This document shows positions 1-64,000 of a stretch of 64,000 bases of DNA, in pieces (the first letter of the stretch is position 1; every line of letters starts with the position of its first letter). The stretch lies in assembly GCA_903833595.1 (NCBI GenBank), contig CAILFU010000147.1, positions 1 through 64,000 of the forward strand. The letters run 5' to 3'. The notes beneath the pieces were generated by a model that saw only the letters and a list, made by a program, of their open reading frames with translations, was not told where the DNA came from and did no database searches. The translations under genes were made by a program, and so were the position numbers. The DNA comes from an uncultured Pseudomonadota bacterium (GTDB lineage Bacteria > Pseudomonadota > Gammaproteobacteria > Burkholderiales > Methylophilaceae).

Positions 1-1
1 C

Positions 2-721
2 TTAACCTTTGCCGTGCTAGGTGTGGCGGTGTCAGGCACAGATTTTTCTATTAGCGCAAACTTACTCTCTCTATTACAACAATCCTTACTCGGCTTAGTT
101 GGCGGGGCAGTAATGGGGTACTTAGCCGCTTTATTTATTGCTCATGAAAAATACAGCTTTCTAGCTGAATACGCACCCATCGTCACCCTCATGTCTGTTG
201 CGGCAGCTTACTTAAGTGTAGATAACCTGCATGCTAGCGGCTTTATGGCGGTATTTGTATTTGGCATCGTATTAGGCAATAAAGATTTACTGGGCTTTAA
301 AATGAATGAAAATGAAGAAAGTAAATTAGAAGACTTCATCCTGACAACATCGCTCATTATGCGTATTTTTATTTTTGTATTGCTAGGCTCACAAGTCAAT
401 TTCGCGCTACTTCATCAGTATTGTTGGGAAGCCTTAGGTGTGGTGATTGTGTTTATGCTCATCTCACGCCCGTTAGTGGTATTTGCCTGTGCACTACCTA
501 ACCGCAGTGCTAAATGGACGCTTCAGGAATTGCTATTTATGTGCTGGACACGCGAGACCGGCGTGATACCAGGCGCACTAGCAGGCATGTTAGTCGGCAT
601 GAAAGTGCCCTATAGTGACGTGATTGCATCCGTCACTTTTATGGCCATTTTGCTCACTATTTTAGTGCAAGCCACTAGCACCAAATGGCTTGCCACTAAG
701 TTGAATTTGCTAGAGCACTAA
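2..721 (+). CDS. cation/proton antiporter, C-terminal part
   Basis: Partial gene: the frame is open back to base 2, so the true start lies outside the window. The 240 visible residues are very hydrophobic, with about seven membrane segments. The stretch ending in GVAVSGTDFS and the later RETGVIPGALAG look like the conserved transport core of CPA1/NhaP-type Na+(K+)/H+ antiporters of the inner membrane. It ends 15 bases before the convergent PDZ gene. The family is fairly clear, but the transported ion cannot be told from this fragment. Confidence 0.75.
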   Translation, partial: LTFAVLGVAVSGTDFSISANLLSLLQQSLLGLVGGAVMGYLAALFIAHEKYSFLAEYAPIVTLMSVAAAYLSVDNLHASGFMAVFVFGIVLGNKDLLGFKMNENEESKLEDFILTTSLIMRIFIFVLLGSQVNFALLHQYCWEALGVVIVFMLISRPLVVFACALPNRSAKWTLQELLFMCWTRETGVIPGALAGMLVGMKVPYSDVIASVTFMAILLTILVQATSTKWLATKLNLLEH

Positions 722-736
722 ATACTATCTATAAAT

Positions 737-1558
737 TTATGGGCGTGAATTTAATACCGCAGTTGTTTTAAATTCAGCCCCATCGTGTTGCAACTCAATT
801 GGCACAGTCTGCCCGGCATAACGCTTCACTGCCGCAAATAAATCATCGGCTTTATCTAACGTAACGTCACCAATTTTAAGTAGCGCATCCCCTTTAACAA
901 TATTGGCTTTAGCCGCCGGCGAATCTTTAATCACCGCAATGATTTTCAATCCTGGCTCAGCCACATTCATATCGGTGTCATCACTAGCTACTTTAACCAA
1001 CTTGATGACATGCACACCAAATAGTGGCATAGGTAACTTAGCCCAATAACTTGCATAATATTGGTATTCGATTGGCCCTTCGACTAAATCTTTTTCATCT
1101 ACTACTCCACCATTTTTAGCCGCTTGTTTAATCAATTGAAATTTAGCGCTACTTGTCTTAGCTGAGCCATATTTCCGATACACCAGTACCGTGTCGGCTT
1201 TAATGGCTTTGCCATGTTGCAATGCTGCTTCAACAGGCGAATCGGTGCCACTAAATCCAGAAAAACCCATCATGTCATAACCATTTTCAAGCATACTAAT
1301 ATTGTCATCCTCTTTATGATTACTTAGATACATTTTAGTATCTGGATTAGGGCTTTGTGATTTCAGTTGAGGGGCGCTCTGTGATTTATAATTTTTTGCA
1401 TATAAATTCTCATCTGCTGCGTACAACTGAGTTGCAACAAGCATCATGCCTAGACTCAACAAGCAAGCAAGCATCAAACCGGCTGATGGCTTTTGTTTAA
1501 TGATTACTTTCGTTTTAACTGACGATTGATTGGTTAAATTTTTAACATAAGTACGCAT
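737..1558 (-). CDS. membrane-anchored or exported PDZ-domain protein
   Basis: 273 residues. The N-terminus has a basic stretch and then a hydrophobic segment (about 28-47) ending near LYAADE, so it is a signal peptide or anchor; the product is probably periplasmic. The C-terminal ~85 residues form a PDZ domain (IKDSPAAKANIVKGDALLKIG is the typical second half). No protease residues are visible, so it is a binding protein rather than a HtrA-type protease. The middle region is not recognised. It is divergent from mog and separated from it by 64 bases. Confidence 0.65.
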   Translation of the reverse strand: MRTYVKNLTNQSSVKTKVIIKQKPSAGLMLACLLSLGMMLVATQLYAADENLYAKNYKSQSAPQLKSQSPNPDTKMYLSNHKEDDNISMLENGYDMMGFSGFSGTDSPVEAALQHGKAIKADTVLVYRKYGSAKTSSAKFQLIKQAAKNGGVVDEKDLVEGPIEYQYYASYWAKLPMPLFGVHVIKLVKVASDDTDMNVAEPGLKIIAVIKDSPAAKANIVKGDALLKIGDVTLDKADDLFAAVKRYAGQTVPIELQHDGAEFKTTAVLNSRP

Positions 1559-1622
1559 GAAAAAATCCTTTATTGTTGGTAATGGTATGATGAAGTCTTA
1601 ACGTAGTACTAATGACAAACAA

Positions 1623-2213
1623 ATGACAAAAGAATTCATTAAAATTGGTTTAGTTTCTATTAGCGATCGTGCTAGCCGCGGCGAATATGAAGATTTAGGC
1701 TTACCCTCTCTGAAAAATTGGTTAGATAGTGCGCTCATTACGCCCATACAATTCGAGACACGATTGATTGCAGACGAACAAGCTGAAATTGAATCGACCT
1801 TAATCGACTTGGTCGATTATGAAGCTTGCCATTTAATTTTGACTACTGGTGGCACAGGCCCCGCTTTGCGTGACGTCACGCCAGAAGCGACACTTGCTAT
1901 TGCAGACAAGCAAATGCCAGGCTTTGGCGAACAAATGCGGCAAATTAGCCTTAACTTTGTGCCCACCGCTATTTTGTCTAGACAAGTAGCAGTGATTCGT
2001 AAGCAATGTTTAATTATCAACTTACCAGGGCAGCCCAAAGCAATCGCCCAAACACTAGCCGGCTTAAAAGATGATAAAGGTCATCAAAAGGTACATGGCA
2101 TTTTTGCCGCCGTACCTTATTGCCTAGATTTAATAGGTGGCCCCTATATAGAAACTAACGAATCAATAATACAATCCTTTAGGCCAAAATCTGCCCTTAA
2201 AACACCCGCTTAA
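1623..2213 (+). CDS. mog: molybdopterin adenylyltransferase
   Basis: 196 residues of the MoaB/Mog family. The enzyme activates molybdopterin by adenylylation before molybdenum insertion in molybdenum cofactor synthesis (cytoplasm). The N-terminal strand IGLVSISDRASRGEYED and the nucleotide-binding TTGGTGPALRDVTPEA are the family hallmarks. Length fits Mog (about 190) better than MoaB (about 170). The downstream thiL starts six bases after its stop, so the two are probably cotranscribed. Confidence 0.88.
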   Translation: MTKEFIKIGLVSISDRASRGEYEDLGLPSLKNWLDSALITPIQFETRLIADEQAEIESTLIDLVDYEACHLILTTGGTGPALRDVTPEATLAIADKQMPGFGEQMRQISLNFVPTAILSRQVAVIRKQCLIINLPGQPKAIAQTLAGLKDDKGHQKVHGIFAAVPYCLDLIGGPYIETNESIIQSFRPKSALKTPA

Positions 2214-2219
2214 ATCACT

Positions 2220-3236
2220 ATGTCAGAATTCGATTTAATCCATCAGTATTTCACTCGTGCAACGCACCATACCATTTTAGGTGTAGGTGATGATGCTGCG
2301 CTCGTTACTATAGCGAACAACATGGAACTGGCTATTTCAGCGGATATGTTAGTAGCAGGCACACACTTCTTTGCTGATGCAGACCCTTATCAGTTAGGCT
2401 GGAAATCACTCGCAGTGAATCTGTCCGACATGGCAGCCATGGGTGCCAGTCCTAAATGGGCGACATTGGCCATCGCGCTACCAGAAGTGAATCAACCATG
2501 GCTAACCGAATTTTCCCGTGGTTTTTTTACCTGCGCCGAAGTATTTAACGTCGATTTAATTGGCGGCGATACCACTCGCGGCCCGCTCACGATCAGCATA
2601 CAAATTATGGGGGAAGTACCTACTGGCCAAGCAATTAAACGAAGTGGCGCTAAGGTTGATGATGAAATTTGGCTGTCAGGGCATTTGGGCGATGCAGCCT
2701 TAGCTTTGGCACACATGCAGGGCAACTTAACGTTAGCATCAGATGCTTTTACAAGCTGCGCCAAGGCGCTACACACGCCACAGCCAAGAGTGGCTTTAGG
2801 ATTATCCTTACGCGGCATTGCAAATAGTGCGATTGATATTTCTGATGGTTTATTGGCAGATTTAGGCCATATTCTCGAACGCTCAAATGTAGGCGCGGCT
2901 ATTTATTTAGCCAATATTCCACACTCGGCACCTTTAGGCATTGAGTTACTAAAAGAAGCCTCTGAAAGCAAAAGCAATATCGGGGTGCGCAGTGAAAATG
3001 GGGCCAACTCTTATAATAAAAACATCCTCAGTATGCTATTAGCAGGTGGTGACGATTACGAGTTATGCTTTACTGCCCCGGCTGAACAACATGCTGGGAT
3101 CATCCAACTGAGTGAATCACTCAATCTACCATTGAGTTGTATCGGGCGCATTACTAATAATGCACAATTAACAGTGCATGGCTTTAATGATGAAATCATA
3201 GATTTAGAGGGGGCCGGTTTTGACCACTTTAAATAA
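2220..3236 (+). CDS. thiL: thiamine-monophosphate kinase
   Basis: 338 residues. It phosphorylates thiamine monophosphate to the diphosphate cofactor, the last step of thiamine synthesis. The N-terminal GVGDDAALV, the DMAAMGASPKW stretch, GGDTTRG and the C-terminal LAGGDDYELCFTA are diagnostic of ThiL in the PurM-like kinase superfamily. The 3' end overlaps pgpA by 17 bases, a thiL-pgpA pair that is common in proteobacteria. Confidence 0.93.
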   Translation: MSEFDLIHQYFTRATHHTILGVGDDAALVTIANNMELAISADMLVAGTHFFADADPYQLGWKSLAVNLSDMAAMGASPKWATLAIALPEVNQPWLTEFSRGFFTCAEVFNVDLIGGDTTRGPLTISIQIMGEVPTGQAIKRSGAKVDDEIWLSGHLGDAALALAHMQGNLTLASDAFTSCAKALHTPQPRVALGLSLRGIANSAIDISDGLLADLGHILERSNVGAAIYLANIPHSAPLGIELLKEASESKSNIGVRSENGANSYNKNILSMLLAGGDDYELCFTAPAEQHAGIIQLSESLNLPLSCIGRITNNAQLTVHGFNDEIIDLEGAGFDHFK

Positions 3237-3723
3237 ACATCCGCAAATTAAGACCCCAGATTTACAGTTTTTACTACAACACCCCGCCCATTTTTTTGGT
3301 TTAGGTTTTGGAAGTGGCTTAGCGCCAAAAGCCCCTGGCACTTTTGGTACATTAGTAGGACTACCATTATTTTGGCTGATTTCCGTATACCCATTAATAA
3401 CCCAGCTAATAGTGATTACCGCCCTATTCTTAATAGGCATTTATTTTTGTCATGTCACCGGAAAAGCGCTAGGGGTATCTGACCATGGCGGTATAGTTTG
3501 GGATGAAATTGTGGCCATGATGTTAGTGCTCGCTTTCACACCCAATGAATGGCAATGGTGGTTAACGGCATTTTTATTATTCCGTCTATTTGATATTTGG
3601 AAACCATTTCCAATTCGACAATGTGATGCCAAGCTCAAAAATGGTTTTGGTGTAATGTTTGATGACTTACTCGCTGCCATTTATGCCATTTTAATTTTAC
3701 AGACGGTAATTAGGTTTTCCTAA
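3220..3723 (+). CDS. pgpA: phosphatidylglycerophosphatase A
   Basis: 167 residues. It dephosphorylates phosphatidylglycerol phosphate in the inner membrane. The signature GFGSGLAPKAPGTFGTL near residues 27-43 and the acidic HGGIVWDEIVAM motif identify the family; about four hydrophobic segments follow. The start is taken as TTG at 3220, inside thiL, with the purine-rich GAGGGGG just upstream as ribosome binding site. Translational coupling to thiL is likely. Confidence 0.92.
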   Translation: MTTLNKHPQIKTPDLQFLLQHPAHFFGLGFGSGLAPKAPGTFGTLVGLPLFWLISVYPLITQLIVITALFLIGIYFCHVTGKALGVSDHGGIVWDEIVAMMLVLAFTPNEWQWWLTAFLLFRLFDIWKPFPIRQCDAKLKNGFGVMFDDLLAAIYAILILQTVIRFS

Positions 3724-4227
3724 ATGACAGCCGATAATGAGTTAACCTCCTTAGCCGAACAACTTGGCCAGCACCTAAAACAACGCAAACTCACCCTCAC
3801 GCTTGCAGAATCATGTACTGGTGGTTTATGCGCTGAAATTATCACCAGAGTCTCCGGCAGCTCGACTTGGTTTGAGTGCGGATTTATTACCTACAGCAAT
3901 CAATCTAAAGAATTGCTGTTAAATGTATCCAACAGCACCTTAAAGACTTTCGGTGCTGTGAGCGAAGAAACTGCAATTGAAATGGCGATGGGGGCATTAA
4001 GCAAAAGTGGTTGTCATTTAAGCGCTTCAGTCACCGGCATTGCCGGCCCTACTGGGGGAAGTGAGGCTAAACCTGTGGGTACCGTATGCTTTGCTTGGGG
4101 AGGCTTGAATTGTGATCTACTCACGACCACTCACCACTTCATTGGCAACCGCCAACAAATTCGCCAGCAATCAGCAAAAACCCTAATTGAAGGGCTGATT
4201 GCCCTTACCTTAAGCCTTGATTTATGA
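3724..4227 (+). CDS. pncC: nicotinamide-nucleotide amidase (CinA C-terminal type)
   Basis: 167 residues, matching the stand-alone CinA C-terminal domain. It deamidates NMN to nicotinic acid mononucleotide in pyridine nucleotide salvage. LAESCTGGLCAEIITRVSGSS and SVTGIAGPTGGS are the conserved motifs. ATG follows the pgpA stop directly, so it belongs to the same operon, and recA follows 58 bases later, the common cinA-recA neighbourhood. Confidence 0.9.
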   Translation: MTADNELTSLAEQLGQHLKQRKLTLTLAESCTGGLCAEIITRVSGSSTWFECGFITYSNQSKELLLNVSNSTLKTFGAVSEETAIEMAMGALSKSGCHLSASVTGIAGPTGGSEAKPVGTVCFAWGGLNCDLLTTTHHFIGNRQQIRQQSAKTLIEGLIALTLSLDL

Positions 4228-4285
4228 AATAATTACAGGCTCGTAAAAGCGATGAAAAATTCAGAAAACATAAAGGCAAAACACC

Positions 4286-5314
4286 ATGGATGATAACAAA
4301 AGCAAGGCACTTGCCGCGGCTCTAGCACAGATTGAAAAACAGTTCGGCAAGGGATCCATCATGCGCATGGGTGATGGCAGTATAGGCGAGGATATTCAAT
4401 CAGTTTCTACTGGTTCGTTAGGTCTTGATATTGCACTAGGTATTGGTGGTTTACCACGCGGTCGTGTGGTAGAAATTTATGGTCCTGAATCATCAGGTAA
4501 AACCACATTAACGCTTTCTGTCATTGCACAAATGCAAAAAGTAGGTGGTGTGGCTGCCTTTATTGATGCTGAACATGCGCTAGACCCACAGTATGCGGCT
4601 AAGCTGGGGGTTAATGTACCAGATTTGCTTATTTCACAACCGGATACTGGCGAGCAAGCGCTTGAAATCGTCGACATGCTAGTCCGTTCTGGCTCGGTAG
4701 ATATTGTCGTAGTTGACTCGGTTGCTGCACTCACACCACGCGCTGAAATTGAAGGTGAAATGGGCGATTCACACATGGGCTTACAAGCACGCCTAATGAG
4801 CCAAGCCTTACGTAAATTAACAGGTAACATTAAACGTACCAATACTTTGGTAATTTTCATTAACCAAATCCGCATGAAGATAGGCGTGATGTTTGGTAGT
4901 CCAGAAACCACTACGGGTGGTAACGCACTTAAATTTTACGCTTCAGTACGCTTAGATATTCGCCGTACTGGCGCAATCAAAAAAGGTGATGAAGTCATCG
5001 GTTCTGAAACCCGTGTCAAAGTCATCAAAAACAAAGTAGCGCCTCCGTTTAAACAAGCTGAATTTGATATTCTTTATGGCGAAGGCATTTCACGCGAAGG
5101 TGAAATTATTGAGCTTGGCGTTAATGCAAAATTCTTAGAAAAAGCCGGTGCTTGGTATAGCTACAATGGTGAGAAAATTGGTCAAGGTAAAGATAATTCA
5201 CGGGATTACCTAAAGGCACATCCAGCGATTGCTAATGAGATTGACGCAAAAATACGCGCCAATATGAAAGCCTTAGCAGAGGCAATGCCAGCAGTGCGGG
5301 CTGAAGAAGATTAA
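4286..5314 (+). CDS. recA: recombinase RecA
   Basis: 342 residues, full length. It is the DNA strand-exchange ATPase and the co-protease that triggers LexA and UmuD self-cleavage. Walker A GPESSGKT lies near residues 66-73; [15 protein letters not shown], the [11 protein letters not shown] Walker B region and the [13 protein letters not shown] loop are canonical. AAAGG sits nine bases before the ATG. It probably also activates the island-borne UmuD further downstream. I could not find a clear LexA box upstream. Confidence 0.98.
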
Positions 5315-5346
5315 TCACCTAACTCATTATCTAACGGGGCCAGCTC

Positions 5347-5799
5347 ATAGAATTTCAAGCTAAAAGTTTACGGCAGCGTGCGCTAGATTATCTGGGCAAG
5401 CGCGAATACTCTTACTTTGAGCTGGCTCAAAAATTAAAAGCTTTTGCCGAAGAAACTGACGATATCCCCGCCATACTGGATGATTTTAAGAAACGGGGCT
5501 GGCTAAGTGATGCTAGATTTACCGAGCAACTCGTGCATGCTAGAAAAGCTCGATTTGGCAGTGCTAGAGTTGCCAGTGAGTTGCGTGAAAAAGGTGTGGC
5601 GGATGACTTAATTGCCAATGCAGTGGATGAAATAAAAGCGCATGAATTAGAGCATGCACGTGCCGTGTGCAAAAAGAAATATAAAGCCAGTCCAACTAGC
5701 CGTGAAGATTGGGCTAAACAAGCAAGATTTTTACAAAGCCGAGGATTTGGCTTTGATGTAATTAAAAAGGCATTAAATCAGACTGAAGTTGAAGAGTAA
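5347..5799 (+). CDS. recX: regulatory protein RecX, non-standard start
   Basis: RecX limits RecA filament growth. The open frame reads from the stop at 5332 and gives the usual RecX N-terminus (SLRQRALDYLGKREYS), but no ATG, GTG or TTG occurs before that conserved part. The first ATG in frame (5533, used by the ORF track) would drop about 62 residues. The most reasonable initiation codon is ATA at 5347, eight bases after GGGG, giving 150 residues, which is normal family length. Alternatives are a CTC/CTG start or a sequencing error at ATG. It is probably cotranscribed with recA. Confidence 0.8.
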   Translation: MEFQAKSLRQRALDYLGKREYSYFELAQKLKAFAEETDDIPAILDDFKKRGWLSDARFTEQLVHARKARFGSARVASELREKGVADDLIANAVDEIKAHELEHARAVCKKKYKASPTSREDWAKQARFLQSRGFGFDVIKKALNQTEVEE

Positions 5800-5833
5800 G
5801 AAAATAGCTCAAAGATATTAATTGAAAAATAAA

Positions 5834-8482
5834 ATGACCATTAAACTAAGTAGCAACCCTAGTAGCAACGAAATCCGTAAAGCATTTCTCGACTTTTTTG
5901 TTTCAAAAGGTCACCAAGTCGTTGCCTCCAGTTCGCTGGTGCCTCATGGCGACCCTACGTTGCTATTTACCAATGCTGGGATGAATCAGTTTAAAGACGT
6001 ATTCCTTGGCTTTGACAAACGGCCTTATACTCGCGCCACCACTAGCCAAAAATGTGTACGTGCTGGCGGCAAACATAATGACCTTGAAAACGTAGGCTAC
6101 ACAGCGCGTCATCATACCTTTTTTGAAATGTTGGGTAATTTTAGCTTTGGTGATTACTTCAAAGAAGACGCTATTGCTTACGCATGGGAATTATTGACTG
6201 ATGTTTTCAAGCTCCCAAAAGACAAGCTCACCGTCACTGTATATGCCGATGATGATGAATCATATAATATTTGGCTCACAAAAATTGGTGTGCCAGCGGC
6301 TCGCATTATTCGCATTGGTGACAACAAAGGCGCACGTTACGCCTCTGACAATTTTTGGATGATGGGCGATACCGGTCCATGCGGCCCTTGTACTGAAATA
6401 TTCTACGACCACGGCGAACATCATTTTGGCGGCCCTCCTGGCAGCCCTGATGAAGATGGTGATCGTTTTATCGAAATCTGGAATAACGTGTTCATGCAGT
6501 TTAATCGCGATGAAGCAGGTGTAATGCATCCGCTACCTAAACCATCCGTAGATACAGGCATGGGCTTAGAGCGCTTGTCAGCAGTATTGCAGCATGTACA
6601 TGCGAACTATGAAATTGATTTATTCCAAGGGTTAATCGCCGCCGCCGCTCGCGAAACCAAAACTACTGATTTAACTAGCCCTAGCTTAAAAGTATTAGCG
6701 GATCACATTCGGGCCTGTTCGTTCTTAATTGCCGACGGCGTGATTCCAGGTAATGAAGGTCGTGGCTATGTGTTACGTCGTATTATTCGCCGCGCTATTC
6801 GCCATGGTTACAAGTTGGGCTCACGCGCTGCATTCTTCCACAAAATAGTAGCGGACTTAGTGTCTGAAATGGGCGATGCTTACCCAGAACTAAAAACTGA
6901 ACAAGCACGTATTACCAGTACGCTTAAATTAGAAGAAGACCGTTTCTTTGAGACCATAGAAAATGGTATGGAGATTTTAGAAACAGAACTAGCCCTTATG
7001 ACTAAATCGGCTAACCTCACTTTCAATGGTGATTTAGCGTTTAAACTGCATGACACCTTTGGCTTTCCACTCGACTTAACGGCTGATATCTGCCGCGAGC
7101 GCAAGGTGTCAGTAGATAGTGCTGCATTTGATGCTGCCATGACACGCCAAAAAGAGCAGGCGCGCTCAGCAGGTAAATTCAAAATGGCCACTAACCTTGA
7201 ATACAGTGGTCAAAATTCTGAGTTTAAGGGCTACACCACACTAGAAACCAGCGCGAAAGTATTGGCCTTATACAAAGACGGCAGCACCGTGAATCAGCTT
7301 ACCGAAGGTGAGCAAGGCATTGTAGTGCTTGACGAAACACCCTTTTATGCAGAATCTGGCGGCCAAGTAGGCGACAGTGGCATACTAAAAAGTAGCAATG
7401 GAATTTTCGCTGTTGAAGATACGCAAAAAATTCAAGCTGCCGTATTTGGTCATCATGGCATTTTAAAAACGGGTACGCTTAGTGTGGGGGACAGCTTAAA
7501 AGCCAATGTGGATTTAGTCGCACGCACTAACATCATGCGCAACCACTCTGCGACACACTTAATGCACAAAGCCCTACGAGAAGTATTAGGTAGTCACGTA
7601 CAGCAAAAAGGCTCACTGGTTGATGCAGACAAAACCCGCTTCGATTTTGTGCATAACGCCCCATTAACCAATGAACAAATTCGCCAAGTAGAAAACCTTG
7701 TCAACGCTGAAATCCTTGCCAACACAGCCTGTCAGGCACGGGCAATGTCCATTGAGGATGCCCAGAAAACAGGTGCAATGATGTTGTTTGGCGAAAAATA
7801 TGGTGACGAGGTTCGTGTACTGGATATTGGCGCTTCACGAGAATTATGTGGTGGCACGCATGTAAGTAGAACCGGTGACATTGGCTTATTCAGCATCATG
7901 GCTGAAGGTGGTGTTGCATCCGGCATACGACGTGTTGAAGCGGTGACAGGAGAAAATTCACTCCTTTATGTTCAAGGCATGGAAACGGCCTTGGGTGGCG
8001 TTGCCGGCACTTTGAAAGTGTTACGTGCTGAAATCCCCGCGCGGGTTAATGCATTGTTAGATCAAACGCGCCGCCTAGAACGCGAGCTGGCTGCTTTAAA
8101 AGGCAAGCTAGCTTCTGCCAAAGGGGATGACATTGCTAATCAAGCAGTAGATGTAAATGGCATCAAGATGCTTGCGACCACACTGGAAGGTGCGGATGCC
8201 AATACATTGCGCGAAACAATGGATAAGCTAAAAGATAAACTAAAATCTGCTGTTATTGTTCTGGCAAGCGTGAATGACGGAAAAGTAACTGTAGCAGCTG
8301 GCGTCACCTCAGACTTAATTAGCAAAGTCAAAGCCGGTGAACTAGTGAACTTTGTTGCACAGCAAGTTGGCGGTAAAGGTGGCGGTAAGCCAGACATGGC
8401 GATGGCAGGTGGCACCGATGCGAGTCATTTGCCACAAGCGCTTGCTAGCGTAGAAGGCTGGATAAGCAGTAAATTGAATTAG
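5834..8482 (+). CDS. alaS: alanine--tRNA ligase
   Basis: 882 residues from ATG 5834; a TTG at 5822 in the same frame is the longer alternative, and neither has a strong ribosome binding site. It charges tRNA-Ala. Visible parts are the class II catalytic N-terminus ([25 protein letters not shown]), the editing domain with zinc ligands HSATHL near residue 570 and the CGGTH region near 672, and the C-terminal oligomerisation part ending in [18 protein letters not shown]. It is complete, in the usual recA-recX-alaS order. Confidence 0.97.
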
Positions 8483-8522
8483 CAATTAATTTTAAATAGC
8501 ATAGACAAAAAAAGAGTTAAAA

Positions 8523-9749
8523 ATGGCACTTATCGTACAAAAATATGGTGGCACCTCAGTCGCTAATCCGGAAAGAATTCGCAATGTAGCGCGTCGTGTG
8601 GCACGTTATAAGGCAATGGGGCATCAAGTCGTAGTGGTTGTTTCTGCTATGTCTGGAGAAACAAATAAACTCATTAATCTAGCCAAAGAACTGATGGCTG
8701 AGCCGGATCCGCGTGAATTAGATATGATCATCTCAACGGGTGAGCAAGTCACTATCGGCATGACTGCGCTAGCATTAATCGAGCTAGGTATTAAAGCCAA
8801 AAGTTATACTGGCGCACAAGTTAAAATTCTGACTGACAACGCTTACACCAAAGCACGCATTCTAGACATTGATCAACTCAATCTTAAAGCAGATTTAGAT
8901 GCGGGCTATGTATGCGTAGTTGCAGGCTTTCAAGGCGTAGATAAGGATGGCAACATCACAACATTAGGCCGAGGTGGTTCTGACACTACTGGCGTAGCAC
9001 TAGCCGCGGCACTAGGAGCTGATGAGTGTCAGATTTACACTGATGTAGACGGTGTTTACACCACTGACCCACGCGTAGTGCCTGAAGCACGCCGCTTAAA
9101 ATCAATCACTTTTGAAGAAATGCTTGAATTAGCCAGCCAAGGTTCAAAAGTATTGCAAATTCGCTCCGTAGAATTTGCAGGTAAATATAAAGTTAAGTTA
9201 CGTGTGCTTTCCAGTTTTGAAGAAGAAGGCGACGGCACACTAATAACATTTGAGGAAGAAGACAACATGGAACAACCCATTATTTCAGGCATTGCATTTA
9301 ATCGTGATGAAGCCAAAATTACCGTACTTGGCGTGCCAGATAAACCAGGTATTGCCTATCAAATTTTAGGTCCTATTGCTGACGCTAATATCGACGTTGA
9401 CATGATTATTCAAAACACTGGTGCAGATGGAACAACGGATTTCACCTTCACTGTGCACAAAAATGAGATGAATAAAGCCCTCAATATTTTGCGTGAAAAA
9501 GTACAAGGTCATATTGGTGCGCGCGAAATCAGTGGTGACGACAAAATTGCTAAAGTCTCTGTTGTAGGCGTAGGCATGCGTTCGCATGTTGGCATTGCTA
9601 GTCAAATGTTCCGTACGCTCGCTGAGGAAGGCATCAACATTCAAATGATCTCAACTTCAGAAATTAAAATTGCTGTAGTGGTCGATGAAAAATACTTAGA
9701 GCTAGCAGTACGTGTTTTACATAAAGCTTTCGAACTAGAAGGCATGTAG
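8523..9749 (+). CDS. lysC: aspartate kinase
   Basis: 408 residues. It phosphorylates aspartate, the first step to lysine, threonine and methionine. The N-terminal VQKYGGTSVANPERI and GRGGSDTTGVALAAALGAD belong to the amino-acid kinase domain; two ACT domains (about 265-400, including GVPDKPGIAYQI and GVGMRSHVGIAS) suggest feedback inhibition by lysine and/or threonine. Length and layout fit the stand-alone, ACT-regulated form of many betaproteobacteria. Confidence 0.95.
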   Translation: MALIVQKYGGTSVANPERIRNVARRVARYKAMGHQVVVVVSAMSGETNKLINLAKELMAEPDPRELDMIISTGEQVTIGMTALALIELGIKAKSYTGAQVKILTDNAYTKARILDIDQLNLKADLDAGYVCVVAGFQGVDKDGNITTLGRGGSDTTGVALAAALGADECQIYTDVDGVYTTDPRVVPEARRLKSITFEEMLELASQGSKVLQIRSVEFAGKYKVKLRVLSSFEEEGDGTLITFEEEDNMEQPIISGIAFNRDEAKITVLGVPDKPGIAYQILGPIADANIDVDMIIQNTGADGTTDFTFTVHKNEMNKALNILREKVQGHIGAREISGDDKIAKVSVVGVGMRSHVGIASQMFRTLAEEGINIQMISTSEIKIAVVVDEKYLELAVRVLHKAFELEGM

Positions 9750-9792
9750 TTTATTGGTAAGCTTAATCAATAGCTTTTGATTTAATTTTAAA

Positions 9793-9821
9793 TTGATTTT
9801 TAGGCACGATTGAAGTAATAT
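9793..9821 (+). promoter_or_regulatory. sigma70-like promoter for tRNA-Ser
   Basis: TTGATT (9793-9798), a 17-base spacer and TAATAT (9816-9821), 47 bases before the mature tRNA-Ser end. Spacing and distance fit a housekeeping promoter. Confidence 0.55.
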
Positions 9822-9868
9822 CGCGCCCTCAATTAAGAAACATTAGTTGAAATATTAGCGTAATAAAC

Positions 9869-9962
9869 GGAGAGCTGGCCGAGTGGTCGAAGGCACTTCC
9901 CTGCTAAGGAAGCATACGGGCTTAAATCTGTATCGAGGGTTCGAATCCCTCGCTCTCCGCCA
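9869..9962 (+). tRNA. tRNA-Ser (anticodon GCT)
   Basis: 94 nt including the encoded CCA. The acceptor strand GGAGAGC pairs with GCTCTCC; the anticodon loop CTGCTAA carries GCT; the long variable arm (ATACGGGC...TGTAT region) is typical of a class II serine tRNA; the T loop is GGTTCGAATCC. It reads serine AGC/AGT codons. Confidence 0.96.
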
Positions 9963-10025
9963 ATTAGCTTAAAGATGAAATTTTCACTTTAAGAAATAAG
10001 CAGTATGTCGTATAATACTGCCCAT

Positions 10026-10102
10026 GCGCCCGTAGCTCAGCTGGATAGAGTACTTGGCTACGAACCAAGGGGTCGGGCGTTCGAATCGCTCCGGGCGCAC
10101 CA
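10026..10102 (+). tRNA. tRNA-Arg (anticodon ACG), island integration target
   Basis: 77 nt with encoded CCA. The acceptor stem GCGCCCG/CGGGCGC is intact, and the anticodon loop CTACGAA gives ACG, read after deamination as ICG (arginine CGN). A TATAAT at 10011-10016 probably serves as -10. The 3' part from 10057 on is duplicated at 61386, showing that the island inserted at this gene while leaving a complete tRNA on the left side. Confidence 0.96.
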
Positions 10103-10115
10103 ATAAAAACAAAGG
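10057..10115 (+). repeat. attL: 59-bp direct repeat, left copy
   Basis: Starts at GCTACGAACC in the anticodon loop of tRNA-Arg and continues 13 bases past CCA to ACAAAGG. It is identical to 61386-61444. Integrases of this type commonly recombine within the anticodon or T loop of tRNA genes, so the crossover lies somewhere inside this repeat. Confidence 0.92.
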
Positions 10116-10151
10116 CTTATAGATTAATATCTGTAAGCCTTTTGTCTTTCT
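10111..10151 (+). terminator. terminator after tRNA-Arg, island-supplied copy
   Basis: Stem AAAGGCTTA / TAAGCCTTT followed by a T-rich run. It starts inside the attL repeat but diverges from the matching hairpin at attR, so the island seems to bring its own terminator and restore termination of the tRNA transcript. Confidence 0.7.
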
Positions 10152-10160
10152 AGAAGCTGA

Positions 10161-10183
10161 TGGGTACACCAATGGGTACACTG
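10161..10183. repeat. island-end repeat, left (possible integrase arm site)
   Basis: Two copies of TGGGTACAC spaced 12 bases start to start. The same 23-bp arrangement occurs at 61214-61236 beside the integrase start. Its position 46 bases inside attL and its duplication at the other end suggest arm-type binding sites for the integrase or its directionality factor. Confidence 0.55.
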
Positions 10184-10191
10184 AAAATTCG

Positions 10192-10611
10192 CTAGTTACC
10201 CACTGCAATAGCTAAAAGCTCTTCGTCACTTAGCGCGTCGAACTTAGCTTGTAGCTCACCGTCCGTAGCACTTCCTAAGTCGCTCTTAGGTCTGTCAGGC
10301 TTGTCAAAGCCAGTTATCTTCCCCACTGCCAACCAGCCTCGAATAACGTTACCACCGTCGTTATTCTCCCTAGCTTGAGTGATGCCACTGAATACCCCTG
10401 CCATAACGGTATCGCGGTCTAGATCTAGCTTCATAGCTAGCTCTTCTTCCTTAGACTTAATGGCGGCCTGAATGTCTGGTTTTGTTAGGTTCTCAGAGGC
10501 CATCTGCCTAGCGCTTGGTACGGCATACTGCGCTCTACGTGCCGCCTCAGCGCCATTGCGACATACTACGTACTCATTGACGAATGCTGTTTGTTTTGGT
10601 GTGAGCGCCAT
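10192..10611 (-). CDS. phage terminase small subunit-like protein
   Basis: 139 residues. LTPKQTAFVNEYVVCRNGAEAARRA followed by ASENLTKPDIQAAI is the characteristic N-terminal helix-turn-helix part of Terminase_2-type small subunits, which select phage DNA for packaging. AGGAG lies a few bases before the ATG. No large subunit, portal or other phage structural gene is in the window, so it is an orphan at the very edge of the island. It could be a relic, a DNA-binding regulator or a packaging-redirecting protein as in some phage satellites. Confidence 0.7.
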   Translation of the reverse strand: MALTPKQTAFVNEYVVCRNGAEAARRAQYAVPSARQMASENLTKPDIQAAIKSKEEELAMKLDLDRDTVMAGVFSGITQARENNDGGNVIRGWLAVGKITGFDKPDRPKSDLGSATDGELQAKFDALSDEELLAIAVGN

Positions 10612-10676
10612 ATTAATCTCCTAAAAATATCTTATGATTTAATTATACGTGATATGAATAATGTTACAATAATCAA

Positions 10677-11279
10677 ATGAACAACATAAAACGAGGTGGG
10701 ATACGTACCGGTGCGGGCCGTAAAGTCGGCACTGGCAAGTTCGGTGAATCGACGACCGTAGTACGTATTCCTGAGAGTCAGGCACCTATCATCAAGGACT
10801 TCCTAGCGGCATATCAACGCAAGAAGGTTAAAGCAGATATTGATGCAGTGACTGAATTTGAGTGGCCTACCTTATACGCAACATCGATTAAGTTACCGCT
10901 TTACAGCTCTAAAGTTTCCGCTGGATTCCCTAGCCCTGCTGAAGATCATGTAGAAAAACGCCTAGATCCTAGCGAGTTCTTAATCAATCAAAAAGACGCA
11001 ACCTTCTTCGTGACTATCCAAGGTTATTCCATGATCGATGTTGGATTGTTGCCGGGGGATAAAGCCGTGGTTGATCGTTCTAGGCAACCTGTAATCGGTG
11101 ACATTGTGCTTGCTGTATTAGACGGAGAATTTACTATCAAGACATTGAGTCGCACTGACGGTGTAGTGCGCTTATTACCAGCTAACTCGACGGGTGCTTA
11201 TTCACCTATTGAGATCACAGAAGAGATGAACTTCGAGATATGGGGCGTTGTAACAGGTTCATTTAGACGGTTTAAGTAA
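10677..11279 (+). CDS. umuD: UmuD-like autoproteolytic subunit with extended N-terminus
   Basis: 200 residues, longer than E. coli UmuD (139). The first ~80 residues begin GGIRTGAGRKVGTGK, a basic stretch found in mobile-element UmuD relatives that may contact DNA. The rest is the S24 peptidase fold: predicted cleavage at A82-G83 (SAGFPSP), catalytic serine near 118 (GYSM) and lysine near 155 (TIKTL). RecA-DNA filaments should trigger self-cleavage, giving UmuD' for polymerase V. umuC follows with no gap. Confidence 0.88.
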   Translation: MNNIKRGGIRTGAGRKVGTGKFGESTTVVRIPESQAPIIKDFLAAYQRKKVKADIDAVTEFEWPTLYATSIKLPLYSSKVSAGFPSPAEDHVEKRLDPSEFLINQKDATFFVTIQGYSMIDVGLLPGDKAVVDRSRQPVIGDIVLAVLDGEFTIKTLSRTDGVVRLLPANSTGAYSPIEITEEMNFEIWGVVTGSFRRFK

Positions 11280-12605
11280 GTGCGTAGCATTGCGCTCATA
11301 GACGTAAATAACTTCTATGTTTCTTGTGAGCGTGTCTTTAATCCTAAGCTTGTTGGTAGGCCTGTAGTCGTGCTGTCTAACAACGACGGCTGCGCCATCG
11401 CACGTAGTAACGAAGCTAAAGCATTAGGCGTGCCGATGGGTGCGCCGTGGTTTAAGTTAAAAGATTTAGCTAAACAACATGGCATGATTGGCTTATCTAG
11501 CAACTATGCCTTGTATGCAGACATGAGTAATCGTGTCATGAGCATCTTACGTGAATACAGCCCAGACCAAGAAGTGTATTCCATTGATGAATCGTTTTTA
11601 GACCTCACTGGCTTTCAATCACGAGACTTAATTAAGTACGGACAGCATATGCGTAAACGCATACTCAGATGGACAGGCTTACCCGTCTGCGTCGGCATCG
11701 GTTCAACCAAGACTTTAGCTAAGCTCGCCAATCACTGCGCTAAAAAACAACCCGTGTTTAATAGCGTGTGTAATCTGAATAACCTGTCTAGTGCCGAACT
11801 TGATTTGTTATTTAGTCAGATTGATGTGAGTGAGATATGGGGTATTGGTCGCAAGCTTGCGCCTAAGCTACAAGCACTAGGCATTAATAGCGTACTGGAT
11901 TTGAAGCGTGCGAATCCCGAACAACTACGACAACAGTTTAGCGTGGTCATGGAGAAGACCGTTCGTGAATTGAACGGGACGGTGTGTATTGAGCTAGAAG
12001 ACATTGCACCCCCTAAGCAGCAGATTATGAGTTCTAGAAGTTTTGGGCAGCCGGTAGAAGACTACAACAGCCTAGCTGAGTCAATTACACTTTATGTAAG
12101 TACCGCTGCTGTTAAATTACGTAAACAGCAGTCCCTTGCAGGTGTAGTGTATGTGTATATTGCAACCAGTCCATTCAAGCTAGATGAGAAGCAATATAGC
12201 AACGGTATACGCATCCCTCTTCCCAACCCTACAGATGACACTAGGTTATTAGCCAACATCGCGCTATGGGCCTTAAAACAGATCTACAGATCTAATTATA
12301 GTTACGCTAAAGCAGGGATAGTTTTAAGTGAACTGGTTACTCGTCAACACCTACAAAATGATTTATTTGCTAGATTACCTAGTTCAGATGCGCTCATGAC
12401 AGTCATGGATGGCATTAACCGTAAAATGGGTAAGGAATCAATCAAGCTTGCTAGTGAAGGCTTCATCAGACCCTGGCGTATGAAGCAAGAAAATAAGAGT
12501 CCTAGCTATACGACTAAGTGGGGTGATTTGCCAGTGGTTTACGACCCAAAATGGTCATTGATTAGCTGCATCTCAGGCATTTGTATTCAATATTTTAAAA
12601 ACTAA
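11280..12605 (+). CDS. umuC: DNA polymerase V catalytic subunit UmuC
   Basis: 441 residues, Y-family translesion polymerase. It starts at GTG immediately after the umu[21 protein letters not shown] holds the first metal ligand and [10 protein letters not shown] the catalytic D-E pair; [22 protein letters not shown] and a C-terminal [13 protein letters not shown] are typical of UmuC. The last ~20 residues (SLISCISG onward) extend beyond the usual end. With umuD it gives the island its own mutagenic bypass polymerase. Confidence 0.95.
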
Positions 12606-12721
12606 CTTATTTAATCGGCCAATGTAAGTTGACCTCTATATTTTACAAATTTGTGGGTTGGTGTAGCCGTTCTTAAATTTATATAATTATTCTTTATTTC
12701 ACTTACACTTTAGAATTAATT

Positions 12722-12771
12722 ATTTACAAATGACGGTCAGCTCAGCCCCTATTTGCAAAGTATTTGTAAAT
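12722..12771. repeat. 10-bp inverted repeat in a gene-free gap
   Basis: ATTTACAAAT (12722-12731) and ATTTGTAAAT (12762-12771), 30 bases apart, in the 181-base gap after umuC. Related TATTTGTAA and TTTACAAATTTG strings occur at about 13336 and 12642. This could be a bidirectional terminator stem for the convergent genes or a paired protein site; nothing else is seen in the gap. Confidence 0.4.
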
Positions 12772-12786
12772 CTTGAATTACAACTG

Positions 12787-13326
12787 TTATGCAACTTTTT
12801 CAGTAAGATAGTCATACACTGAATTATTTACCGAAATTTGATCTGGACTATCATAACCAAATGTATTGCCGTCATATTCCGCAGTAAGAAGCGTTAAGTC
12901 ATCCCCGTTCGGCAGTTCTAACTGTCGTTTGATAAAAACAAGTTTTGAACTGTCAAACTCTCCCTCTATTTCGAGGCTACCCCAACGCCCTTTTTCAATT
13001 TCGCTGTGAAAGAAACAAAACTCATCTTCATTAAGATCCAACAAATTTACCCTAGGGTAGCTAATAACAACACAATTCAAGTTAATATCATCTAGATCAT
13101 CGTAATAGACTTCACCATTTATAATCACAGAGCTTGTATCAGGAAGAATACCCATAACAGAAATGTCCGCCTCATCTTGATAAGAGGTTGTTAATTGTTC
13201 GAAGCCATCTCCACCTTCATTTTTTCTGGCAACATAAGCACTAAGTTGGGCAGAGTTTAATTTTTTACATTCCATAAATGTAGAAAGACCTGATAACTCT
13301 ATAATTGTCGGCGTTTTATTCTTCAT
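12787..13326 (-). CDS. hypothetical acidic protein
   Basis: 179 residues from ATG 13326, chosen because GGAAG lies eight bases upstream; the ORF track starts 13 codons earlier. It is acidic, soluble-looking and has no membrane segment. It is not recognised. Low GC and isolation between umuC and the EVE-like gene mark it as island cargo. Confidence 0.55.
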   Translation of the reverse strand: MKNKTPTIIELSGLSTFMECKKLNSAQLSAYVARKNEGGDGFEQLTTSYQDEADISVMGILPDTSSVIINGEVYYDDLDDINLNCVVISYPRVNLLDLNEDEFCFFHSEIEKGRWGSLEIEGEFDSSKLVFIKRQLELPNGDDLTLLTAEYDGNTFGYDSPDQISVNNSVYDYLTEKVA

Positions 13327-13416
13327 TATTAATCTTCCAGTATTTGTAAGGTTGGTTTTCAACAAAAAATCCTAATAGACTTAATCTTTAAAAAATCCAG
13401 TAGTAATATTTAGTAG

Positions 13417-13881
13417 CTACCATTTTAAACATTTCTGTGTGCATAAATCACTAAGCGTGTGTGCCAATAGTTTTATACACAAATTATCAATTAAATTAAT
13501 AACGTTTTCTTCCACAACTCCATTGCCACTTGACTCTGAATTTAGAAGTGATTCTGGGACACCTTCAGCAATTAAGTCATTTTTACTTATTAAGGGCGCG
13601 CCAGAGCTATCTCTTAAATTGTTAAATTGAATTTCATAATGGTTTTTATAGTGTAGTTCCTCAGATCTTAAGACATTAGTAATAAAACCAAAACCGAAAA
13701 TTCCAGTAACTTTTCCTTGTCTAAGTAAAATTACTTTAGAATTCTCTTTTTTTACTTTAGATCTAATTCTCCAAGATGTGTGTACTGTATTTTTCTCACG
13801 AAATTCCTTTCTCATAATCTCATAATCTTCAGTTGTATAATCACCGTTTTCTGGCTTCCAAGTCGCTAAGTAATAATTCAT
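13417..13881 (-). CDS. EVE/PUA-like domain protein
   Basis: 154 residues starting MNYYLATWKPENG after AGGTGAG. The pattern W-R-I-R-S followed by ILLRQGKVTGIFGFGFITN resembles the EVE-like module that binds modified bases and often forms the N-terminus of restriction nucleases. No HNH or other nuclease motif follows; the last ~40 residues look degenerate and the protein may be shortened. A role in sensing modified DNA is inference from the fold resemblance only. Confidence 0.45.
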   Translation of the reverse strand: MNYYLATWKPENGDYTTEDYEIMRKEFREKNTVHTSWRIRSKVKKENSKVILLRQGKVTGIFGFGFITNVLRSEELHYKNHYEIQFNNLRDSSGAPLISKNDLIAEGVPESLLNSESSGNGVVEENVINLIDNLCIKLLAHTLSDLCTQKCLKW

Positions 13882-14014
13882 AACTCACCTTTCATTTCCA
13901 AATGTCGGACTATTTTTTTATCATTGCATCGTCAAAAACCCAGACAATTCTATTTATTTAATTTATTAGAAGGCATCTATTACACATTAAGTTAATATCC
14001 ACAAAAAATGGTTT

Positions 14015-15427
14015 TTAGACTGATTCTTTGCTTTCTATTTTAAGTGAATGAATAAGGTTTAATAAGTCACTCTGATCAAGTAATTTATTACTAAGTAGCT
14101 TGTTCTTTATACTGTTGAGAATATACACATTTTCATCTAATAACGTGTAAACAATTTTATATTGTTTGGAAAGGAAGTTAGTAACCATATTTTCAATCTG
14201 AGATAGTTCAGATTGACTTGGATTATCTGATGTAATTTTCAACCGTTCACTTGCGCCATTAGAAGACTCCATATTGTCAGATATTCCTCTGTATGCAAAC
14301 ATCTTATTACATAATTCACTAGCATCTTTAAGGTCTGCACTAGCTGACATAGTGCTAACGTTACTAGCGCCGTAAATTAAGTGCTCAGCGACTCTGCCCG
14401 CTAAGGCCACTCTAACTGAATGTCTAAAATTTATATATGTTGTATCATTATTTCGTGCATGGTGATATTCATATGAATCAGCAACCACACCTCTGAAGTT
14501 TTCTGATTCAATAATACTGGAATACTCTGGTATATTGGCACCCTTAGAATCAATGATAGATATTGATGCGTGACCAGCTTCGTGAATAGCAACTCTATGC
14601 AAATATTCATCGGATGCTACTGGATAGGTATCAGCTTCAGCACTACCTACCATTGCTAGGTGTACTAGGTCAGCAAACTCCACTTTTCTTTTTTCTTGAT
14701 TGGCAATTCTTTTAAGACGAAGTGCTATTAAACCTTGACGTCTATCATTACTAAAGTTCATTTCAACCAGTTTTCCAACTTTAACTAGCCCGTTGATTAT
14801 TGAGTCAGCACATAAATGCTGTCCAATAAGCTTAATAAACCTAGAACCTAACTCTTCAACGGTATATTCGACAATTGAAAAGCGGCGATCAAAAAGACCT
14901 GCCTGGCGAAATGATTTTGAGAGTCCGCTGAAGTCTTCAATGGAAGTGCTCAATAAGACAGGGCAAAGCGGATCAAAACTTTTGATAAGGTTACAAATTT
15001 TATCCTGAATCTTTGACGCATCATTACCTGAATTTTCATAGTCTATATTCTCTAAAAACTTATTAGGCTGAAGATAAATAAGGGTAGGGCAAATTATCTT
15101 CAGAGAATTCTTATCTTCTAGAAAAGCGTCAGAAATCTCATTGGCACTTATTATTCTAAATTCAATCTTCAAATCAAAGGCAACTCTTCGTAAAATCTGT
15201 TTGCAACGATCATGGTCGGAGTCAACGATGGTAATTGCATGCCCAACTAAATCCCAACCATGAATATCAATGTTCGATGAGATTGCATTTTTAACCTCTT
15301 CCATCCATTTTTTTAATACATCAATATGTCCAAAGTTAGACCAAGGTGGAACGTTATCCGCCAAATTATTTTGCTCTGGTTTGACAATACTTAAATTTTT
15401 TTTAACTGAGTTTATCTCACTAGACAT
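14015..15427 (-). CDS. FtsH-like M41 metallopeptidase with degenerate AAA region
   Basis: 470 residues from ATG 15427 (AAGGAAG six bases upstream). The C-terminal half has HEAGH near residues 281-285, an ALAGRVAEHLIYG helix and SADLKDASEL supplying the third zinc ligand, exactly the FtsH peptidase layout. The N-terminal ~220 residues can be followed as an AAA-like fold (LFDRRFSIVEYTVEE corresponds to the sensor/arginine region), but no Walker A or DE-type Walker B is visible, and there are no N-terminal membrane helices. It is probably a soluble protease unable to unfold substrates by itself. A palindrome-type promoter lies 35-65 bases upstream. Confidence 0.75.
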   Translation of the reverse strand: MSSEINSVKKNLSIVKPEQNNLADNVPPWSNFGHIDVLKKWMEEVKNAISSNIDIHGWDLVGHAITIVDSDHDRCKQILRRVAFDLKIEFRIISANEISDAFLEDKNSLKIICPTLIYLQPNKFLENIDYENSGNDASKIQDKICNLIKSFDPLCPVLLSTSIEDFSGLSKSFRQAGLFDRRFSIVEYTVEELGSRFIKLIGQHLCADSIINGLVKVGKLVEMNFSNDRRQGLIALRLKRIANQEKRKVEFADLVHLAMVGSAEADTYPVASDEYLHRVAIHEAGHASISIIDSKGANIPEYSSIIESENFRGVVADSYEYHHARNNDTTYINFRHSVRVALAGRVAEHLIYGASNVSTMSASADLKDASELCNKMFAYRGISDNMESSNGASERLKITSDNPSQSELSQIENMVTNFLSKQYKIVYTLLDENVYILNSIKNKLLSNKLLDQSDLLNLIHSLKIESKESV

Positions 15428-15460
15428 CAACTACTTCCTTAAGAAGTTATAACGCTGATT

Positions 15461-15493
15461 ATTATAGTTTAGGCAGTAGCTCACTAAGTGAGC
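15461..15493 (-). promoter_or_regulatory. palindrome promoter, site 1
   Basis: GCTCACTAAGTGAGC (15479-15493), then 12 bases, then TATAAT on the minus strand (15461-15466), reading into the M41 peptidase gene. At the usual -35 distance the sequence is ACTTAG, which does not match TTGACA. On the plus strand TAATAT also lies 11 bases after the palindrome, so it may act in both directions. Confidence 0.7.
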
Positions 15494-15649
15494 CTGATGA
15501 AAATTAATATATATATATATATATTGACGGCGTAATTAATAATTTAATTTACCTATTTGTATCACTAGAATAAAGGCTGGAATGTTATTATGAGGGGTCT
15601 GTGAAAGTCGCCTATTGGACAAACAATCATAAGTTGAGTATTCCAATCA

Positions 15650-15779
15650 ATGTTGACGGCATGTTTGATCATGGATCATGATACGCAGTATGGTCTGATA
15701 AACTATATAGCTAAATTTTCTCTTGGAGCTGACAGCTACTTTATTTCTGACTATGCTTACTCTAAATTGTTAGATGATC
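15650..15779 (+). pseudogene. gene fragment cut by the IS
   Basis: The frame from 15650 (or ATG 15671) codes for about 36-43 plausible residues (MDHDTQYGLINYIAKFS...) and is then broken by the IS end at 15780. The right flank of the IS does not continue it. A run of TA repeats (about 15509-15525) lies before it. No family is recognised. The gap 15431-15779 otherwise holds only promoter site 1. Confidence 0.4.
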
Positions 15780-15808
15780 TGGACTTCCCCCAATATCGTA
15801 GACATTTT

Positions 15809-16618
15809 TCAATGTCCGATTTGTTGTTGTTCAAACTGAACGGGGCTTAAATAATTCAAATAACTATGCCTGCGTACACGATTATAAAACACTTCGATGT
15901 AATCAAATATCTCTGCTTTTAGTTCCTCTCTTGTGTTGTAAATTTTACCCCTGGTTTTCTCTTTCTTGAGGCTACTGAAGAACGACTCCATTGCTGCATT
16001 ATCGTAGCAATTGCCACGGCGACTCATGCTGGTCACAAAGTTGTTTTCCTTGCACCAGCGATTAAAATCATCACTGCCAAACTGACTGCCTTGATCTGAG
16101 TGAATGACTACAGGCTGTTTAGGCTGTCTGCGCCATTTAGCCATCAGCATCGCATCCAACACTAATTCTGTACGAATGTGCGACTGCATGCTCCAGCCCA
16201 CCACTGCACGTGAGTACAAATCAATCACCACAGCCAAATACAGCCAGCCCTCATGGGTGTAGATTTGGGTAATATCCGTGACCCATGCCTCATCAGGTGT
16301 CGTTGCCACAAATACTTGGCGCAACCGATTGGGTGCAGCAATCGCAGGCTTGCCTGCTTTGTAGCGAGCACGGCGATAACCACGTACCGCATGAATCTTA
16401 GCTTGATGCATAAGCTTAGCGACACGATTCTCGCTACAGGCTAAGCCTGCGGCTTTGCAATCACGGTAGACCCTTGGGCTACCGTAGATATTGCCACTGG
16501 CGGCAAAGAATTGTTTGATTTCCCCTAACAACACCGCGTTATCCAGTGCACGTGCAGATTCTGGTTTGTTGTTCCATGCGTAATAACCGCTACGATTCAC
16601 ATTCAGCACATGACACAT
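15809..16618 (-). CDS. IS3-family transposase OrfB (DDE domain)
   Basis: 269 residues from the first ATG; the functional product is probably the OrfAB fusion. The catalytic triad is visible as WVTDIT, IHSDQGSQF and NAAMESFFSSLK, with the C-terminal NRVRRHSYLNYLSPVQFE. It is intact, so the element may still be active. Translation probably enters by a -1 shift at A AAA AAG near 16700-16706 in the end of orfA. Confidence 0.93.
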   Translation of the reverse strand: MCHVLNVNRSGYYAWNNKPESARALDNAVLLGEIKQFFAASGNIYGSPRVYRDCKAAGLACSENRVAKLMHQAKIHAVRGYRRARYKAGKPAIAAPNRLRQVFVATTPDEAWVTDITQIYTHEGWLYLAVVIDLYSRAVVGWSMQSHIRTELVLDAMLMAKWRRQPKQPVVIHSDQGSQFGSDDFNRWCKENNFVTSMSRRGNCYDNAAMESFFSSLKKEKTRGKIYNTREELKAEIFDYIEVFYNRVRRHSYLNYLSPVQFEQQQIGH

Positions 16619-16665
16619 CGTAATGACCTTAAACAGCTTGCTGTGCGCTTGGATGAATTTGTACT

Positions 16666-16950
16666 TTACTCGGGATGATTTGCAAAGTACACCGCGGCCT
16701 TTTTTAGGATTTCTCGCTCTTCAGTCGCCCGTTTCAGGGCTTTGTGAAGTTTGGCTATCTCAAGCTTAAGACTAGCAACATCTTGGCCGTCAGGCTGCTT
16801 TAATTGCTGCTCCGCCTCGGCCTTCCAGCGATATAGGCTTTTATCTGTGATGCCTAGTCGCTTGGCGACTTCAACTGCGCTATGACCTCGTTCTGTAATT
16901 TGCTTAAGTGCTTCTGCCTTAAACTCGTCGGTATATCTGATGCCTCTCAT
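16666..16950 (-). CDS. IS3-family transposase OrfA
   Basis: 94 residues. The helix-turn-helix region (YTDEFKAEALKQITERGHSA, VAKRLGITDKSLYRWK) is followed by a leucine-zipper-like helix ending EREILKKAAVYFA. It binds the inverted repeats. A slippery run of six A then G near the end is the typical frameshift site to make OrfAB. Confidence 0.93.
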   Translation of the reverse strand: MRGIRYTDEFKAEALKQITERGHSAVEVAKRLGITDKSLYRWKAEAEQQLKQPDGQDVASLKLEIAKLHKALKRATEEREILKKAAVYFANHPE

Positions 16951-17019
16951 TTAACTTCCTTTTAGTGATTTCAGACATTATCAACTGTCTACTAAATCGG
17001 GGGAAGTCCATGAATACTC

Positions 17020-17051
17020 ATTATTGGAGAGTCTGGTGTCACAGAGTGAGC
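17020..17051 (-). promoter_or_regulatory. palindrome promoter, site 2 (orphaned by the IS)
   Basis: TGTCACAGAGTGAGC (17037-17051), then 11 bases, then AATAAT on the minus strand (17020-17025). It now reads straight into the IS, whose right end is at 17010. The gene it once served is gone or is the lost sequence left of the IS. It may drive the transposase. Confidence 0.6.
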
Positions 17052-17093
17052 TAAGGATAATTATTTAATGTAACTTCTATAAGTAACATCCAA

Positions 17094-18434
17094 TTACTTT
17101 TTATCATCGGTAAAAAACTGCGCCTTACCTTGTGCAGATTTTCTTCTCAAAAAGGCTGCTTCAGTCTCCTCACTATCTAATGCTGAGCCCTCATTTTTTG
17201 AAGATAACCGAGTACTCATCTTGCTGCTTGAGAACCTAGCTTCTTTCATAAAAGAGATGTCATCGCGTTTTGTGGCTAGTTTTTCCATGGCCCTCAATAC
17301 ATCTTGTGCCCAAGGACTGGACCTGAAAGTCCGTCTTGCTTCATTTAAGATAAAGTCTGCTTCAGTCCAATCACCATGCTTAACTGCTCTGTGTGCTCGA
17401 TTAAGATACTCAGAAGCTAATAACTCATCTAATCTACGGCGTACTAACTCGTCTTCCGCAATAGCACTGTAAGCAACGGAGTTTAGGACTGGTAGCGACA
17501 ATATAGGACTTCTAGCGCGTATTTCACGTTCATTAATATCAAAGCCTGACAAATGAACCGAGAACAAATCTGCGATTTGGCCTTCACGCAATTCACCCGA
17601 AATAGTCACTTCAAACATTGCCCATGCTTCCGAGCCATAGGCAACATTAGGTAGCACCCATGCCTGAGACAAATCATCGGCCTTTAGATAATCATTCATT
17701 AGTCTGACTCTTACATCATCAGCATCCCTCACTCTGAGAATCGGTCCTTTAGCCCATAAATTAGACATGAGCTCGAACTCTTCGTTGAATGATTCCAAAA
17801 GATCGTCAGCTGTTTCTGCGTAGTAATGACTGCCCTGACCAGCCTTGGCAATGTTTACCATTAGTTCTTCGTTAAAATGTGAACCGAGACCATAGGTAGA
17901 AGTGGTGATTCCTTGGCTAGCTAATTGAGCAACTTGTCTGGTAATTTCTGATGGATTAACGATGCCGTCATTAGCACAACCATCGGACAGCAACACTACA
18001 CGCTTAAGGGCCGTTTGCGGTTCCTTTCGAACGAACTCATCTGCACCTTCACGCCAACCACCATGTAAATTAGTCTGACCGCCAGAATCTACGGCGGATA
18101 ACACTGTTCTGAGATTACTACGTTCCGCCATTAGACTAAGTGGAAAATTAAGCTCAACGCGGTTATCAAAAGTAACTAACGAGGCGAAATCTGTGTCGTT
18201 CAATTTATCGACCATAAAACGTACGCAACGAACCGCTTCTCTAAGCGGTGTGCCAGCCATTGAGCCAGAACGATCAATTACAAAGCCAAGACCATAAGGT
18301 TGACGCTGCTTCATTTCACTTGCGGGTAAATCAGGCGCTTGTACCCGAACCAGAACATGCACCTTATTTGTATGGCCTGCAAGAACGGCTGATCTGAGCG
18401 GCGTAACAATCAAACTTATTTTTTCATTTTGCAT
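17094..18434 (-). CDS. von Willebrand factor A domain protein
   Basis: 446 residues. The start is set at ATG 18434 (or 18437) after AAAGGA; the longer ORF start (18497) would lie upstream of the proposed transcription start. The VWA domain has a complete metal site: DRSGSMAG near 54-61, TNLHGGW and LSDGCAND. It resembles the soluble, Ca-activated-channel-like VWA proteins. The C-terminal ~170 residues are helical with no clear motif. There is no signal peptide, so it is cytoplasmic and probably a protein-binding scaffold. It is divergent from the SprT-like gene, and each has its own palindrome promoter. Confidence 0.85.
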   Translation of the reverse strand: MQNEKISLIVTPLRSAVLAGHTNKVHVLVRVQAPDLPASEMKQRQPYGLGFVIDRSGSMAGTPLREAVRCVRFMVDKLNDTDFASLVTFDNRVELNFPLSLMAERSNLRTVLSAVDSGGQTNLHGGWREGADEFVRKEPQTALKRVVLLSDGCANDGIVNPSEITRQVAQLASQGITTSTYGLGSHFNEELMVNIAKAGQGSHYYAETADDLLESFNEEFELMSNLWAKGPILRVRDADDVRVRLMNDYLKADDLSQAWVLPNVAYGSEAWAMFEVTISGELREGQIADLFSVHLSGFDINEREIRARSPILSLPVLNSVAYSAIAEDELVRRRLDELLASEYLNRAHRAVKHGDWTEADFILNEARRTFRSSPWAQDVLRAMEKLATKRDDISFMKEARFSSSKMSTRLSSKNEGSALDSEETEAAFLRRKSAQGKAQFFTDDKK

Positions 18435-18473
18435 CATTGTTCCTTTAATCAATACAAATTTTTGTCGGAAACA

Positions 18474-18506
18474 ATTATTGAACGATTGGAGTATCACAGA
18501 GTGAGC
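18474..18506 (-). promoter_or_regulatory. palindrome promoter, site 3
   Basis: TATCACAGAGTGAGC (18492-18506), then 12 bases, then AATAAT (18474-18479) on the minus strand, reading into the VWA gene about 40 bases downstream. Confidence 0.7.
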
Positions 18507-18552
18507 TAGTGCAAATAAATTACAAAATATCTCAAAAATTAACTCCTTAGAG

Positions 18553-18584
18553 GCTCACTCCTTGAGCCCACCAAGTTGGACAAT
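18553..18584 (+). promoter_or_regulatory. palindrome promoter, site 4
   Basis: GCTCACTCCTTGAGC (18553-18567), then 11 bases, then GACAAT (18579-18584), reading into the SprT-like gene. A second AT-rich -10 candidate (TTTAAT) lies a few bases later. Confidence 0.6.
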
Positions 18585-18609
18585 TTAATAATCATTGGGG
18601 AGATGAATA

Positions 18610-19233
18610 ATGAATACTTTTACCGAGACAACATCAACAGTTAGCAAAAACACTGAGACAGAAAATACCAGAGAAGCCTGGTTACTTAACGCCGTAGAAA
18701 AACTAAAACCGATCTTTAAAAAGCAAGGTTATGATGTGCCTAAAGTGCAAGTATCGTGTGGCTTCACAAGCTCTGGTAAAAATCGCCATGCTGGCGAGTG
18801 CTGGTCAAAAACAGCAACAAAAGCTGTAATTAGTGAGATATACATCAGCCCCAAATATGATGATGCAGTTGAGGTGATGGACATATTAGTTCATGAGTTG
18901 GTGCATGCGGTGGATAACTGCGAACACAAACACGGTGCCGAATTTAAAAAAATTGCTTTAGCTGTTGGATTAGAGGGCAAGATGCGTAGCGCATCTGCAG
19001 GACCAAAGCTAAGAAATGAGCTTATTGAAATAGCCAAAAACTTAAACCCTTACCCACACTTTAAGCTCAACATACCAACCATCATTAGAAGTTACAAACC
19101 ACGTCCTAAAGCGCGCTGTTCAGAATGTGGTTATGAGATTGGTATTTTTAAGAAATGGCAACATCTAGGGGCACCCATATGCCCAGTTCATAAGATTGAA
19201 ATGGACCAAATTGGAAATTGGGTGGATGACTAG
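18610..19233 (+). CDS. SprT-like zinc metallopeptidase
   Basis: 207 residues. HELVHAVD near residues 96-103 is the zinc-binding helix, with a third histidine in KHGAEFKKI; the C-terminus has a zinc-ribbon-like CSECGY...CPVH. SprT/Spartan relatives degrade DNA-protein crosslinks, but the substrate here is unknown. Its placement with umuDC and other nucleic-acid proteins in the island fits a DNA damage or defence role (inference). GGGGAG precedes the ATG. Confidence 0.82.
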   Translation: MNTFTETTSTVSKNTETENTREAWLLNAVEKLKPIFKKQGYDVPKVQVSCGFTSSGKNRHAGECWSKTATKAVISEIYISPKYDDAVEVMDILVHELVHAVDNCEHKHGAEFKKIALAVGLEGKMRSASAGPKLRNELIEIAKNLNPYPHFKLNIPTIIRSYKPRPKARCSECGYEIGIFKKWQHLGAPICPVHKIEMDQIGNWVDD

Positions 19234-19277
19234 CGCTTAGTTTGCATCATCTAAGTAATAAGAAATTTTAGAGGAAA

Positions 19278-20426
19278 TTAACCGTGCCCCATCTCTTTAT
19301 GAGTACCAATCAAGTACGCTACCCAAAGCCCCTGCCCTTGATTGCGAAGATGCGCTCTAAAATTATCATCAATTCTAACCGAATAAACACCTGGCCCCTC
19401 TTTAGGCCATTGTTTAAAATTTAAACCTCTCAAAGTTCTATTTTCAAGTAATTTCTTCTTTGTACTTTCCCATTTAATTGCTATTTGGTGAAATTTTGAA
19501 GCCAACATATCTCTAACCTTTGGATCATCAATAATCTGTATAACAGGAGGCGGAACCCAGGCAGGGTCTAGCCAGCTTTCCAATCGGTGTGGATATATAA
19601 CATATTCAGGGCAAAGTGAGCGTCTCATAAAATTCTTTGGAAGAGCTTCTACCCATGGAGCTAAATCTAAACGAGGTAAGCAACCTGGTGGTTGAAAATC
19701 AAGGACGTTCGCAATCCACTCACCTGACAATACCTCAGTAGGCTCATCAAATCTAGCATAAGCATTAGGCTGAAGCGCCATAAAATCATGAGCAAATTCC
19801 TGCAAGCCAATGTTTTGGGTTTTTGCCCAAGAATATGCCTGCTTGTTAGCAAGAGCTTCTTCAACAAAGTGTGTTCTGCGACCTTTTAGAGCTCGACGTA
19901 GTGGCAAGTACAAATGTTTATTTAATGTCGTCTCAAACATCAAAGTTTGAATGTCAGCGCGAAAATGAAAATGTTCATGTGCTTGAAGAAAATTACGAGC
20001 CAATGCCCTTGGATCTTTGAATCCAGGGTAGGTTTGTAATATATCCCAGGCTACATTATCAATCCCTTGCCTAAGGTAAAAAATTCCCCACCTACCAGGA
20101 AAAGGATGCATACTAATTAACCGTCTGGTCTTGTAAAAAGCCAATGCTTCTAACCCACGAACCCTAATGCCACCTTCCACTAACTCCTTTTCTCTAGATG
20201 ACGGTTCCATTATTGATTGCCCTTCTGTTAAACGATCAAAAACACGATTTGATAATACATCATGATCGTACGGCACAATTCCATCTTCGTCCGAACTTGA
20301 TGGCTCATCAAATGTGTCCGTGTCAAAAACATCATTTTCTCCAGGCCATTCCGGTGTCATTTCGGCATCGTCTTTTGGTAATTGAGATAGAACATTCTCA
20401 AATAACTTTTCTACTACATTAACCAT
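19278..20426 (-). CDS. HEXXH-domain protein with C-terminal RelE/ParE-like domain
   Basis: 382 residues. Residues 1-60 are acidic and probably disordered. Residues ~85-260 hold H150-E-H-F-H154 and, 36 residues later, EEALANKQAYSW, whose glutamate fits a gluzincin-type zinc site. Residues ~310-382 (KQWPKEGPGVYSVRIDDNFRAH... ending GTHKEMGHG) look like a RelE/ParE-superfamily toxin fold. The start overlaps the end of the upstream GIY-YIG-like gene by eight bases, so the two are coupled. I know no characterised protein with this arrangement; a toxin controlled by a protease part is only a hypothesis. Confidence 0.55.
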   Translation of the reverse strand: MVNVVEKLFENVLSQLPKDDAEMTPEWPGENDVFDTDTFDEPSSSDEDGIVPYDHDVLSNRVFDRLTEGQSIMEPSSREKELVEGGIRVRGLEALAFYKTRRLISMHPFPGRWGIFYLRQGIDNVAWDILQTYPGFKDPRALARNFLQAHEHFHFRADIQTLMFETTLNKHLYLPLRRALKGRRTHFVEEALANKQAYSWAKTQNIGLQEFAHDFMALQPNAYARFDEPTEVLSGEWIANVLDFQPPGCLPRLDLAPWVEALPKNFMRRSLCPEYVIYPHRLESWLDPAWVPPPVIQIIDDPKVRDMLASKFHQIAIKWESTKKKLLENRTLRGLNFKQWPKEGPGVYSVRIDDNFRAHLRNQGQGLWVAYLIGTHKEMGHG

Positions 20427-21027
20427 AAAAATTTTCCAAAATCATAGGGATGCCCTTATCTTCTATTATATTTTTTAGTTCATTCGGTTCTATGTTGTAC
20501 CATTCAATTGAGTCCCCCAAAACATTACCACTCACTTTTTTACTGCATATTATTTTTTGAATTTCACTTTCAAGTTCAAATGGTTCAGTAACATACTTTG
20601 AAAAAAATACATTAACTGTATAACCATATTTTGATGTATATTTTCTTGCCCTAGTCAATGGATCCATAAGACTGGTTGCACCTAATTTTGATTGATTGGG
20701 CTTGGCAGATGATGTGAAAATATAAATGTACCCGCTTAGATTTTTTCCATCAGATTGGTACTTGTGCCTTTTTTCATAAGGAATATCAATTTCATAATTG
20801 TTTGCTTTCACTGCACCAAGAAGCTCCTTTACAAAAACATCCGTCGGATCCAATTCGTAGAGATTGCGTGCTCTCGATAGTATCTCTTCCTTCGTCAAAT
20901 TTTTTGTCGCTATTTCATGTGCAATTGCTGTCATTTCTTCGCTTAATGGGTTACTTTTTCCCTTCATATGATCTCTATATGATCTCTGATAAAATTTTTT
21001 ATACATTTTCCACAGATTGACAGTCAT
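20419..21027 (-). CDS. GIY-YIG-like (T5orf172/MUG113) protein
   Basis: 202 residues from ATG 21027 (AGGAG nine bases upstream). The C-terminal half, beginning GYIYIFTSSAKPNQSKLGA and ending near IEWYNI, fits the T5orf172/MUG113 subgroup of GIY-YIG-like domains found in phage and defence proteins. The N-terminal ~95 residues are helical and charged. First gene of a two-gene operon with the HEXXH/RelE-like protein. The first motif is GYIYIF rather than strict GIY...YIG, and nuclease activity is unproven. Confidence 0.55.
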   Translation of the reverse strand: MTVNLWKMYKKFYQRSYRDHMKGKSNPLSEEMTAIAHEIATKNLTKEEILSRARNLYELDPTDVFVKELLGAVKANNYEIDIPYEKRHKYQSDGKNLSGYIYIFTSSAKPNQSKLGATSLMDPLTRARKYTSKYGYTVNVFFSKYVTEPFELESEIQKIICSKKVSGNVLGDSIEWYNIEPNELKNIIEDKGIPMILENFYG

Positions 21028-21170
21028 AAAGTTCAACTCCTATTAACTCATCTAATTTATAAAATCGCTAGCAATGCTTATCTATATATAAATGCCAGTT
21101 ACTTAGAATTAATGTCAAGTTTTGGCGTGATTTTTTGAAAGAATTGTTAATTTAGTTTTGCTTATCCATT

Positions 21171-21773
21171 TTAATCTGAACTGGATAAGCAAGAAATGGC
21201 CGACTTATACTCTGGATAAAGCCAAATTAAAGCCACTTTATCCTCACTTACTCTTTGCGTCGGCAGATTAATTAGTACAAAACTACTATCTTCTGTTTCA
21301 AAATCATGCCTAGATCGACTCTTTACATCAACTTCATCTTCAATTAATTCAGGTTCCACAATGACTAAAAACTTCAACACGTTTTTATATAATGCACTAA
21401 GTATTTCAGCATTTTGAGTTAATTGGTTATGCCCTTTTTTGAATGCACTATTACGATTCGAGTGCTTTACTTCAAAGATAGCAACCGTATCCTTATCTAT
21501 CAACTGCACAGCATCAATTTCCTTATAAAACCTAATTAGTTGTCCTCTGGGATTGCGTTTTAAATAACTGAGAATAGTTTTATCAGACAGTTCAATTGAC
21601 TCCTGAAGGAATGCTCTAGCAAAAGCCTCTGCTTCCCGGCTCTTCTCTAATGAAGGGTCTACCACCGTCTCGTGTCGGTTAACACCACTCTCAATTCTCC
21701 ACTCACGGCCATTTTCCACATATGCTGGGTGGGATTTACTGAGCCACTGAACATTAAAGTAGATTTTTTGCAT
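21171..21773 (-). CDS. PD-(D/E)XK nuclease-like protein
   Basis: 200 residues. KEIDAVQLIDKDTVAIFEVKHS shows the spacing of a restriction-fold active site (E-I-D, then E-V-K). Starts one base after the WYL gene's stop, so it is the third gene of the DUF4258-WYL-nuclease operon. A Mrr- or NERD-like DNA or RNA nuclease is likely; the target is unknown. Confidence 0.55.
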   Translation of the reverse strand: MQKIYFNVQWLSKSHPAYVENGREWRIESGVNRHETVVDPSLEKSREAEAFARAFLQESIELSDKTILSYLKRNPRGQLIRFYKEIDAVQLIDKDTVAIFEVKHSNRNSAFKKGHNQLTQNAEILSALYKNVLKFLVIVEPELIEDEVDVKSRSRHDFETEDSSFVLINLPTQRVSEDKVALIWLYPEYKSAISCLSSSD

Positions 21774-21774
21774 G

Positions 21775-22770
21775 TCAAGTTAAGTAATTCCCCATTGCCG
21801 TCTTTAGCGTTTCCGCAACCATCTTTCTTAGCGACTCTGGTTCAACAACCTTGATATCCGCACCGTACTTTAAAATATCCATGATTAATTCACGGTGGTC
21901 TGAATATGGCACTTTCAGCTCATAAGTGCCGTCTTTTAATACCTTACTCTTTTGCTTAGAGTGCCAGCGTTCATCGGCGACCCATCTAGCGCGTTCTGGG
22001 GTGAAGTGTAATGTTGCCCATTGCACATTCTTTCCTGAAAATATCCCATATCCAGTCGCTAGCAATTCATTCAACACATCTTCCGCCACATCATCTGCTA
22101 GCTTTTCAGTAATTTCGGCCTTTTGAATCATGTCCACAGAGAAGTTACGCATTGCATTTTTTGCATGACACCAAGCATCTAAATACCAGTTGCCACGGTA
22201 ATGCATTAAACGTTGCGGTGATACTTCACGTGTGCTGATTTCGTTTGTCCCACGGGCATGGTATTCAATGATTAAGCGCTTACGGTTTAATAAAGCCGAG
22301 CCCACTGCCTGAAACTGTTCTAGATGCAAATGCCTTGCACCCATGTTTTCTACTTTGATACGTTTTTTTACTTGGTCGGCGTCATCGTTAGCGGTGCCTA
22401 ATATAGCAGTTAATCTTGACTGTAAAGGCTGAATATGTGGGCCCAATAAGCCCCCACTATCTAAGTTATTGAGTAAGTGTTGCATGGTAAGAAGCGCATG
22501 GATTTCACCTTCAGAGAACCACAAACCTGGCAACTCATAGGCTGTCCCTGGTCCCTGCTCTCCGAACCGATAACCACCCAGTTCTTTATCAAATAACACA
22601 GGCGCATTAAGTCGATCCCGCATATGTGCGATATCTCGCTTCAAGGTAGCTGGAGACACTTCAAGTCTGTCCAGTAGCTCCTGAAAAGTGATGCTACGCC
22701 GCTCGTTCAGCAGATTATCAATCTTATAGATGCGTTCGTTTATGCTCATATGTTTAGTATGCGCTTTCAT
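21775..22770 (-). CDS. WYL-domain transcriptional regulator (HTH-WYL)
   Basis: 331 residues; start at 22770 or ATG 22749. Residues ~8-65 form a DeoR/HTH_11-type winged helix (SITFQELLDRLEVSPATLKRDIAHMRDRL); ~150-230 hold the WYL fold (RKRLIIEYHARGTNEISTREVSPQRLMHYRGNWYLDAWCH); the remainder resembles a WCX extension. WYL proteins sense nucleic acids or related ligands; examples are BrxR/CapW repressors in defence islands and PafBC activators of DNA-damage genes. Its operon is preceded by palindrome site 5a, making it the leading candidate for the regulator of all ten palindrome promoters. Confidence 0.85.
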   Translation of the reverse strand: MKAHTKHMSINERIYKIDNLLNERRSITFQELLDRLEVSPATLKRDIAHMRDRLNAPVLFDKELGGYRFGEQGPGTAYELPGLWFSEGEIHALLTMQHLLNNLDSGGLLGPHIQPLQSRLTAILGTANDDADQVKKRIKVENMGARHLHLEQFQAVGSALLNRKRLIIEYHARGTNEISTREVSPQRLMHYRGNWYLDAWCHAKNAMRNFSVDMIQKAEITEKLADDVAEDVLNELLATGYGIFSGKNVQWATLHFTPERARWVADERWHSKQKSKVLKDGTYELKVPYSDHRELIMDILKYGADIKVVEPESLRKMVAETLKTAMGNYLT

Positions 22771-22794
22771 AAAAATAAACTCAATTTGGTGGGC

Positions 22795-23070
22795 CTAATG
22801 CAATCTGATGTGTCGAGTACGATAACCTACTGTCAGCAACTCATCGTCTAAGGACACCACCGCGTATAAATCTAAATGCCGTTCTAATGATACAAATTCT
22901 TGATGACTCAGTTGTTCTTTTAGCTTTGATTGCTTAGGAAACGTTACTATCTGAGTCCCTCGCCCATTAAATCGACTATGGCCAAACTCTAATAAACGCT
23001 CCAGCATATCAGCCGATATTGCACGTTGCTGCATACGTACCCCTGCGTGATGCGTAACACGTACTTTCAT
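22795..23070 (-). CDS. DUF4258-type small protein
   Basis: 91 residues from ATG 23070, which has GGAG six bases upstream (the ORF track starts four codons earlier). THHAGVRMQQRAISADMLERLLEFG and a C-terminal VGYRTRHIRL fit DUF4258, a family near toxin-like and mobile-element genes with unknown activity. First gene of the WYL operon; 24 bases separate it from the regulator. Confidence 0.6.
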   Translation of the reverse strand: MKVRVTHHAGVRMQQRAISADMLERLLEFGHSRFNGRGTQIVTFPKQSKLKEQLSHQEFVSLERHLDLYAVVSLDDELLTVGYRTRHIRLH

Positions 23071-23103
23071 GACCATCTCCATTTGAATGAAATTGATAGG
23101 GTC

Positions 23104-23135
23104 ATTTTGCAGGATTACAAGCTCATGGAATGAGC
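23104..23135 (-). promoter_or_regulatory. palindrome promoter, site 5a (regulator operon)
   Basis: GCTCATGGAATGAGC (23121-23135), then 11 bases, then CAAAAT (23104-23109) on the minus strand, reading into DUF4258-WYL-nuclease. This would let the WYL protein control its own synthesis. Confidence 0.65.
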
Positions 23136-23156
23136 TAGCTCACAAAAATGATACTG

Positions 23157-23188
23157 GCTCATTCTGTGAGCTTTTGCAAGTGGATAAT
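23157..23188 (+). promoter_or_regulatory. palindrome promoter, site 5b
   Basis: GCTCATTCTGTGAGC (23157-23171), then 11 bases, then GATAAT (23183-23188), reading into the HD-domain gene and the six-gene run behind it. Confidence 0.7.
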
Positions 23189-23212
23189 CGCATTTAATTT
23201 AACAAGAGAAGC

Positions 23213-23833
23213 GTGATTATTATGAATATGCCAGCAGTTTCAACAAGGAGTGGTCGCCGTGTGGCACTGCTAAACCCTAGTCCATCACAAATCGCCATTG
23301 GTGATATCGCACACGGCCTAGCGCATCAATGTCGGTTTAACGGTCAAACTAATAAATTCTATTCAGTAGCGCAACATAGCGTGCTGGTAGCTTCAATCTT
23401 GCCACGTGAATTAAGGCTAGCTGGGTTGTTGCATGACGCTAGTGAAGCTTATCTTGGTGACATAGTGCAGCCGCTAAAAGAACTACTACCTGACTACCAA
23501 GCGATTGAAACTAAATTCTGTGAAGTCTTAGGCACAAGGTTCAATGTTGATTTACAACCTAACGACGCTATCAAGCATGCGGACTTAGTGGTACTGGCTA
23601 CAGAACGTCGTGACTTAATGCCCATGGATACGGCTGATTGGTCATCTATTGCAGGCATAACCCCATTAAGCAGAGCCATAAAACCAATGACGCCTGAAGC
23701 GGCATCAGCTCAGTTTATGGAGATGTTTTTTATGCTGACCACTCAGAAAAAAGCTATTAAAAAAGCGCCTATAACTAAGCAACTGCTAAACTATTTATTA
23801 CCCACTCGCTTAAACTTTTTATTAAGCCGTTAA
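23213..23833 (+). CDS. HD-domain phosphohydrolase
   Basis: 206 residues from GTG 23213, with ATG 23222 as alternative. The HD motif is clear: histidine in VAQHSVLVA, then LLHDASEAYLGD, and a later aspartate in KHADLVVLATE. It resembles the YfbR-like 5'-nucleotidase or phage/plasmid HD group acting on nucleotides. Nucleotide depletion is a known defence strategy of some HD enzymes, but that is only analogy here. First gene of an operon reading right. Confidence 0.78.
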   Translation: MIIMNMPAVSTRSGRRVALLNPSPSQIAIGDIAHGLAHQCRFNGQTNKFYSVAQHSVLVASILPRELRLAGLLHDASEAYLGDIVQPLKELLPDYQAIETKFCEVLGTRFNVDLQPNDAIKHADLVVLATERRDLMPMDTADWSSIAGITPLSRAIKPMTPEAASAQFMEMFFMLTTQKKAIKKAPITKQLLNYLLPTRLNFLLSR

Positions 23834-23854
23834 CCCATTCAAGGACAGATCCTT

Positions 23855-24568
23855 ATGAAAATCGATCAAACATTTAGCGTCATTAGTCGCATCAATCAGT
23901 CACTACTGTTCATAGGATTAATGAGCATGCTAGGATTAGGTTTATGGGGGGCGGTTTTTATCTATCTAGATTCGCATAAAGCTAGGGAAGGTGAAGTGAC
24001 TATAAAATCTAGCAATGAAGCTGGTAGCGCTAAAAAGATTATAAACATCACTAGTTTTAGAAAAATCCAAGGTACCGATTTCTTGATGGCAGATATCACT
24101 GAGCGTGACCCATCAAATCATACAATTTACTCTGGATCCAAAACCACTAACATCATGTTTATCGCTAGCAAAGAAAATAATGTCCACTTGCTATTCCCCC
24201 ATGCAAAATACATGATCAACTCAACGAATATCTTAAGTTTTGGCAGTGGATTTAACAACAAAGATCAAGACAAATCGGATAAGGCTATTATCTGCAAGTA
24301 TGTGAAAGCAGACACTAATGACAATAAGATGCTTGATAGTGATGACGCATTATCAATCGGCTTGATACATCCTGATGGCACTGGCTTGGTAGAAGTGCTT
24401 ACGGACGTTAAAGGCTTATTATCAGAGGATGTCTTAGATGCCGAAACCTTGTCGCTAATTTACCAGAAAGGTAACAAAGTAATCAGTGCGCGCTATTCAC
24501 TTAATACTTTTAAATTACTTTCAACTAGCACCATCACTGACTTATTGGCGGTAGATAATCATGGCTAA
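23855..24568 (+). CDS. hypothetical single-pass membrane protein
   Basis: 237 residues. One hydrophobic segment (about 16-38: SLLFIGLMSMLGLGLWGAVF) follows a short N-terminus; the rest is soluble and probably periplasmic. No family recognised. ATG follows AAGGACAG; the 3' end overlaps the next gene by eight bases, showing operon structure. Confidence 0.6.
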   Translation: MKIDQTFSVISRINQSLLFIGLMSMLGLGLWGAVFIYLDSHKAREGEVTIKSSNEAGSAKKIINITSFRKIQGTDFLMADITERDPSNHTIYSGSKTTNIMFIASKENNVHLLFPHAKYMINSTNILSFGSGFNNKDQDKSDKAIICKYVKADTNDNKMLDSDDALSIGLIHPDGTGLVEVLTDVKGLLSEDVLDAETLSLIYQKGNKVISARYSLNTFKLLSTSTITDLLAVDNHG

Positions 24569-25313
24569 AAAATACATTTACGCGCCAGGGCAAGAAGACC
24601 CTTTCCGCATCAGTCGTAGCAAGGTAGATTTGTTTCTTAATTGCCCGTGCTGCTTTTATTTAGATGTGCGTTTAGGCGTTAAACGCCCGCCTGGGTTTCC
24701 GTTCAACTTAAACAGTGCCGTGGACGCCTTACTTAAAAAAGAGTTTAATCATTATCGTGCCGAGAACCTCCCCCACCCTTACATGATAGGTGCAGGCATC
24801 AATGCCATCCCTTACCAAAATATACAGTTAGAAACTTGGCGCAGTAACTTTAAAGGTGTGTCATATGTTCATGAAGCTACTAATCTTGAAACATTCGGCG
24901 CTGTCGATGATATTTGGTTTGATTTAGACACCAAAGAAATCATCGTGGTTGATTACAAAGCGACTTCTAAAGCCGATGCTGTGACGCTTGATGCAGACTG
25001 GCAGATTGGCTACAAACGCCAAATGGAGTTCTACCAATGGTTGTTGCGTCAAAATGGCTACAGCGTGGCAGCACAAGGGTGGTTTGTGTATTGCAATGGA
25101 CTTAAAGATAAATCGGTATTCAATAACCGCTTGGATTTCACCGTATCCATGTTGCCATATGTGGGCGATGATAGTTGGGTTGACCCAACATTACTTGCTA
25201 TTAAAGACTGTCTTGATTCCAATGAAATACCTGACGCAGCAGACAACTGTGAATACTGCCAATATGCGTTGAAATACGCTAATGCTAACAACAATATAAG
25301 CTGGATAGAATAA
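24561..25313 (+). CDS. Cas4/RecB-like PD-(D/E)XK nuclease
   Basis: 250 residues. FGAVDDIWFDL...IIVVDYKATS and YKRQMEFYQWLLRQNGY form the restriction-fold active site and the QMxxY motif of the PDDEXK_1 group. Cysteines near the N-terminus (NCPCCFYL) and at the C-terminus (CEYCQY) are placed like the iron-sulphur ligands of Cas4 and AddB. No CRISPR array or other cas gene is present. Overlaps its upstream neighbour. Confidence 0.7.
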   Translation: MAKKYIYAPGQEDPFRISRSKVDLFLNCPCCFYLDVRLGVKRPPGFPFNLNSAVDALLKKEFNHYRAENLPHPYMIGAGINAIPYQNIQLETWRSNFKGVSYVHEATNLETFGAVDDIWFDLDTKEIIVVDYKATSKADAVTLDADWQIGYKRQMEFYQWLLRQNGYSVAAQGWFVYCNGLKDKSVFNNRLDFTVSMLPYVGDDSWVDPTLLAIKDCLDSNEIPDAADNCEYCQYALKYANANNNISWIE

Positions 25314-25315
25314 TC

Positions 25316-25720
25316 ATGGCGATAAAATTAGAGTTTATTGATTTGATTGTGCCCATTGCCACTATCAAGGCAAAATATCCAGGTGGCTGGGAGCAATGCT
25401 TAAAAGATCATGAGCTTATTATCGGTGGTCGTGTTTGGTATGACGATTACCTTTTTCGAGATGGCGCTATGAATCCTATGGATATCGAAACCTTGCTTGA
25501 TTACTGGGAAAGCTTAGGCTTCATACTCCATGTTACCAACGAAAAAGGCGAACCCACTCAATGGTTGGACGTTTGTGTTTATGAAAGTTTATTTGGTGGT
25601 GCTACATTAGAATGCGATTGGATAGAATACGACAGAGCGTCTGGTGGTGCTTATCTAACAGGTACAGCGCCAGGCAAACTGATAGGTAGGAATTCTTTTA
25701 AAACCACACAGGTTAAGTGA
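25316..25720 (+). CDS. hypothetical protein
   Basis: 134 residues, acidic, starting two bases after the nuclease stop. GGWEQCLKDHELIIGGRVWYDDYLFRDGAMNP and a C-terminal TAPGKLIGRNSF are distinctive but match no family I know. Operon position suggests a partner of the Cas4-like nuclease. Confidence 0.5.
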   Translation: MAIKLEFIDLIVPIATIKAKYPGGWEQCLKDHELIIGGRVWYDDYLFRDGAMNPMDIETLLDYWESLGFILHVTNEKGEPTQWLDVCVYESLFGGATLECDWIEYDRASGGAYLTGTAPGKLIGRNSFKTTQVK

Positions 25721-25751
25721 TATTGTGTAAAACATAAATTGGGATTTTCCC

Positions 25752-26108
25752 GTGGCAAACACCAAACCAAATCAAATCACAAACATTAAAATTAACATCC
25801 GAAACTGCGTATTCGGATTTCGATGTGCACAAAATTGGGATGCCATGAAAGCGACCTCGCGTGATGGCGTGCGATTTTGTGAAGAGTGCGGCAAAGATGT
25901 CTACTGGATAACCGATAAAGAAAGCCTTATGGAAGCTATAACCTTGAATCGGTGCGTCGCCATTGAGGTCATCAGAAAACAGCAAGCAACTCGCGAACAG
26001 GACCGTGAAATAATGGTTGGCGTGCGGGTTAGCTATGAAGAAAAACATGGTGAACCAGAGCCTAATTTAGCTTACAGAGAAAGATTACGTGACAAGAAAA
26101 TTACTTAA
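25752..26108 (+). CDS. small zinc-ribbon-like protein
   Basis: 118 residues from GTG 25752. RCAQNWDAMKAT and GVRFCEECGKDVYWITD give four cysteines in pairs that could bind zinc, followed by LMEAITLNRCVAIEV. This layout recurs in small bacterial proteins of unknown role. It sits four bases before the DUF3857 gene. Confidence 0.5.
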   Translation: MANTKPNQITNIKINIRNCVFGFRCAQNWDAMKATSRDGVRFCEECGKDVYWITDKESLMEAITLNRCVAIEVIRKQQATREQDREIMVGVRVSYEEKHGEPEPNLAYRERLRDKKIT

Positions 26109-26111
26109 ATT

Positions 26112-27953
26112 ATGAATCTATTAAAACTTATCCTACTAACCATCTGCTTCTATTCGTCCTATGCACACGCTGAATACAAGCCATCTATTTCAGATGAACT
26201 GACCAAAGAAACCATCACAGTAAATGCCAATGGCAGCAGTGTAATCGTTTATGAAAACATCACCTTGATAGAAACCCAGTCAGGTGTTGAAGATGATAGT
26301 CAGCAGGACCTTGAGTACAACAGTAAGACTGAAACCTTACAAATACTAGAAGCCTACACCCTGCAAACCGATGGCAAAAAAATCAAAGTACCTAAAGACG
26401 GTATACGCACAACAGGAGACACCGCGAGTGGCGGTTCGCCTAAGTTTAGCGAAACCAGGCATAAGGTAGTGATCTATCCCGATGTAAAGGTGGGTAGCCG
26501 TTTATATATTAAATACCGCAATGTAGAACACACGCCTCGCTTCAAAGGGCAGTTTTCTACTGCTAGGTTTTTCTCACCACACTATGTTTATAAAGACTTT
26601 GAGATTAATCTGATCGTCAACAACAAACTACCCGTACAAGTAGACACAAAAGGCATGGACGGCGGTTTAGTGAGCGAAACTAAAGAACAAAAGATTTACC
26701 ACTATACCTTTAAGCAAGATAGCGTCTTACCGCCTGAAGAAGGTCAAACAGCTATTACTGACTATGCCCCTTACTTTACTGCATCAAGCTTTAAAGACCA
26801 TATAGCGCTTGGTCAAGCTTATCAAGCAGGTGCTATCTCAAAGACCAAAATCACCCCAGAGATTCAGGCCTTAGCAGACCATCTCACCGCTGGCATCACA
26901 GATGAAAAATCACAAGTAAATGTCTTATATCAATGGGTAAGCAAACACATTCGCTATGTGGCGGTTTATCTGGGTAACGGTGGTGTTGTGCCACACAGTG
27001 CACAAAGCATATACAGCAACCGCTATGGCGATTGTAAAGACCATGCGGTATTACTTGAAACCTTACTAAAAGCTAAAGGCATAGCCAGCAGCCAAGTGCT
27101 CATCAGTTCAGGCGAAGCCTTTACCTTGCCTAAGCTGGCGGTACAAACCCCCATCAATCATGTCATCAACTACATTCCTAGCCTTGATGTTTACTTAGAC
27201 GCAACCGCACAATTCGCCCCCTACGGCACATTGCCAATGTCAGATATGGATAAGCCAGTGATTCTAACTGCTTTAAACCGCATGGGGCATACGCCAGCGA
27301 TGAAAGCCGAGGACAATCTAATTGCAACGAAAGTGGATATTGTTATTAACGATGATGGCAGCATGATTGGCACTAGTCACAGCTACATGACAGGGGCAGT
27401 GGGCATCAGTTACCGCGCCACACAAGCTGCTAGTGCTGACTATGAAGATGACCTGCTAGTTAAATATCGATTAAAGCCTGAGGGTGAAACAGGTCTAGGT
27501 AAAATCACCACTAGCGACCCATTTAATTTAGCAAAACCCTTTGAAGAAAACGCCACGTTTACCTTAGATCCAATCGCCAACTTCCCCGGTCCAGGTGCCA
27601 TGAAGATACCGGTAGGCGTTACACAAGGGGAACTCACTTCACTGGGTAGAAGCAAACCAAAAGACAACGCGAAATTTCCAATAGCCTGTTATTCAAACAC
27701 TATGCAAGAAAGCTATTCCCTTACCTTTCCAACAAGTACTCACATTACACGCATACCCAGTGACGTAAACTATGAAGATGCTGAGATTAGCTACCAAGCG
27801 ACATATCGCTTAAATGGGAATAAAGTAGAGGTGTTTAGGCGCTACCAATCAGAAAACCTTAACCATGTGTGTGGTGCTGAAAGAAGCGCACGCAAATTGG
27901 CTTTTTTTAAGGTGCTGCAGAGGGATTTGAAGGGCCAGGTGTTTTATGACTAA
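26112..27953 (+). CDS. exported DUF3857/transglutaminase-like protein
   Basis: 613 residues with a signal peptide (LLKLILLTICFYSSYAHAEY). Residues ~35-200 fit DUF3857; ~255-370 hold a transglutaminase-like domain with catalytic Cys in YGDCKDHA, His in INHVINYIP and Asp in YLDATAQFAPYG. Periplasmic or outer-surface location is likely. Such proteins are usually chromosomal, so this is an odd end to a nuclease-rich operon. Last gene of the run starting at 23213. Confidence 0.78.
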   Translation: MNLLKLILLTICFYSSYAHAEYKPSISDELTKETITVNANGSSVIVYENITLIETQSGVEDDSQQDLEYNSKTETLQILEAYTLQTDGKKIKVPKDGIRTTGDTASGGSPKFSETRHKVVIYPDVKVGSRLYIKYRNVEHTPRFKGQFSTARFFSPHYVYKDFEINLIVNNKLPVQVDTKGMDGGLVSETKEQKIYHYTFKQDSVLPPEEGQTAITDYAPYFTASSFKDHIALGQAYQAGAISKTKITPEIQALADHLTAGITDEKSQVNVLYQWVSKHIRYVAVYLGNGGVVPHSAQSIYSNRYGDCKDHAVLLETLLKAKGIASSQVLISSGEAFTLPKLAVQTPINHVINYIPSLDVYLDATAQFAPYGTLPMSDMDKPVILTALNRMGHTPAMKAEDNLIATKVDIVINDDGSMIGTSHSYMTGAVGISYRATQAASADYEDDLLVKYRLKPEGETGLGKITTSDPFNLAKPFEENATFTLDPIANFPGPGAMKIPVGVTQGELTSLGRSKPKDNAKFPIACYSNTMQESYSLTFPTSTHITRIPSDVNYEDAEISYQATYRLNGNKVEVFRRYQSENLNHVCGAERSARKLAFFKVLQRDLKGQVFYD

Positions 27954-28055
27954 TATGATAAAAATACAACTGAGCCAGAACAAGACACCCACTAAACGAT
28001 AACACTGCTCAAATGATTTTTATCTAAAAAATTTTTGAATATACATCCCATTTAG

Positions 28056-28086
28056 TTAACTGGAGAGTTCCTCCAGTTGCTATAAT
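28056..28086 (+). promoter_or_regulatory. promoter with operator for sspBCD-like operon
   Basis: Perfect 8-bp inverted repeat AACTGGAG-N5-CTCCAGTT (28058-28078) ending two bases before TATAAT (28081-28086). It fills the spacer between a weak -35 (TTAACT) and the -10, the classic position for a repressor. Its sequence is unlike the ten GCTCAY palindromes, so a different control is implied. Confidence 0.6.
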
Positions 28087-28118
28087 ATCCTACCAACAAT
28101 ACAAATGTAGCTTAAGTC

Positions 28119-29042
28119 ATGCATACGAAAATCCCATCCGAGAAAAAGTCTCACTTTTCTGGACACGAAACATTTCCATTGAGACAGCTTTGGCTTAAAA
28201 AAGCATATAACGCAGTTAGCTCATTTCAAAAAAATGGCCCCAAAGATTCAAAAGGACTTTTTAATGTTGACGGGTCCATTGTAAATTTTGGAGTTGGTAA
28301 AAACATGGTATCTGCCATTAGGCATTGGGCTTTAGCCTGTGGGATTATTGCGTATGATGATGCTGCGGGGTATAAAGCAACAGCACTAGGGGATATTATT
28401 TTTGGTGAAAATGGATTAGATCCGTACCAAGAACATCCAACAACTGCTTGGTTAATTCACTGGAATTTAGCAAGTAATGGTGACCGCTCAACCACTTGGA
28501 CATGGCTTTTTAATCGTGTTATTGAGCCAAAATTAGACTCAGAGCATCTATTAACTAGCCTTCAAAATTACGCCAGAGGAATTAATCATAAAGTTGCTAG
28601 TGCCACACTTAAAAGAGATCTCGAATGTTGCTTACGTTGTTATGTACCGAAAGTAGCAGATGATTCACCTGAAGAAATATCAGATTCGGTCCTTGGCGAA
28701 CTAGGCTTAATCCAACAAGCGGGACGAGGTACTTTTGAATTCAAGCGTGGAGCAAAACCCTCACTTAATGACAGCCTGTTTGCTTATTGCCTAATAAAAT
28801 TTTGGGATAACTATTCCCCCTCCACTAAAACACTAACTTTTGAAGCTATTGCCCATGAGTATGGTTCACCAGGCAAAGTCTTCAAACTAGATGAAACTAG
28901 CGTAGCCGAGCGAGTTCAGGCTTTGAATGAAGTTACAAAAGGTCAGCTTGTTTGGTCTGATACTGCCGGCATGCGCCAAGTTATTAGAACCCCTAAGAAA
29001 ATTAACACAGATAAATTATTGAGTAATGCATATGACCGATAA
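28119..29042 (+). CDS. sspB: SspB-like DUF4007 protein (DNA phosphorothioation)
   Basis: 307 residues. The N-terminal FSGHETFPLRQLWLKKAY is the DUF4007 signature. DUF4007 proteins followed by a large ATPase and a PAPS-reductase-like protein form the SspBCD set, which places phosphorothioates in one DNA strand; SspB is the nicking component in the studied system. It overlaps the next gene. The assignment rests on motif plus gene order; no cysteine desulfurase (SspA) is nearby, so a host IscS would have to supply sulphur. Confidence 0.72.
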   Translation: MHTKIPSEKKSHFSGHETFPLRQLWLKKAYNAVSSFQKNGPKDSKGLFNVDGSIVNFGVGKNMVSAIRHWALACGIIAYDDAAGYKATALGDIIFGENGLDPYQEHPTTAWLIHWNLASNGDRSTTWTWLFNRVIEPKLDSEHLLTSLQNYARGINHKVASATLKRDLECCLRCYVPKVADDSPEEISDSVLGELGLIQQAGRGTFEFKRGAKPSLNDSLFAYCLIKFWDNYSPSTKTLTFEAIAHEYGSPGKVFKLDETSVAERVQALNEVTKGQLVWSDTAGMRQVIRTPKKINTDKLLSNAYDR

Positions 29043-32000
29043 ATTGAATGAAACAGTATCAGTTTCACGACAGTTCTTACGCTCAATTAACCTGGAAGCA
29101 GATTTAGGGAGAGTCGATGCTCTTCAAGGTTACATTTGCCAAGAGACAGCCAAAGACCTTGTTAAGACAATGGCACATCACATTAATCATACGCAGCAAA
29201 GAGCCTTCACGTGGACGGGCCCTTATGGTGGAGGAAAATCATCTTTAGCATTAATGTTATCTTCTCTTGTTTCATCCAACAATGTATTAAGAGAAATAGC
29301 TAAAGATTTACTAGGTACAATCATCGATAACGAAGTTAAAGATGCCTGGAAAGCAAGTAACGAAGGATGGTTGGTTCTTCCTGTGGTTGGAAAAAGAGAG
29401 AGTGTAATTACGGCTATTTCTCTCGCAATAGATAAAGCCACCAATACAAAGACGAAGCGACCAAAACCAACAGAAACAATTCTAAGGTTATTGCACGAAG
29501 CTGATATAAGAAAGAATGATGGTGTCATTCTAATTTTAGATGAACTTGGTAAATTTCTTGAATCAGCGGCATTAGTTGGCGAGGATATTTACTTTTATCA
29601 AGAGTTAGCTGAGGCAGCAAGTCGTAGTAACGGTAAGTTGGTTGTGATTGGGATACTTCACCAAGCATTTGAGCAATACGCTACAAAACTAGGGAGGTCT
29701 GCTAGAGATGAGTGGTCTAAAATTCAGGGACGATATATCGACATTCCGTTAGTTGTAAGATCGGATGAGGTTATAGAGCTTGTTGGTAGAGCCATTGAAA
29801 AAAAGAACACACCCTTAACACCTAAATCAATTGAGAATCTAGCTGAAATTGTTACGGAAGTAATTTCAAAACGGAAATTGAATGCTCCAGAAAATCTTAA
29901 AAAGTCGTTAATTGAATGCTGGCCAATTCATCCTGTAACATCCGTGCTATTAGGTCCAATTTCCAGAAAACGATTTAGCCAGAACGAGCGTAGTGTATTC
30001 GGATTTCTAGCTTCGGCGGAGCCGCTAGGGTTTTCCAGCTTTCTGAAGACAACCCAAGATGATGGCCATTCATTGTATACACCTGATAAATACTGGGACT
30101 ATTTAAAAGCCAACATGGAGCAGGCAATTCACGCTTCATCTGACAGTCATATATGGGCTTCCGCCAACGATGCAATTGAAAGAACAGAAGCGCGCAATGG
30201 GTGTACTGAAACTCATCTAAAACTTGCAAAAACCATAGCCCTAATAGACATGTTTAAAGCCGGCTCTGGTTTGGCAGCTGAAGATGCCTTGATAGAAAAT
30301 TGCATTGACCTTATCCCAAAAGAAGAAATACGTTCTGCACTGCGGGATCTTGCAAGATGGACGGTCATAGCTTTTAGAAAACATCTGAATGCATGGACTA
30401 TTTATTCTGGTAGTGACTTTGATATTGATTCTGCAGTAAATCAAGCTAGAGCTGAATTAGGCGGAATCGATGTTAAAAAGCTAGTAGAACTTGCGGATCT
30501 AAATCCAGTTGTTGCTAAACGTCATTTTCATGAGACAGGTACACTACGATGGCTTAGCAGGTCTTTAATACACATGGATAAAGTAGAAGATTATTTAATT
30601 GATTTTAAAGAAAAGCCTAGTTCTGCTGGCGAATTCATACTTGTTATTCCCAACTCAAATTTAAGCTCAAAGCAAAACACACGATTGCTACTGGAAATAT
30701 CTGAGCAACATAGTGGATTTCCGGTAGTTCTTGGGCACCTATCAAATTCAGAAAGAATCTGTGAGCTTGGCATAGAATTATCTGCACTTGAGTTAGTACA
30801 AAAAACCAGAAGAGAGCTTGATGGGGATGCCATCGCCAGAAAAGAAGTTAGTGGGCGAATTTCTGTAGTAACAACAGAACTGGCGGACGAATTAAAAAGT
30901 GCCTTTGATTCAGCTAGCTGGTATCACAAAGGACTAGAAATAAAAGGGAAAAATGGATTTACCTTGTCTGCAATGGCAAGTAAATTGGTTGAGGAGTGTT
31001 ATTACGAAACTCCAAGGGTTTATAACGAGCTAATAAACAGAGAGTCTATTTCTTCTAACGTAGTAAAAGCAAGAAGAGACCTCATGTATAAGATGCTAGC
31101 CGGAACTGGGCAGCACAGGTTGGGGTATAGTGGCTTTTCAGCAGATGCTGGTTTATTTTACACGGTAATCGAAGATAATAATTTATACCAATTAGTTGGA
31201 GATGAATGGTTGTTCAATATAAACGAACAAGCAGATTCTCAGCTAAGTCCTTTATGGATCGCGGCCGACAAATTATTCAAAGATAGCGAAAAGTCAGTCA
31301 CGTTAAGTCAACTCTATGAAGTCTGGCAATCTGCACCAATCGGGGCAAGACGAGGTCTATTACCTATATTTGCGTTAGTCTACTTCCTGTCGAACAGGCA
31401 CAGCTTAAGTTTATATATCGAAAACAATTTTATCCCAGATCTAACAGAAGCATATTTAGATGAGTGGATGCAAGACACAAAGCGCGTTGCTTTTAAATAT
31501 GTAGAAATAGGTAAGGGCAGAAAGGAGCTACTCAAATCACTTAGCAATTCATTAAGTGAGAAGCTAGGCAGGGCTGTTGCTCCAACGCCACTCGAATCCG
31601 CAAGAGGCTTGGTTAACTTGATCGCAAACTTACCAAGTTGGACTAAAAGAACCAACTGCGTTTCTGCCGAAGCGCAAGAGCTCCGTAGATTGATTCTTAA
31701 AGCAAACGACCCATACAAGGTTTTATTTTTTGATTTACCTATCATATTAAAAATAACGGATGAGGTAAAACTGATAGATAAAATCACGAAACTCACAGAA
31801 GAGCTTCAACTAGCCTACCCTAAAATGACAAATGGACTAGAGGCTGTACTATTTAAAGCACTGGACCATAAAGGCAATCTTGAAATTTTAAGAAAAAGAG
31901 CAGATTCAATCAAAGGAATATCAGGGGACTTCAAAATTGATGGTTTTATTGCCAACTTATCAGTCATCAAAGACGATCAAGCAAGCCTAGAAGGCATACT

Positions 32001-32343
32001 AGCAACTACCGTGCACAAGAACCCCAGAGACTGGGTAGACAGGGATCAGGAGGCTTCAATTAATGCGCTGGGTGAAATGTGTGCAAGATTCAGAAAAATC
32101 GAAACATTGGGTGTTTTACGTGGAAAGTATTCTGGTAGAAATGCATTTTCTTTTGTCTACTCTGATCCTGATAAATCAATAATTTCAGAACAATTTGATA
32201 TATCCGAAGATAGAATCCCAAAACTAAAAGAAATTTCCAAAGAGCTATTAGGGTCATTACGAAAACAAGGGTTAAGTAAAGATGAGATTCTAGCTACATT
32301 CGCTGAATGTTGTGAGCAAACAATAGATTGGGAGAGCGAATAA
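29032..32343 (+). CDS. sspC: SspC-like large P-loop ATPase
   Basis: 1103 residues from ATG 29032 (ATG 29026 also possible), overlapping sspB. Walker A GPYGGGKSS lies near 63-71 and Walker B as VILILDELGKFLE near 168-180. This early P-loop in a >1000-residue protein resembles BrxC/SspC-type ATPases of defence systems. The long C-terminal part has no recognised motif. It probably powers or positions the modification complex. Confidence 0.72.
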   Translation: MTDKLNETVSVSRQFLRSINLEADLGRVDALQGYICQETAKDLVKTMAHHINHTQQRAFTWTGPYGGGKSSLALMLSSLVSSNNVLREIAKDLLGTIIDNEVKDAWKASNEGWLVLPVVGKRESVITAISLAIDKATNTKTKRPKPTETILRLLHEADIRKNDGVILILDELGKFLESAALVGEDIYFYQELAEAASRSNGKLVVIGILHQAFEQYATKLGRSARDEWSKIQGRYIDIPLVVRSDEVIELVGRAIEKKNTPLTPKSIENLAEIVTEVISKRKLNAPENLKKSLIECWPIHPVTSVLLGPISRKRFSQNERSVFGFLASAEPLGFSSFLKTTQDDGHSLYTPDKYWDYLKANMEQAIHASSDSHIWASANDAIERTEARNGCTETHLKLAKTIALIDMFKAGSGLAAEDALIENCIDLIPKEEIRSALRDLARWTVIAFRKHLNAWTIYSGSDFDIDSAVNQARAELGGIDVKKLVELADLNPVVAKRHFHETGTLRWLSRSLIHMDKVEDYLIDFKEKPSSAGEFILVIPNSNLSSKQNTRLLLEISEQHSGFPVVLGHLSNSERICELGIELSALELVQKTRRELDGDAIARKEVSGRISVVTTELADELKSAFDSASWYHKGLEIKGKNGFTLSAMASKLVEECYYETPRVYNELINRESISSNVVKARRDLMYKMLAGTGQHRLGYSGFSADAGLFYTVIEDNNLYQLVGDEWLFNINEQADSQLSPLWIAADKLFKDSEKSVTLSQLYEVWQSAPIGARRGLLPIFALVYFLSNRHSLSLYIENNFIPDLTEAYLDEWMQDTKRVAFKYVEIGKGRKELLKSLSNSLSEKLGRAVAPTPLESARGLVNLIANLPSWTKRTNCVSAEAQELRRLILKANDPYKVLFFDLPIILKITDEVKLIDKITKLTEELQLAYPKMTNGLEAVLFKALDHKGNLEILRKRADSIKGISGDFKIDGFIANLSVIKDDQASLEGILATTVHKNPRDWVDRDQEASINALGEMCARFRKIETLGVLRGKYSGRNAFSFVYSDPDKSIISEQFDISEDRIPKLKEISKELLGSLRKQGLSKDEILATFAECCEQTIDWESE

Positions 32344-33179
32344 TGGAAAAACACGTACTTGGCATTTCTGGTGGAAAGGATAGCGCAGCCCTAGCAATTT
32401 ATATGGCACAAAATTACCCAGAACTTGATATAGATTATTTCTTTACAGATACAGGCGAAGAGTTGCCAGAAGTTTATGAGTTTCTAACAATGCTAGAAGG
32501 TTTATTATCAAAACCTATAACCCGATTAGATCCTCATAGGGACTTTAAATTTTGGCTGAGGGAATTCCATGACTTTTTACCATCAGCCCAAACGCGATGG
32601 TGTACTCAAAAATTAAAACTAGAGCCTTTTAGGAACTGGGTAAATGTATGGCTGAAGCAAGACTATAAGGTTTATAGTTACGTCGCAATTCGAGCAGACG
32701 AAGATTACCGTGAGGGTTATCGATCAAACAATGAGAATTTAATTATCAAGCTGCCTTTCAGAGAGGATGGCATTGATAAAGCCGGGGTTTTCGACATTCT
32801 GGACGCTTCAGGGATAGGCCTTCCTAAATACTACGACTGGAGATCTAGAAGTGGATGCACTTTCTGTTTTTTTCAGCAAAAAATTGAATGGGTAGGCCTT
32901 AAAAAACACCACCCAGAAGAATACGAGGCAGCAAAAGCTTTAGAAAAGAATTCAATAGACCATGGCTCTCCTTTTACATGGAGTGAAGGAGAGTCTTTGG
33001 AAATGCTTGAGCAACCCGATAGGGTTAAGGAAATTGAAGCGGACTATGAAAAGCGACTTGTGCGAAATCAGGCTAAGCGAGAAAAGTATGCCAACCCTCT
33101 TAGGGCTAACTTAATTGATATAGATGATTTATATGATACTGATGAAGGTAATGGTTCATGCAATATTTGCCATAAATAA
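32343..33179 (+). CDS. sspD: SspD-like PAPS reductase-family ATP pyrophosphatase
   Basis: 278 residues from the ATG that overlaps the sspC stop (TAATG), preceded by GGGAG; the ORF track start is a TTG five codons earlier. PP-loop SGGKDS at 9-14, FFTDTGEELPE and a cysteine pair in SGCTFCFFQQK, plus cysteines at the C-terminus (CNICHK). It would activate DNA backbone oxygen with ATP for sulphur insertion. Converges with the helicase gene with no gap. Confidence 0.75.
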   Translation: MEKHVLGISGGKDSAALAIYMAQNYPELDIDYFFTDTGEELPEVYEFLTMLEGLLSKPITRLDPHRDFKFWLREFHDFLPSAQTRWCTQKLKLEPFRNWVNVWLKQDYKVYSYVAIRADEDYREGYRSNNENLIIKLPFREDGIDKAGVFDILDASGIGLPKYYDWRSRSGCTFCFFQQKIEWVGLKKHHPEEYEAAKALEKNSIDHGSPFTWSEGESLEMLEQPDRVKEIEADYEKRLVRNQAKREKYANPLRANLIDIDDLYDTDEGNGSCNICHK

Positions 33180-34832
33180 TTAACTAACCCAATAAGCATC
33201 AAATATTTTATACATATCATTAATAGATGGCAAATTCATAAAATTGTCCCTTACATTTACTATACGGCACTCATCTTTACCACCAATTGCTGGCCCTCTA
33301 AGTCCCCTTCCTATCATTTGACTGTATAACACGACAGATGCTGTTGGCCTTGCAATAAAAACACAATCAACAAGCGGCGCGTCGAATCCAGTAGCTAAAA
33401 CTTCATAATTGCAAAGCACTTCAATTGTTTGTGCTCTAAATGCAATAATTGATTGCTCCCTGTAATGAGAAGGAGAGTCACCATCAATGTGAACGGCTTT
33501 AATTTTTAAAAAAGTTAAAATCGCTGAAATAAGTTTTGACTGCTCTAAAGATGTTGCAAAATAAATAATACTTCTACAACCATCGTCTTTAACTAAATTA
33601 ACAATTCTTTGGATAATTTCAGCATTTCTTATATTATCTTTACCAAGCCTTATTAAGACGTCTGTTGGGAGTTCAAATGAATCAGAAATGCTTTTAAGTT
33701 CTCTGTCGCTAAAAGTAACCGACCCGTCAGTTCTAAGAACTTCTAAATTTACATTTGCCAGAACACCCTTACTTCTCAAATACTCGATAGCAGACATTTC
33801 CTTAGGTGCTTCAAAAGATATTAACTCATCAAAAAAGAATTCTGAAAGCAACCTGTTTTCATCTTCAGAATTCAATGATTTATATGATCGCCCAGGTGTT
33901 GCAGTTAATCCCATCACATTTGAGCCGTCTGTCATTAATTTTTTTATAGAAAATTGATAAGTCTTAGCCACAGCCTTATGAGCCTCATCAACTATAATCA
34001 ACCTTTTAGGATGCAGTTTTTGATTGATATTAGAGTTACTACCCTTTAGGTCACTGTACACAGACTGGAAGCCGGCGCACAAAAAATTTACTTTCCCTTC
34101 ATAATCAGATTGATTTACATTGAATGGTCCATAATGGCGTTTGAAAAAAATTTCTTTTTTCGCAAGATGCGGCCACACTTCCAAGAAACATGCTGATGCT
34201 TGTTCACACAATTCCGTTGAATGTGCCAGCCAAACAACTGAAGCCTCATCATTTTCATTTAGATAGCTAGAGACAATTTCCATTGCAGTTCTAGTCTTAC
34301 CTGAACCAGTTGGCATTTGTAATATAAATCGACTATATGAGTTTTCTAATTTATCTAAGGCCTTAAACATCACCTCAAACTGATAGTCCTTAAGTTGCTT
34401 ATAAGGCTGTGGGTTTTTAGGTATGACGAAACTATCCAGCTTATCGAGATCAATATTATCTTTCTCATAAAAATCAATATCGAAATAACTAGATAGTATT
34501 TTTAATCCCTTTTTAGATCTCCCAGCAGTTAAAATACTACTTACCTGTGAAGTTCTGTCGCCACCTAGAGCTAGGTTCAGCAATAGCAAAATATCCTTCA
34601 ATTGATCAGTATTTAATGTTTCTATAAGAGGTCCTAGGGTATTTCTGCTGCTGATTAATTTTGATCCATAGACCAGCTTGACATAATTAGCGAGGAAAGA
34701 TTTACTGTGAATTAAGTTAGGATTAACTTCAGAATCACCGACAACATTTAGAATCGTTTGTATAGAATTTAATTGTTGTTCCCCAATGACTGAAATTAAA
34801 TAAGATATTGTTTGATTTTCAAAAATATTCAT
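33180..34832 (-). CDS. DEAD/DEAH helicase of the SspFGH-like restriction arm
   Basis: 550 residues, superfamily 2. Walker A PTGSGKT near 173-180, VDEAH, TATPGRSYK and the C-terminal QMIGRGLRG (motif VI) are all present. It is last in an operon of overlapping genes (four-base overlap with its neighbour) and convergent with sspD. The published SspFGH module damages DNA that lacks phosphorothioate; which letter this gene carries I do not assign. Confidence 0.78.
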   Translation of the reverse strand: MNIFENQTISYLISVIGEQQLNSIQTILNVVGDSEVNPNLIHSKSFLANYVKLVYGSKLISSRNTLGPLIETLNTDQLKDILLLLNLALGGDRTSQVSSILTAGRSKKGLKILSSYFDIDFYEKDNIDLDKLDSFVIPKNPQPYKQLKDYQFEVMFKALDKLENSYSRFILQMPTGSGKTRTAMEIVSSYLNENDEASVVWLAHSTELCEQASACFLEVWPHLAKKEIFFKRHYGPFNVNQSDYEGKVNFLCAGFQSVYSDLKGSNSNINQKLHPKRLIIVDEAHKAVAKTYQFSIKKLMTDGSNVMGLTATPGRSYKSLNSEDENRLLSEFFFDELISFEAPKEMSAIEYLRSKGVLANVNLEVLRTDGSVTFSDRELKSISDSFELPTDVLIRLGKDNIRNAEIIQRIVNLVKDDGCRSIIYFATSLEQSKLISAILTFLKIKAVHIDGDSPSHYREQSIIAFRAQTIEVLCNYEVLATGFDAPLVDCVFIARPTASVVLYSQMIGRGLRGPAIGGKDECRIVNVRDNFMNLPSINDMYKIFDAYWVS

Positions 34833-35416
34833 ATATCAACCTTACCAACCTGATTTCCCCACTCAACCTCAACAAAATTCATTATCTGCTCAGAATTTTT
34901 AATATCAATATGATTTTTAGCTTTTATATATGCATACAAAATCTTAGATACCACCTCACCAGATTCTAAACTCACTGATTTAAAAATTTTATGTTTTGAA
35001 TTTAAAACAATATGATGTTTGTTGCCCTCGTGAATGTAATTAAAGAACTTTGTTCCAGGCCATTCTGCAACACTATGCGTCACATTCCAGGACGAATCTA
35101 ATGAAGCCCTTCTAGCATTTTGCTCTAGCAGGCGAGACCTGTTATTTAATTCTGAAGGATTTAGATCGTCTTTAAAGAAACTTACAATCCGTTCTGACTG
35201 TGTTGTAAACAACTCATAAATCTCAACAAACTCATCCTCCTTCAGCCAGATTCCCTTGCTACTTGGTTTAGTTTCGCCGGTTGCTTTGTCAAAATAATGC
35301 TTACGAATGTCGACACCACGCATTCCATTAAAGAAACTTAACGTTACTACTAAGGGGGATTTAGGATCGCCAGACCTTAATAACTCTATATTCGAATTGT
35401 CAGGTTCTGTACTCAA
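34829..35416 (-). CDS. hypothetical protein of the SspFGH-like module
   Basis: 195 residues, no recognised family. Four-base overlaps with both neighbours show tight coupling to the GHKL ATPase and helicase genes. The central part (WNVTHSVAEWPGTKFFNYIHEGNKHHIVLN) suggests a mixed alpha/beta domain. Function is inferred only from membership in the module. Confidence 0.6.
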   Translation of the reverse strand: MSTEPDNSNIELLRSGDPKSPLVVTLSFFNGMRGVDIRKHYFDKATGETKPSSKGIWLKEDEFVEIYELFTTQSERIVSFFKDDLNPSELNNRSRLLEQNARRASLDSSWNVTHSVAEWPGTKFFNYIHEGNKHHIVLNSKHKIFKSVSLESGEVVSKILYAYIKAKNHIDIKNSEQIMNFVEVEWGNQVGKVDI

Positions 35417-37164
35417 TTGACTGCCAAGTCCTTATCTAGCTCGTTAATCCACGATGTTATATAACTACTTAAAAAAGAACCCCAATTAGTGATCACTTCA
35501 TCTCTAAACTGACTACCAGGCAAACTTTGGTCTAGGTGAATCATAGATATGGATTTGCCGAATGCCATAAATATAATATCAGTCAGTGCTACCAATCTAA
35601 TTGCATTTGCCTCTAGATTGATGCCATCACTAACTTCCTCTTGAATAGTTCTCAAAGTACTAATTAATTTATGTCGAGTGTTATAAATTAATAAATCGGA
35701 TCCGCCCATATGGCTAATGTCCATAAAGTTTACTCCAGGCCAACTACCATCCTTAATGCTAAAAGGTTGCTGCTTAAACCTTTCTTTCCATATTTCTTGC
35801 TGGGCCGCATCACCATCTGCTGCATTTTTTGCTGCCTGATCCATTGCAGACTCTTCATCACCAGGCTTTACGGCTTTGCCGGTAGGTAACCTTGTTCTTT
35901 TTGCAATCTCTTCGCCAATGTGGTGCCCTGAACCGCCTATAGGATCTAGCGGACCTGGTGTTGACTTGGCAGCCCAAAACTCAGATATTAACTCACGCTG
36001 CTGCCTTATCCATGGCTTGATCTTCTCACCAATCAATCTTTTTAGTTCCTGATTAGGCACTGCCCCCCTTTTGATATTCTTTACAGTAAAAGCTCTATCT
36101 AACTCTGGCTCAAATGAGATTTCACAACCCCAGAAACGATCTAATTCTCTTGGTTGAAAGTTCCAATGCGGTATCCAGTCGTAGCCAACTTCTCGTCCAT
36201 GCCTAAGCAAACTAATGCCTTCATTTCTGTCAATATTTCTATCTAATGCATGTGACTTAGAACCGGCTCCCTGCTCTTTACGCCATTCCTCAGGAAGCAA
36301 ACTTAAGCGAATTTTTATAGTCGAATTTTTTTTGCCTAGCAGCTTCTCTACCTCAGGATCAAGAATGGGGTAATTGATAATTATCGAGTCATATTCTTTA
36401 GATACAGAATCACTAGTAAATTGAGTTTTTGCGGTATTTACATACAATGGGTCTATAGCATATACGAGCTTTCCATCAAGAGTAATATCGACAGGCCCAA
36501 TTTCCCTAATCGGGTCTTTATTCATTGGGTTTGTATTCCAAATATAATGCCTGAAAACCCTGCCTATATATACCCTAAACTCATCAACAATTTTTTGACG
36601 CTTGTCAGGCTCTCTGTCATATTTTGACCAAACAACGATAGTCCCCTTGCCTACAGGAATTAATTTTTCATCCACAATGCCGTTCGGAGATTGTTTGACA
36701 GGAGGCGGTATTTTCCATGAATTATTCCCGTCTTTACTATCTTTACTCTTTATCTCGTCTAAATCGAGATAGGTATACTCCCATTCACCTCCCGCAGTTT
36801 TTGAATACACGTCAACACGCCTGCATTCATGGATTGCGCCTTTAGTCATACCAACTCCAAAGCGCCCAATTCCTGTTCTATCATTGAATCTACTAGAGTA
36901 GCCTAGCCTTAGGCATCTTTGAAGAACATAAGTCTCCATGCCTGTGCCATTATCTGAGAATGTAACTTTATTTATTGTATTACCAGTAGATGGCTCAAAC
37001 TTAATATTAATGGCAGTAGCGTCGGCTTGGATAGAGTTATCAATTGCCTCTGAATAAGCGCTATAGCAATCAAAATCTGAATCACGATCCGATTCTAAGG
37101 ATTGGTATATAGAAATAACACCAACGCCATCTTCATCACCCTCTAACACTCTACTATTGCTCAA
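35413..37164 (-). CDS. GHKL (HSP90/MutL-like) ATPase of the SspFGH-like module
   Basis: 583 residues from TTG 37164, with GGGGAG six bases upstream. The Bergerat ATP fold is clear: SEAIDNSIQADATAI (N box), FSDNGTGMETY (G1) and GIGRFGVGMTKGAI (G2 lid). The C-terminal half is unassigned. Related GHKL ATPases occur in several antiphage systems. It overlaps the next gene and follows the PLD gene by 53 bases. Confidence 0.75.
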   Translation of the reverse strand: MSNSRVLEGDEDGVGVISIYQSLESDRDSDFDCYSAYSEAIDNSIQADATAINIKFEPSTGNTINKVTFSDNGTGMETYVLQRCLRLGYSSRFNDRTGIGRFGVGMTKGAIHECRRVDVYSKTAGGEWEYTYLDLDEIKSKDSKDGNNSWKIPPPVKQSPNGIVDEKLIPVGKGTIVVWSKYDREPDKRQKIVDEFRVYIGRVFRHYIWNTNPMNKDPIREIGPVDITLDGKLVYAIDPLYVNTAKTQFTSDSVSKEYDSIIINYPILDPEVEKLLGKKNSTIKIRLSLLPEEWRKEQGAGSKSHALDRNIDRNEGISLLRHGREVGYDWIPHWNFQPRELDRFWGCEISFEPELDRAFTVKNIKRGAVPNQELKRLIGEKIKPWIRQQRELISEFWAAKSTPGPLDPIGGSGHHIGEEIAKRTRLPTGKAVKPGDEESAMDQAAKNAADGDAAQQEIWKERFKQQPFSIKDGSWPGVNFMDISHMGGSDLLIYNTRHKLISTLRTIQEEVSDGINLEANAIRLVALTDIIFMAFGKSISMIHLDQSLPGSQFRDEVITNWGSFLSSYITSWINELDKDLAVN

Positions 37165-37217
37165 AATACTCCCCTTTAAAAAAAGTTTTTACTAATTCAA
37201 TTCTCATTATCATTAAT

Positions 37218-38204
37218 CTAAATTACTTTCGTTACTCTTTGAGAGTGATTCGGTCTGTCTATGGTTACAAAATCTTTAGCAAACTCCTCCGACCAATCCA
37301 ACAAATTCTGTAACAACCCCTTAATATCTTTTCTATATGGCACTGGATCGTCAATAATATCATCGTGTAACATCCCGGTTAATTCTCCAAAATAGAAATA
37401 TCCTGGACCGTTGTTAAATTTCTGGATTAACCATAAAAAAGATTTTGACCTTAAAAATCTACTTTTTACAAGCTCACTGTCTAGCTTCTCAATGTCAGTT
37501 AGACCTAGTAATGACATATCATGTATTAACTCCAAAGTAGCGGGAGCGGCATGAGAAATTTCTGAGTATCTTAAATGAAACATCTCATCTACAATCAAAC
37601 CATCAACTTTCTGTTCTTTGGTCAAAAAATTCAAAATTTCATCTGGCCACGATGGGTTAGCATTTTTAATCTTTTTATTTAATTCAAATGCATCTTTCAT
37701 TAAAATGAATTTTTTGTCATCAATTTCAGTCGCATTTACAAAAAGATTGTCCACAAAGTTATTATTAACTTGGCTCTTCTGAGTAGTTACGCAAACTTCT
37801 CCGTTCTTATTTTGCTTTAAAGCAAATCCAGCACAAGTTAAATTTGCGCTACCAATTAGTATACCAGCAGGGTCAACACTATAAACCTTTCCATGAAAGT
37901 CCTGATTAACATAAAACCTTAACCCATTTTTTTTAGCGAACTCATAACTCTCTAAATCAGAAGATCCTGTCAATAAATCTGTTAACTGCCATCTAGCTAA
38001 AAGTCTTAACGGCCCAGAGAAGCCATTATGGCAAAAAGATTCATAAAAAAATCTAAGGGACCCTACTGTAATAAATGCGCTGCAAAAATCTACACTCTGT
38101 GTTTCATTAGAAACTGAATCGAGCAACCATTTCTTTGACTTTTCAGAATCAATCAAAATGCCATCATTGTTATTCGACGTAGTACTTGTAATTAAGTTAT
38201 TCAA
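37218..38204 (-). CDS. phospholipase D-like (HKD) protein
   Basis: 328 residues, probably from TTG 38204. One HKD-type motif is visible: FHGKVYSVDPAGILIGSANLT near residues 98-118. A single motif implies an active site formed by a dimer, as in Nuc-like and BfiI nucleases. Position between the membrane-WYL gene and the GHKL ATPase, 53 bases from each, suggests it is part of the same operon and perhaps the nuclease of the module. The C-terminal ~150 residues are unassigned. Confidence 0.68.
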   Translation of the reverse strand: MNNLITSTTSNNNDGILIDSEKSKKWLLDSVSNETQSVDFCSAFITVGSLRFFYESFCHNGFSGPLRLLARWQLTDLLTGSSDLESYEFAKKNGLRFYVNQDFHGKVYSVDPAGILIGSANLTCAGFALKQNKNGEVCVTTQKSQVNNNFVDNLFVNATEIDDKKFILMKDAFELNKKIKNANPSWPDEILNFLTKEQKVDGLIVDEMFHLRYSEISHAAPATLELIHDMSLLGLTDIEKLDSELVKSRFLRSKSFLWLIQKFNNGPGYFYFGELTGMLHDDIIDDPVPYRKDIKGLLQNLLDWSEEFAKDFVTIDRPNHSQRVTKVI

Positions 38205-38257
38205 AGAAAAATAGCTCCCATTGATTTCTATAAGCCTACATCTATTTACATTTCAAT

Positions 38258-38632
38258 TTACAACAAATCCAGCTCAATTATTCTGTCAACAATAAAAGTT
38301 CTTTTTTCTCTTCTAAGATGACAATATGAAGACAATGCCAATTCACCACTACCTTCTGTCAGGAATAACTGCTTAGGAGTAATAGTACGAGTTGTTACCC
38401 TACCTTCCAAATCCTTGTAACTAATTTTAAGTCGGGATTCAGCTCCTATTGCCCTTTTAATGACTGATTGAAATTCATTGGCAGCCGTCAGTTCAGCTGA
38501 CTGCCTTCTTATCGGACTAGGTGTATATGATTTATTATTAGTAAGGCCCGAATTTTTATTCGATAACTCAGTATCAAGCCACTTAAAAACAAGGAAACAT
38601 ATAAAGCCAATAATAAAAAGTATCTCCACCAA
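38258..38632 (-). CDS. membrane-anchored WYL-domain protein without HTH
   Basis: 124 residues from GTG 38632 (AGGGG upstream). Residues ~3-18 are a membrane helix (EILFIIGFICFLVFKW); after a linker, residues ~58-122 match a WYL fold (RLKISYKDLEGRVTTRTITPKQL...LSSYCHLRREKRTFIVDRI). There is no DNA-binding domain. First gene of the operon with PLD, GHKL ATPase, the 195-residue protein and the helicase, and driven by palindrome site 7. It may sense a nucleic-acid ligand at the membrane; that is inference. Confidence 0.6.
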   Translation of the reverse strand: MVEILFIIGFICFLVFKWLDTELSNKNSGLTNNKSYTPSPIRRQSAELTAANEFQSVIKRAIGAESRLKISYKDLEGRVTTRTITPKQLFLTEGSGELALSSYCHLRREKRTFIVDRIIELDLL

Positions 38633-38733
38633 TTACCCCTAAACAACTTTGTAAAACTAACCACCATTTAGTTAAATGAGATTCGACTAAGATTCAATTC
38701 ATTTTGACATATTTCTCGCTGTTTATCATAAAA

Positions 38734-38765
38734 ATTATAGATTACCCCAAGCTCACAGAGTGAGG
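38734..38765 (-). promoter_or_regulatory. palindrome promoter, site 7 (restriction-arm operon)
   Basis: GCTCACAGAGTGAGG (38751-38765), then 11 bases, then TATAAT (38734-38739) on the minus strand, about 100 bases before the membrane-WYL gene. No terminator-like hairpin separates the five following genes. Confidence 0.7.
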
Positions 38766-38874
38766 CTTATCTCATATTGGATAAAAATACTATGTGGTCA
38801 GAGAGTCTTTTTTAGAAACACTAATATATATACCAAAAGCCGCCTGTGCATAACTGCAGATTGAATATTAGAGA

Positions 38875-41800
38875 CTAGCCGTTTGTATATTCTCTCAGCC
38901 AGCACAGCGTATTAACCAAACCCATCTGTGCAGGTGATGTGCAATCAGTCTCTAGTAGCTTAGGATTAGCTATCACAATAGCCAATGAACGAGCTCTTGA
39001 AACAGCAACATTAAGCCGATTCTTGTTATACAAAAACTCCATATTACGTGGCAGATATTCACTATTAGACGTAGTCATAGAGACAATTACCACCTCCGCC
39101 TCTAGCCCTTGGAATTTATCAACCGTACCTACTTCAATGCCTGCCGGCAAATAACTTTTAATTGTCTTTACCTGCGCGTTGTAAGGTGCCACGACTAGTA
39201 TGTTGTGGGCTGTTATTGGATGAGTTTCGCCTTTGTTGTTTTGATACTCTTGTTGAAGTAAGTTAGTCACTATGTCTTTAATGATTTGGGCCTCTTCCCT
39301 TGAGATTTGAGCGCATTCATCATGATCTACTTCAAAGAATGTAATTCCTGTTGGCTTTAATGCTGGGTGAGAGCCTTCCTTAAGCACAAGCTTTTGAATT
39401 GAATTTTTCTGTTGTGCAAATAACTTGCTTTCGTATACCGCGTCTGAAATAAAACGACACACGTCCGGATGCATCCGCCAGGTGACCCCTAGAAAAACAC
39501 CTCGCTCTGGTGGAATTGTGGCAAGCCCCCCCAATAGGTATTCAAGGGCAGATTTACCAGACTCATTTGGGTGTGTTCCTTGCAGTGGCTGACCAAGTTG
39601 CATGTGGTCGCCAAGCAATATGATATTTTTTGCACAGACACCAATAACAATTAGGCTTGCTAGTGATACCTGCCCAGCTTCATCCACAAACAGATAGTCA
39701 AATGCTTGATCCGCCATTTCGTTTGCAAGGGCCCAAGCTGTGCCACCTACTAGCTGGTAAGCCCCATCATAGACATCTTCGGTATTGTTGTTCTGAATAA
39801 TAGACCCCGCCATACCATCTGGACCATCCGAGCCTTTTTTTACTCCACGAAATGTGAAATTTTGTTCAATAGCCACTTCTTCTACTGCATTGAGTAAATT
39901 GACAATTGCCTTATGGCTGTTGGCACTGACTGCAACCCGCTTTCCTGCCTTCAGAAGCGATACAATAGCCTGCGAGCCTGTATAGGTCTTGCCTGCTCCC
40001 GGTGGCCCTTGAATAAATAAATAACTGTTATCTAATGCGTGAATAAGCTTAATCGCCGCATCTCCTGCCTCTTGTCCATCTTCAACAATAGGCTTGCCTT
40101 GGCTTTTTCCTGTGATAGCGGGGAAATCTCTGTGTAAAAAAGCAGTTAATGCCTGATAGTTGGGCTGTCTAGCTATTTGGCTATCCACATAACGGACCAA
40201 AGCTGCTTGCAATACTTTTTTATCTACATATTTACTAGCTGCAATCGATAAAGATGTTGGGGGATTGCCATTCCATTCTTTCATTGCAGATGGTCCAACT
40301 TTAATTTTCACCAAGTAGGCGTCTTGACTAAAGCTGACCACCTTGCCGATATTCATTAATGTTTCAGCATCTTGGCAGGCATCATCAACTAAAATTCTGT
40401 GGTCTTGCTCTGGATAGCGATAGGTAACAATAAATGACCGAGCTTCGGACACAACAGGATGAGTAATATCTAGCGTTAAGCCTGCTAGACAATCTAGATC
40501 CTCTAACAAATCCTCCAAGTCTTTTTCTTTGCGATCATACATTTTCCAGAATGTCGGCTTATCTTCCCGGCGGTAGAAATCAAGAAGATCAAATAGCAAC
40601 TGGCGTACATTATTTTCTTTGGTTCGAAGTGCAAAATCTTCTGGCAACGGCTGCACTAAGGCTAAACGGTAACGCTCACGGGCGGCTTCTATTTCAGCGA
40701 TTTTTGCTTTCTTCTCCAAATCAACTTCTTCTACCTGTTCAAAGTTCGGGTCATACCAAGGCATATCCTTAGCTCGTAAATCTAAAAGCCAGTCATGAAG
40801 TAATTTGGTTGATCGGCAATCTTCTTCATTGTATTGGCGTATTTGCTCTAAGGTATTGGGATCTTGTGTTTTCTTCCAGGCCTCATAGTAAATAATACTG
40901 GCCCCCGCATTTTTAACATCAGCTGAGCGCTCACCCTTCATGTAAAAGGTTTCTAAATTCTTGATGGAGTAGCGAGGTTCAGATGTAAGTATGGCATGGC
41001 GTACGACAGCGAATAGGTCCACCAGCTTTTGCGACCTGAGTAAGTTGTCCACTTGAGCCTCGCGCGTACCATGCAAGCCCATTAGGCTTTGCAATGCACG
41101 ACGTTCGTAATCAGCATAATGATAGATATGCAAGTCAGGATATAGGGCAATACGGCCTGATACAAAGTCGATAAAGTCCTCAAAGGCTTTTTTCTCTTCT
41201 TGACGCGTATGTGCCCAGAATGGTTTGAATACTAACTCCCCACCATCTAAGTAACTTACCCCGAAAAGATATTCAAGCCCACCCTCTTCCATCGGGTTGC
41301 CTTCCATATCAAAATAAAGGTCACCTTCGTTTGGCTTGGGTAACCGATGAAATCCAAGGCGCTTCTCCTCCTGGAGATCTTTAAGCTGAACAATATCCTC
41401 GCCCTCTAAGCGTTTTTTAAGCTGCAACCAAGCTTGCCGCCAGAGCGTTTCTTGTGTGCCAAGTTTAGCGATAGGATTTGTGGCGGGGTCACCTAATTCA
41501 GCCAGCTGAGTGAGGGTTGTTATCCCACTAGCCTTTAGTCGCTTTATATCGTTTTTTCGGATATTAGCTACCCGATTGAGATGATCATCAGCTTCCCATT
41601 GCGTGTCGCACAAGGTGCGAAATTGGCAAAGGTCACAGTGTGAGCATTTCTCAGGATAGCTCGCTTGCTTTTGTGGTGCATAGTTTAAAAAGCGTTGTTT
41701 GGCGTGGTTCACATAATGCAAATAATCCGCGAGTCTAAATGACTCAGTCGCGTGATTACCCATTACCAAATGAGTCATACTAGGCATTATCCCTTGTACC

Positions 41801-42270
41801 TCAGCGAGCATGGATGAATACAGCCCTACCTGCATCAAGTGTCGGGCTTTAGGGTGTGTAGATAACTTGGTGTCAGCCACTTCATAGCTCCAACTACCTA
41901 GCTTTGAAGGGACTGGGACTTTAGAAAGAAAATCTGATATTCCGTAAAAAGGTAACTGCAACAGTGCGGCTTGGTAGATGACATCATCCCCTTGATACAT
42001 CGCTTCTATTGAGGCTTCGACCTGCTCAGTTCTCTTCAGATTTTTAACATCTATACTAGCAATACTTTTACCTTGAGCGCGTAAAGTTTCAAGATATGAA
42101 GCTTCATGTTCAAAGCCTTTGTCTTGTAGTAGCTTAGTTTGCTCGTCAGCCTCGTCTTTTTGTAAGGGTGTATCTAAGTCAATCCGCTTAAGGTTGATTA
42201 AATGCTTACACAACAAAAAGTCACCTAAATCACTCGCCGAGTAAAGGAGTCCGTCATTGGATTTCTGCAT
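38875..42270 (-). CDS. TM0106-type RecB-like nuclease fused to SF1 helicase
   Basis: 1131 residues. N-terminal ~240: Cas4/RecB-like nuclease (GISDFLSKV...YEVADTKLS...QVGLYS) with an iron-sulphur-type cysteine set (CSHCDLCQFRTLC). ~310-500: RNase H-like exonuclease region (LYFDMEGNP, IYHYADYERRAL, YNEEDCRST). C-terminal ~450: UPF1/Dna2-type helicase with QGPPGAGKT, VDEAGQ, GDHMQLGQP and NRLNVAVSRAR. All motifs look intact. It starts 74 bases after the Sel1 gene and is likely cotranscribed from site 8. A DNA-processing or defence role is likely. Confidence 0.85.
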   Translation of the reverse strand: MQKSNDGLLYSASDLGDFLLCKHLINLKRIDLDTPLQKDEADEQTKLLQDKGFEHEASYLETLRAQGKSIASIDVKNLKRTEQVEASIEAMYQGDDVIYQAALLQLPFYGISDFLSKVPVPSKLGSWSYEVADTKLSTHPKARHLMQVGLYSSMLAEVQGIMPSMTHLVMGNHATESFRLADYLHYVNHAKQRFLNYAPQKQASYPEKCSHCDLCQFRTLCDTQWEADDHLNRVANIRKNDIKRLKASGITTLTQLAELGDPATNPIAKLGTQETLWRQAWLQLKKRLEGEDIVQLKDLQEEKRLGFHRLPKPNEGDLYFDMEGNPMEEGGLEYLFGVSYLDGGELVFKPFWAHTRQEEKKAFEDFIDFVSGRIALYPDLHIYHYADYERRALQSLMGLHGTREAQVDNLLRSQKLVDLFAVVRHAILTSEPRYSIKNLETFYMKGERSADVKNAGASIIYYEAWKKTQDPNTLEQIRQYNEEDCRSTKLLHDWLLDLRAKDMPWYDPNFEQVEEVDLEKKAKIAEIEAARERYRLALVQPLPEDFALRTKENNVRQLLFDLLDFYRREDKPTFWKMYDRKEKDLEDLLEDLDCLAGLTLDITHPVVSEARSFIVTYRYPEQDHRILVDDACQDAETLMNIGKVVSFSQDAYLVKIKVGPSAMKEWNGNPPTSLSIAASKYVDKKVLQAALVRYVDSQIARQPNYQALTAFLHRDFPAITGKSQGKPIVEDGQEAGDAAIKLIHALDNSYLFIQGPPGAGKTYTGSQAIVSLLKAGKRVAVSANSHKAIVNLLNAVEEVAIEQNFTFRGVKKGSDGPDGMAGSIIQNNNTEDVYDGAYQLVGGTAWALANEMADQAFDYLFVDEAGQVSLASLIVIGVCAKNIILLGDHMQLGQPLQGTHPNESGKSALEYLLGGLATIPPERGVFLGVTWRMHPDVCRFISDAVYESKLFAQQKNSIQKLVLKEGSHPALKPTGITFFEVDHDECAQISREEAQIIKDIVTNLLQQEYQNNKGETHPITAHNILVVAPYNAQVKTIKSYLPAGIEVGTVDKFQGLEAEVVIVSMTTSNSEYLPRNMEFLYNKNRLNVAVSRARSLAIVIANPKLLETDCTSPAQMGLVNTLCWLREYTNG

Positions 42271-42344
42271 AAGCTTCTATTCCTTAGTCATTCGGCAAGA
42301 TATACCTAATATTATATCGATTAATGGTTTTGATACATCACAGA

Positions 42345-44033
42345 CTACGCTGGTAATTGATTCACATGCTCCTCCAACCACTTCTTAGCATCTTCATCAC
42401 CTGACTCTACGGCCTTGGTCATCCAGTTAATCGCCTCTTCACGGTTTACTGCTAAACCTTCACCTTCGGCATACATTTTACCTAGGACGTATTGAGCTGG
42501 CGCATAATCATTTTGAGCAGCACTCAACATCCACTCAGACGCTCTGCCTGGGTTACACTCAACGCCTAAACCGCGTCTTAGCATTTCACCAATGTAAAAA
42601 CTCGCATTTGCGGAACCTAAATCAGCCGCTTTCACCAACCATGAAACAGCCTCTGCATAATCTACTTCTACATTACGGCCAAAGAGATAGGCATAACCCA
42701 ATTTATCCATGCCCATAGGGTCCCCTTGTTCTGCCGCGCGACGAAAACACTCAAGCGCCTTATTGCCATCTTTGGGGCAAGCAAGTCCACTCGCATAAAA
42801 ATCACCCACAGCCACTTGTGCCCGTGAATATCCTTGTAATGCCGATATCGAGAACCATTTGAAAGCCTGGTCAAGGTCTTTTTCTATGTGATCACCTATC
42901 CAATAGCGAAGGCCAATAGAAAATTGGGCCGATCGATTACCATGCTTGGCTGCTTTTAAAAATAGTTGGTTAGCTTTTGCTTGATCCTCGGTTGTGCCCG
43001 TTCCAGAATCGTATAATCTCGCGAGATCAAGCACGGCTGCCATATCACCTCGGTCCACCGCAAACTTAAACCAACGCACGGCTTCTGTAGCATTAGGAAT
43101 AGTGTCTATGCCATTAAGAAAAGTGAGACCAACTTTGTAGGCGGCATATCCATCACCTCGGCACGCTGCTAACTTAAGCCATTTTATGCCTTCAGCGCCA
43201 TTTTTAACTACGCCCTCCCCCCTAAGGTAAAGTGTGCCTAGGCCAGCTTGAGCTGCTGCAAAGTTCTGGTTAGCCGATAGTTGATACCAATACGCCGCTT
43301 TTGTGAAATCAATCTCAACCCCTCGGCCATAGTCATAGCTATTACCCATTAAATACTGTGCATATTCATCGCCAGCTTCCGCTGCTTTACGGATATTATT
43401 GAGTCCTTCTTGCTCATTTTTAGGGATGCCATCGCCTACATATTGCATATTTCCCAACAGGGCCAACACATCGCTATCACCGAGCTCGATTTCTTTCATC
43501 ATTAACTCAATGCCTTTAGCGACATCTTTCTCTACACCATAGCCATTGATATATATTCTAGAGATGTAACGTACCACCAAGCTTTCGTGGGCAATTTCAT
43601 AAGCCTTTTGATAATACTCAAGAGCTTTTGTATAGCTATGCTCAACGCCGACGCCACAGTAGTAATCGCCGGCTATGTTGGCCCAAGCCCTCAACTCACC
43701 TTGCAATCCTGCCAAGGTATATTGCTTGTGAGCTGCCTCATGATTTATTTCGGTACCTAGCCCCGATTTATGGCATTTTGCTAAATAAAATTGGGCGGCT
43801 TTGTCACCGTCATGTGCAAGTTTTGCCAGTTCAGCAAATGCATCAGCAAAATATGCGGGGGCATCCTGATGCTCATGCAATAATCGTTCGATGTGAGTGC
43901 AAGCCTCACCCACATGAATACCCTTGGTAAACAACTCTATATAGGCTTCGTAATCCTTACTGCAATCACTCAGCGCTATAGCATTCCAGACTAGATTGTC
44001 GATATCGGTATCATTAAAAATAACAATGGCCAT
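42345..44033 (-). CDS. Sel1-repeat protein
   Basis: 562 residues from ATG 44033, chosen over TTG 44057, which would sit at the predicted transcription start. It is built almost wholly of about 13 Sel1 repeats of ~36 residues (pattern A-x-x-x-L-G-x-x-Y-x-x-G-x-G-V with a basic or acidic ending, for example YWYQLSANQNFAAAQAGLG). Such solenoids bind partner proteins. No signal peptide is present, so it is cytoplasmic. First gene of a probable pair with the nuclease-helicase. Confidence 0.85.
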   Translation of the reverse strand: MAIVIFNDTDIDNLVWNAIALSDCSKDYEAYIELFTKGIHVGEACTHIERLLHEHQDAPAYFADAFAELAKLAHDGDKAAQFYLAKCHKSGLGTEINHEAAHKQYTLAGLQGELRAWANIAGDYYCGVGVEHSYTKALEYYQKAYEIAHESLVVRYISRIYINGYGVEKDVAKGIELMMKEIELGDSDVLALLGNMQYVGDGIPKNEQEGLNNIRKAAEAGDEYAQYLMGNSYDYGRGVEIDFTKAAYWYQLSANQNFAAAQAGLGTLYLRGEGVVKNGAEGIKWLKLAACRGDGYAAYKVGLTFLNGIDTIPNATEAVRWFKFAVDRGDMAAVLDLARLYDSGTGTTEDQAKANQLFLKAAKHGNRSAQFSIGLRYWIGDHIEKDLDQAFKWFSISALQGYSRAQVAVGDFYASGLACPKDGNKALECFRRAAEQGDPMGMDKLGYAYLFGRNVEVDYAEAVSWLVKAADLGSANASFYIGEMLRRGLGVECNPGRASEWMLSAAQNDYAPAQYVLGKMYAEGEGLAVNREEAINWMTKAVESGDEDAKKWLEEHVNQLPA

Positions 44034-44065
44034 GGTGTGTCTCTTTTCAGTTTTCAACTACAAAT

Positions 44066-44097
44066 ATTATGGAATTATTTGGGCTCACCGAGTGAGC
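44066..44097 (-). promoter_or_regulatory. palindrome promoter, site 8
   Basis: Perfect GCTCACCGAGTGAGC (44083-44097), then 11 bases, then CATAAT (44066-44071) on the minus strand. The hexamer at -35 distance is CACTCG, not TTGACA-like. It reads into the Sel1 and nuclease-helicase genes. Nearby at about 44200-44221 is a short tandem array of ACCAAT-type repeats. Confidence 0.72.
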
Positions 44098-44233
44098 TTA
44101 ATCAGTTTTTATAACTCTTCCAAAATGACGAGTGATGTAGATTAAGTAATGCGGTTGAAGCTGGAATAGATCTAGCCGACCCCCTATCACCATACGCAAT
44201 ACCAATACCAATACCAATAAATTGGCGTTAATC

Positions 44234-44404
44234 TTACTTATTTAATGCAACACTATTAAGATAAGCTATTTGCCTTGGGAGGATAGTTGTCACCCGACTA
44301 AACTGCCGTTCAAGGTACTCAACTCGTTTCTCCCAGCGCTCGTCTTGGCGCTCTTTACGCCACTGTATTTCTGCTTGTGTTTGTATTTTTTTATTTATTG
44401 TCAT
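44234..44404 (-). CDS. small charged protein, 56 residues
   Basis: Too short for the ORF track. The frame MTINKKIQTQAEIQWRKERQ...VALNK starts at ATG 44404 with AAGGA eight bases upstream, 14 bases after the preceding gene. It is rich in K/R/E/Q and predicted to be a single long helix, possibly a coiled coil. Third gene of the HDAC-like run. No family recognised. Confidence 0.5.
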   Translation of the reverse strand: MTINKKIQTQAEIQWRKERQDERWEKRVEYLERQFSRVTTILPRQIAYLNSVALNK

Positions 44405-44418
44405 GATTTCATCCTTAA

Positions 44419-45024
44419 TTATTCGATAAAGTGCTTAATGGCACGCACGCACAAAATAACAGCGACCCAGATCAGCGTTAGTTGAATTGCGCTCAGCGAA
44501 CCAGGTTTAGTCTTAGACTCGTCTTTTTTTGGAAAGGCTAACTCAGGTTCAGGCTGTACAGAAACAACCAACTGAGCCCCCTTCGCTATGGCATTCGCCA
44601 GTGGGTTCATCCCCCAAGGCGCAACTCCATGATTGGGCAGGGGTCCACCACGACCTAAGTCATTTGCCATTGCAGCCTCAATAATCTGCTTCCAGTACTT
44701 GGTGCGTAGCGACGCACGCCCAGTTCTAAGCTTTTCTTCAATGCGCTTAACGTCATCCCCAATAAAATCCTCAGGAAAGTCACTTTGTATGCGAATAGCA
44801 GCACGCAGAAGTGTGGGGTTGGGAATCTTGTGCACCAATTGCTCACTTTCTTTAAGCTCAAGTAGCAATCGTCTATAGCGTAAATCAGGTTTTTCATCCT
44901 TAGCTTGTGTCTGCTTAATCAAGGCCAACTTATCTGGTGATGGGAAGTCTGGATCGTCATCTACTATTATTAGTAGGCGATCAATGCATCGGCGAAAAGC
45001 AGCGCTAAAATAGTTATTGGTCAT
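44419..45024 (-). CDS. hypothetical tail-anchored protein
   Basis: 201 residues from ATG 45024 (AAGGA seven bases upstream; the ORF track starts ten codons earlier). Soluble, charged N-terminal ~170 residues followed by a C-terminal hydrophobic segment (SAIQLTLIWVAVILCVRAIKHF). It overlaps the end of the HDAC-like gene, so the two are coupled. Function unknown. Confidence 0.55.
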   Translation of the reverse strand: MTNNYFSAAFRRCIDRLLIIVDDDPDFPSPDKLALIKQTQAKDEKPDLRYRRLLLELKESEQLVHKIPNPTLLRAAIRIQSDFPEDFIGDDVKRIEEKLRTGRASLRTKYWKQIIEAAMANDLGRGGPLPNHGVAPWGMNPLANAIAKGAQLVVSVQPEPELAFPKKDESKTKPGSLSAIQLTLIWVAVILCVRAIKHFIE

Positions 45025-45880
45025 GGCCATATCCTTTGTTATCGCCATAAACATCCCAGCACGTGCGTAGGGTGTTGTCGTGGATATCTAAAACAGCACG
45101 GAAGTCATACTGGTAACCACCAGCTAAATCCCAAGCAATTGGGATACCTAAAGCTTTAGCCGACTCAAACACAAGATGATCTCGCTCAGCGAGTTGAACT
45201 GTGGTGAGCCACCCGCCTAACGGGTCTGCTACATGAGGGTCTGCCCCTGCTTGGTACAGAATGAGACCACAGTCAGAAAATCTAGCGACCAACTCAGGAA
45301 TGCGTTGCAGAAACTTTTTTGCTTGTGATGCTTCCCTGTAGTCTTTACCAGCACTGAATTGACTCAGCCAATCCCCTAGATTGAGCGTTGAGATGATGCT
45401 TGCAGTGCCATCACCATAATGCTCATCGAAATCTAAGATGCCGACCTTTTTAACCAAGCCTTCTTTCTTTAATACTTGGGCAGCAACAACTAGACCATTG
45501 AAGGTACAGAATCCACTAGCTTGCTTGTAGCTAGCGTGATGAAAGCCTGACACGGGGGCAACAGCGACTTGGCCGTTGCGGAGTGCTTCGCGTGCCGCAC
45601 TGACAATCGCACCACAGGTATAAGGCAGAGAGTCTGCAATGGAAGGTAGCTTGTTGCCAAAGCCATTGTTGGTGCGACACGCTAGCACCTTCTCTACGAA
45701 AGTCCTGTCATGCGCCAAGCTCAGCTCATCTACCGTAACTGGAATAGGTTCACGAATGTCGAGCGGTATACCAAGCGCTTGCCAAGACTTAACGGCTAGT
45801 TCTGGCTTGCCTGCACTTGGGCTAGCGCTATAGTTAATAGCCACAAGTTTGGGGGAATAAAACACGGGAATACTATTCAT
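45014..45880 (-). CDS. histone deacetylase-family hydrolase
   Basis: 288 residues. VSGFHHASYKQASGFCTFNG (the tandem histidines), ILDFDEHYGDGTASI (metal ligands) and YQAGADPHVADPLGG are HDAC/acetylpolyamine amidohydrolase motifs. The zinc site looks complete. The substrate could be an acetylated protein, polyamine or small molecule. It heads an operon with the tail-anchored and 56-residue proteins. An HDAC-like enzyme in a genomic island is uncommon. Confidence 0.8.
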   Translation of the reverse strand: MNSIPVFYSPKLVAINYSASPSAGKPELAVKSWQALGIPLDIREPIPVTVDELSLAHDRTFVEKVLACRTNNGFGNKLPSIADSLPYTCGAIVSAAREALRNGQVAVAPVSGFHHASYKQASGFCTFNGLVVAAQVLKKEGLVKKVGILDFDEHYGDGTASIISTLNLGDWLSQFSAGKDYREASQAKKFLQRIPELVARFSDCGLILYQAGADPHVADPLGGWLTTVQLAERDHLVFESAKALGIPIAWDLAGGYQYDFRAVLDIHDNTLRTCWDVYGDNKGYGHDQ

Positions 45881-45997
45881 TTAAGTTCTCCTTTTTAGCG
45901 ATATTTGCCGAAGTGGCGGAGCTCGCAATATGGATCAAAATCTCCGACCGTTTTGCCAATGCCGACTGGTCAAGTCGTGCTGAAACCAGTTAGCCTA

Positions 45998-46150
45998 TTA
46001 CAAGGAATCTAAGTAGTCATCTACTAATGTTTGAATCACTGGAGGTAAGTATGCATACCTAACTTCTGACGTGCTCACCTCGTTTGCAGCAAGCGAATGG
46101 AAGCATACACTTGAGGGGGCTTCATCTCTTTCACGATTAATGTTATTCAT
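45998..46150 (-). CDS. small hypothetical protein, 50 residues
   Basis: Starts at ATG 46150 with GAGGAG eight bases upstream; the longer ORF-track start lies inside the preceding gene. MNNINRERDEAPSSVCFHSL... ends LVDDYLDSL. It overlaps the 216-residue gene by eight bases and is thus translationally coupled and under the same riboswitch candidate. Confidence 0.5.
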   Translation of the reverse strand: MNNINRERDEAPSSVCFHSLAANEVSTSEVRYAYLPPVIQTLVDDYLDSL

Positions 46151-46793
46151 GAACACTCTCCTCTGCATCAACATCATCAAAAACTTCTTCCGACCATACC
46201 TCGTCAGCCCAGGCATTTGCTGTAGCGTTGTCAATTAGGCCTTCGTTGAATAAATATGCCCAACGCTCTTGGTCAAACGTGTTCCTCTGACTTACCCAAG
46301 ACTTAATGATTATTTGCTTGGCAGCTTGAATCGATTCAATGGCACCTTCAATAAAACCAATGGCATGATCTGTACAACCATATGCATCTTTACTGTCGCG
46401 ACTTGCCGTCACAACATGACAATTAAAACTTGGTAAATAAGTGATGTAATAAGCTTCTGGCCAACTAAAGCCTGGCCCAGAATCTGCCCAGTTGATTGTG
46501 CAGACATGTTGCGGATTGAAATTAAGCCTTGCGTCAGGTAATCGAGGCTTAGATAATCGGCCAACCTCTAAATCACCGTCGTCATTGGTGAACCCCCAGT
46601 TAGGAAGATTGTCTTGAATTGGGTTCAAAAGAATTTGAGCTACAGCAACTTCATTGCGGGTAATTTCTATCTCTGTAGGCACCCTTAACGTGTCGTATAC
46701 TTCTTCTAGACTTACGTCAGTTACGCCCCTAATGTAATTGTGCAGGATGCGCACTTCTTCATCAGGAAGCAATTTAAGAATGTTTGCAGTCAT
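46143..46793 (-). CDS. hypothetical protein downstream of SAM-II-like riboswitch
   Basis: 216 residues, not recognised. Acidic, with a central FSWPEAYYITYLPSFNCHVVTASRDS and no membrane segment. ATG follows CTAGGAG. The only visible promoter reading into it carries a SAM-II-like aptamer and a terminator, which suggests expression tied to S-adenosylmethionine level; nothing in the protein itself shows a link to methylation. Confidence 0.6.
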   Translation of the reverse strand: MTANILKLLPDEEVRILHNYIRGVTDVSLEEVYDTLRVPTEIEITRNEVAVAQILLNPIQDNLPNWGFTNDDGDLEVGRLSKPRLPDARLNFNPQHVCTINWADSGPGFSWPEAYYITYLPSFNCHVVTASRDSKDAYGCTDHAIGFIEGAIESIQAAKQIIIKSWVSQRNTFDQERWAYLFNEGLIDNATANAWADEVWSEEVFDDVDAEESVHE

Positions 46794-46880
46794 GTGTTTC
46801 TCCTAGTTTAGCTGTTTTGACAAAATGTCGAGGGCAGCAATTGGGCATAAATCCCCTCAGCGATTAGCGACCGCCAGTCG

Positions 46881-46924
46881 TACAAAAACAAAAAACCCGT
46901 TTCAGCTTAAGCTAAGAACGGGTT
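46881..46924 (-). terminator. intrinsic terminator behind the SAM-II-like aptamer
   Basis: On the minus strand AACCCGTT, a 15-base loop containing TTAGCTTAAGCT, then AACGGGTT and a run of Ts. The loop's TTAGCT is complementary to AGCTAA in the 3' part of the aptamer, which could give a SAM-dependent switch between terminated and read-through RNA. Confidence 0.7.
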
Positions 46925-46928
46925 AGTC

Positions 46929-46983
46929 ACCGAATTTAGCTAGTATTTATTAATCGCCCTGCAATCAGATTCAAATCGGCGAT
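46929..46983 (-). ncRNA. SAM-II-like riboswitch aptamer
   Basis: Minus-strand RNA begins ATCGCC GATTTGAATC, continues GATTGCA GGGCGAT, then AATAAATACTAGCTAAATTC. Stem P1 is ATCGCC/GGCGAT; the conserved SAM-II strings GATTT, TTGCA, TAATAAAT and GCTAAA occur in the right order and spacing, and GAAT in the loop can pair with ATTC after GCTAAA, as the pseudoknot requires. Recognised from memory of the SAM-II consensus; SAM-V is the close alternative. Confidence 0.7.
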
Positions 46984-46989
46984 GTGATT

Positions 46990-47018
46990 ACTATAGTAAA
47001 TCATCATTACTTTGTCAA
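46990..47018 (-). promoter_or_regulatory. consensus sigma70 promoter before the aptamer
   Basis: TTGACA (47013-47018), exactly 17 bases, TATAGT (46990-46995) on the minus strand. The predicted start, about base 46983, coincides with the first base pair of the aptamer. Confidence 0.75.
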
Positions 47019-47101
47019 GTTGAGCTGACATGACCCTTTTTAATGAGGAATTGTGCCTCACCCAAAGATTCATAGCTCACACCATTTAAACGACAACAAA
47101 A

Positions 47102-47530
47102 TTACTTTAACAGAATCAACTTGGGGATAGCATCTTTATCTGACCAAATAAGAGCGTTCTGCTCGAATTGAGTACCTAGTTTTTTAGAAGATTCTAGACT
47201 AATCCCCAGCACCAAAAAACTGTCTTCGCCAACCCACTGCAATAAAGGGTCTTGCCCAAATCCATCTATTACCTTAAAACTACGTAAAGTTAATTCATTT
47301 TTTAGCTGTTCATTTCTCAGTTGGTTTTCTTCACTGGAAAGAGACTTACTGTAAGGATTCCAAGCTGTGATGATAGCAGCACTAGCAACTCTATTTCTCT
47401 TAAAAAGCAGCTTAAGTTCTTCGCTTGATTTACTGACGTTTAAAATGAAAGCTGGATCAGCCTTTACGTGAAAATTTGTTATTTCGTAAGCAGACAGCAA
47501 GGCTTGGTCTAATTGACTTTTGAATTCCAT
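47102..47530 (-). CDS. DUF3293-type protein
   Basis: 142 residues. AAIITAWNPYSKSLSSEENQLRNEQLKNEL is the core of DUF3293, a small family of unknown function with a W-N-P motif. Soluble, no signal. Upstream TATAGT at about 47593 may be its -10. The gap to the 47802 gene holds palindrome site 9 reading the other way. Confidence 0.6.
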   Translation of the reverse strand: MEFKSQLDQALLSAYEITNFHVKADPAFILNVSKSSEELKLLFKRNRVASAAIITAWNPYSKSLSSEENQLRNEQLKNELTLRSFKVIDGFGQDPLLQWVGEDSFLVLGISLESSKKLGTQFEQNALIWSDKDAIPKLILLK

Positions 47531-47616
47531 ATATTCTATTTCTAAATTAAATAATTACATCAGGCATAGTGTATCTCTTTGCACTATTAAACTATAACTT
47601 TTGTGACTTTCGTCAG

Positions 47617-47648
47617 GCTCACCCAGCGAGCTCATTCGCGAATATAAT
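47617..47648 (+). promoter_or_regulatory. palindrome promoter, site 9
   Basis: GCTCACCCAGCGAGC (47617-47631), then 11 bases, then TATAAT (47643-47648) on the plus strand, reading into the 124-residue and metallophosphatase genes with a leader of about 150 bases. Confidence 0.68.
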
Positions 47649-47804
47649 AAAAGTCGCCGTTAACAGTTAATTAAATGCATTGGGCTTTTCATGCGGGTCA
47701 GCGCATACAGTAAAATAATCATATAATAGTTAAAGTCGAAATTTAGGTTTACTTGCCTCGACTCAAAACAAAGGCTAAACGAACCGCTTCTTAAGGAGTG
47801 AATG

Positions 47805-48176
47805 ATGAAAAAATTAACGCAAGTAAACACAAATAACTCTGAGGTTGTGCGTAGTCCGGCTTGTTTGCAGTACCTAAAATTAGCCCAATCAAGAAAGCGC
47901 GCCAAACTGACGCATATTGAATACGAGCAACTGAGGCTGGCTTATATTCATTATCACTTTAATCAGCACCCAGAAATCAATCGTAGTTTTTTTGCTAGAT
48001 GGCGTCATGCGAACGAGGCTGAGGCGCAATTAAATAATTATCTAGAATTGATGGGGATTATTGTCCTCCCAGAACAAATATTACATAATCTACATGAATT
48101 CAACTTAAGTGGTACTGGTTTTATACGATTAACTTCTTTAGTCAGAAAAATAAAACTTAACCAAAAAATTAAATAA
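47805..48176 (+). CDS. hypothetical protein
   Basis: 123 residues from ATG 47805 (AAGGAG six bases upstream; ATG 47802 is the alternative). Basic and helical, no family recognised. It starts the pair with the metallophosphatase, nine bases apart. Confidence 0.5.
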   Translation: MKKLTQVNTNNSEVVRSPACLQYLKLAQSRKRAKLTHIEYEQLRLAYIHYHFNQHPEINRSFFARWRHANEAEAQLNNYLELMGIIVLPEQILHNLHEFNLSGTGFIRLTSLVRKIKLNQKIK

Positions 48177-48185
48177 GGATGAAAT

Positions 48186-49112
48186 ATGAGTTACGACATT
48201 TTTGGGGATCTTCACGGTCACGCGGAAGCCTTAAAATCACTATTAAAGAAAATGGGTTATAGCATCGTCAATGGCGCATACAAGCACCCAAAAAATATTG
48301 CTATTTTTATTGGTGACTTTATAGATCGCGGACCTAATCAACTTGAGACGGTGAGTATTGTTAAAAGTATGGTTGATTCTGGCTATGCCCTAGCCATTAT
48401 GGGAAACCACGAGCTAAATGCCCTTGCTTGGTATTACAAGGATTCAAACGGTGAGCATTTGAGGTCGCATAAAAAACATAACAACGACCAACACGAGCAA
48501 TTTTTAAATGAGATAGGGCCTAATAATGACCTACACAAAGAAACCTTAGATTGGTTTATAACTTTACCTTTATGGCTCGATTTACCAGGGTTTCGTGCGG
48601 TTCACGCATGCTGGGATCAGGCTTCTATTGATTTTTTAAATGGTCAACTAGACTCTAAACAATGTCTATCAATAGAGCAACTTGAAAAGGCAACCAAAAA
48701 ACCAATTGTTGAAGATGGCAGCATGACTATGTTTAGTGCAGTTGAAACCATACTAAAAGGTATTGAAAGACCATTACCTAAGGGTATAACTTTTAAAGAT
48801 GCAGAGGGACAAGAGCGAAGTAACGTAAGGGTTAAATGGTGGAAAATAAATGCCACAACCATTAGAGAGGTTGCCTTAGCTGAACCACTAGTTCTGGATA
48901 AGATTCCATACATCCCTTATGAATCAAATACCCCACAATATAGGGGGAAGCCTGTATTTTTCGGCCACTATTGGATGAAAGGCGAACCCATAGCCCTGAG
49001 TAATAATATCGCTTGCGTGGATTATAGTGTGGCTAAGAATGGCAAGTTAACCGCCTATCGCTGGAGGGGTGAATCAGCATTAAACAATCAGAATTTCTGT
49101 CAGCAAGACTGA
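48186..49112 (+). CDS. calcineurin-like metallophosphoesterase
   Basis: 308 residues. DIFGDLHGHAEALKSLL, FIGDFIDRGPNQLETV and MGNHELNALAW give the two-metal site of the PPP/ApaH-like group, and FFGHYWMKGEP supplies the C-terminal histidine. It resembles PrpE/ApaH-type enzymes, which split dinucleoside tetraphosphates or phosphoproteins. AAGGATG precedes the ATG. Controlled by site 9 by position. Confidence 0.8.
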   Translation: MSYDIFGDLHGHAEALKSLLKKMGYSIVNGAYKHPKNIAIFIGDFIDRGPNQLETVSIVKSMVDSGYALAIMGNHELNALAWYYKDSNGEHLRSHKKHNNDQHEQFLNEIGPNNDLHKETLDWFITLPLWLDLPGFRAVHACWDQASIDFLNGQLDSKQCLSIEQLEKATKKPIVEDGSMTMFSAVETILKGIERPLPKGITFKDAEGQERSNVRVKWWKINATTIREVALAEPLVLDKIPYIPYESNTPQYRGKPVFFGHYWMKGEPIALSNNIACVDYSVAKNGKLTAYRWRGESALNNQNFCQQD

Positions 49113-49163
49113 TTTGCGTTACTAGCCAATAATTAGCTATTTAATGCTATTCACCTAAACCAA

Positions 49164-49901
49164 TCACCATTCCATCCTTATAAATTCACATCCAAACTTT
49201 ACTTCTTTTTTTAATCGGATGTGACGGTGAGCACCCCTATCCTTTAAGACGTTAAAAGTTTTAGCAATCTCAATCGGCTTATTCGGATCAAAAATATCGG
49301 TAAAGGTGAAGCTTTCAATCCCTTTATGCTCATCACAGAAATGGCATATCGCCTCTATCTGACAGGTTGTGACATCCAAATGAGTTCTCATTCTAGCCAT
49401 ATGCATTAACCCTATATTTTTAGCACCCCAAGCATTTTTAGCATGAGCAATTGCTTCATAAGTAACATTGTAAAAATAATCTCGATATGGCTTGCCGTAT
49501 TCTGGTGTCGCATATTTTGCATAACTACGAGAACCTTCATAGGGTGAGATGACTATACCTCGCAATCGACTGTCATCAATCATGGCAGGTATTGCAATCA
49601 AGATGATGTCTGGGTTGCTTCTGTTCCAATCAGCTAAGCTTGATATATTGAGTTCCAATTCATCCGAACATCCACCCAAGAACCATTTAACAACATTCCT
49701 ATCAAGCAAACCTAATTCTGCCGAAAGAAATGACCTCATCATGCCTAAATGTGAGAATCCATCTTCTGAATCAACGATGATGGTATCTATCAACCCCTCC
49801 TCTACCAAGGTCTTAATGCTGCAATTTGGCAAGTAATTAATCACCACATCTTCGCCAAGTCGGGTTCGGATGGATGTTACGTTTTCTTTGTTTAGGATCA
49901 T
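49164..49901 (-). CDS. hypothetical protein
   Basis: 245 residues, soluble, mixed alpha/beta. GLIDTIIVDSEDGFSHLGMMRSFLSAE and GAKNIGLMHMARMRTHLDVTTCQ stand out but match no family I can name. Starts 34 bases after the -10 of palindrome site 10, with a short leader and no obvious ribosome binding site. Confidence 0.55.
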   Translation of the reverse strand: MILNKENVTSIRTRLGEDVVINYLPNCSIKTLVEEGLIDTIIVDSEDGFSHLGMMRSFLSAELGLLDRNVVKWFLGGCSDELELNISSLADWNRSNPDIILIAIPAMIDDSRLRGIVISPYEGSRSYAKYATPEYGKPYRDYFYNVTYEAIAHAKNAWGAKNIGLMHMARMRTHLDVTTCQIEAICHFCDEHKGIESFTFTDIFDPNKPIEIAKTFNVLKDRGAHRHIRLKKEVKFGCEFIRMEW

Positions 49902-49934
49902 TTAAATCAGTAAATATAAATATCAAGTAAGTTC

Positions 49935-49967
49935 ATGATAGTTCATTCAGTAGCTCATCCAGTGACC
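49935..49967 (-). promoter_or_regulatory. palindrome promoter, site 10
   Basis: GCTCATCCAGTGACC (49953-49967), then 12 bases, then TATCAT (49935-49940) on the minus strand, reading into the 245-residue gene. The palindrome is the least perfect of the ten. A dnaB promoter reading right may overlap it. Confidence 0.58.
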
Positions 49968-50022
49968 CACTAGATTCATTAAACTTAGTTTAAATTTTAT
50001 CCTTTCCTCTAGAAGGCATTCC

Positions 50023-51381
50023 ATGTTTGACGAGTCCTATAACTCTCTTAAAGTACCACCCCATTCATTAGAATCAGAACAGTCAGTCCTTGGCGGGCTA
50101 CTCATTGAAAATACTGCTCTAGACAGAGTGGCTGACGTGCTTAATGCCTCAGACTTTTACAGACACGATCACCGTTTAATTTATCAACATATCACCAACT
50201 TAATTAACAACAATAGTCCTGCTGACATCGTTACGGTTGCTGAATCTTTAGAAAACACATCAGAGCTATCTGGCATAGGTGGACTTGCCTATTTAGGAGC
50301 CTTAGCGCATAACACACCATCATCAGCCAACATTAGACGATATGCGGAAATTGTCAGAGAGCGTGCTGTAGTTCGTCAACTCATTGAGGTGAGCACAGGT
50401 ATTACTGATAGCGCATTCAATCCTCAAGGGCGTGATGCAAAAAATCTTTTAGATGAAGCTGAATCGAAAATCTTAAAAATTGCTGAAAGTGGCAATCGTT
50501 CTGCTCAAGGGTTTTCTAGCGTTCAGGACATCTTGCCTACTGTAATTAACCGTATTGATGAGTTGTACCAACTTGAAAACAAAAACGGCGTTACTGGAAT
50601 CTCTACAGGCTTTGAAGATTTAGACACCTATACTTCCGGCTTTCAACCTGGCGATTTGATTATAGTAGCTGGCCGCCCTTCTATGGGTAAAACTGCATTT
50701 TCAATCAATATTGCAGAAAATATTGCCTTAAACAGTAAATTACCCATCGCTATTTTTTCAATGGAAATGGGATCGGCGCAGCTTGTTACTAGGATGATTG
50801 GTTCCATTGGTAGACTAAATCAACAGCGCATGAGAAATGGTAGTCTAGAGGATGATGATTGGGAGCGTTTAACGGCGGCCGTAAGTAAACTTAATGATGC
50901 GCCTATATACATTGATGATGGAGCTGGTCTTACCTCTTTTGAGCTACGCGCACGTGCTAGAAGACTACAAAGACAATCTGGCCAACTGGGTTTAATAGTG
51001 ATTGATTATATTCAATTGATGTCGGGCACCTCAGACAAAGCTAACGAGAACAGAGCCACTGAAATCTCTCAGATATCTCGTTCACTTAAATCATTAGCAA
51101 AAGAATTGAATGTACCAGTGGTTGCACTTTCACAACTTAACCGAAGCGTTGAACAACGCCAAGATAAAAGACCAGTAATGTCTGACCTAAGGGAATCTGG
51201 TGCCATTGAACAAGACGCAGACTTAATTTTATTTATCTATAGAGATGAGGTTTACAACAAAGACACTGACCAGAAAGGTACTGCTGAAATCATTATATCG
51301 AAACAACGAAATGGTCCGATTGGGACTGTACGTCTAACATTTTTAGGCGAACATACAAGATTTGAAAACTTTGCTTATTAA
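50023..51381 (+). CDS. dnaB: replicative DNA helicase (DnaB family)
   Basis: 452 residues. N-terminal LKVPPHSLESEQSVLGGLLIE is the DnaB primase-interacting domain; the RecA-like motor has GRPSMGKTAFS, a Walker B region LIVIDYIQLM and SQLNRSVEQRQDKRP. Complete. Probably a second copy beside the host helicase, used for replication of the excised island or for phage-like replication. Starts the replication block. Confidence 0.93.
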   Translation: MFDESYNSLKVPPHSLESEQSVLGGLLIENTALDRVADVLNASDFYRHDHRLIYQHITNLINNNSPADIVTVAESLENTSELSGIGGLAYLGALAHNTPSSANIRRYAEIVRERAVVRQLIEVSTGITDSAFNPQGRDAKNLLDEAESKILKIAESGNRSAQGFSSVQDILPTVINRIDELYQLENKNGVTGISTGFEDLDTYTSGFQPGDLIIVAGRPSMGKTAFSINIAENIALNSKLPIAIFSMEMGSAQLVTRMIGSIGRLNQQRMRNGSLEDDDWERLTAAVSKLNDAPIYIDDGAGLTSFELRARARRLQRQSGQLGLIVIDYIQLMSGTSDKANENRATEISQISRSLKSLAKELNVPVVALSQLNRSVEQRQDKRPVMSDLRESGAIEQDADLILFIYRDEVYNKDTDQKGTAEIIISKQRNGPIGTVRLTFLGEHTRFENFAY

Positions 51382-51691
51382 TAAATCAATTCTAAGTAAG
51401 TGGCTATTTATCGCCTTACTATTAACAGCAATTCTATTGCTTATCAATGGAGCCTCTATAACAAATACTGCTGAGGGATATTTTCTTGCGAAATATGACC
51501 TGTATACAAATCATCCTAAGTTATATGTGTATGGGTATGTTGATTCAACGAGAATGAAAGAAGACTTCAAGCATGTTGATATAAAGCTGGTTTTTCGCGG
51601 ATGCCTTATCGGAGACGAGAGATATCAACTAGAGAAAAGCTACAATCAAACAATCGTTAGTGAAATGAAACTACCTCAAGTCTGTTGTTGA
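51362..51691 (+). CDS. hypothetical membrane protein
   Basis: 109 residues from TTG 51362, overlapping the dnaB end. One membrane helix (WLFIALLLTAILLLING), then a short soluble domain with cysteines. No family recognised. Its reality rests on the overlap and the clean frame; no strong ribosome binding site is visible. Confidence 0.4.
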   Translation: MKTLLINKSILSKWLFIALLLTAILLLINGASITNTAEGYFLAKYDLYTNHPKLYVYGYVDSTRMKEDFKHVDIKLVFRGCLIGDERYQLEKSYNQTIVSEMKLPQVCC

Positions 51692-52048
51692 GAATAGGCG
51701 CTTCGGGGCGGTTCCAGTCTAACAACCCATAAACCAATCCCCTGCTTAAGGTTCGTGCGCAAAACCCCTATCTAAAAACCTTTCAAAAATTTTTAAATTT
51801 TTTTTTGCAAAACTCGTTAAACGAAGTCGCGTCGCACCCCATCCCCCGTTCTACAAAAGCCGTACCCCACTTCGGATTCGCTTTGTAAAAAGCGTCAGGG
51901 GGACCCACGCATCCCACAACTAAACTAAATTCACGTCGCGCGTAGCGCGTCGTTTCCAATCTGTTTTGCAGGCTTACCTAGCCTACAGGACAGTATCACG
52001 CAGCAGCCATTTGGCTGCTGTTTTCGTTTGACTATTAGGAGAATCATC
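51692..52048. other. gene-free stretch with AT tract and hairpins
   Basis: 357 bases without a convincing gene. It holds an AT-rich tract (around 51781-51808, long A and T runs), then a C/G-rich part, a stem ACG-CGCGC/GCGCG-CGT around 51932-51952 and a terminator at 52001. Position right after dnaB makes an origin of replication possible, but no iterons were found. Confidence 0.35.
52001..52024 (+). terminator. intrinsic terminator
   Basis: CAGCAGCC, short loop, GGCTGCTG, then TTTT. Ends any transcript from dnaB before the small genes at 52049. Confidence 0.75.
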
Positions 52049-52249
52049 ATGAAACAATATAAGCAAGGAATACCTCTCAATAAAACAGCACCAACTACCA
52101 ATTCTGGTAGCGCTGTTAAATCTGTAGCACTCGCTACGTTCAAGTTCCTGCGTGCCTCTAGCGCGCAGGCTTCAAAGATACCTGGCGTGCTTCAGCAAGC
52201 CACTAGCGACATCGTCGAAGCTTGGGCTGAATCCAGCCCAAAGCCATAA
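52049..52249 (+). CDS. small hypothetical protein, 66 residues
   Basis: Starts at ATG 52049 with TAGGAG eight bases upstream; the ORF track begins seven codons earlier. MKQYKQGIPLNKTAPTTN... ends EAWAESSPKP. Basic and soluble. It stands 12 bases before the next small gene, so they form a pair. No family recognised. Confidence 0.55.
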   Translation: MKQYKQGIPLNKTAPTTNSGSAVKSVALATFKFLRASSAQASKIPGVLQQATSDIVEAWAESSPKP

Positions 52250-52261
52250 CGGAGGTTAATC

Positions 52262-52537
52262 ATGTTACTAACAGGATTAACCGTGTTTCTAGGGGTAACT
52301 CTACTACTAGCAAAACTGCCGCGCAGGACCATGCTAAAGGCACTGAAGCACGAAGTCGCAGTAGATATTACCGTGTCAGCAATCACACTAGCAATTCACT
52401 GGGGCAGCTACGAAGGCATAATGGCTGCAACCATAGCAGGTCTATTGATGAGCATGGCAACCTCGGCAATGAAAAAACTAGTAGGTCACATCGACGGGGA
52501 CATGTACTACCCCGGCGTCATCTGTCTAAAAATCTAA
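52262..52537 (+). CDS. small hypothetical membrane protein
   Basis: 91 residues. Hydrophobic N-terminus (LLTGLTVFLGVTLLLA) and a second apolar stretch (GIMAATIAGLLMSMAT), so two membrane helices. GGAGG precedes the ATG. Part of the replication-block small genes; function unknown. Confidence 0.5.
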   Translation: MLLTGLTVFLGVTLLLAKLPRRTMLKALKHEVAVDITVSAITLAIHWGSYEGIMAATIAGLLMSMATSAMKKLVGHIDGDMYYPGVICLKI

Positions 52538-52579
52538 ATAGGCAGAAACCACTAGTGCAGGTTGCGCTACTTGCTGCAT

Positions 52580-52617
52580 CAGCAGAAGCAGGACGGTCTA
52601 TCGTCCGAGTACTGCTG
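52580..52617. repeat. nested hairpin upstream of DUF932 gene
   Basis: CAGCAG ... GGACG-N6-CGTCC ... CTGCTG: an inner 5-bp stem enclosed by an outer 6-bp stem. It is too far from a T run to be a terminator and may be a structured leader or a single-strand initiation-type site. Confidence 0.4.
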
Positions 52618-52672
52618 CATATTTATATGAAGAGGCTCAAATAGCGTGACCTAAACTAGCAACACAAAACAG

Positions 52673-52706
52673 AAGCCCCGTCTTGTTCAACAAGCGGGGC
52701 TTTGTC
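52673..52706 (+). terminator. intrinsic terminator
   Basis: AAGCCCCG ... CTTG/CAAG ... CGGGGCTT followed by TG: strong stem of 12 pairs with a short T run, before the DUF932 gene. Confidence 0.7.
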
Positions 52707-52749
52707 ACATCTATACGCAGTAAAACTTAATAAATAGGAGTAATACAAA

Positions 52750-53694
52750 ATGGCACATCAAGTCGAAACAATGGCATATAAAGGTCAAACACCATGGCAT
52801 GGCCTTGGTAATCCACTCAGTGACAAGCAACCGCTCGAAGTCTGGCTACGCGAAGCTGGTATGGCTTGGGAGATTCAATCATCTCCCGTGCATTACCTCA
52901 CCGCGCACAGCGCTGAAGTCTATGCAGACGCTAAGGTCCTATTCAGGTCAGATACCGGGGATGCACTCTCAGTAGTCTCTAACAGATATCAAGAAGTGCA
53001 ACCGCGAGAAGTACTCGAGTTCTACCGAGATCTAGTAGATCTAGGCGGCTTCGAGCTTGAGACCGCAGGTGTGCTCAAAGGCGGTAAAAAGTTGTGGGCA
53101 CTAGCCAGAACAGGTGAAGAGATATTGCTTAGAGGCGGTGACTTAGTAAAAGGCTACCTGCTGCTCGCTACTGCGTGCGACGGAAGTCTAGCGACTACAG
53201 CTCAATTCACCTCAGTAAGAGTGGTATGCAATAACACCTTACAAATGGCGACTAGCGATAGCACAGGCGCGATCAAGGTGCCTCACTCAACCAAGTTTGA
53301 TGCTGATAAAGTCAAACAACAACTTGGCATAGGTGCTGGTCACTGGGAACAGTTCATCACTAGCATACGTAGCCTAGCGGATCGACCAGTTCACACGTTT
53401 GAAGCTCGTCGTTATTTGATCGAGGTGTTAGGTGATCCAGCGCTGAGCTTTCATCAACAGCCTAATCTAAAGGTACTGAACCATGTATTCGATTTATATA
53501 TCGGTAGCGGCATGGGTTCCACCATGGCCTCAGCCAATGACACAGCTTGGGGATTAGTCAATTCGGTCACGCAGTACGTAGACCACGAACGACGCGCTAG
53601 GTCCTCAGACAATCGTCTGGACTCAGCGTGGTTCGGGGCTGGAGCAGCTATAAAGCAAAAAGCACTTGATGAAGCATTAACACTCGCAGCCTAA
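52750..53694 (+). CDS. DUF932 phage/plasmid-like protein
   Basis: 314 residues. YKGQTPWHGLGNPLSD, VSNRYQEVQPREVLEFYRDLVD and the VRVVCNNTLQMA stretch are typical of the DUF932/TIGR03299 family found on phages and plasmids, usually near recombination genes. AGGAG precedes the ATG. Activity is not established. Followed by its own terminator. Confidence 0.82.
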   Translation: MAHQVETMAYKGQTPWHGLGNPLSDKQPLEVWLREAGMAWEIQSSPVHYLTAHSAEVYADAKVLFRSDTGDALSVVSNRYQEVQPREVLEFYRDLVDLGGFELETAGVLKGGKKLWALARTGEEILLRGGDLVKGYLLLATACDGSLATTAQFTSVRVVCNNTLQMATSDSTGAIKVPHSTKFDADKVKQQLGIGAGHWEQFITSIRSLADRPVHTFEARRYLIEVLGDPALSFHQQPNLKVLNHVFDLYIGSGMGSTMASANDTAWGLVNSVTQYVDHERRARSSDNRLDSAWFGAGAAIKQKALDEALTLAA

Positions 53695-53739
53695 TTAACT
53701 GTAAGTGGCAGTAAATACCGGTAGTAACAAAAACAGATA

Positions 53740-53775
53740 GCGCCCGATATGGTTCACCCAGTCGGGCGTTGTTGT
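53740..53775 (+). terminator. intrinsic terminator
   Basis: CGCCCGA (53741-53747) pairs with TCGGGCG (53762-53768), followed by TTGTTGT. Closes the DUF932 transcript. Confidence 0.6.
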
Positions 53776-53813
53776 ATCTAACTTATCAATATCAATTAAT
53801 CAAAGGAAATATC

Positions 53814-54482
53814 ATGACAAATACTCCACAACAAAACTACTTCACAGAGTTAGCGAGCATCAATGTGAGCGAACATCTAGAGAAGAAAGGTCAGTTTAAT
53901 TATTTAAGCTGGCCGTATGCAGTACAACAACTTCGCATGTTTGATGAGACCGCGACATGGGTCATTCAACGCTTTAACGGTTTACCGTTTCTACCAACAG
54001 ACTACGGCACCTTCGTAGAAGTGGCCGTCACCGTTAGAGGCGTGACACTGTCACAAATCCACCCTGTGCTGGATAGTAAGAATCGACCCATACTGGCACC
54101 TAGTGCCTTTGATATAAACACCAGCATTCAACGTTGCCTCGTCAAGGCCATCGCATTACATGGTTTAGGGCTTAGCGTATATGCTGGAGAAGATTTGCCG
54201 CATATAGAAAGCGACACAACTCACCCGATACGACCTGTGTCGGGGTTGCAACCTGCGCCATTCGGCAAAGTACGTGAGGCATTAGAGCAGCAACGTCAGA
54301 ACAACGCTGAGCTTCTCACAGCAAACCAACTGCGCTATATCAAAAAGCTGATTGCTGAAACCCATACCAACGAGGAGCAGTTACTCAGCTTTCTAGGATT
54401 ATTCGATTTAGAAAGCATACCGAAGTCAGAAGTTAACCGTGTCATTAAAACACTTGAATCACATAAACAGGAGGCAGCATAA
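53814..54482 (+). CDS. Sak-type single-strand annealing protein (DUF1071)
   Basis: 222 residues from ATG 53814 (AAAGGA six bases upstream). GQFNYLSWPYAVQQL, TDYGTFVEVAVTVRG and AFDINTSIQRCLVKAIALHGLGLSVYAGEDLP match the DUF1071 single-strand annealing family of phages. It would anneal complementary single strands made by the neighbouring YqaJ exonuclease, giving a lambda Red-like pair. Next gene starts two bases after its stop. Confidence 0.78.
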   Translation: MTNTPQQNYFTELASINVSEHLEKKGQFNYLSWPYAVQQLRMFDETATWVIQRFNGLPFLPTDYGTFVEVAVTVRGVTLSQIHPVLDSKNRPILAPSAFDINTSIQRCLVKAIALHGLGLSVYAGEDLPHIESDTTHPIRPVSGLQPAPFGKVREALEQQRQNNAELLTANQLRYIKKLIAETHTNEEQLLSFLGLFDLESIPKSEVNRVIKTLESHKQEAA

Positions 54483-54483
54483 A

Positions 54484-55347
54484 ATGAACACACTATATAA
54501 ATTAGTACAAGGCAGTGCCGAATGGCATGAGCATCGTAAGTTGTACCGCAACGCTAGTGAGACCGCAGCAGTCATGGGAGTTTCACCTTGGATGACGCCT
54601 TACGAGCTATGGCTCGTCAAAACGGGGCATAAAGTAACCATTGAAACGGACGCCATGCGTCACGGTACAGCGACAGAACCCGCCGCGCGAGCGGCGTTTG
54701 AGCAAGAGTCTGGCCTAATTATGCAACCACTAGTGATGGTGGATGGGGACTACTCAGCCAGCTTAGACGGTATCACACTCGCAGGTGATACCGTCGTTGA
54801 GATTAAGTGTCCATATCGAGGCCAGACCAGTGAGCTTTGGCAGACGGTGCATACCGGCAGCGTGCCTGCGCACTATATGCTACAGGTCCAGCATCAGCTC
54901 ATGGTGAGTAAGGCTAAGCACGCTTATTTGTGGGTCTATGATGGCGCTGAGGGAATAGGCATTATCGTTGAACCAGATGCAGATGCCTTCGAGCAGATCA
55001 AGACAGCGTGGGATGCTTTTCAACCTTACCTAGATAACGATACGCCACCACCACTCACCGACCAAGATACGCTAACACGCAGTGATGTGGTATGGCAGCA
55101 AGCTGCAACTGAATATCTAAGCTGTAAGGCTACGTGCGATGAGGTGCAAGCTAAAGCAGACGCAGCTAAGGCTAAGCTCATAGCACTAACTTCTCACAAC
55201 CGCGAAACGGGGTATGGTGTATCGGTAACTCGGTACTGGAAGATTGGTAACGTGGACTACAAAAACGTGCCTGCACTGCAGGGTGTGGACTTGAATGTGT
55301 ACCGTGGCAAGATGCGGGAGGAGGTGAGGGTAACAGTGACTGCGTGA
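54484..55347 (+). CDS. YqaJ-family viral exonuclease
   Basis: 287 residues from ATG 54484 (the ORF track start is inside the preceding gene). GSAEWHEHRKLYRNASETAAVMG, MRHGTATEPAARAAFE and the active site SLDGITLAGDTVVEIKCP with QVQHQLMV are YqaJ/lambda-exonuclease hallmarks. It degrades one strand from duplex ends for recombination, paired with the annealing protein. Confidence 0.88.
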   Translation: MNTLYKLVQGSAEWHEHRKLYRNASETAAVMGVSPWMTPYELWLVKTGHKVTIETDAMRHGTATEPAARAAFEQESGLIMQPLVMVDGDYSASLDGITLAGDTVVEIKCPYRGQTSELWQTVHTGSVPAHYMLQVQHQLMVSKAKHAYLWVYDGAEGIGIIVEPDADAFEQIKTAWDAFQPYLDNDTPPPLTDQDTLTRSDVVWQQAATEYLSCKATCDEVQAKADAAKAKLIALTSHNRETGYGVSVTRYWKIGNVDYKNVPALQGVDLNVYRGKMREEVRVTVTA

Positions 55348-55355
55348 TGTTAATT

Positions 55356-55381
55356 CAGCCAAGGCCATTAGGTCTTGGCTG
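55356..55381. terminator. hairpin between convergent genes
   Basis: CAGCCAAG ... CTTGGCTG without a long T run, in the gap between the exonuclease gene and the convergent 132-residue gene. Possibly a shared terminator. Confidence 0.45.
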
Positions 55382-55447
55382 CCGAGGTGTAACACTATAG
55401 TTCTGTTATAAATATCACTGGCAGACCATTAAATCGTAGGATATTTA

Positions 55448-55846
55448 CTAACCTAAATTGCCAACCCAATTGGCGAGCTCAGATTCAACAGGCCGAACTT
55501 GTTCAGATAAGTATTTAACCTCGCACTTAACTTTAACCTCACCAATTTGAGTAACTAACATATTTAGTGCAGCATCACATCTGCCTACAAGAAATCCATC
55601 AGGGAAGAAGACGCCATATACGGTTGGGGTCAGCCCTTGCAATAAATCTCGAGTCGGATTCAAAACGGCAATACATCTACCAAAACAACCGTCCGCCAGT
55701 ATATTGCCAAGAATATATAGCGGCTTTGATTTTCTCCCTACTTTTATATAGGCGACCATTTCAAAGTCTAATTTATGTTTGTAGCCAGAGCATTCAACCA
55801 TAGCCGTAAATTTTTCTAATGCAATTTCTCTTATTTTATCAAGCAT
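55448..55846 (-). CDS. hypothetical protein
   Basis: 132 residues; AGGAG seven bases before the ATG and an eight-base overlap with the end of the primase-helicase gene. Mixed alpha/beta, soluble; YIKVGRKSKPLYILGNILADGCFG and a C-terminal EVKCEVKYLSEQ are distinctive. No family recognised. Confidence 0.55.
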   Translation of the reverse strand: MLDKIREIALEKFTAMVECSGYKHKLDFEMVAYIKVGRKSKPLYILGNILADGCFGRCIAVLNPTRDLLQGLTPTVYGVFFPDGFLVGRCDAALNMLVTQIGEVKVKCEVKYLSEQVRPVESELANWVGNLG

Positions 55847-58800
55847 GATGAACTCCTAATTTATTGTTGATAGCAGTGTCACAGTTAGGTATAGATGCGT
55901 GTGGTATCCGTGCCAATACTTTTTTTATGGGGATCGTGGGTTTGGTGGGTTTAAACTCAGCAGATTGCTCTCTAGTATGCTGAGTAGAATTTATTTCATA
56001 TTGACCATTATTTAACCCACCAAACCCACTTAACCCCCCAGCAACATCTTCGATCCACCAAGTGGCGACATTTTGTTTGTCTGGTCCTTTGCGAAGGCAT
56101 AATCCATCAACAATCCGATCTTGATGCTTAGCCAGATAGCCACCTAAAGAGCGAGCGTTAACCACGTGCCTAATAGGATCACCTGCAACTTCTACCAACA
56201 AATAACTTAATGCTTCACGATCTTCGTCAGTGCCAAAATCAGGACCGACACCGAAGTTGTGGCTATCCGGTACAGCGTCTTTAACTAACTGCCGAGTGCT
56301 GAATATATTGCCGTGACCATTACCAGCCCCGTTTTTGATCGCAATAGATTTAAGCAAGTGGCCATGTCGTTCGCGGAATGGGTCGTTCTTTACAGCATCG
56401 TTCACGGCCTCCATGGGGTCAACAAGCTCTGGAAAGTAATCACCGTTAGCCGTCTCACCGATAGGAATAAGCTTGCCCTGCTGTTGTTGAGCGAGCCAGC
56501 AGATTGGTTGGCGCACAATATCATCCCAGTCTTCGAAACTTGCCAATCTCCCTGCACCACAACGTTGCGCGTGTGTAGATGATTTATAAGCTCGAATTAG
56601 CGTCAACGCCGAGGCAACTAGCTCTTGGCGATATTCAGTCACCACCTGCACTGGGTCAAACTCAAAGCTGCGTTGATGCGGCGCTTCGTCTTTCGGATCA
56701 ATTCGACACGCCATGATGCGCCGTGGTAAATCGCCATTAAGGGTAAGATTGTTACCTGACAATATCACCATAGAATTACTAGATACTGTCTCAGTCTTTG
56801 ATTTACCAAGTACCCGATCACTGTATTGCTCGCTGGTTAACATAGAAGCAAGTGCAGGTGAATCAAAAGCGCCAACAATATTGTCAATAACGATCACTGC
56901 ATGGCCTTCACGAAGGCAGGAAAATAAGCGCTTACGCATCTCATCATCGGATTTTGCATCTGGTTGCGGAGAAATCGTAGGGGTCTCGCCAGCTAGCGCA
57001 GAAATTAGTTTGGCTAGTAGTGTTTTCCCAGAACCTTGTGTCGGCGAATCAAAGCCAAAGCCCGGTGCAGTCGGGATTATCTTTCGAATCACTGCTGTGA
57101 GCATCGCTGCTAGCATGACGGTCTGGTCTAGTTTGGTGGCAAATGGAAATGAGCGCACCACGTACCAAAGTGCCTTAAGTGATTGACGAACATCATCGAC
57201 CGTAGGGTTTAATATTACAGCTTGAAAGCGCTCTTCATTGGTAATGAAAATGCCACGCTGCTTATCGTATCCCGGTGCTGAAAGAATCTCACCGGTAGAT
57301 GGGCACATACTAGGTGCAGTTAACGTCGCTTTAAGTTGTGGAAAGCTACTTACATGCACATTTTGAATGATTTTTGCATGCTCTATTTTTATATCAGCTG
57401 CTTGCCAGATTTGCTGCTTGAATTCCTCAACGCGAACATTTTGGTCGATACACGCTAGTATTCCATACTCATTGAGAGCAGATAATTTACCCATATCTTG
57501 TATCGTGCTCAACGTTTTACCGCGCGCATAGATTGCACCGCAATCCGTTAAAGCTGAAACAATCTGTGGAATATAAGTACCGCGCTCACCTTTAGCCATG
57601 CGCACAGTATGCAAGTGGCGAGCTAGAAAATAACGTTGGCCACCGTGCGCATAGCTGGCAATATAAGGACGCGCCACACCTAGTAGGCGTGCGCAAGCTA
57701 CGCGATTGTCATCGTGATAATCAGGCTCAAGCGGATCAGAAAAGTGCTTACCGTTCCATTTCGCGGGGTCTGCGAGCACTTCTGCCACCGTTACTAAGGT
57801 ACCATCACTGCATACCAGCTGAAAATCACCTAGCAGTACTTTCCCATCCATTGCGTGGCGAATTGTGCGCTCAGCAACCTCCTGACTTATGCCACTATTC
57901 ACAAGTTGTGAAACTCGTGATTTTATGTAGGCAACTCGAACTGACGCGGCCTCAGTATCTTTTTCTACTTTGGCCTTTGCAACAAGTTTAAGATATTGAT
58001 TTTCTTCAGCATCAGTGAGCTCTGGTAGTGCTATGCTGGTGTTAAGCACCATGCACTGATCCCCCAATAGCAAAGGCTCAGGCTTGCGCGATACTAATGG
58101 CGCTTCACATATAGGCGGTGCGCAGTAATCAATACGATTGGTCTGCCAAACGCTGTCATCCGCAGGGCTACGTAGTAAAAGTGACCCGGCGCGTGAAATC
58201 TTTATACTGCCGTGCCCATTCAACCAAAAGCGCTTGAATAAAACTCTGCCAGCGCGCGGTATATCAACCCCGTGATTAACGATGATATACAGCCGTTGGC
58301 CTTGTATCCCTCTAATCTCTGTATTGTTTGTACTGTCGTACAGGCAAGATGATGTAGATACGCCCCATATGTGCGCGCAATCTTCAAGGTCTTGAATAAT
58401 GGAATAAATCGCAGATAAAAACTCATCTTTTGTAAACGCTTTGCCTACTGTAGGTGGATCATAGTCAATCATAAATACAGCGGGTCCGTCAGGCCATGCC
58501 ATGCAATCTACCGTGCGCGTCATAGCATTTCCTTGTTCAGCAGAAGCATCATAGCGCTTGCGTGATAAGACTCTGGATATGTGGTTATCGCGGGGCACGC
58601 CGTAACTTAAACAGTCGTGTAGGCCGATGTTTTTAAGTAGATTAAGTAGATCTTTTGGTGCGCAGTCTAATTGTTCAACGGAACCAGAACTTAACTGGGC
58701 TGCGGTTGAAGTTTTCTTAACGCTACCGTCTGACTCGAGCGCAAGCTGCTTGGTTACAGGGCTTGATGCAGTCCATTTTGTTAAACGTATATTGCCTTCG

Positions 58801-58865
58801 AGCTTAACGGTTGCAGTATTGCTGACGGAGTCTTCCAAAACCTCTAGTATTGGTGTGTTTTTCAT
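55839..58865 (-). CDS. island primase-helicase-like protein
   Basis: 1008 residues. The N-terminal part holds FMIDYDPP (~133), consistent with the D-x-D of archaeo-eukaryotic-type primases. Near 600-620 there is a P-loop GFDSPTQGSGKTLLAKL and an acidic Walker B region (AVIVIDNI). Large primase-helicase proteins of this type accompany AlpA and integrase genes in islands and satellites and start their replication. It overlaps the AlpA gene by four bases. The primase assignment is moderate, the ATPase assignment firm. Confidence 0.65.
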   Translation of the reverse strand: MKNTPILEVLEDSVSNTATVKLEGNIRLTKWTASSPVTKQLALESDGSVKKTSTAAQLSSGSVEQLDCAPKDLLNLLKNIGLHDCLSYGVPRDNHISRVLSRKRYDASAEQGNAMTRTVDCMAWPDGPAVFMIDYDPPTVGKAFTKDEFLSAIYSIIQDLEDCAHIWGVSTSSCLYDSTNNTEIRGIQGQRLYIIVNHGVDIPRAGRVLFKRFWLNGHGSIKISRAGSLLLRSPADDSVWQTNRIDYCAPPICEAPLVSRKPEPLLLGDQCMVLNTSIALPELTDAEENQYLKLVAKAKVEKDTEAASVRVAYIKSRVSQLVNSGISQEVAERTIRHAMDGKVLLGDFQLVCSDGTLVTVAEVLADPAKWNGKHFSDPLEPDYHDDNRVACARLLGVARPYIASYAHGGQRYFLARHLHTVRMAKGERGTYIPQIVSALTDCGAIYARGKTLSTIQDMGKLSALNEYGILACIDQNVRVEEFKQQIWQAADIKIEHAKIIQNVHVSSFPQLKATLTAPSMCPSTGEILSAPGYDKQRGIFITNEERFQAVILNPTVDDVRQSLKALWYVVRSFPFATKLDQTVMLAAMLTAVIRKIIPTAPGFGFDSPTQGSGKTLLAKLISALAGETPTISPQPDAKSDDEMRKRLFSCLREGHAVIVIDNIVGAFDSPALASMLTSEQYSDRVLGKSKTETVSSNSMVILSGNNLTLNGDLPRRIMACRIDPKDEAPHQRSFEFDPVQVVTEYRQELVASALTLIRAYKSSTHAQRCGAGRLASFEDWDDIVRQPICWLAQQQQGKLIPIGETANGDYFPELVDPMEAVNDAVKNDPFRERHGHLLKSIAIKNGAGNGHGNIFSTRQLVKDAVPDSHNFGVGPDFGTDEDREALSYLLVEVAGDPIRHVVNARSLGGYLAKHQDRIVDGLCLRKGPDKQNVATWWIEDVAGGLSGFGGLNNGQYEINSTQHTREQSAEFKPTKPTIPIKKVLARIPHASIPNCDTAINNKLGVHHA

Positions 58866-59107
58866 TGCACGCCCCCAGTCTTGCGACTATCTTCAACTTG
58901 TTGTTGAAGCCAGAAGTCAATCTCGTGTTCTAACCAACCCGATGTCCTGCTACCACCTAATTTTATTGGTGCTGGAAACTGGCCTACTTTTGCTTTCGCA
59001 TATATTGCACTTTTGCAAAGACCTGTTTTTTCTTGGACTTTTCTGAGGCGCAGTGCCTGCAAGCCGCTACTAGGGGGAATATTTAAGGGTATTTCGTTAA
59101 TGGTCAT
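58862..59107 (-). CDS. AlpA-family DNA-binding protein
   Basis: 81 residues from ATG 59107 (AAGGA upstream; the ORF track starts ten codons earlier). ALRLRKVQEKTGLCKSAIYAKAKVGQFPAPIKLG followed by GWLEHEIDFWLQQQ is the AlpA/MerR-like winged helix. AlpA proteins often switch on excision or the integrase. Four-base overlap with the primase gene; directly upstream is the integrase-side region. Confidence 0.85.
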   Translation of the reverse strand: MTINEIPLNIPPSSGLQALRLRKVQEKTGLCKSAIYAKAKVGQFPAPIKLGGSRTSGWLEHEIDFWLQQQVEDSRKTGGVQ

Positions 59108-59205
59108 GATTACACATCCTTGTGTGTTGTTGGTCATGTATAACCATTATGTAGAGAGAAAAAAGTGAAGCAACGCTTTATAAAAAATCTCTCACTTTGT
59201 TGCAT

Positions 59206-59757
59206 TTAGATCCTTTGACCACGCCCTCCCATTTTTCCACTTTGAGAACTTTTTATCCTCCTTTGCTCAACCTTTTCTGCAATAGGTCTTAGCAGATCAA
59301 GTTCGGCCTGTAATATTGCACAGTTATCAGCTTTACTAAGAAACAAGTTTTGCATTTTTATTATTTCGTTGTGACACGTTTCAGTATTTGTCGGTAGATA
59401 TGTAACGGTAATGCCCGTAGTAAGAAGCGGCAGAGTTACACTGATGCTACAAAAGTTTCCTGGAAAGATAACAGGGCAATCATCAAAAACGTTCGGCCAC
59501 TGCTGTCTTGCCCAATATACAGCGCTCCCAAAAATGAAACTACCACCGACTGGCGCCGCGAGATCACTTTTATTAACGCCGTAAGTTAGGCGTTTGCCTA
59601 CTCTTTTTAAAACAGTATCTAAATCTAGATTTCCTTTAATTCTTGTCGCTAAGAATCTAACCAAATCTTTTCTTAAAATAAGACTATTCGCACTGTAGAC
59701 TGAAGGGTCGATCGTTTTTGCTTTAGTAAATCTCGAGGGGAGGTTATTTTTAGCCAT
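59206..59757 (-). CDS. hypothetical protein next to integrase
   Basis: 183 residues, soluble, with basic ends (C-terminus KSSQSGKMGGRGQRI). No family recognised. It lies between AlpA and integrase and is read in the same direction, so a role in excision or replication is possible but unproven. Confidence 0.5.
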   Translation of the reverse strand: MAKNNLPSRFTKAKTIDPSVYSANSLILRKDLVRFLATRIKGNLDLDTVLKRVGKRLTYGVNKSDLAAPVGGSFIFGSAVYWARQQWPNVFDDCPVIFPGNFCSISVTLPLLTTGITVTYLPTNTETCHNEIIKMQNLFLSKADNCAILQAELDLLRPIAEKVEQRRIKSSQSGKMGGRGQRI

Positions 59758-59805
59758 ACAACTCCATATAAATATAGTAGCGTCATAAAAAATAAATAAA
59801 TCAGA

Positions 59806-61200
59806 CTAGACCGTTAAGATCTTCTGTAATAAGTCACCTAACTTGTGCCAAGCATCTTTCTTTTCTGAAGCGTAGTCGTAATGTAGATAGTGACGATCAA
59901 CCTTCGAGCCAATCACGTGATTTTGGCAGAGGTTAATAATATCGCGGGGTATTTTTATTGACTGCATCATCGTGGCACCAGTTCTTCTTAGATCATGCGG
60001 AGTCCACTCAGTATCGCCCAAAACTAAACTGTTGTTCTCCACTCTGTTTTGAAGTTTTTTACTCCTCCGCTTAAACATGATTTGCCTGTCTCCTATTAAC
60101 TTGCTAGCAGACTTCACAGACACATAACTTTTATTATCTTTGGAGGGGAAAACCCACGGATTCTGGCCCGATAATGCTTTAAGTTTTTTAAATTTATCAA
60201 GTGCGAAGTCTGATAAATAAACAATCTGATCTTGTTTTTTACCTCGCTCGCCTTTTGTATTGCTTTTTGGAATGAACCACGTCCGCTTATCAAAATCCAC
60301 ATGCTTCCACTCAGTCATTAGAAGCTCACCAATTCGACACAAAGTGCTTAAACACAACCACATCGCAAGTTGAACATTGAGTTTAAGTGGCCTTTCCGCT
60401 GTAGATTTGACCTCCACATCAGAATAAATTTGAGTCATAGTTTCAAATATAGTCGCCAACTTCGTAATCTCAGCCTCACTTAAAACACGATCACGCTCTT
60501 TAACGTAGTCCGCGGAAAGTAGCTTCCCAACTTCAACAAGATTGGCAGGGTTACCGTCTATGAGGAGTTGCCTCCAAGGCTTACGTTGTTCACCCCAATT
60601 TAACATTTGTTTAATATCCTTAGACAACTCCACCGCTGTTGCCTGCTTACCCTCACTAATAACATCACGATAAATACCCCGAAGATGATGCTCAGACAAT
60701 TCTCGCAACGGAATGGCGCTGATTGTTGGAAGTGCATGTTTTTCAAAAGACCTAATAATGTAGCTATTTTCGTCACTACGCTTTACGCCGTCTTTTATCC
60801 AAGCATCAAAGAGTTCTCTTACTGTTAAATTTTCAGCTTTATTTTTAGCGTCTATAACCAACACAGCATCAATCGTCGCCTGTGCTTGAATTTTGTCAGC
60901 TTTTTTCTTAGCGCGAGGGTCTATTCCCTCAGCAATTTGTTTTTTAGCCTCAGATCTAACATCTCTAATAGAAGCGATATCGGTCGTAGGAAAAGTCCCG
61001 CAATAATGCCAAGCCTTTTTACCGTTGAGCTTAAATCCGTACCTAAAAGCTACCGATACATCATTTGACAAACTTACTCGAACCTCACCAGAGAGGCCTC
61101 CACCATCGGATACAGAATCACCTTTCCATGAGGCGGGTATAGATTTTAATTCAACAACTGTCCATTTGCCGCCTTTGCCGGATTTTGGGTATCTTGTCAT
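59806..61200 (-). CDS. int: tyrosine recombinase (island integrase)
   Basis: 464 residues. An N-terminal arm-binding-like domain (to ~100, WHYCGTFP), a core-binding region (~130-230) and the catalytic domain: Arg in STLCRIGELL, HDLRRTGATMM, HVIGSKVDRHYLHYDY with the tyrosine near the end. This resembles the P4-type integrases that use tRNA genes. It starts 185 bases from attR, the usual place, and is divergent from the attachment site. Confidence 0.93.
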   Translation of the reverse strand: MTRYPKSGKGGKWTVVELKSIPASWKGDSVSDGGGLSGEVRVSLSNDVSVAFRYGFKLNGKKAWHYCGTFPTTDIASIRDVRSEAKKQIAEGIDPRAKKKADKIQAQATIDAVLVIDAKNKAENLTVRELFDAWIKDGVKRSDENSYIIRSFEKHALPTISAIPLRELSEHHLRGIYRDVISEGKQATAVELSKDIKQMLNWGEQRKPWRQLLIDGNPANLVEVGKLLSADYVKERDRVLSEAEITKLATIFETMTQIYSDVEVKSTAERPLKLNVQLAMWLCLSTLCRIGELLMTEWKHVDFDKRTWFIPKSNTKGERGKKQDQIVYLSDFALDKFKKLKALSGQNPWVFPSKDNKSYVSVKSASKLIGDRQIMFKRRSKKLQNRVENNSLVLGDTEWTPHDLRRTGATMMQSIKIPRDIINLCQNHVIGSKVDRHYLHYDYASEKKDAWHKLGDLLQKILTV

Positions 61201-61213
61201 GCAATATTCTCCG

Positions 61214-61236
61214 TGGGTACACCAATGGGTACACTG
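61214..61236. repeat. island-end repeat, right (possible integrase arm site)
   Basis: TGGGTACACCAA followed by TGGGTACACTG, the same 23 bases as at 10161-10183. It lies just before the integrase start codon, so binding here could also control integrase expression. Confidence 0.55.
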
Positions 61237-61385
61237 TGTTCTGGCTTTATTTAATTTTCAGTGGACGACTTTGGAGTGAGTTAAATAAACAATATCCTTA
61301 TAATACATCGTATTATATGAGAGAGATAGTGCATATTTGTCCAAAGTAGTACTTGTGGGTTTTTACGACGTTTTGTGATTAACTT

Positions 61386-61444
61386 GCTACGAACCAAGGG
61401 GTCGGGCGTTCGAATCGCTCCGGGCGCACCAATAAAAACAAAGG
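61386..61444 (+). repeat. attR: 59-bp direct repeat, right copy
   Basis: Identical to 10057-10115. Contains only the 3' part of tRNA-Arg and 13 bases after it, so it is not a working tRNA gene. Confidence 0.92.
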
Positions 61445-61478
61445 GTTAAGCTTAACGGCTTAACCCTTTTGTCTTTTT
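61440..61478 (+). terminator. original terminator of the tRNA-Arg locus
   Basis: AAAGGGTTAAG ... CTTAACCCTTT followed by a T-rich run. Lies at attR and would have followed tRNA-Arg before insertion; the island end at 10111 mimics it. Confidence 0.72.
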
Positions 61479-61587
61479 GCTTCTAATTAGTAACGCTTTT
61501 ACATTACATCAAACCAATAAAATCCCATTACTAACAAGTCAACTGCAAAGTAGTTGGCTAGTTTTACCAGGTGCTACAAATAAATGC

Positions 61588-61833
61588 TTAGTTAGCCATC
61601 GCTTTAATTTGATCTACTGTCACGTAACCTTTTTTATCCACATCTATCTTATCAAATCCTTTAGCAACCCTAGGCATACCGGCCTTAGCTTCCTCTAAAG
61701 TTAATTGGCCATCTCCGTTTTTATCCGCTAATTTAAATTTATCTTCAATTTGTTTAGATTTTGCACTATCATCAGCTTGAGCCACGCTTACCATTACAAG
61801 ACAAGCCAATAAGATGACTGATTTAGTTAACAT
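61588..61833 (-). CDS. exported EF-hand protein
   Basis: 81 residues with a signal peptide (VILLACLVMVSVAQADD). One complete EF-hand (DKNGDGQLTLEE) and a second weaker one (DVDKKGYVTVDQ). Small periplasmic calcium-binding proteins of this layout are common in methylotrophic betaproteobacteria, where calcium supports methanol dehydrogenase, though no direct link is shown. Confidence 0.8.
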   Translation of the reverse strand: MLTKSVILLACLVMVSVAQADDSAKSKQIEDKFKLADKNGDGQLTLEEAKAGMPRVAKGFDKIDVDKKGYVTVDQIKAMAN

Positions 61834-61906
61834 GTTAGTCTTTCCTTAGGTTAATAGTTTCGTGAATTAATTGTATCATCCGTATAAATTATAGAGGAAT
61901 AAATTC

Positions 61907-62581
61907 GTGCAACTACCAATTAAAAAGACCGTGCTTATTGCTTCAGTTGTTATAAGCTCATTAATGAATTTTAATGCCTATGCAGATACCGCTTTAATGC
62001 AGGCAGACAAACCAGAGTCAGGATTTTTCAGTGATTACAGCTTATTAAAACCGGTCAATGGGCCAAAGGACACTAAAGTATTTCGCTACACCAGCACAAA
62101 GTTTGATCCAAGCAATTACAAATCCGTCATTATTGACAGCGTGCTGATCAACCAGTCATCGGTTGACGATAAAATTACGAGCGATATTATTGAAAAAACA
62201 AGATTAACGCTTGAAGAAAACGTTAAACAAAAAGTAACCCAGTTTTTAGCGCTTACACAAACCGCCGGCGCTCAAACTTTAAAAGTGAATATCTCCATCT
62301 CTGGCGCAGATTTAGCTACCGAAGGCTTTAAGGTAAGAAACCTTTTGCCGATTTCTGCGGTATTAAAGCTTGCTTCAAAAGCGACTAACAAAGATAAAAA
62401 AACAGCAGTTCTTTTAATAGAAAGTAAAGTAACTGATAGTCAAACAGGCGAACTATTAAAGGGCACGATGGTGACGATTAGTAGTGAAAGTTTTAGAGAT
62501 AATGACGAGGCTGGACAGGAATTTGAAAACTTAGCAAAAAAAGTAGTTGAATTGGCTATGGCACACATTAGCACGCAGTAA
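61907..62581 (+). CDS. exported DUF3313-like protein
   Basis: 224 residues from GTG 61907, preceded by AGAGGA. Signal peptide (VLIASVVISSLMNFNAYA). SGFFSDYSLLKPVNGPKD and FRYTSTKFDPSNYKSVIIDSV match the DUF3313 pattern, usually lipoproteins; here the cleavage region has no cysteine, so it is more likely soluble periplasmic. Function unknown. Confidence 0.65.
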   Translation: MQLPIKKTVLIASVVISSLMNFNAYADTALMQADKPESGFFSDYSLLKPVNGPKDTKVFRYTSTKFDPSNYKSVIIDSVLINQSSVDDKITSDIIEKTRLTLEENVKQKVTQFLALTQTAGAQTLKVNISISGADLATEGFKVRNLLPISAVLKLASKATNKDKKTAVLLIESKVTDSQTGELLKGTMVTISSESFRDNDEAGQEFENLAKKVVELAMAHISTQ

Positions 62582-63019
62582 TCATATATTAATTGCTGAA
62601 TAGATTTATCAAATCAACGAGAGCGAAATTGTGCATCGATATTGCTATTTAGGATTTCTCTTCATATTAATAGGGGTAAATTCAGATCATTAAGGGTTTT
62701 ACTGCGCTATCGACCCAAAAGAAATGAAATGATGAAGGGCTGGCGTAAATTCCAGCCCTTTTCCTTTGGGAATGTCTGTTTTGAAGTAACCCAATGAATA
62801 GTTCGTTAGGCTTTTATGGGTCGGTAGCCACTAAATTCAAAGTCTGCTTTACGGCAGATTCACCTCACTTATCTTCACAGACGCTTATAGATAGACACTT
62901 TAAGATGGTATATGAAGATTCTGTGGCAGCCTCTAGATTTGACATTACTAATAATGGGTGTAGTCTAAGGTTGAGTGTTACCCTGTGTAACAAAATTAAG
63001 TCCTCATAAGGCTTGATAA
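62582..63019. other. gene-free stretch before the sensor gene
   Basis: 438 bases. It holds a terminator at 62735-62762 and a short hairpin (TCTGC...GCAGA near 62846-62860). The 71-codon ORF at 62794 is not convincing. No riboswitch or tRNA recognised. Confidence 0.5.
62735..62762 (+). terminator. intrinsic terminator
   Basis: AAGGGCTGG ... CCAGCCCTT followed by TT, a strong 9-bp stem in the gap after the DUF3313 gene. Confidence 0.75.
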
Positions 63020-64000
63020 ATGAAATATAAACAGTACATTCAATCTAACGTTCACGTTATAAGTTTAATCGTGGTCAGCTTTCTATTATTTATTTTTGGG
63101 CTAACCGAGTTAAGAAACTTAGAACTCAGAAATATCGAGTTATTAGCTAATAATACTCAGTCAATTTACGAGCATCCGTTTGTTGTGCACTCATCTGCGC
63201 TCGAATTGCAAGCAATAGTAGCTAAAATTAGGGCTGAGAACGTATCCTTATTACTAAATCCTATCAATAAAGCTGACATTCTCTTTAAAATTAATACAGC
63301 CGAAATAGATAAGCGTATCAATGCTATTGAAGTTTCATTTTTAGGAGATAAGTCTAAATCTCAAGCATTACGTGCAGCTATCCAACAGTGGATAAAAAAC
63401 GTTAATACTTTTCGTAGTCTTTTGAAAGAGAATCAACTCAATGAAGCCAAAAGCTTTATGGGTGAGAAATTAACACCGAGCTTTAATGAGTTAATGGTTA
63501 AGAGTGACCACATTGTAAAATTCTCAGGAAATAAAGCCTCCTCTATATATCAAACATCCAAACAGCAAATGATTAATTCCAAGGAATCATTTTCTAATAG
63601 TCTCCTAATCTTCTTCTTGTACTTCTCTGCTATTGGACTGTTGGGAACAATATACCTATTGAGAACAATATATTTAAGAGATAAATATCTTACTCAACAG
63701 CGAACCTCGGCAGAACTTCTCATCGCCGACAAAGAATACAAAAAGATGGCAGTTGCCGTGCAAACCACCACCAATTCGGTCACCATTACCGACCGCTTCG
63801 CACATTTAATGTGGGTCAATCCTGCATTTTTATCCACCTGTGGCTACACAGAAGACTTTGTCATAGGTAAAACTGCTGGGTCGTTTTTACAAGGGGCAGA
63901 CACTTCACAAGATACGGTGAAGATTATGCGTGAGGCCATTAAAAACCATAAAGGCTTTGATGTAGAAATTCTCAACTATAAAAAATCGGGTGAACTTTTT
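63020..64000 (+). CDS. membrane PAS-domain sensor protein, 5' part
   Basis: Runs off the window and is not in the ORF track; 327 codons visible from ATG 63020. Two membrane helices (ISLIVVSFLLFIFGL, ~12-28; LLIFFLYFSAIGLLGTIYLL, ~194-213) flank a helical periplasmic sensor of ~165 residues. A PAS domain starts near 245 (VTITDRFAHLMWVNPAFLSTCGYTED). The output part (GGDEF, EAL, histidine kinase or methyl-accepting) lies outside the window. Confidence 0.8.
   Translation, partial: MKYKQYIQSNVHVISLIVVSFLLFIFGLTELRNLELRNIELLANNTQSIYEHPFVVHSSALELQAIVAKIRAENVSLLLNPINKADILFKINTAEIDKRINAIEVSFLGDKSKSQALRAAIQQWIKNVNTFRSLLKENQLNEAKSFMGEKLTPSFNELMVKSDHIVKFSGNKASSIYQTSKQQMINSKESFSNSLLIFFLYFSAIGLLGTIYLLRTIYLRDKYLTQQRTSAELLIADKEYKKMAVAVQTTTNSVTITDRFAHLMWVNPAFLSTCGYTEDFVIGKTAGSFLQGADTSQDTVKIMREAIKNHKGFDVEILNYKKSGELF

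Follow-up and report, generated by a model that had tools for sequence, protein, structure and literature searches.

The closest described relatives of the RNA analyzed here are the marine bi-mechanism tandems, for which the order SAM-II, terminator, SAM-V has been established (PMC9481103). In the published model, SAM-V blocks the ribosome-binding site when SAM is bound, and the literature has most SAM-II elements acting on transcription (PMC6061858), not on translation as the original prediction for this DNA took to be the norm. In the SAR11 bhmT tandem, the SAM-II part does not respond to SAM in vitro within the full-length RNA, because the linker prevents it (PMC11508383). When about 200 proteobacterial genomes were surveyed in 2014, SAM_alpha, the Rfam SAM-II model (RF00521), was seen in Rhizobiales and Rhodobacterales only, mainly before metY, and betaproteobacterial metK was left without a known regulator (PMC4239095).

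The DNA considered here, referred to as the window, is a stretch of 64,000 nt from an uncultured Methylophilaceae bacterium (contig CAILFU010000147.1). A leader of about 190 nt that lies, on the minus strand, downstream of a DUF3293 gene (47530-47102) and ahead of the gene for a 216-residue protein (46793-46143), is a tandem RNA switch composed of SAM-II, terminator, and SAM-V, and another SAM-V precedes the next main gene. The leader thus has the parts by which the marine tandems are defined, in that a single gene is preceded by SAM-II, then an intrinsic terminator, then a SAM-V that covers its ribosome-binding site (PMC9481103), and it shares their conserved cores. Unlike the SAR11 tandem, the group to which it belongs is mainly betaproteobacterial (with Methyloglobulus), has helices that diverge and Rfam scores under the cut-offs, lies before accessory and mostly uncharacterized genes, and carries a further SAM-V inside the operon. 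The features are as follows.

47102 to 47530, minus strand: DUF3293 protein, directly upstream of the leader (Pfam PF11697, E 7e-23)
46990 to 47018, minus strand: promoter TTGACA-N17-TATAGT, 11 of 12 consensus matches (-35 TTGACA 47018-47013; 17-nt spacer; -10 TATAGT 46995-46990)
46931 to 46985, minus strand: SAM-II-like aptamer (Rfam RF00521 and leave-out HMM)
46983 to 46978 and 46958 to 46953, minus strand: SAM-II P1, ATCGCC/GGCGAT
46977 to 46973, 46964 to 46960, and 46940 to 46935, minus strand: SAM-II core strings GATTT, TTGCA, and GCTAAA
46972 to 46969 and 46935 to 46932, minus strand: possible SAM-II pseudoknot pair, GAAT/ATTC
46884 to 46924, minus strand: intrinsic terminator with 8-bp outer stem and U tract (stem energy, conservation)
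46801 to 46861, minus strand: SAM-V-like aptamer 1 (Rfam RF01826, leave-out HMM, covariation)
46143 to 46793, minus strand: 216-residue protein of a small uncharacterized family (homologues in related loci)
45998 to 46150, minus strand: 50-residue ORF, overlapping the stop of the 216-residue gene
45889 to 45948, minus strand: SAM-V-like aptamer 2 (Rfam RF01826, leave-out HMM)
45014 to 45880, minus strand: HDAC-superfamily deacetylase-like protein, 288 aa (Pfam PF00850, E 3.2e-32)
44419 to 45054, minus strand: 211-residue protein (ORF), overlapping the HDAC-like gene

The 216-residue gene, the 50-residue ORF, the HDAC-like gene, and the 211-residue gene make up an apparent single operon on one strand, in which the 211-residue gene is probably co-transcribed with the HDAC-like gene. 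No homologue of the 50-residue ORF was found, and the 211-residue protein has no family match, including in Pfam. The original prediction had read the promoter, the SAM-II-like strings, and the terminator from the letters, and on these parts of the leader it was correct; it missed SAM-V 1 and the SAM-V before the HDAC-like gene. The promoter is present on the minus strand, and a TTGACA promoter-like site also lies 5′ of the homologous Methyloglobulus leader.

In the SAM-II-like aptamer, P1 surrounds the GATTT...TTGCA loop and is followed by the GCTAAA 3′ strand, an arrangement common to 13 model leaders from other genomes. The possible pseudoknot would be a short helix, of GAAT/ATTC in the window and of GAT/ATC in the congener L236. 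The element scores 18.5 bits with SAM_alpha, below the gathering score of 36 bits, and this score by itself is only suggestive because same-genus genomes give presumed chance matches of 18 to 24 bits. Since the Rfam scores were below cut-off and SAM_alpha scores of this size also occurred in congeners, models were built from other genomes. An HMM of the 13 leaders, with the window and its nearest relative left out, returned a single match in the 64 kb, the proposed site (E = 3.4e-8; next E = 4.7), so the match is not due to chance. The element at the corresponding place in L128 reaches 45.4 bits with RF00521, above the cut-off. With SAM-II the window element has in common P1, the GATTT, TTGCA, GCTAAA core, a terminator output, and possibly the pseudoknot pairing; unlike the SAM-II elements of the 2014 survey, which were restricted to two alphaproteobacterial orders (PMC4239095), it occurs outside those orders. 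Its conserved core bases suggest that the aptamer would bind SAM.

The terminator, AACCCGTT...AACGGGTT at 46924-46894 on the minus strand followed by TTTTTTGTTTTT, has a predicted stem energy of -15.5 kcal/mol and is conserved in L236 and in Methyloglobulus L173, where a U-A pair of the stem is replaced by C-G. The proposed ability of the terminator to pair with the 3′ part of the aptamer also held up, as UUAGCU in the upstream half of the terminator could base-pair with AGCUAA in the 3′ strand of the aptamer. Folding prediction for an RNA ending at UUAGCU gave P1 together with this antiterminator (-16.5 kcal/mol), whereas prediction for the full region gave -27.2 for the terminator against -18.8 for the antiterminator. 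Because the terminator is favored at equilibrium by approximately 8 kcal/mol, read-through in the absence of ligand would have to be kinetic. Antiterminator complementarity averaged 5.75 over 12 leaders, compared with 3.76 after shuffling, and compensatory changes were observed (e.g., AGCUAA/UUAGCU, UGCUAAA/UUUAGCA, and GCGGCU/AGCCGC); good pairing was absent in three of the 12. A short hairpin, CGACTGGCGGTCG (46880-46868, minus strand), lies between the terminator and SAM-V 1 and is kept in L173 and L236 (ACGACT.GC.GTCG).

The two SAM-V-like aptamers score 26.3 bits (SAM-V 1) and 29.8 bits (SAM-V 2) with RF01826, both below the gathering score of 41 bits, and the same model found nothing outside the window above 21.2 bits in 52 same-genus genomes. 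An HMM built from 74 distinct sites, with the window and Methyloglobulus left out, recovered SAM-V 2 at E 2.2e-11 and SAM-V 1 at E 7.6e-11 (next E 2), and neither the leave-out SAM-II nor the leave-out SAM-V model gave a further significant match in the window. On the refuting condition named by the original prediction, lack of a significant covariance-model score, the results divide: all three elements are below the Rfam cut-offs, whereas lineage-specific models are significant (E 3e-8, 8e-11, and 2e-11). By Rfam's own score, the window copies are non-members. Absence of SAM-V from the window's own genome was also rejected: that a search there at E 0.001 found none is explained solely by the poor fit of the Rfam model to this subgroup.

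The subgroup has the H-type pseudoknot of SAM-V (RF01826), with P1, P2, and P3 and a 3′ end that overlaps the Shine-Dalgarno sequence, and all three helices covary. It departs from typical SAM-V in its mostly GC-rich, covarying P1, its GGATTTNATCC-like segment, and its mostly betaproteobacterial distribution. The two window copies already differ in helix sequence, with GAGGG/CCCTC versus CGGAG/CTCCG for P1 and GCTG/CAGC versus GCGA/TCGC for P2; P1 of SAM-V 1 is shifted by one nucleotide relative to the others. Across five sequences, P1, P2, and P3 were 88% paired, and the covariation was 0.508, compared with 0.222 after shuffling and no more than 0.167 after sliding. Thirty sequences, aligned by fitting to the P2 and P3 of the model with P1 outside it, had P2 and P3 99.5% paired and a covariation of 0.554, compared with 0.176 after shuffling and no more than 0.068 after sliding. 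In the metY SAM-V crystal structure, U8, U9, U10, U20, U47, A48, and A50 contact SAM or form the pocket (PMC6061858), and these bases are present in both window SAM-Vs; those that contact SAM are also kept in nearly all of the 30 matches, in which CUAAA is invariant and UUG constant; the loop between the third strand and P2 is variable. The AGGAG Shine-Dalgarno sequences of the 216-residue gene (46804-46800) and of the HDAC-like gene (45892-45888) overlap the 3′ ends of SAM-V 1 and SAM-V 2, respectively, and the start codon follows AGGAG by 5 to 8 nt in most of 81 SAM-V sites. Homology, covariation, conserved contact bases, and gene associations are all computational observations, and SAM binding by the SAM-V-like aptamers is suggested by the conserved contact bases together with the metK targets described below.

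When 399 genomes from the window's GTDB order were sampled, a SAM-V model (R2) matched 31 of them; a sample of 369 genomes of the class gave only one match outside that order. Scanning the GTDB species genomes with an exact pattern returned 88 stretches, mainly from Burkholderiales and other betaproteobacteria, with Methyloglobulus and a few spirochaetes, although some of the other MAG labels among them may reflect misassigned contigs. Matches to the SAM-V pattern in spirochaete MAGs (L139, L181, and L201) precede unrelated genes and suggest that the SAM-V group reaches beyond the proteobacteria. A strict SAM-V pattern had no match in viral contigs. The leader of Methyloglobulus L173 is 87% identical to that of the window, and there the order is SAM-II, terminator, SAM-V, a 124-residue gene, SAM-V, and an HDAC-like gene (72% identical); in L236, SAM-II, terminator, and SAM-V lie directly 5′ of the HDAC-like gene (68% identical), and a gene that reads as IstB-like adjoins the operon. 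Similar tandems occur at L079/L115, L116, L124, L127, and L128.

Several further sites were seen in passing. On the same Methyloglobulus contig (L212, 6035-7876), a SAM-V lies 5′ of a 613-residue protein, a MetK fusion that is extended at its C terminus by some 220 residues; an HD-domain hydrolase-like gene follows, and in L078/L134, too, the SAM-V operon has a similar HD hydrolase behind it. A Methylophilaceae genome (AH-273-G03) has two SAM-V sites 267 nt apart, each 5′ of a different 62-residue orphan ORF (L151). A canonical SAM-V of 59 bits, above the cut-off, was found within the same order (L077, genome G054), with a metY-like gene on one side and a DUF485-like/fatty acid desaturase pair on the other, and is an element of the SAR11 type in this lineage.

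The genes behind these elements are for the most part poorly characterized. Among the 81 SAM-V sites, metK lies downstream in 23, a family of short proteins (~70-120 residues) in 14, and the 216-residue family in four (L158 at 47% identity; L167, L171, and L180 at about 23-24%); behind some of the other sites lie MoxR-type ATPases, SNF2-like helicases, or TY-chaperone proteins. Further homologues of the 216-residue protein are found behind a SAM-V in L136 and within the operon of L128, and genome G097 has a 216-family gene without a detectable SAM-V, so the association is not universal. A close DUF3293 relative stands just upstream in about 37 of the 81 sites, and SAM-I/IV riboswitches (RF01725), whose fold is unrelated, lie upstream of DUF3293 in many of these operons: nine of 13 loci scanned have one above the Rfam cut-off on the same strand, some hundreds of nt upstream, with additional cases elsewhere. 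The recurrent companions of the SAM-V group are thus DUF3293, extra metK, small orphan genes, and upstream SAM-I/IV riboswitches. Polaromonas naphthalenivorans CJ2 has SAM-I/IV, DUF3293, SAM-V, a small ORF, and a YbjN gene on its plasmid pPNAP04. The window itself has no SAM-I/IV match at the Rfam cut-off, and no SAM riboswitch was seen upstream of its own DUF3293 gene. Multiple metK copies were present in nine of 10 genomes checked, and the lower-scoring copies, attributed by contig and score, fit the SAM-V-linked type.

The original prediction called the target an unrecognized protein in a mobile island, and the unusual target is upheld. The 216-residue protein has no match in Pfam, NCBIfam, or PDB and none in IMG/VR, phages, plasmids, or PHROGs, and its AlphaFold model (moderate, mean pLDDT 64) gave no fold match. 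The gene is missing from all 60 sampled relatives, and HDAC-like relatives are plentiful in viral contigs and huge-phage records; accessory status of the operons is thus likely, and so, we infer, is their mobility. HDAC-like relatives were present in 51 viral contigs; 13 of these loci showed no SAM riboswitch at the Rfam gathering threshold, which would also miss this subgroup, and inspection by eye of the 90 nt 5′ of the match found no such leader. In two IMG/VR contigs (L026 and L027), viral HDAC-like genes are followed by a ThyX-type thymidylate synthase-like gene.

Elsewhere in the window, the minus strand at 33180-42270 encodes a ResIII/DEAD helicase, a MORC-like ATPase (MzaB-like), a PLD-domain protein, a WYL protein, and a large MkoA-like helicase-nuclease, a cluster that looks like a defense island adjoining the riboswitch operon. 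An integrated mobile element would fit the genes at 52750-61200, which encode a DUF932 protein, a Sak-type single-strand annealing protein, and, at 59806-61200, a tyrosine integrase.

We consider it highly probable that the tandem works as a bi-mechanism OFF switch through which SAM represses accessory, probably mobile, operons at both the transcriptional and the translational level. At high SAM, the SAM-II aptamer would bind its ligand and hold the 3′ strand GCUAAA in the pseudoknot, so that the terminator forms and transcription stops; in transcripts that escape, SAM-V 1 with SAM would hide the Shine-Dalgarno sequence of the 216-residue gene, and SAM-V 2 would likewise hide that of the HDAC-like gene. 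At low SAM, AGCUAA of the aptamer would pair with UUAGCU of the terminator upstream half, and the operon would be transcribed and translated. The original prediction anticipated a transcriptional output, and the terminator agrees with this; because a SAM-V covers the ribosome-binding site, output is predicted at both levels, and because a second SAM-V precedes the HDAC-like gene, the 216-residue and HDAC-like genes would each have their own translational gate. The window operon would then be one of the mainly betaproteobacterial accessory operons, carrying DUF3293, extra metK, 216-family, HDAC-like, and small orphan genes, that are predicted to be ON in SAM shortage.

It is possible, though rather unlikely, that the SAM-V elements alone sense SAM and that the SAM-II part and terminator form an attenuator that is constitutive or otherwise controlled. 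Because the SAM-II part of the SAR11 bhmT tandem is unresponsive in the full-length RNA (PMC11508383), the SAM-II half in the window may also be silent; it has the weakest Rfam score among the three window elements, and ligand-free equilibrium folding prefers the terminator. Nevertheless, the SAM-II core bases and the antiterminator complement are kept in several genomes with compensatory changes, and the related L128 element exceeds the Rfam cut-off. We regard as improbable a shift in aptamer specificity, away from SAM and toward a different adenosyl or sulfonium compound. Such a change would fit targets in the window that are not methionine-pathway genes, sequences below the Rfam score for both families, and the variable loop between the third strand and P2, but the known SAM-contact bases are retained, metK lies behind the same group in 23 of 81 sites, and the operons are shared with SAM-I/IV riboswitches. 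A chance likeness to SAM-II strings beside an ordinary terminator, to which the sub-cut-off Rfam scores and the 18- to 24-bit SAM_alpha matches in congeners might point, is ruled out by the leave-out models, the covariation, and the conservation of the whole leader before homologous genes.

The locus belongs to a divergent group of SAM-II/SAM-V tandems and SAM-V elements that is mainly betaproteobacterial, has new targets, and is apparently undescribed. The literature searched, which included few subscription journals, yielded no report of SAM-V in betaproteobacteria and no mention of DUF3293. The architecture is already known from SAR11; what appears to be new is the lineage, the targets, and the sequence group with its sub-threshold scores. 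The Rfam models score the betaproteobacterial subgroup below their cut-offs.

The finding extends SAM-II and SAM-V, hitherto associated mainly with methionine and SAM metabolism, to a large betaproteobacterial set of accessory genes of uncharacterized function. Three structurally different classes, SAM-I/IV, SAM-II, and SAM-V, are found on the same kinds of operon, including some with extra metK, which suggests that the uncharacterized target proteins respond to SAM supply and offers a concrete starting point for work on DUF3293, the 216-residue family, and the HDAC-like enzymes associated with phages. We speculate, as an unlikely reading, that the operons are a mobile stress response to SAM loss, for instance when a phage SAM lyase, an enzyme known from phages (PMC7877911), destroys the SAM of the cell. 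A spare SAM synthetase and effectors (HDAC-like, 216-family, and DUF3293 proteins, helicases, and MoxR ATPases) might conceivably, if doubtfully, stay silent until SAM drops, which fits the extra metK and the OFF logic. If so, the riboswitches would be depletion or infection sensors of mobile elements.
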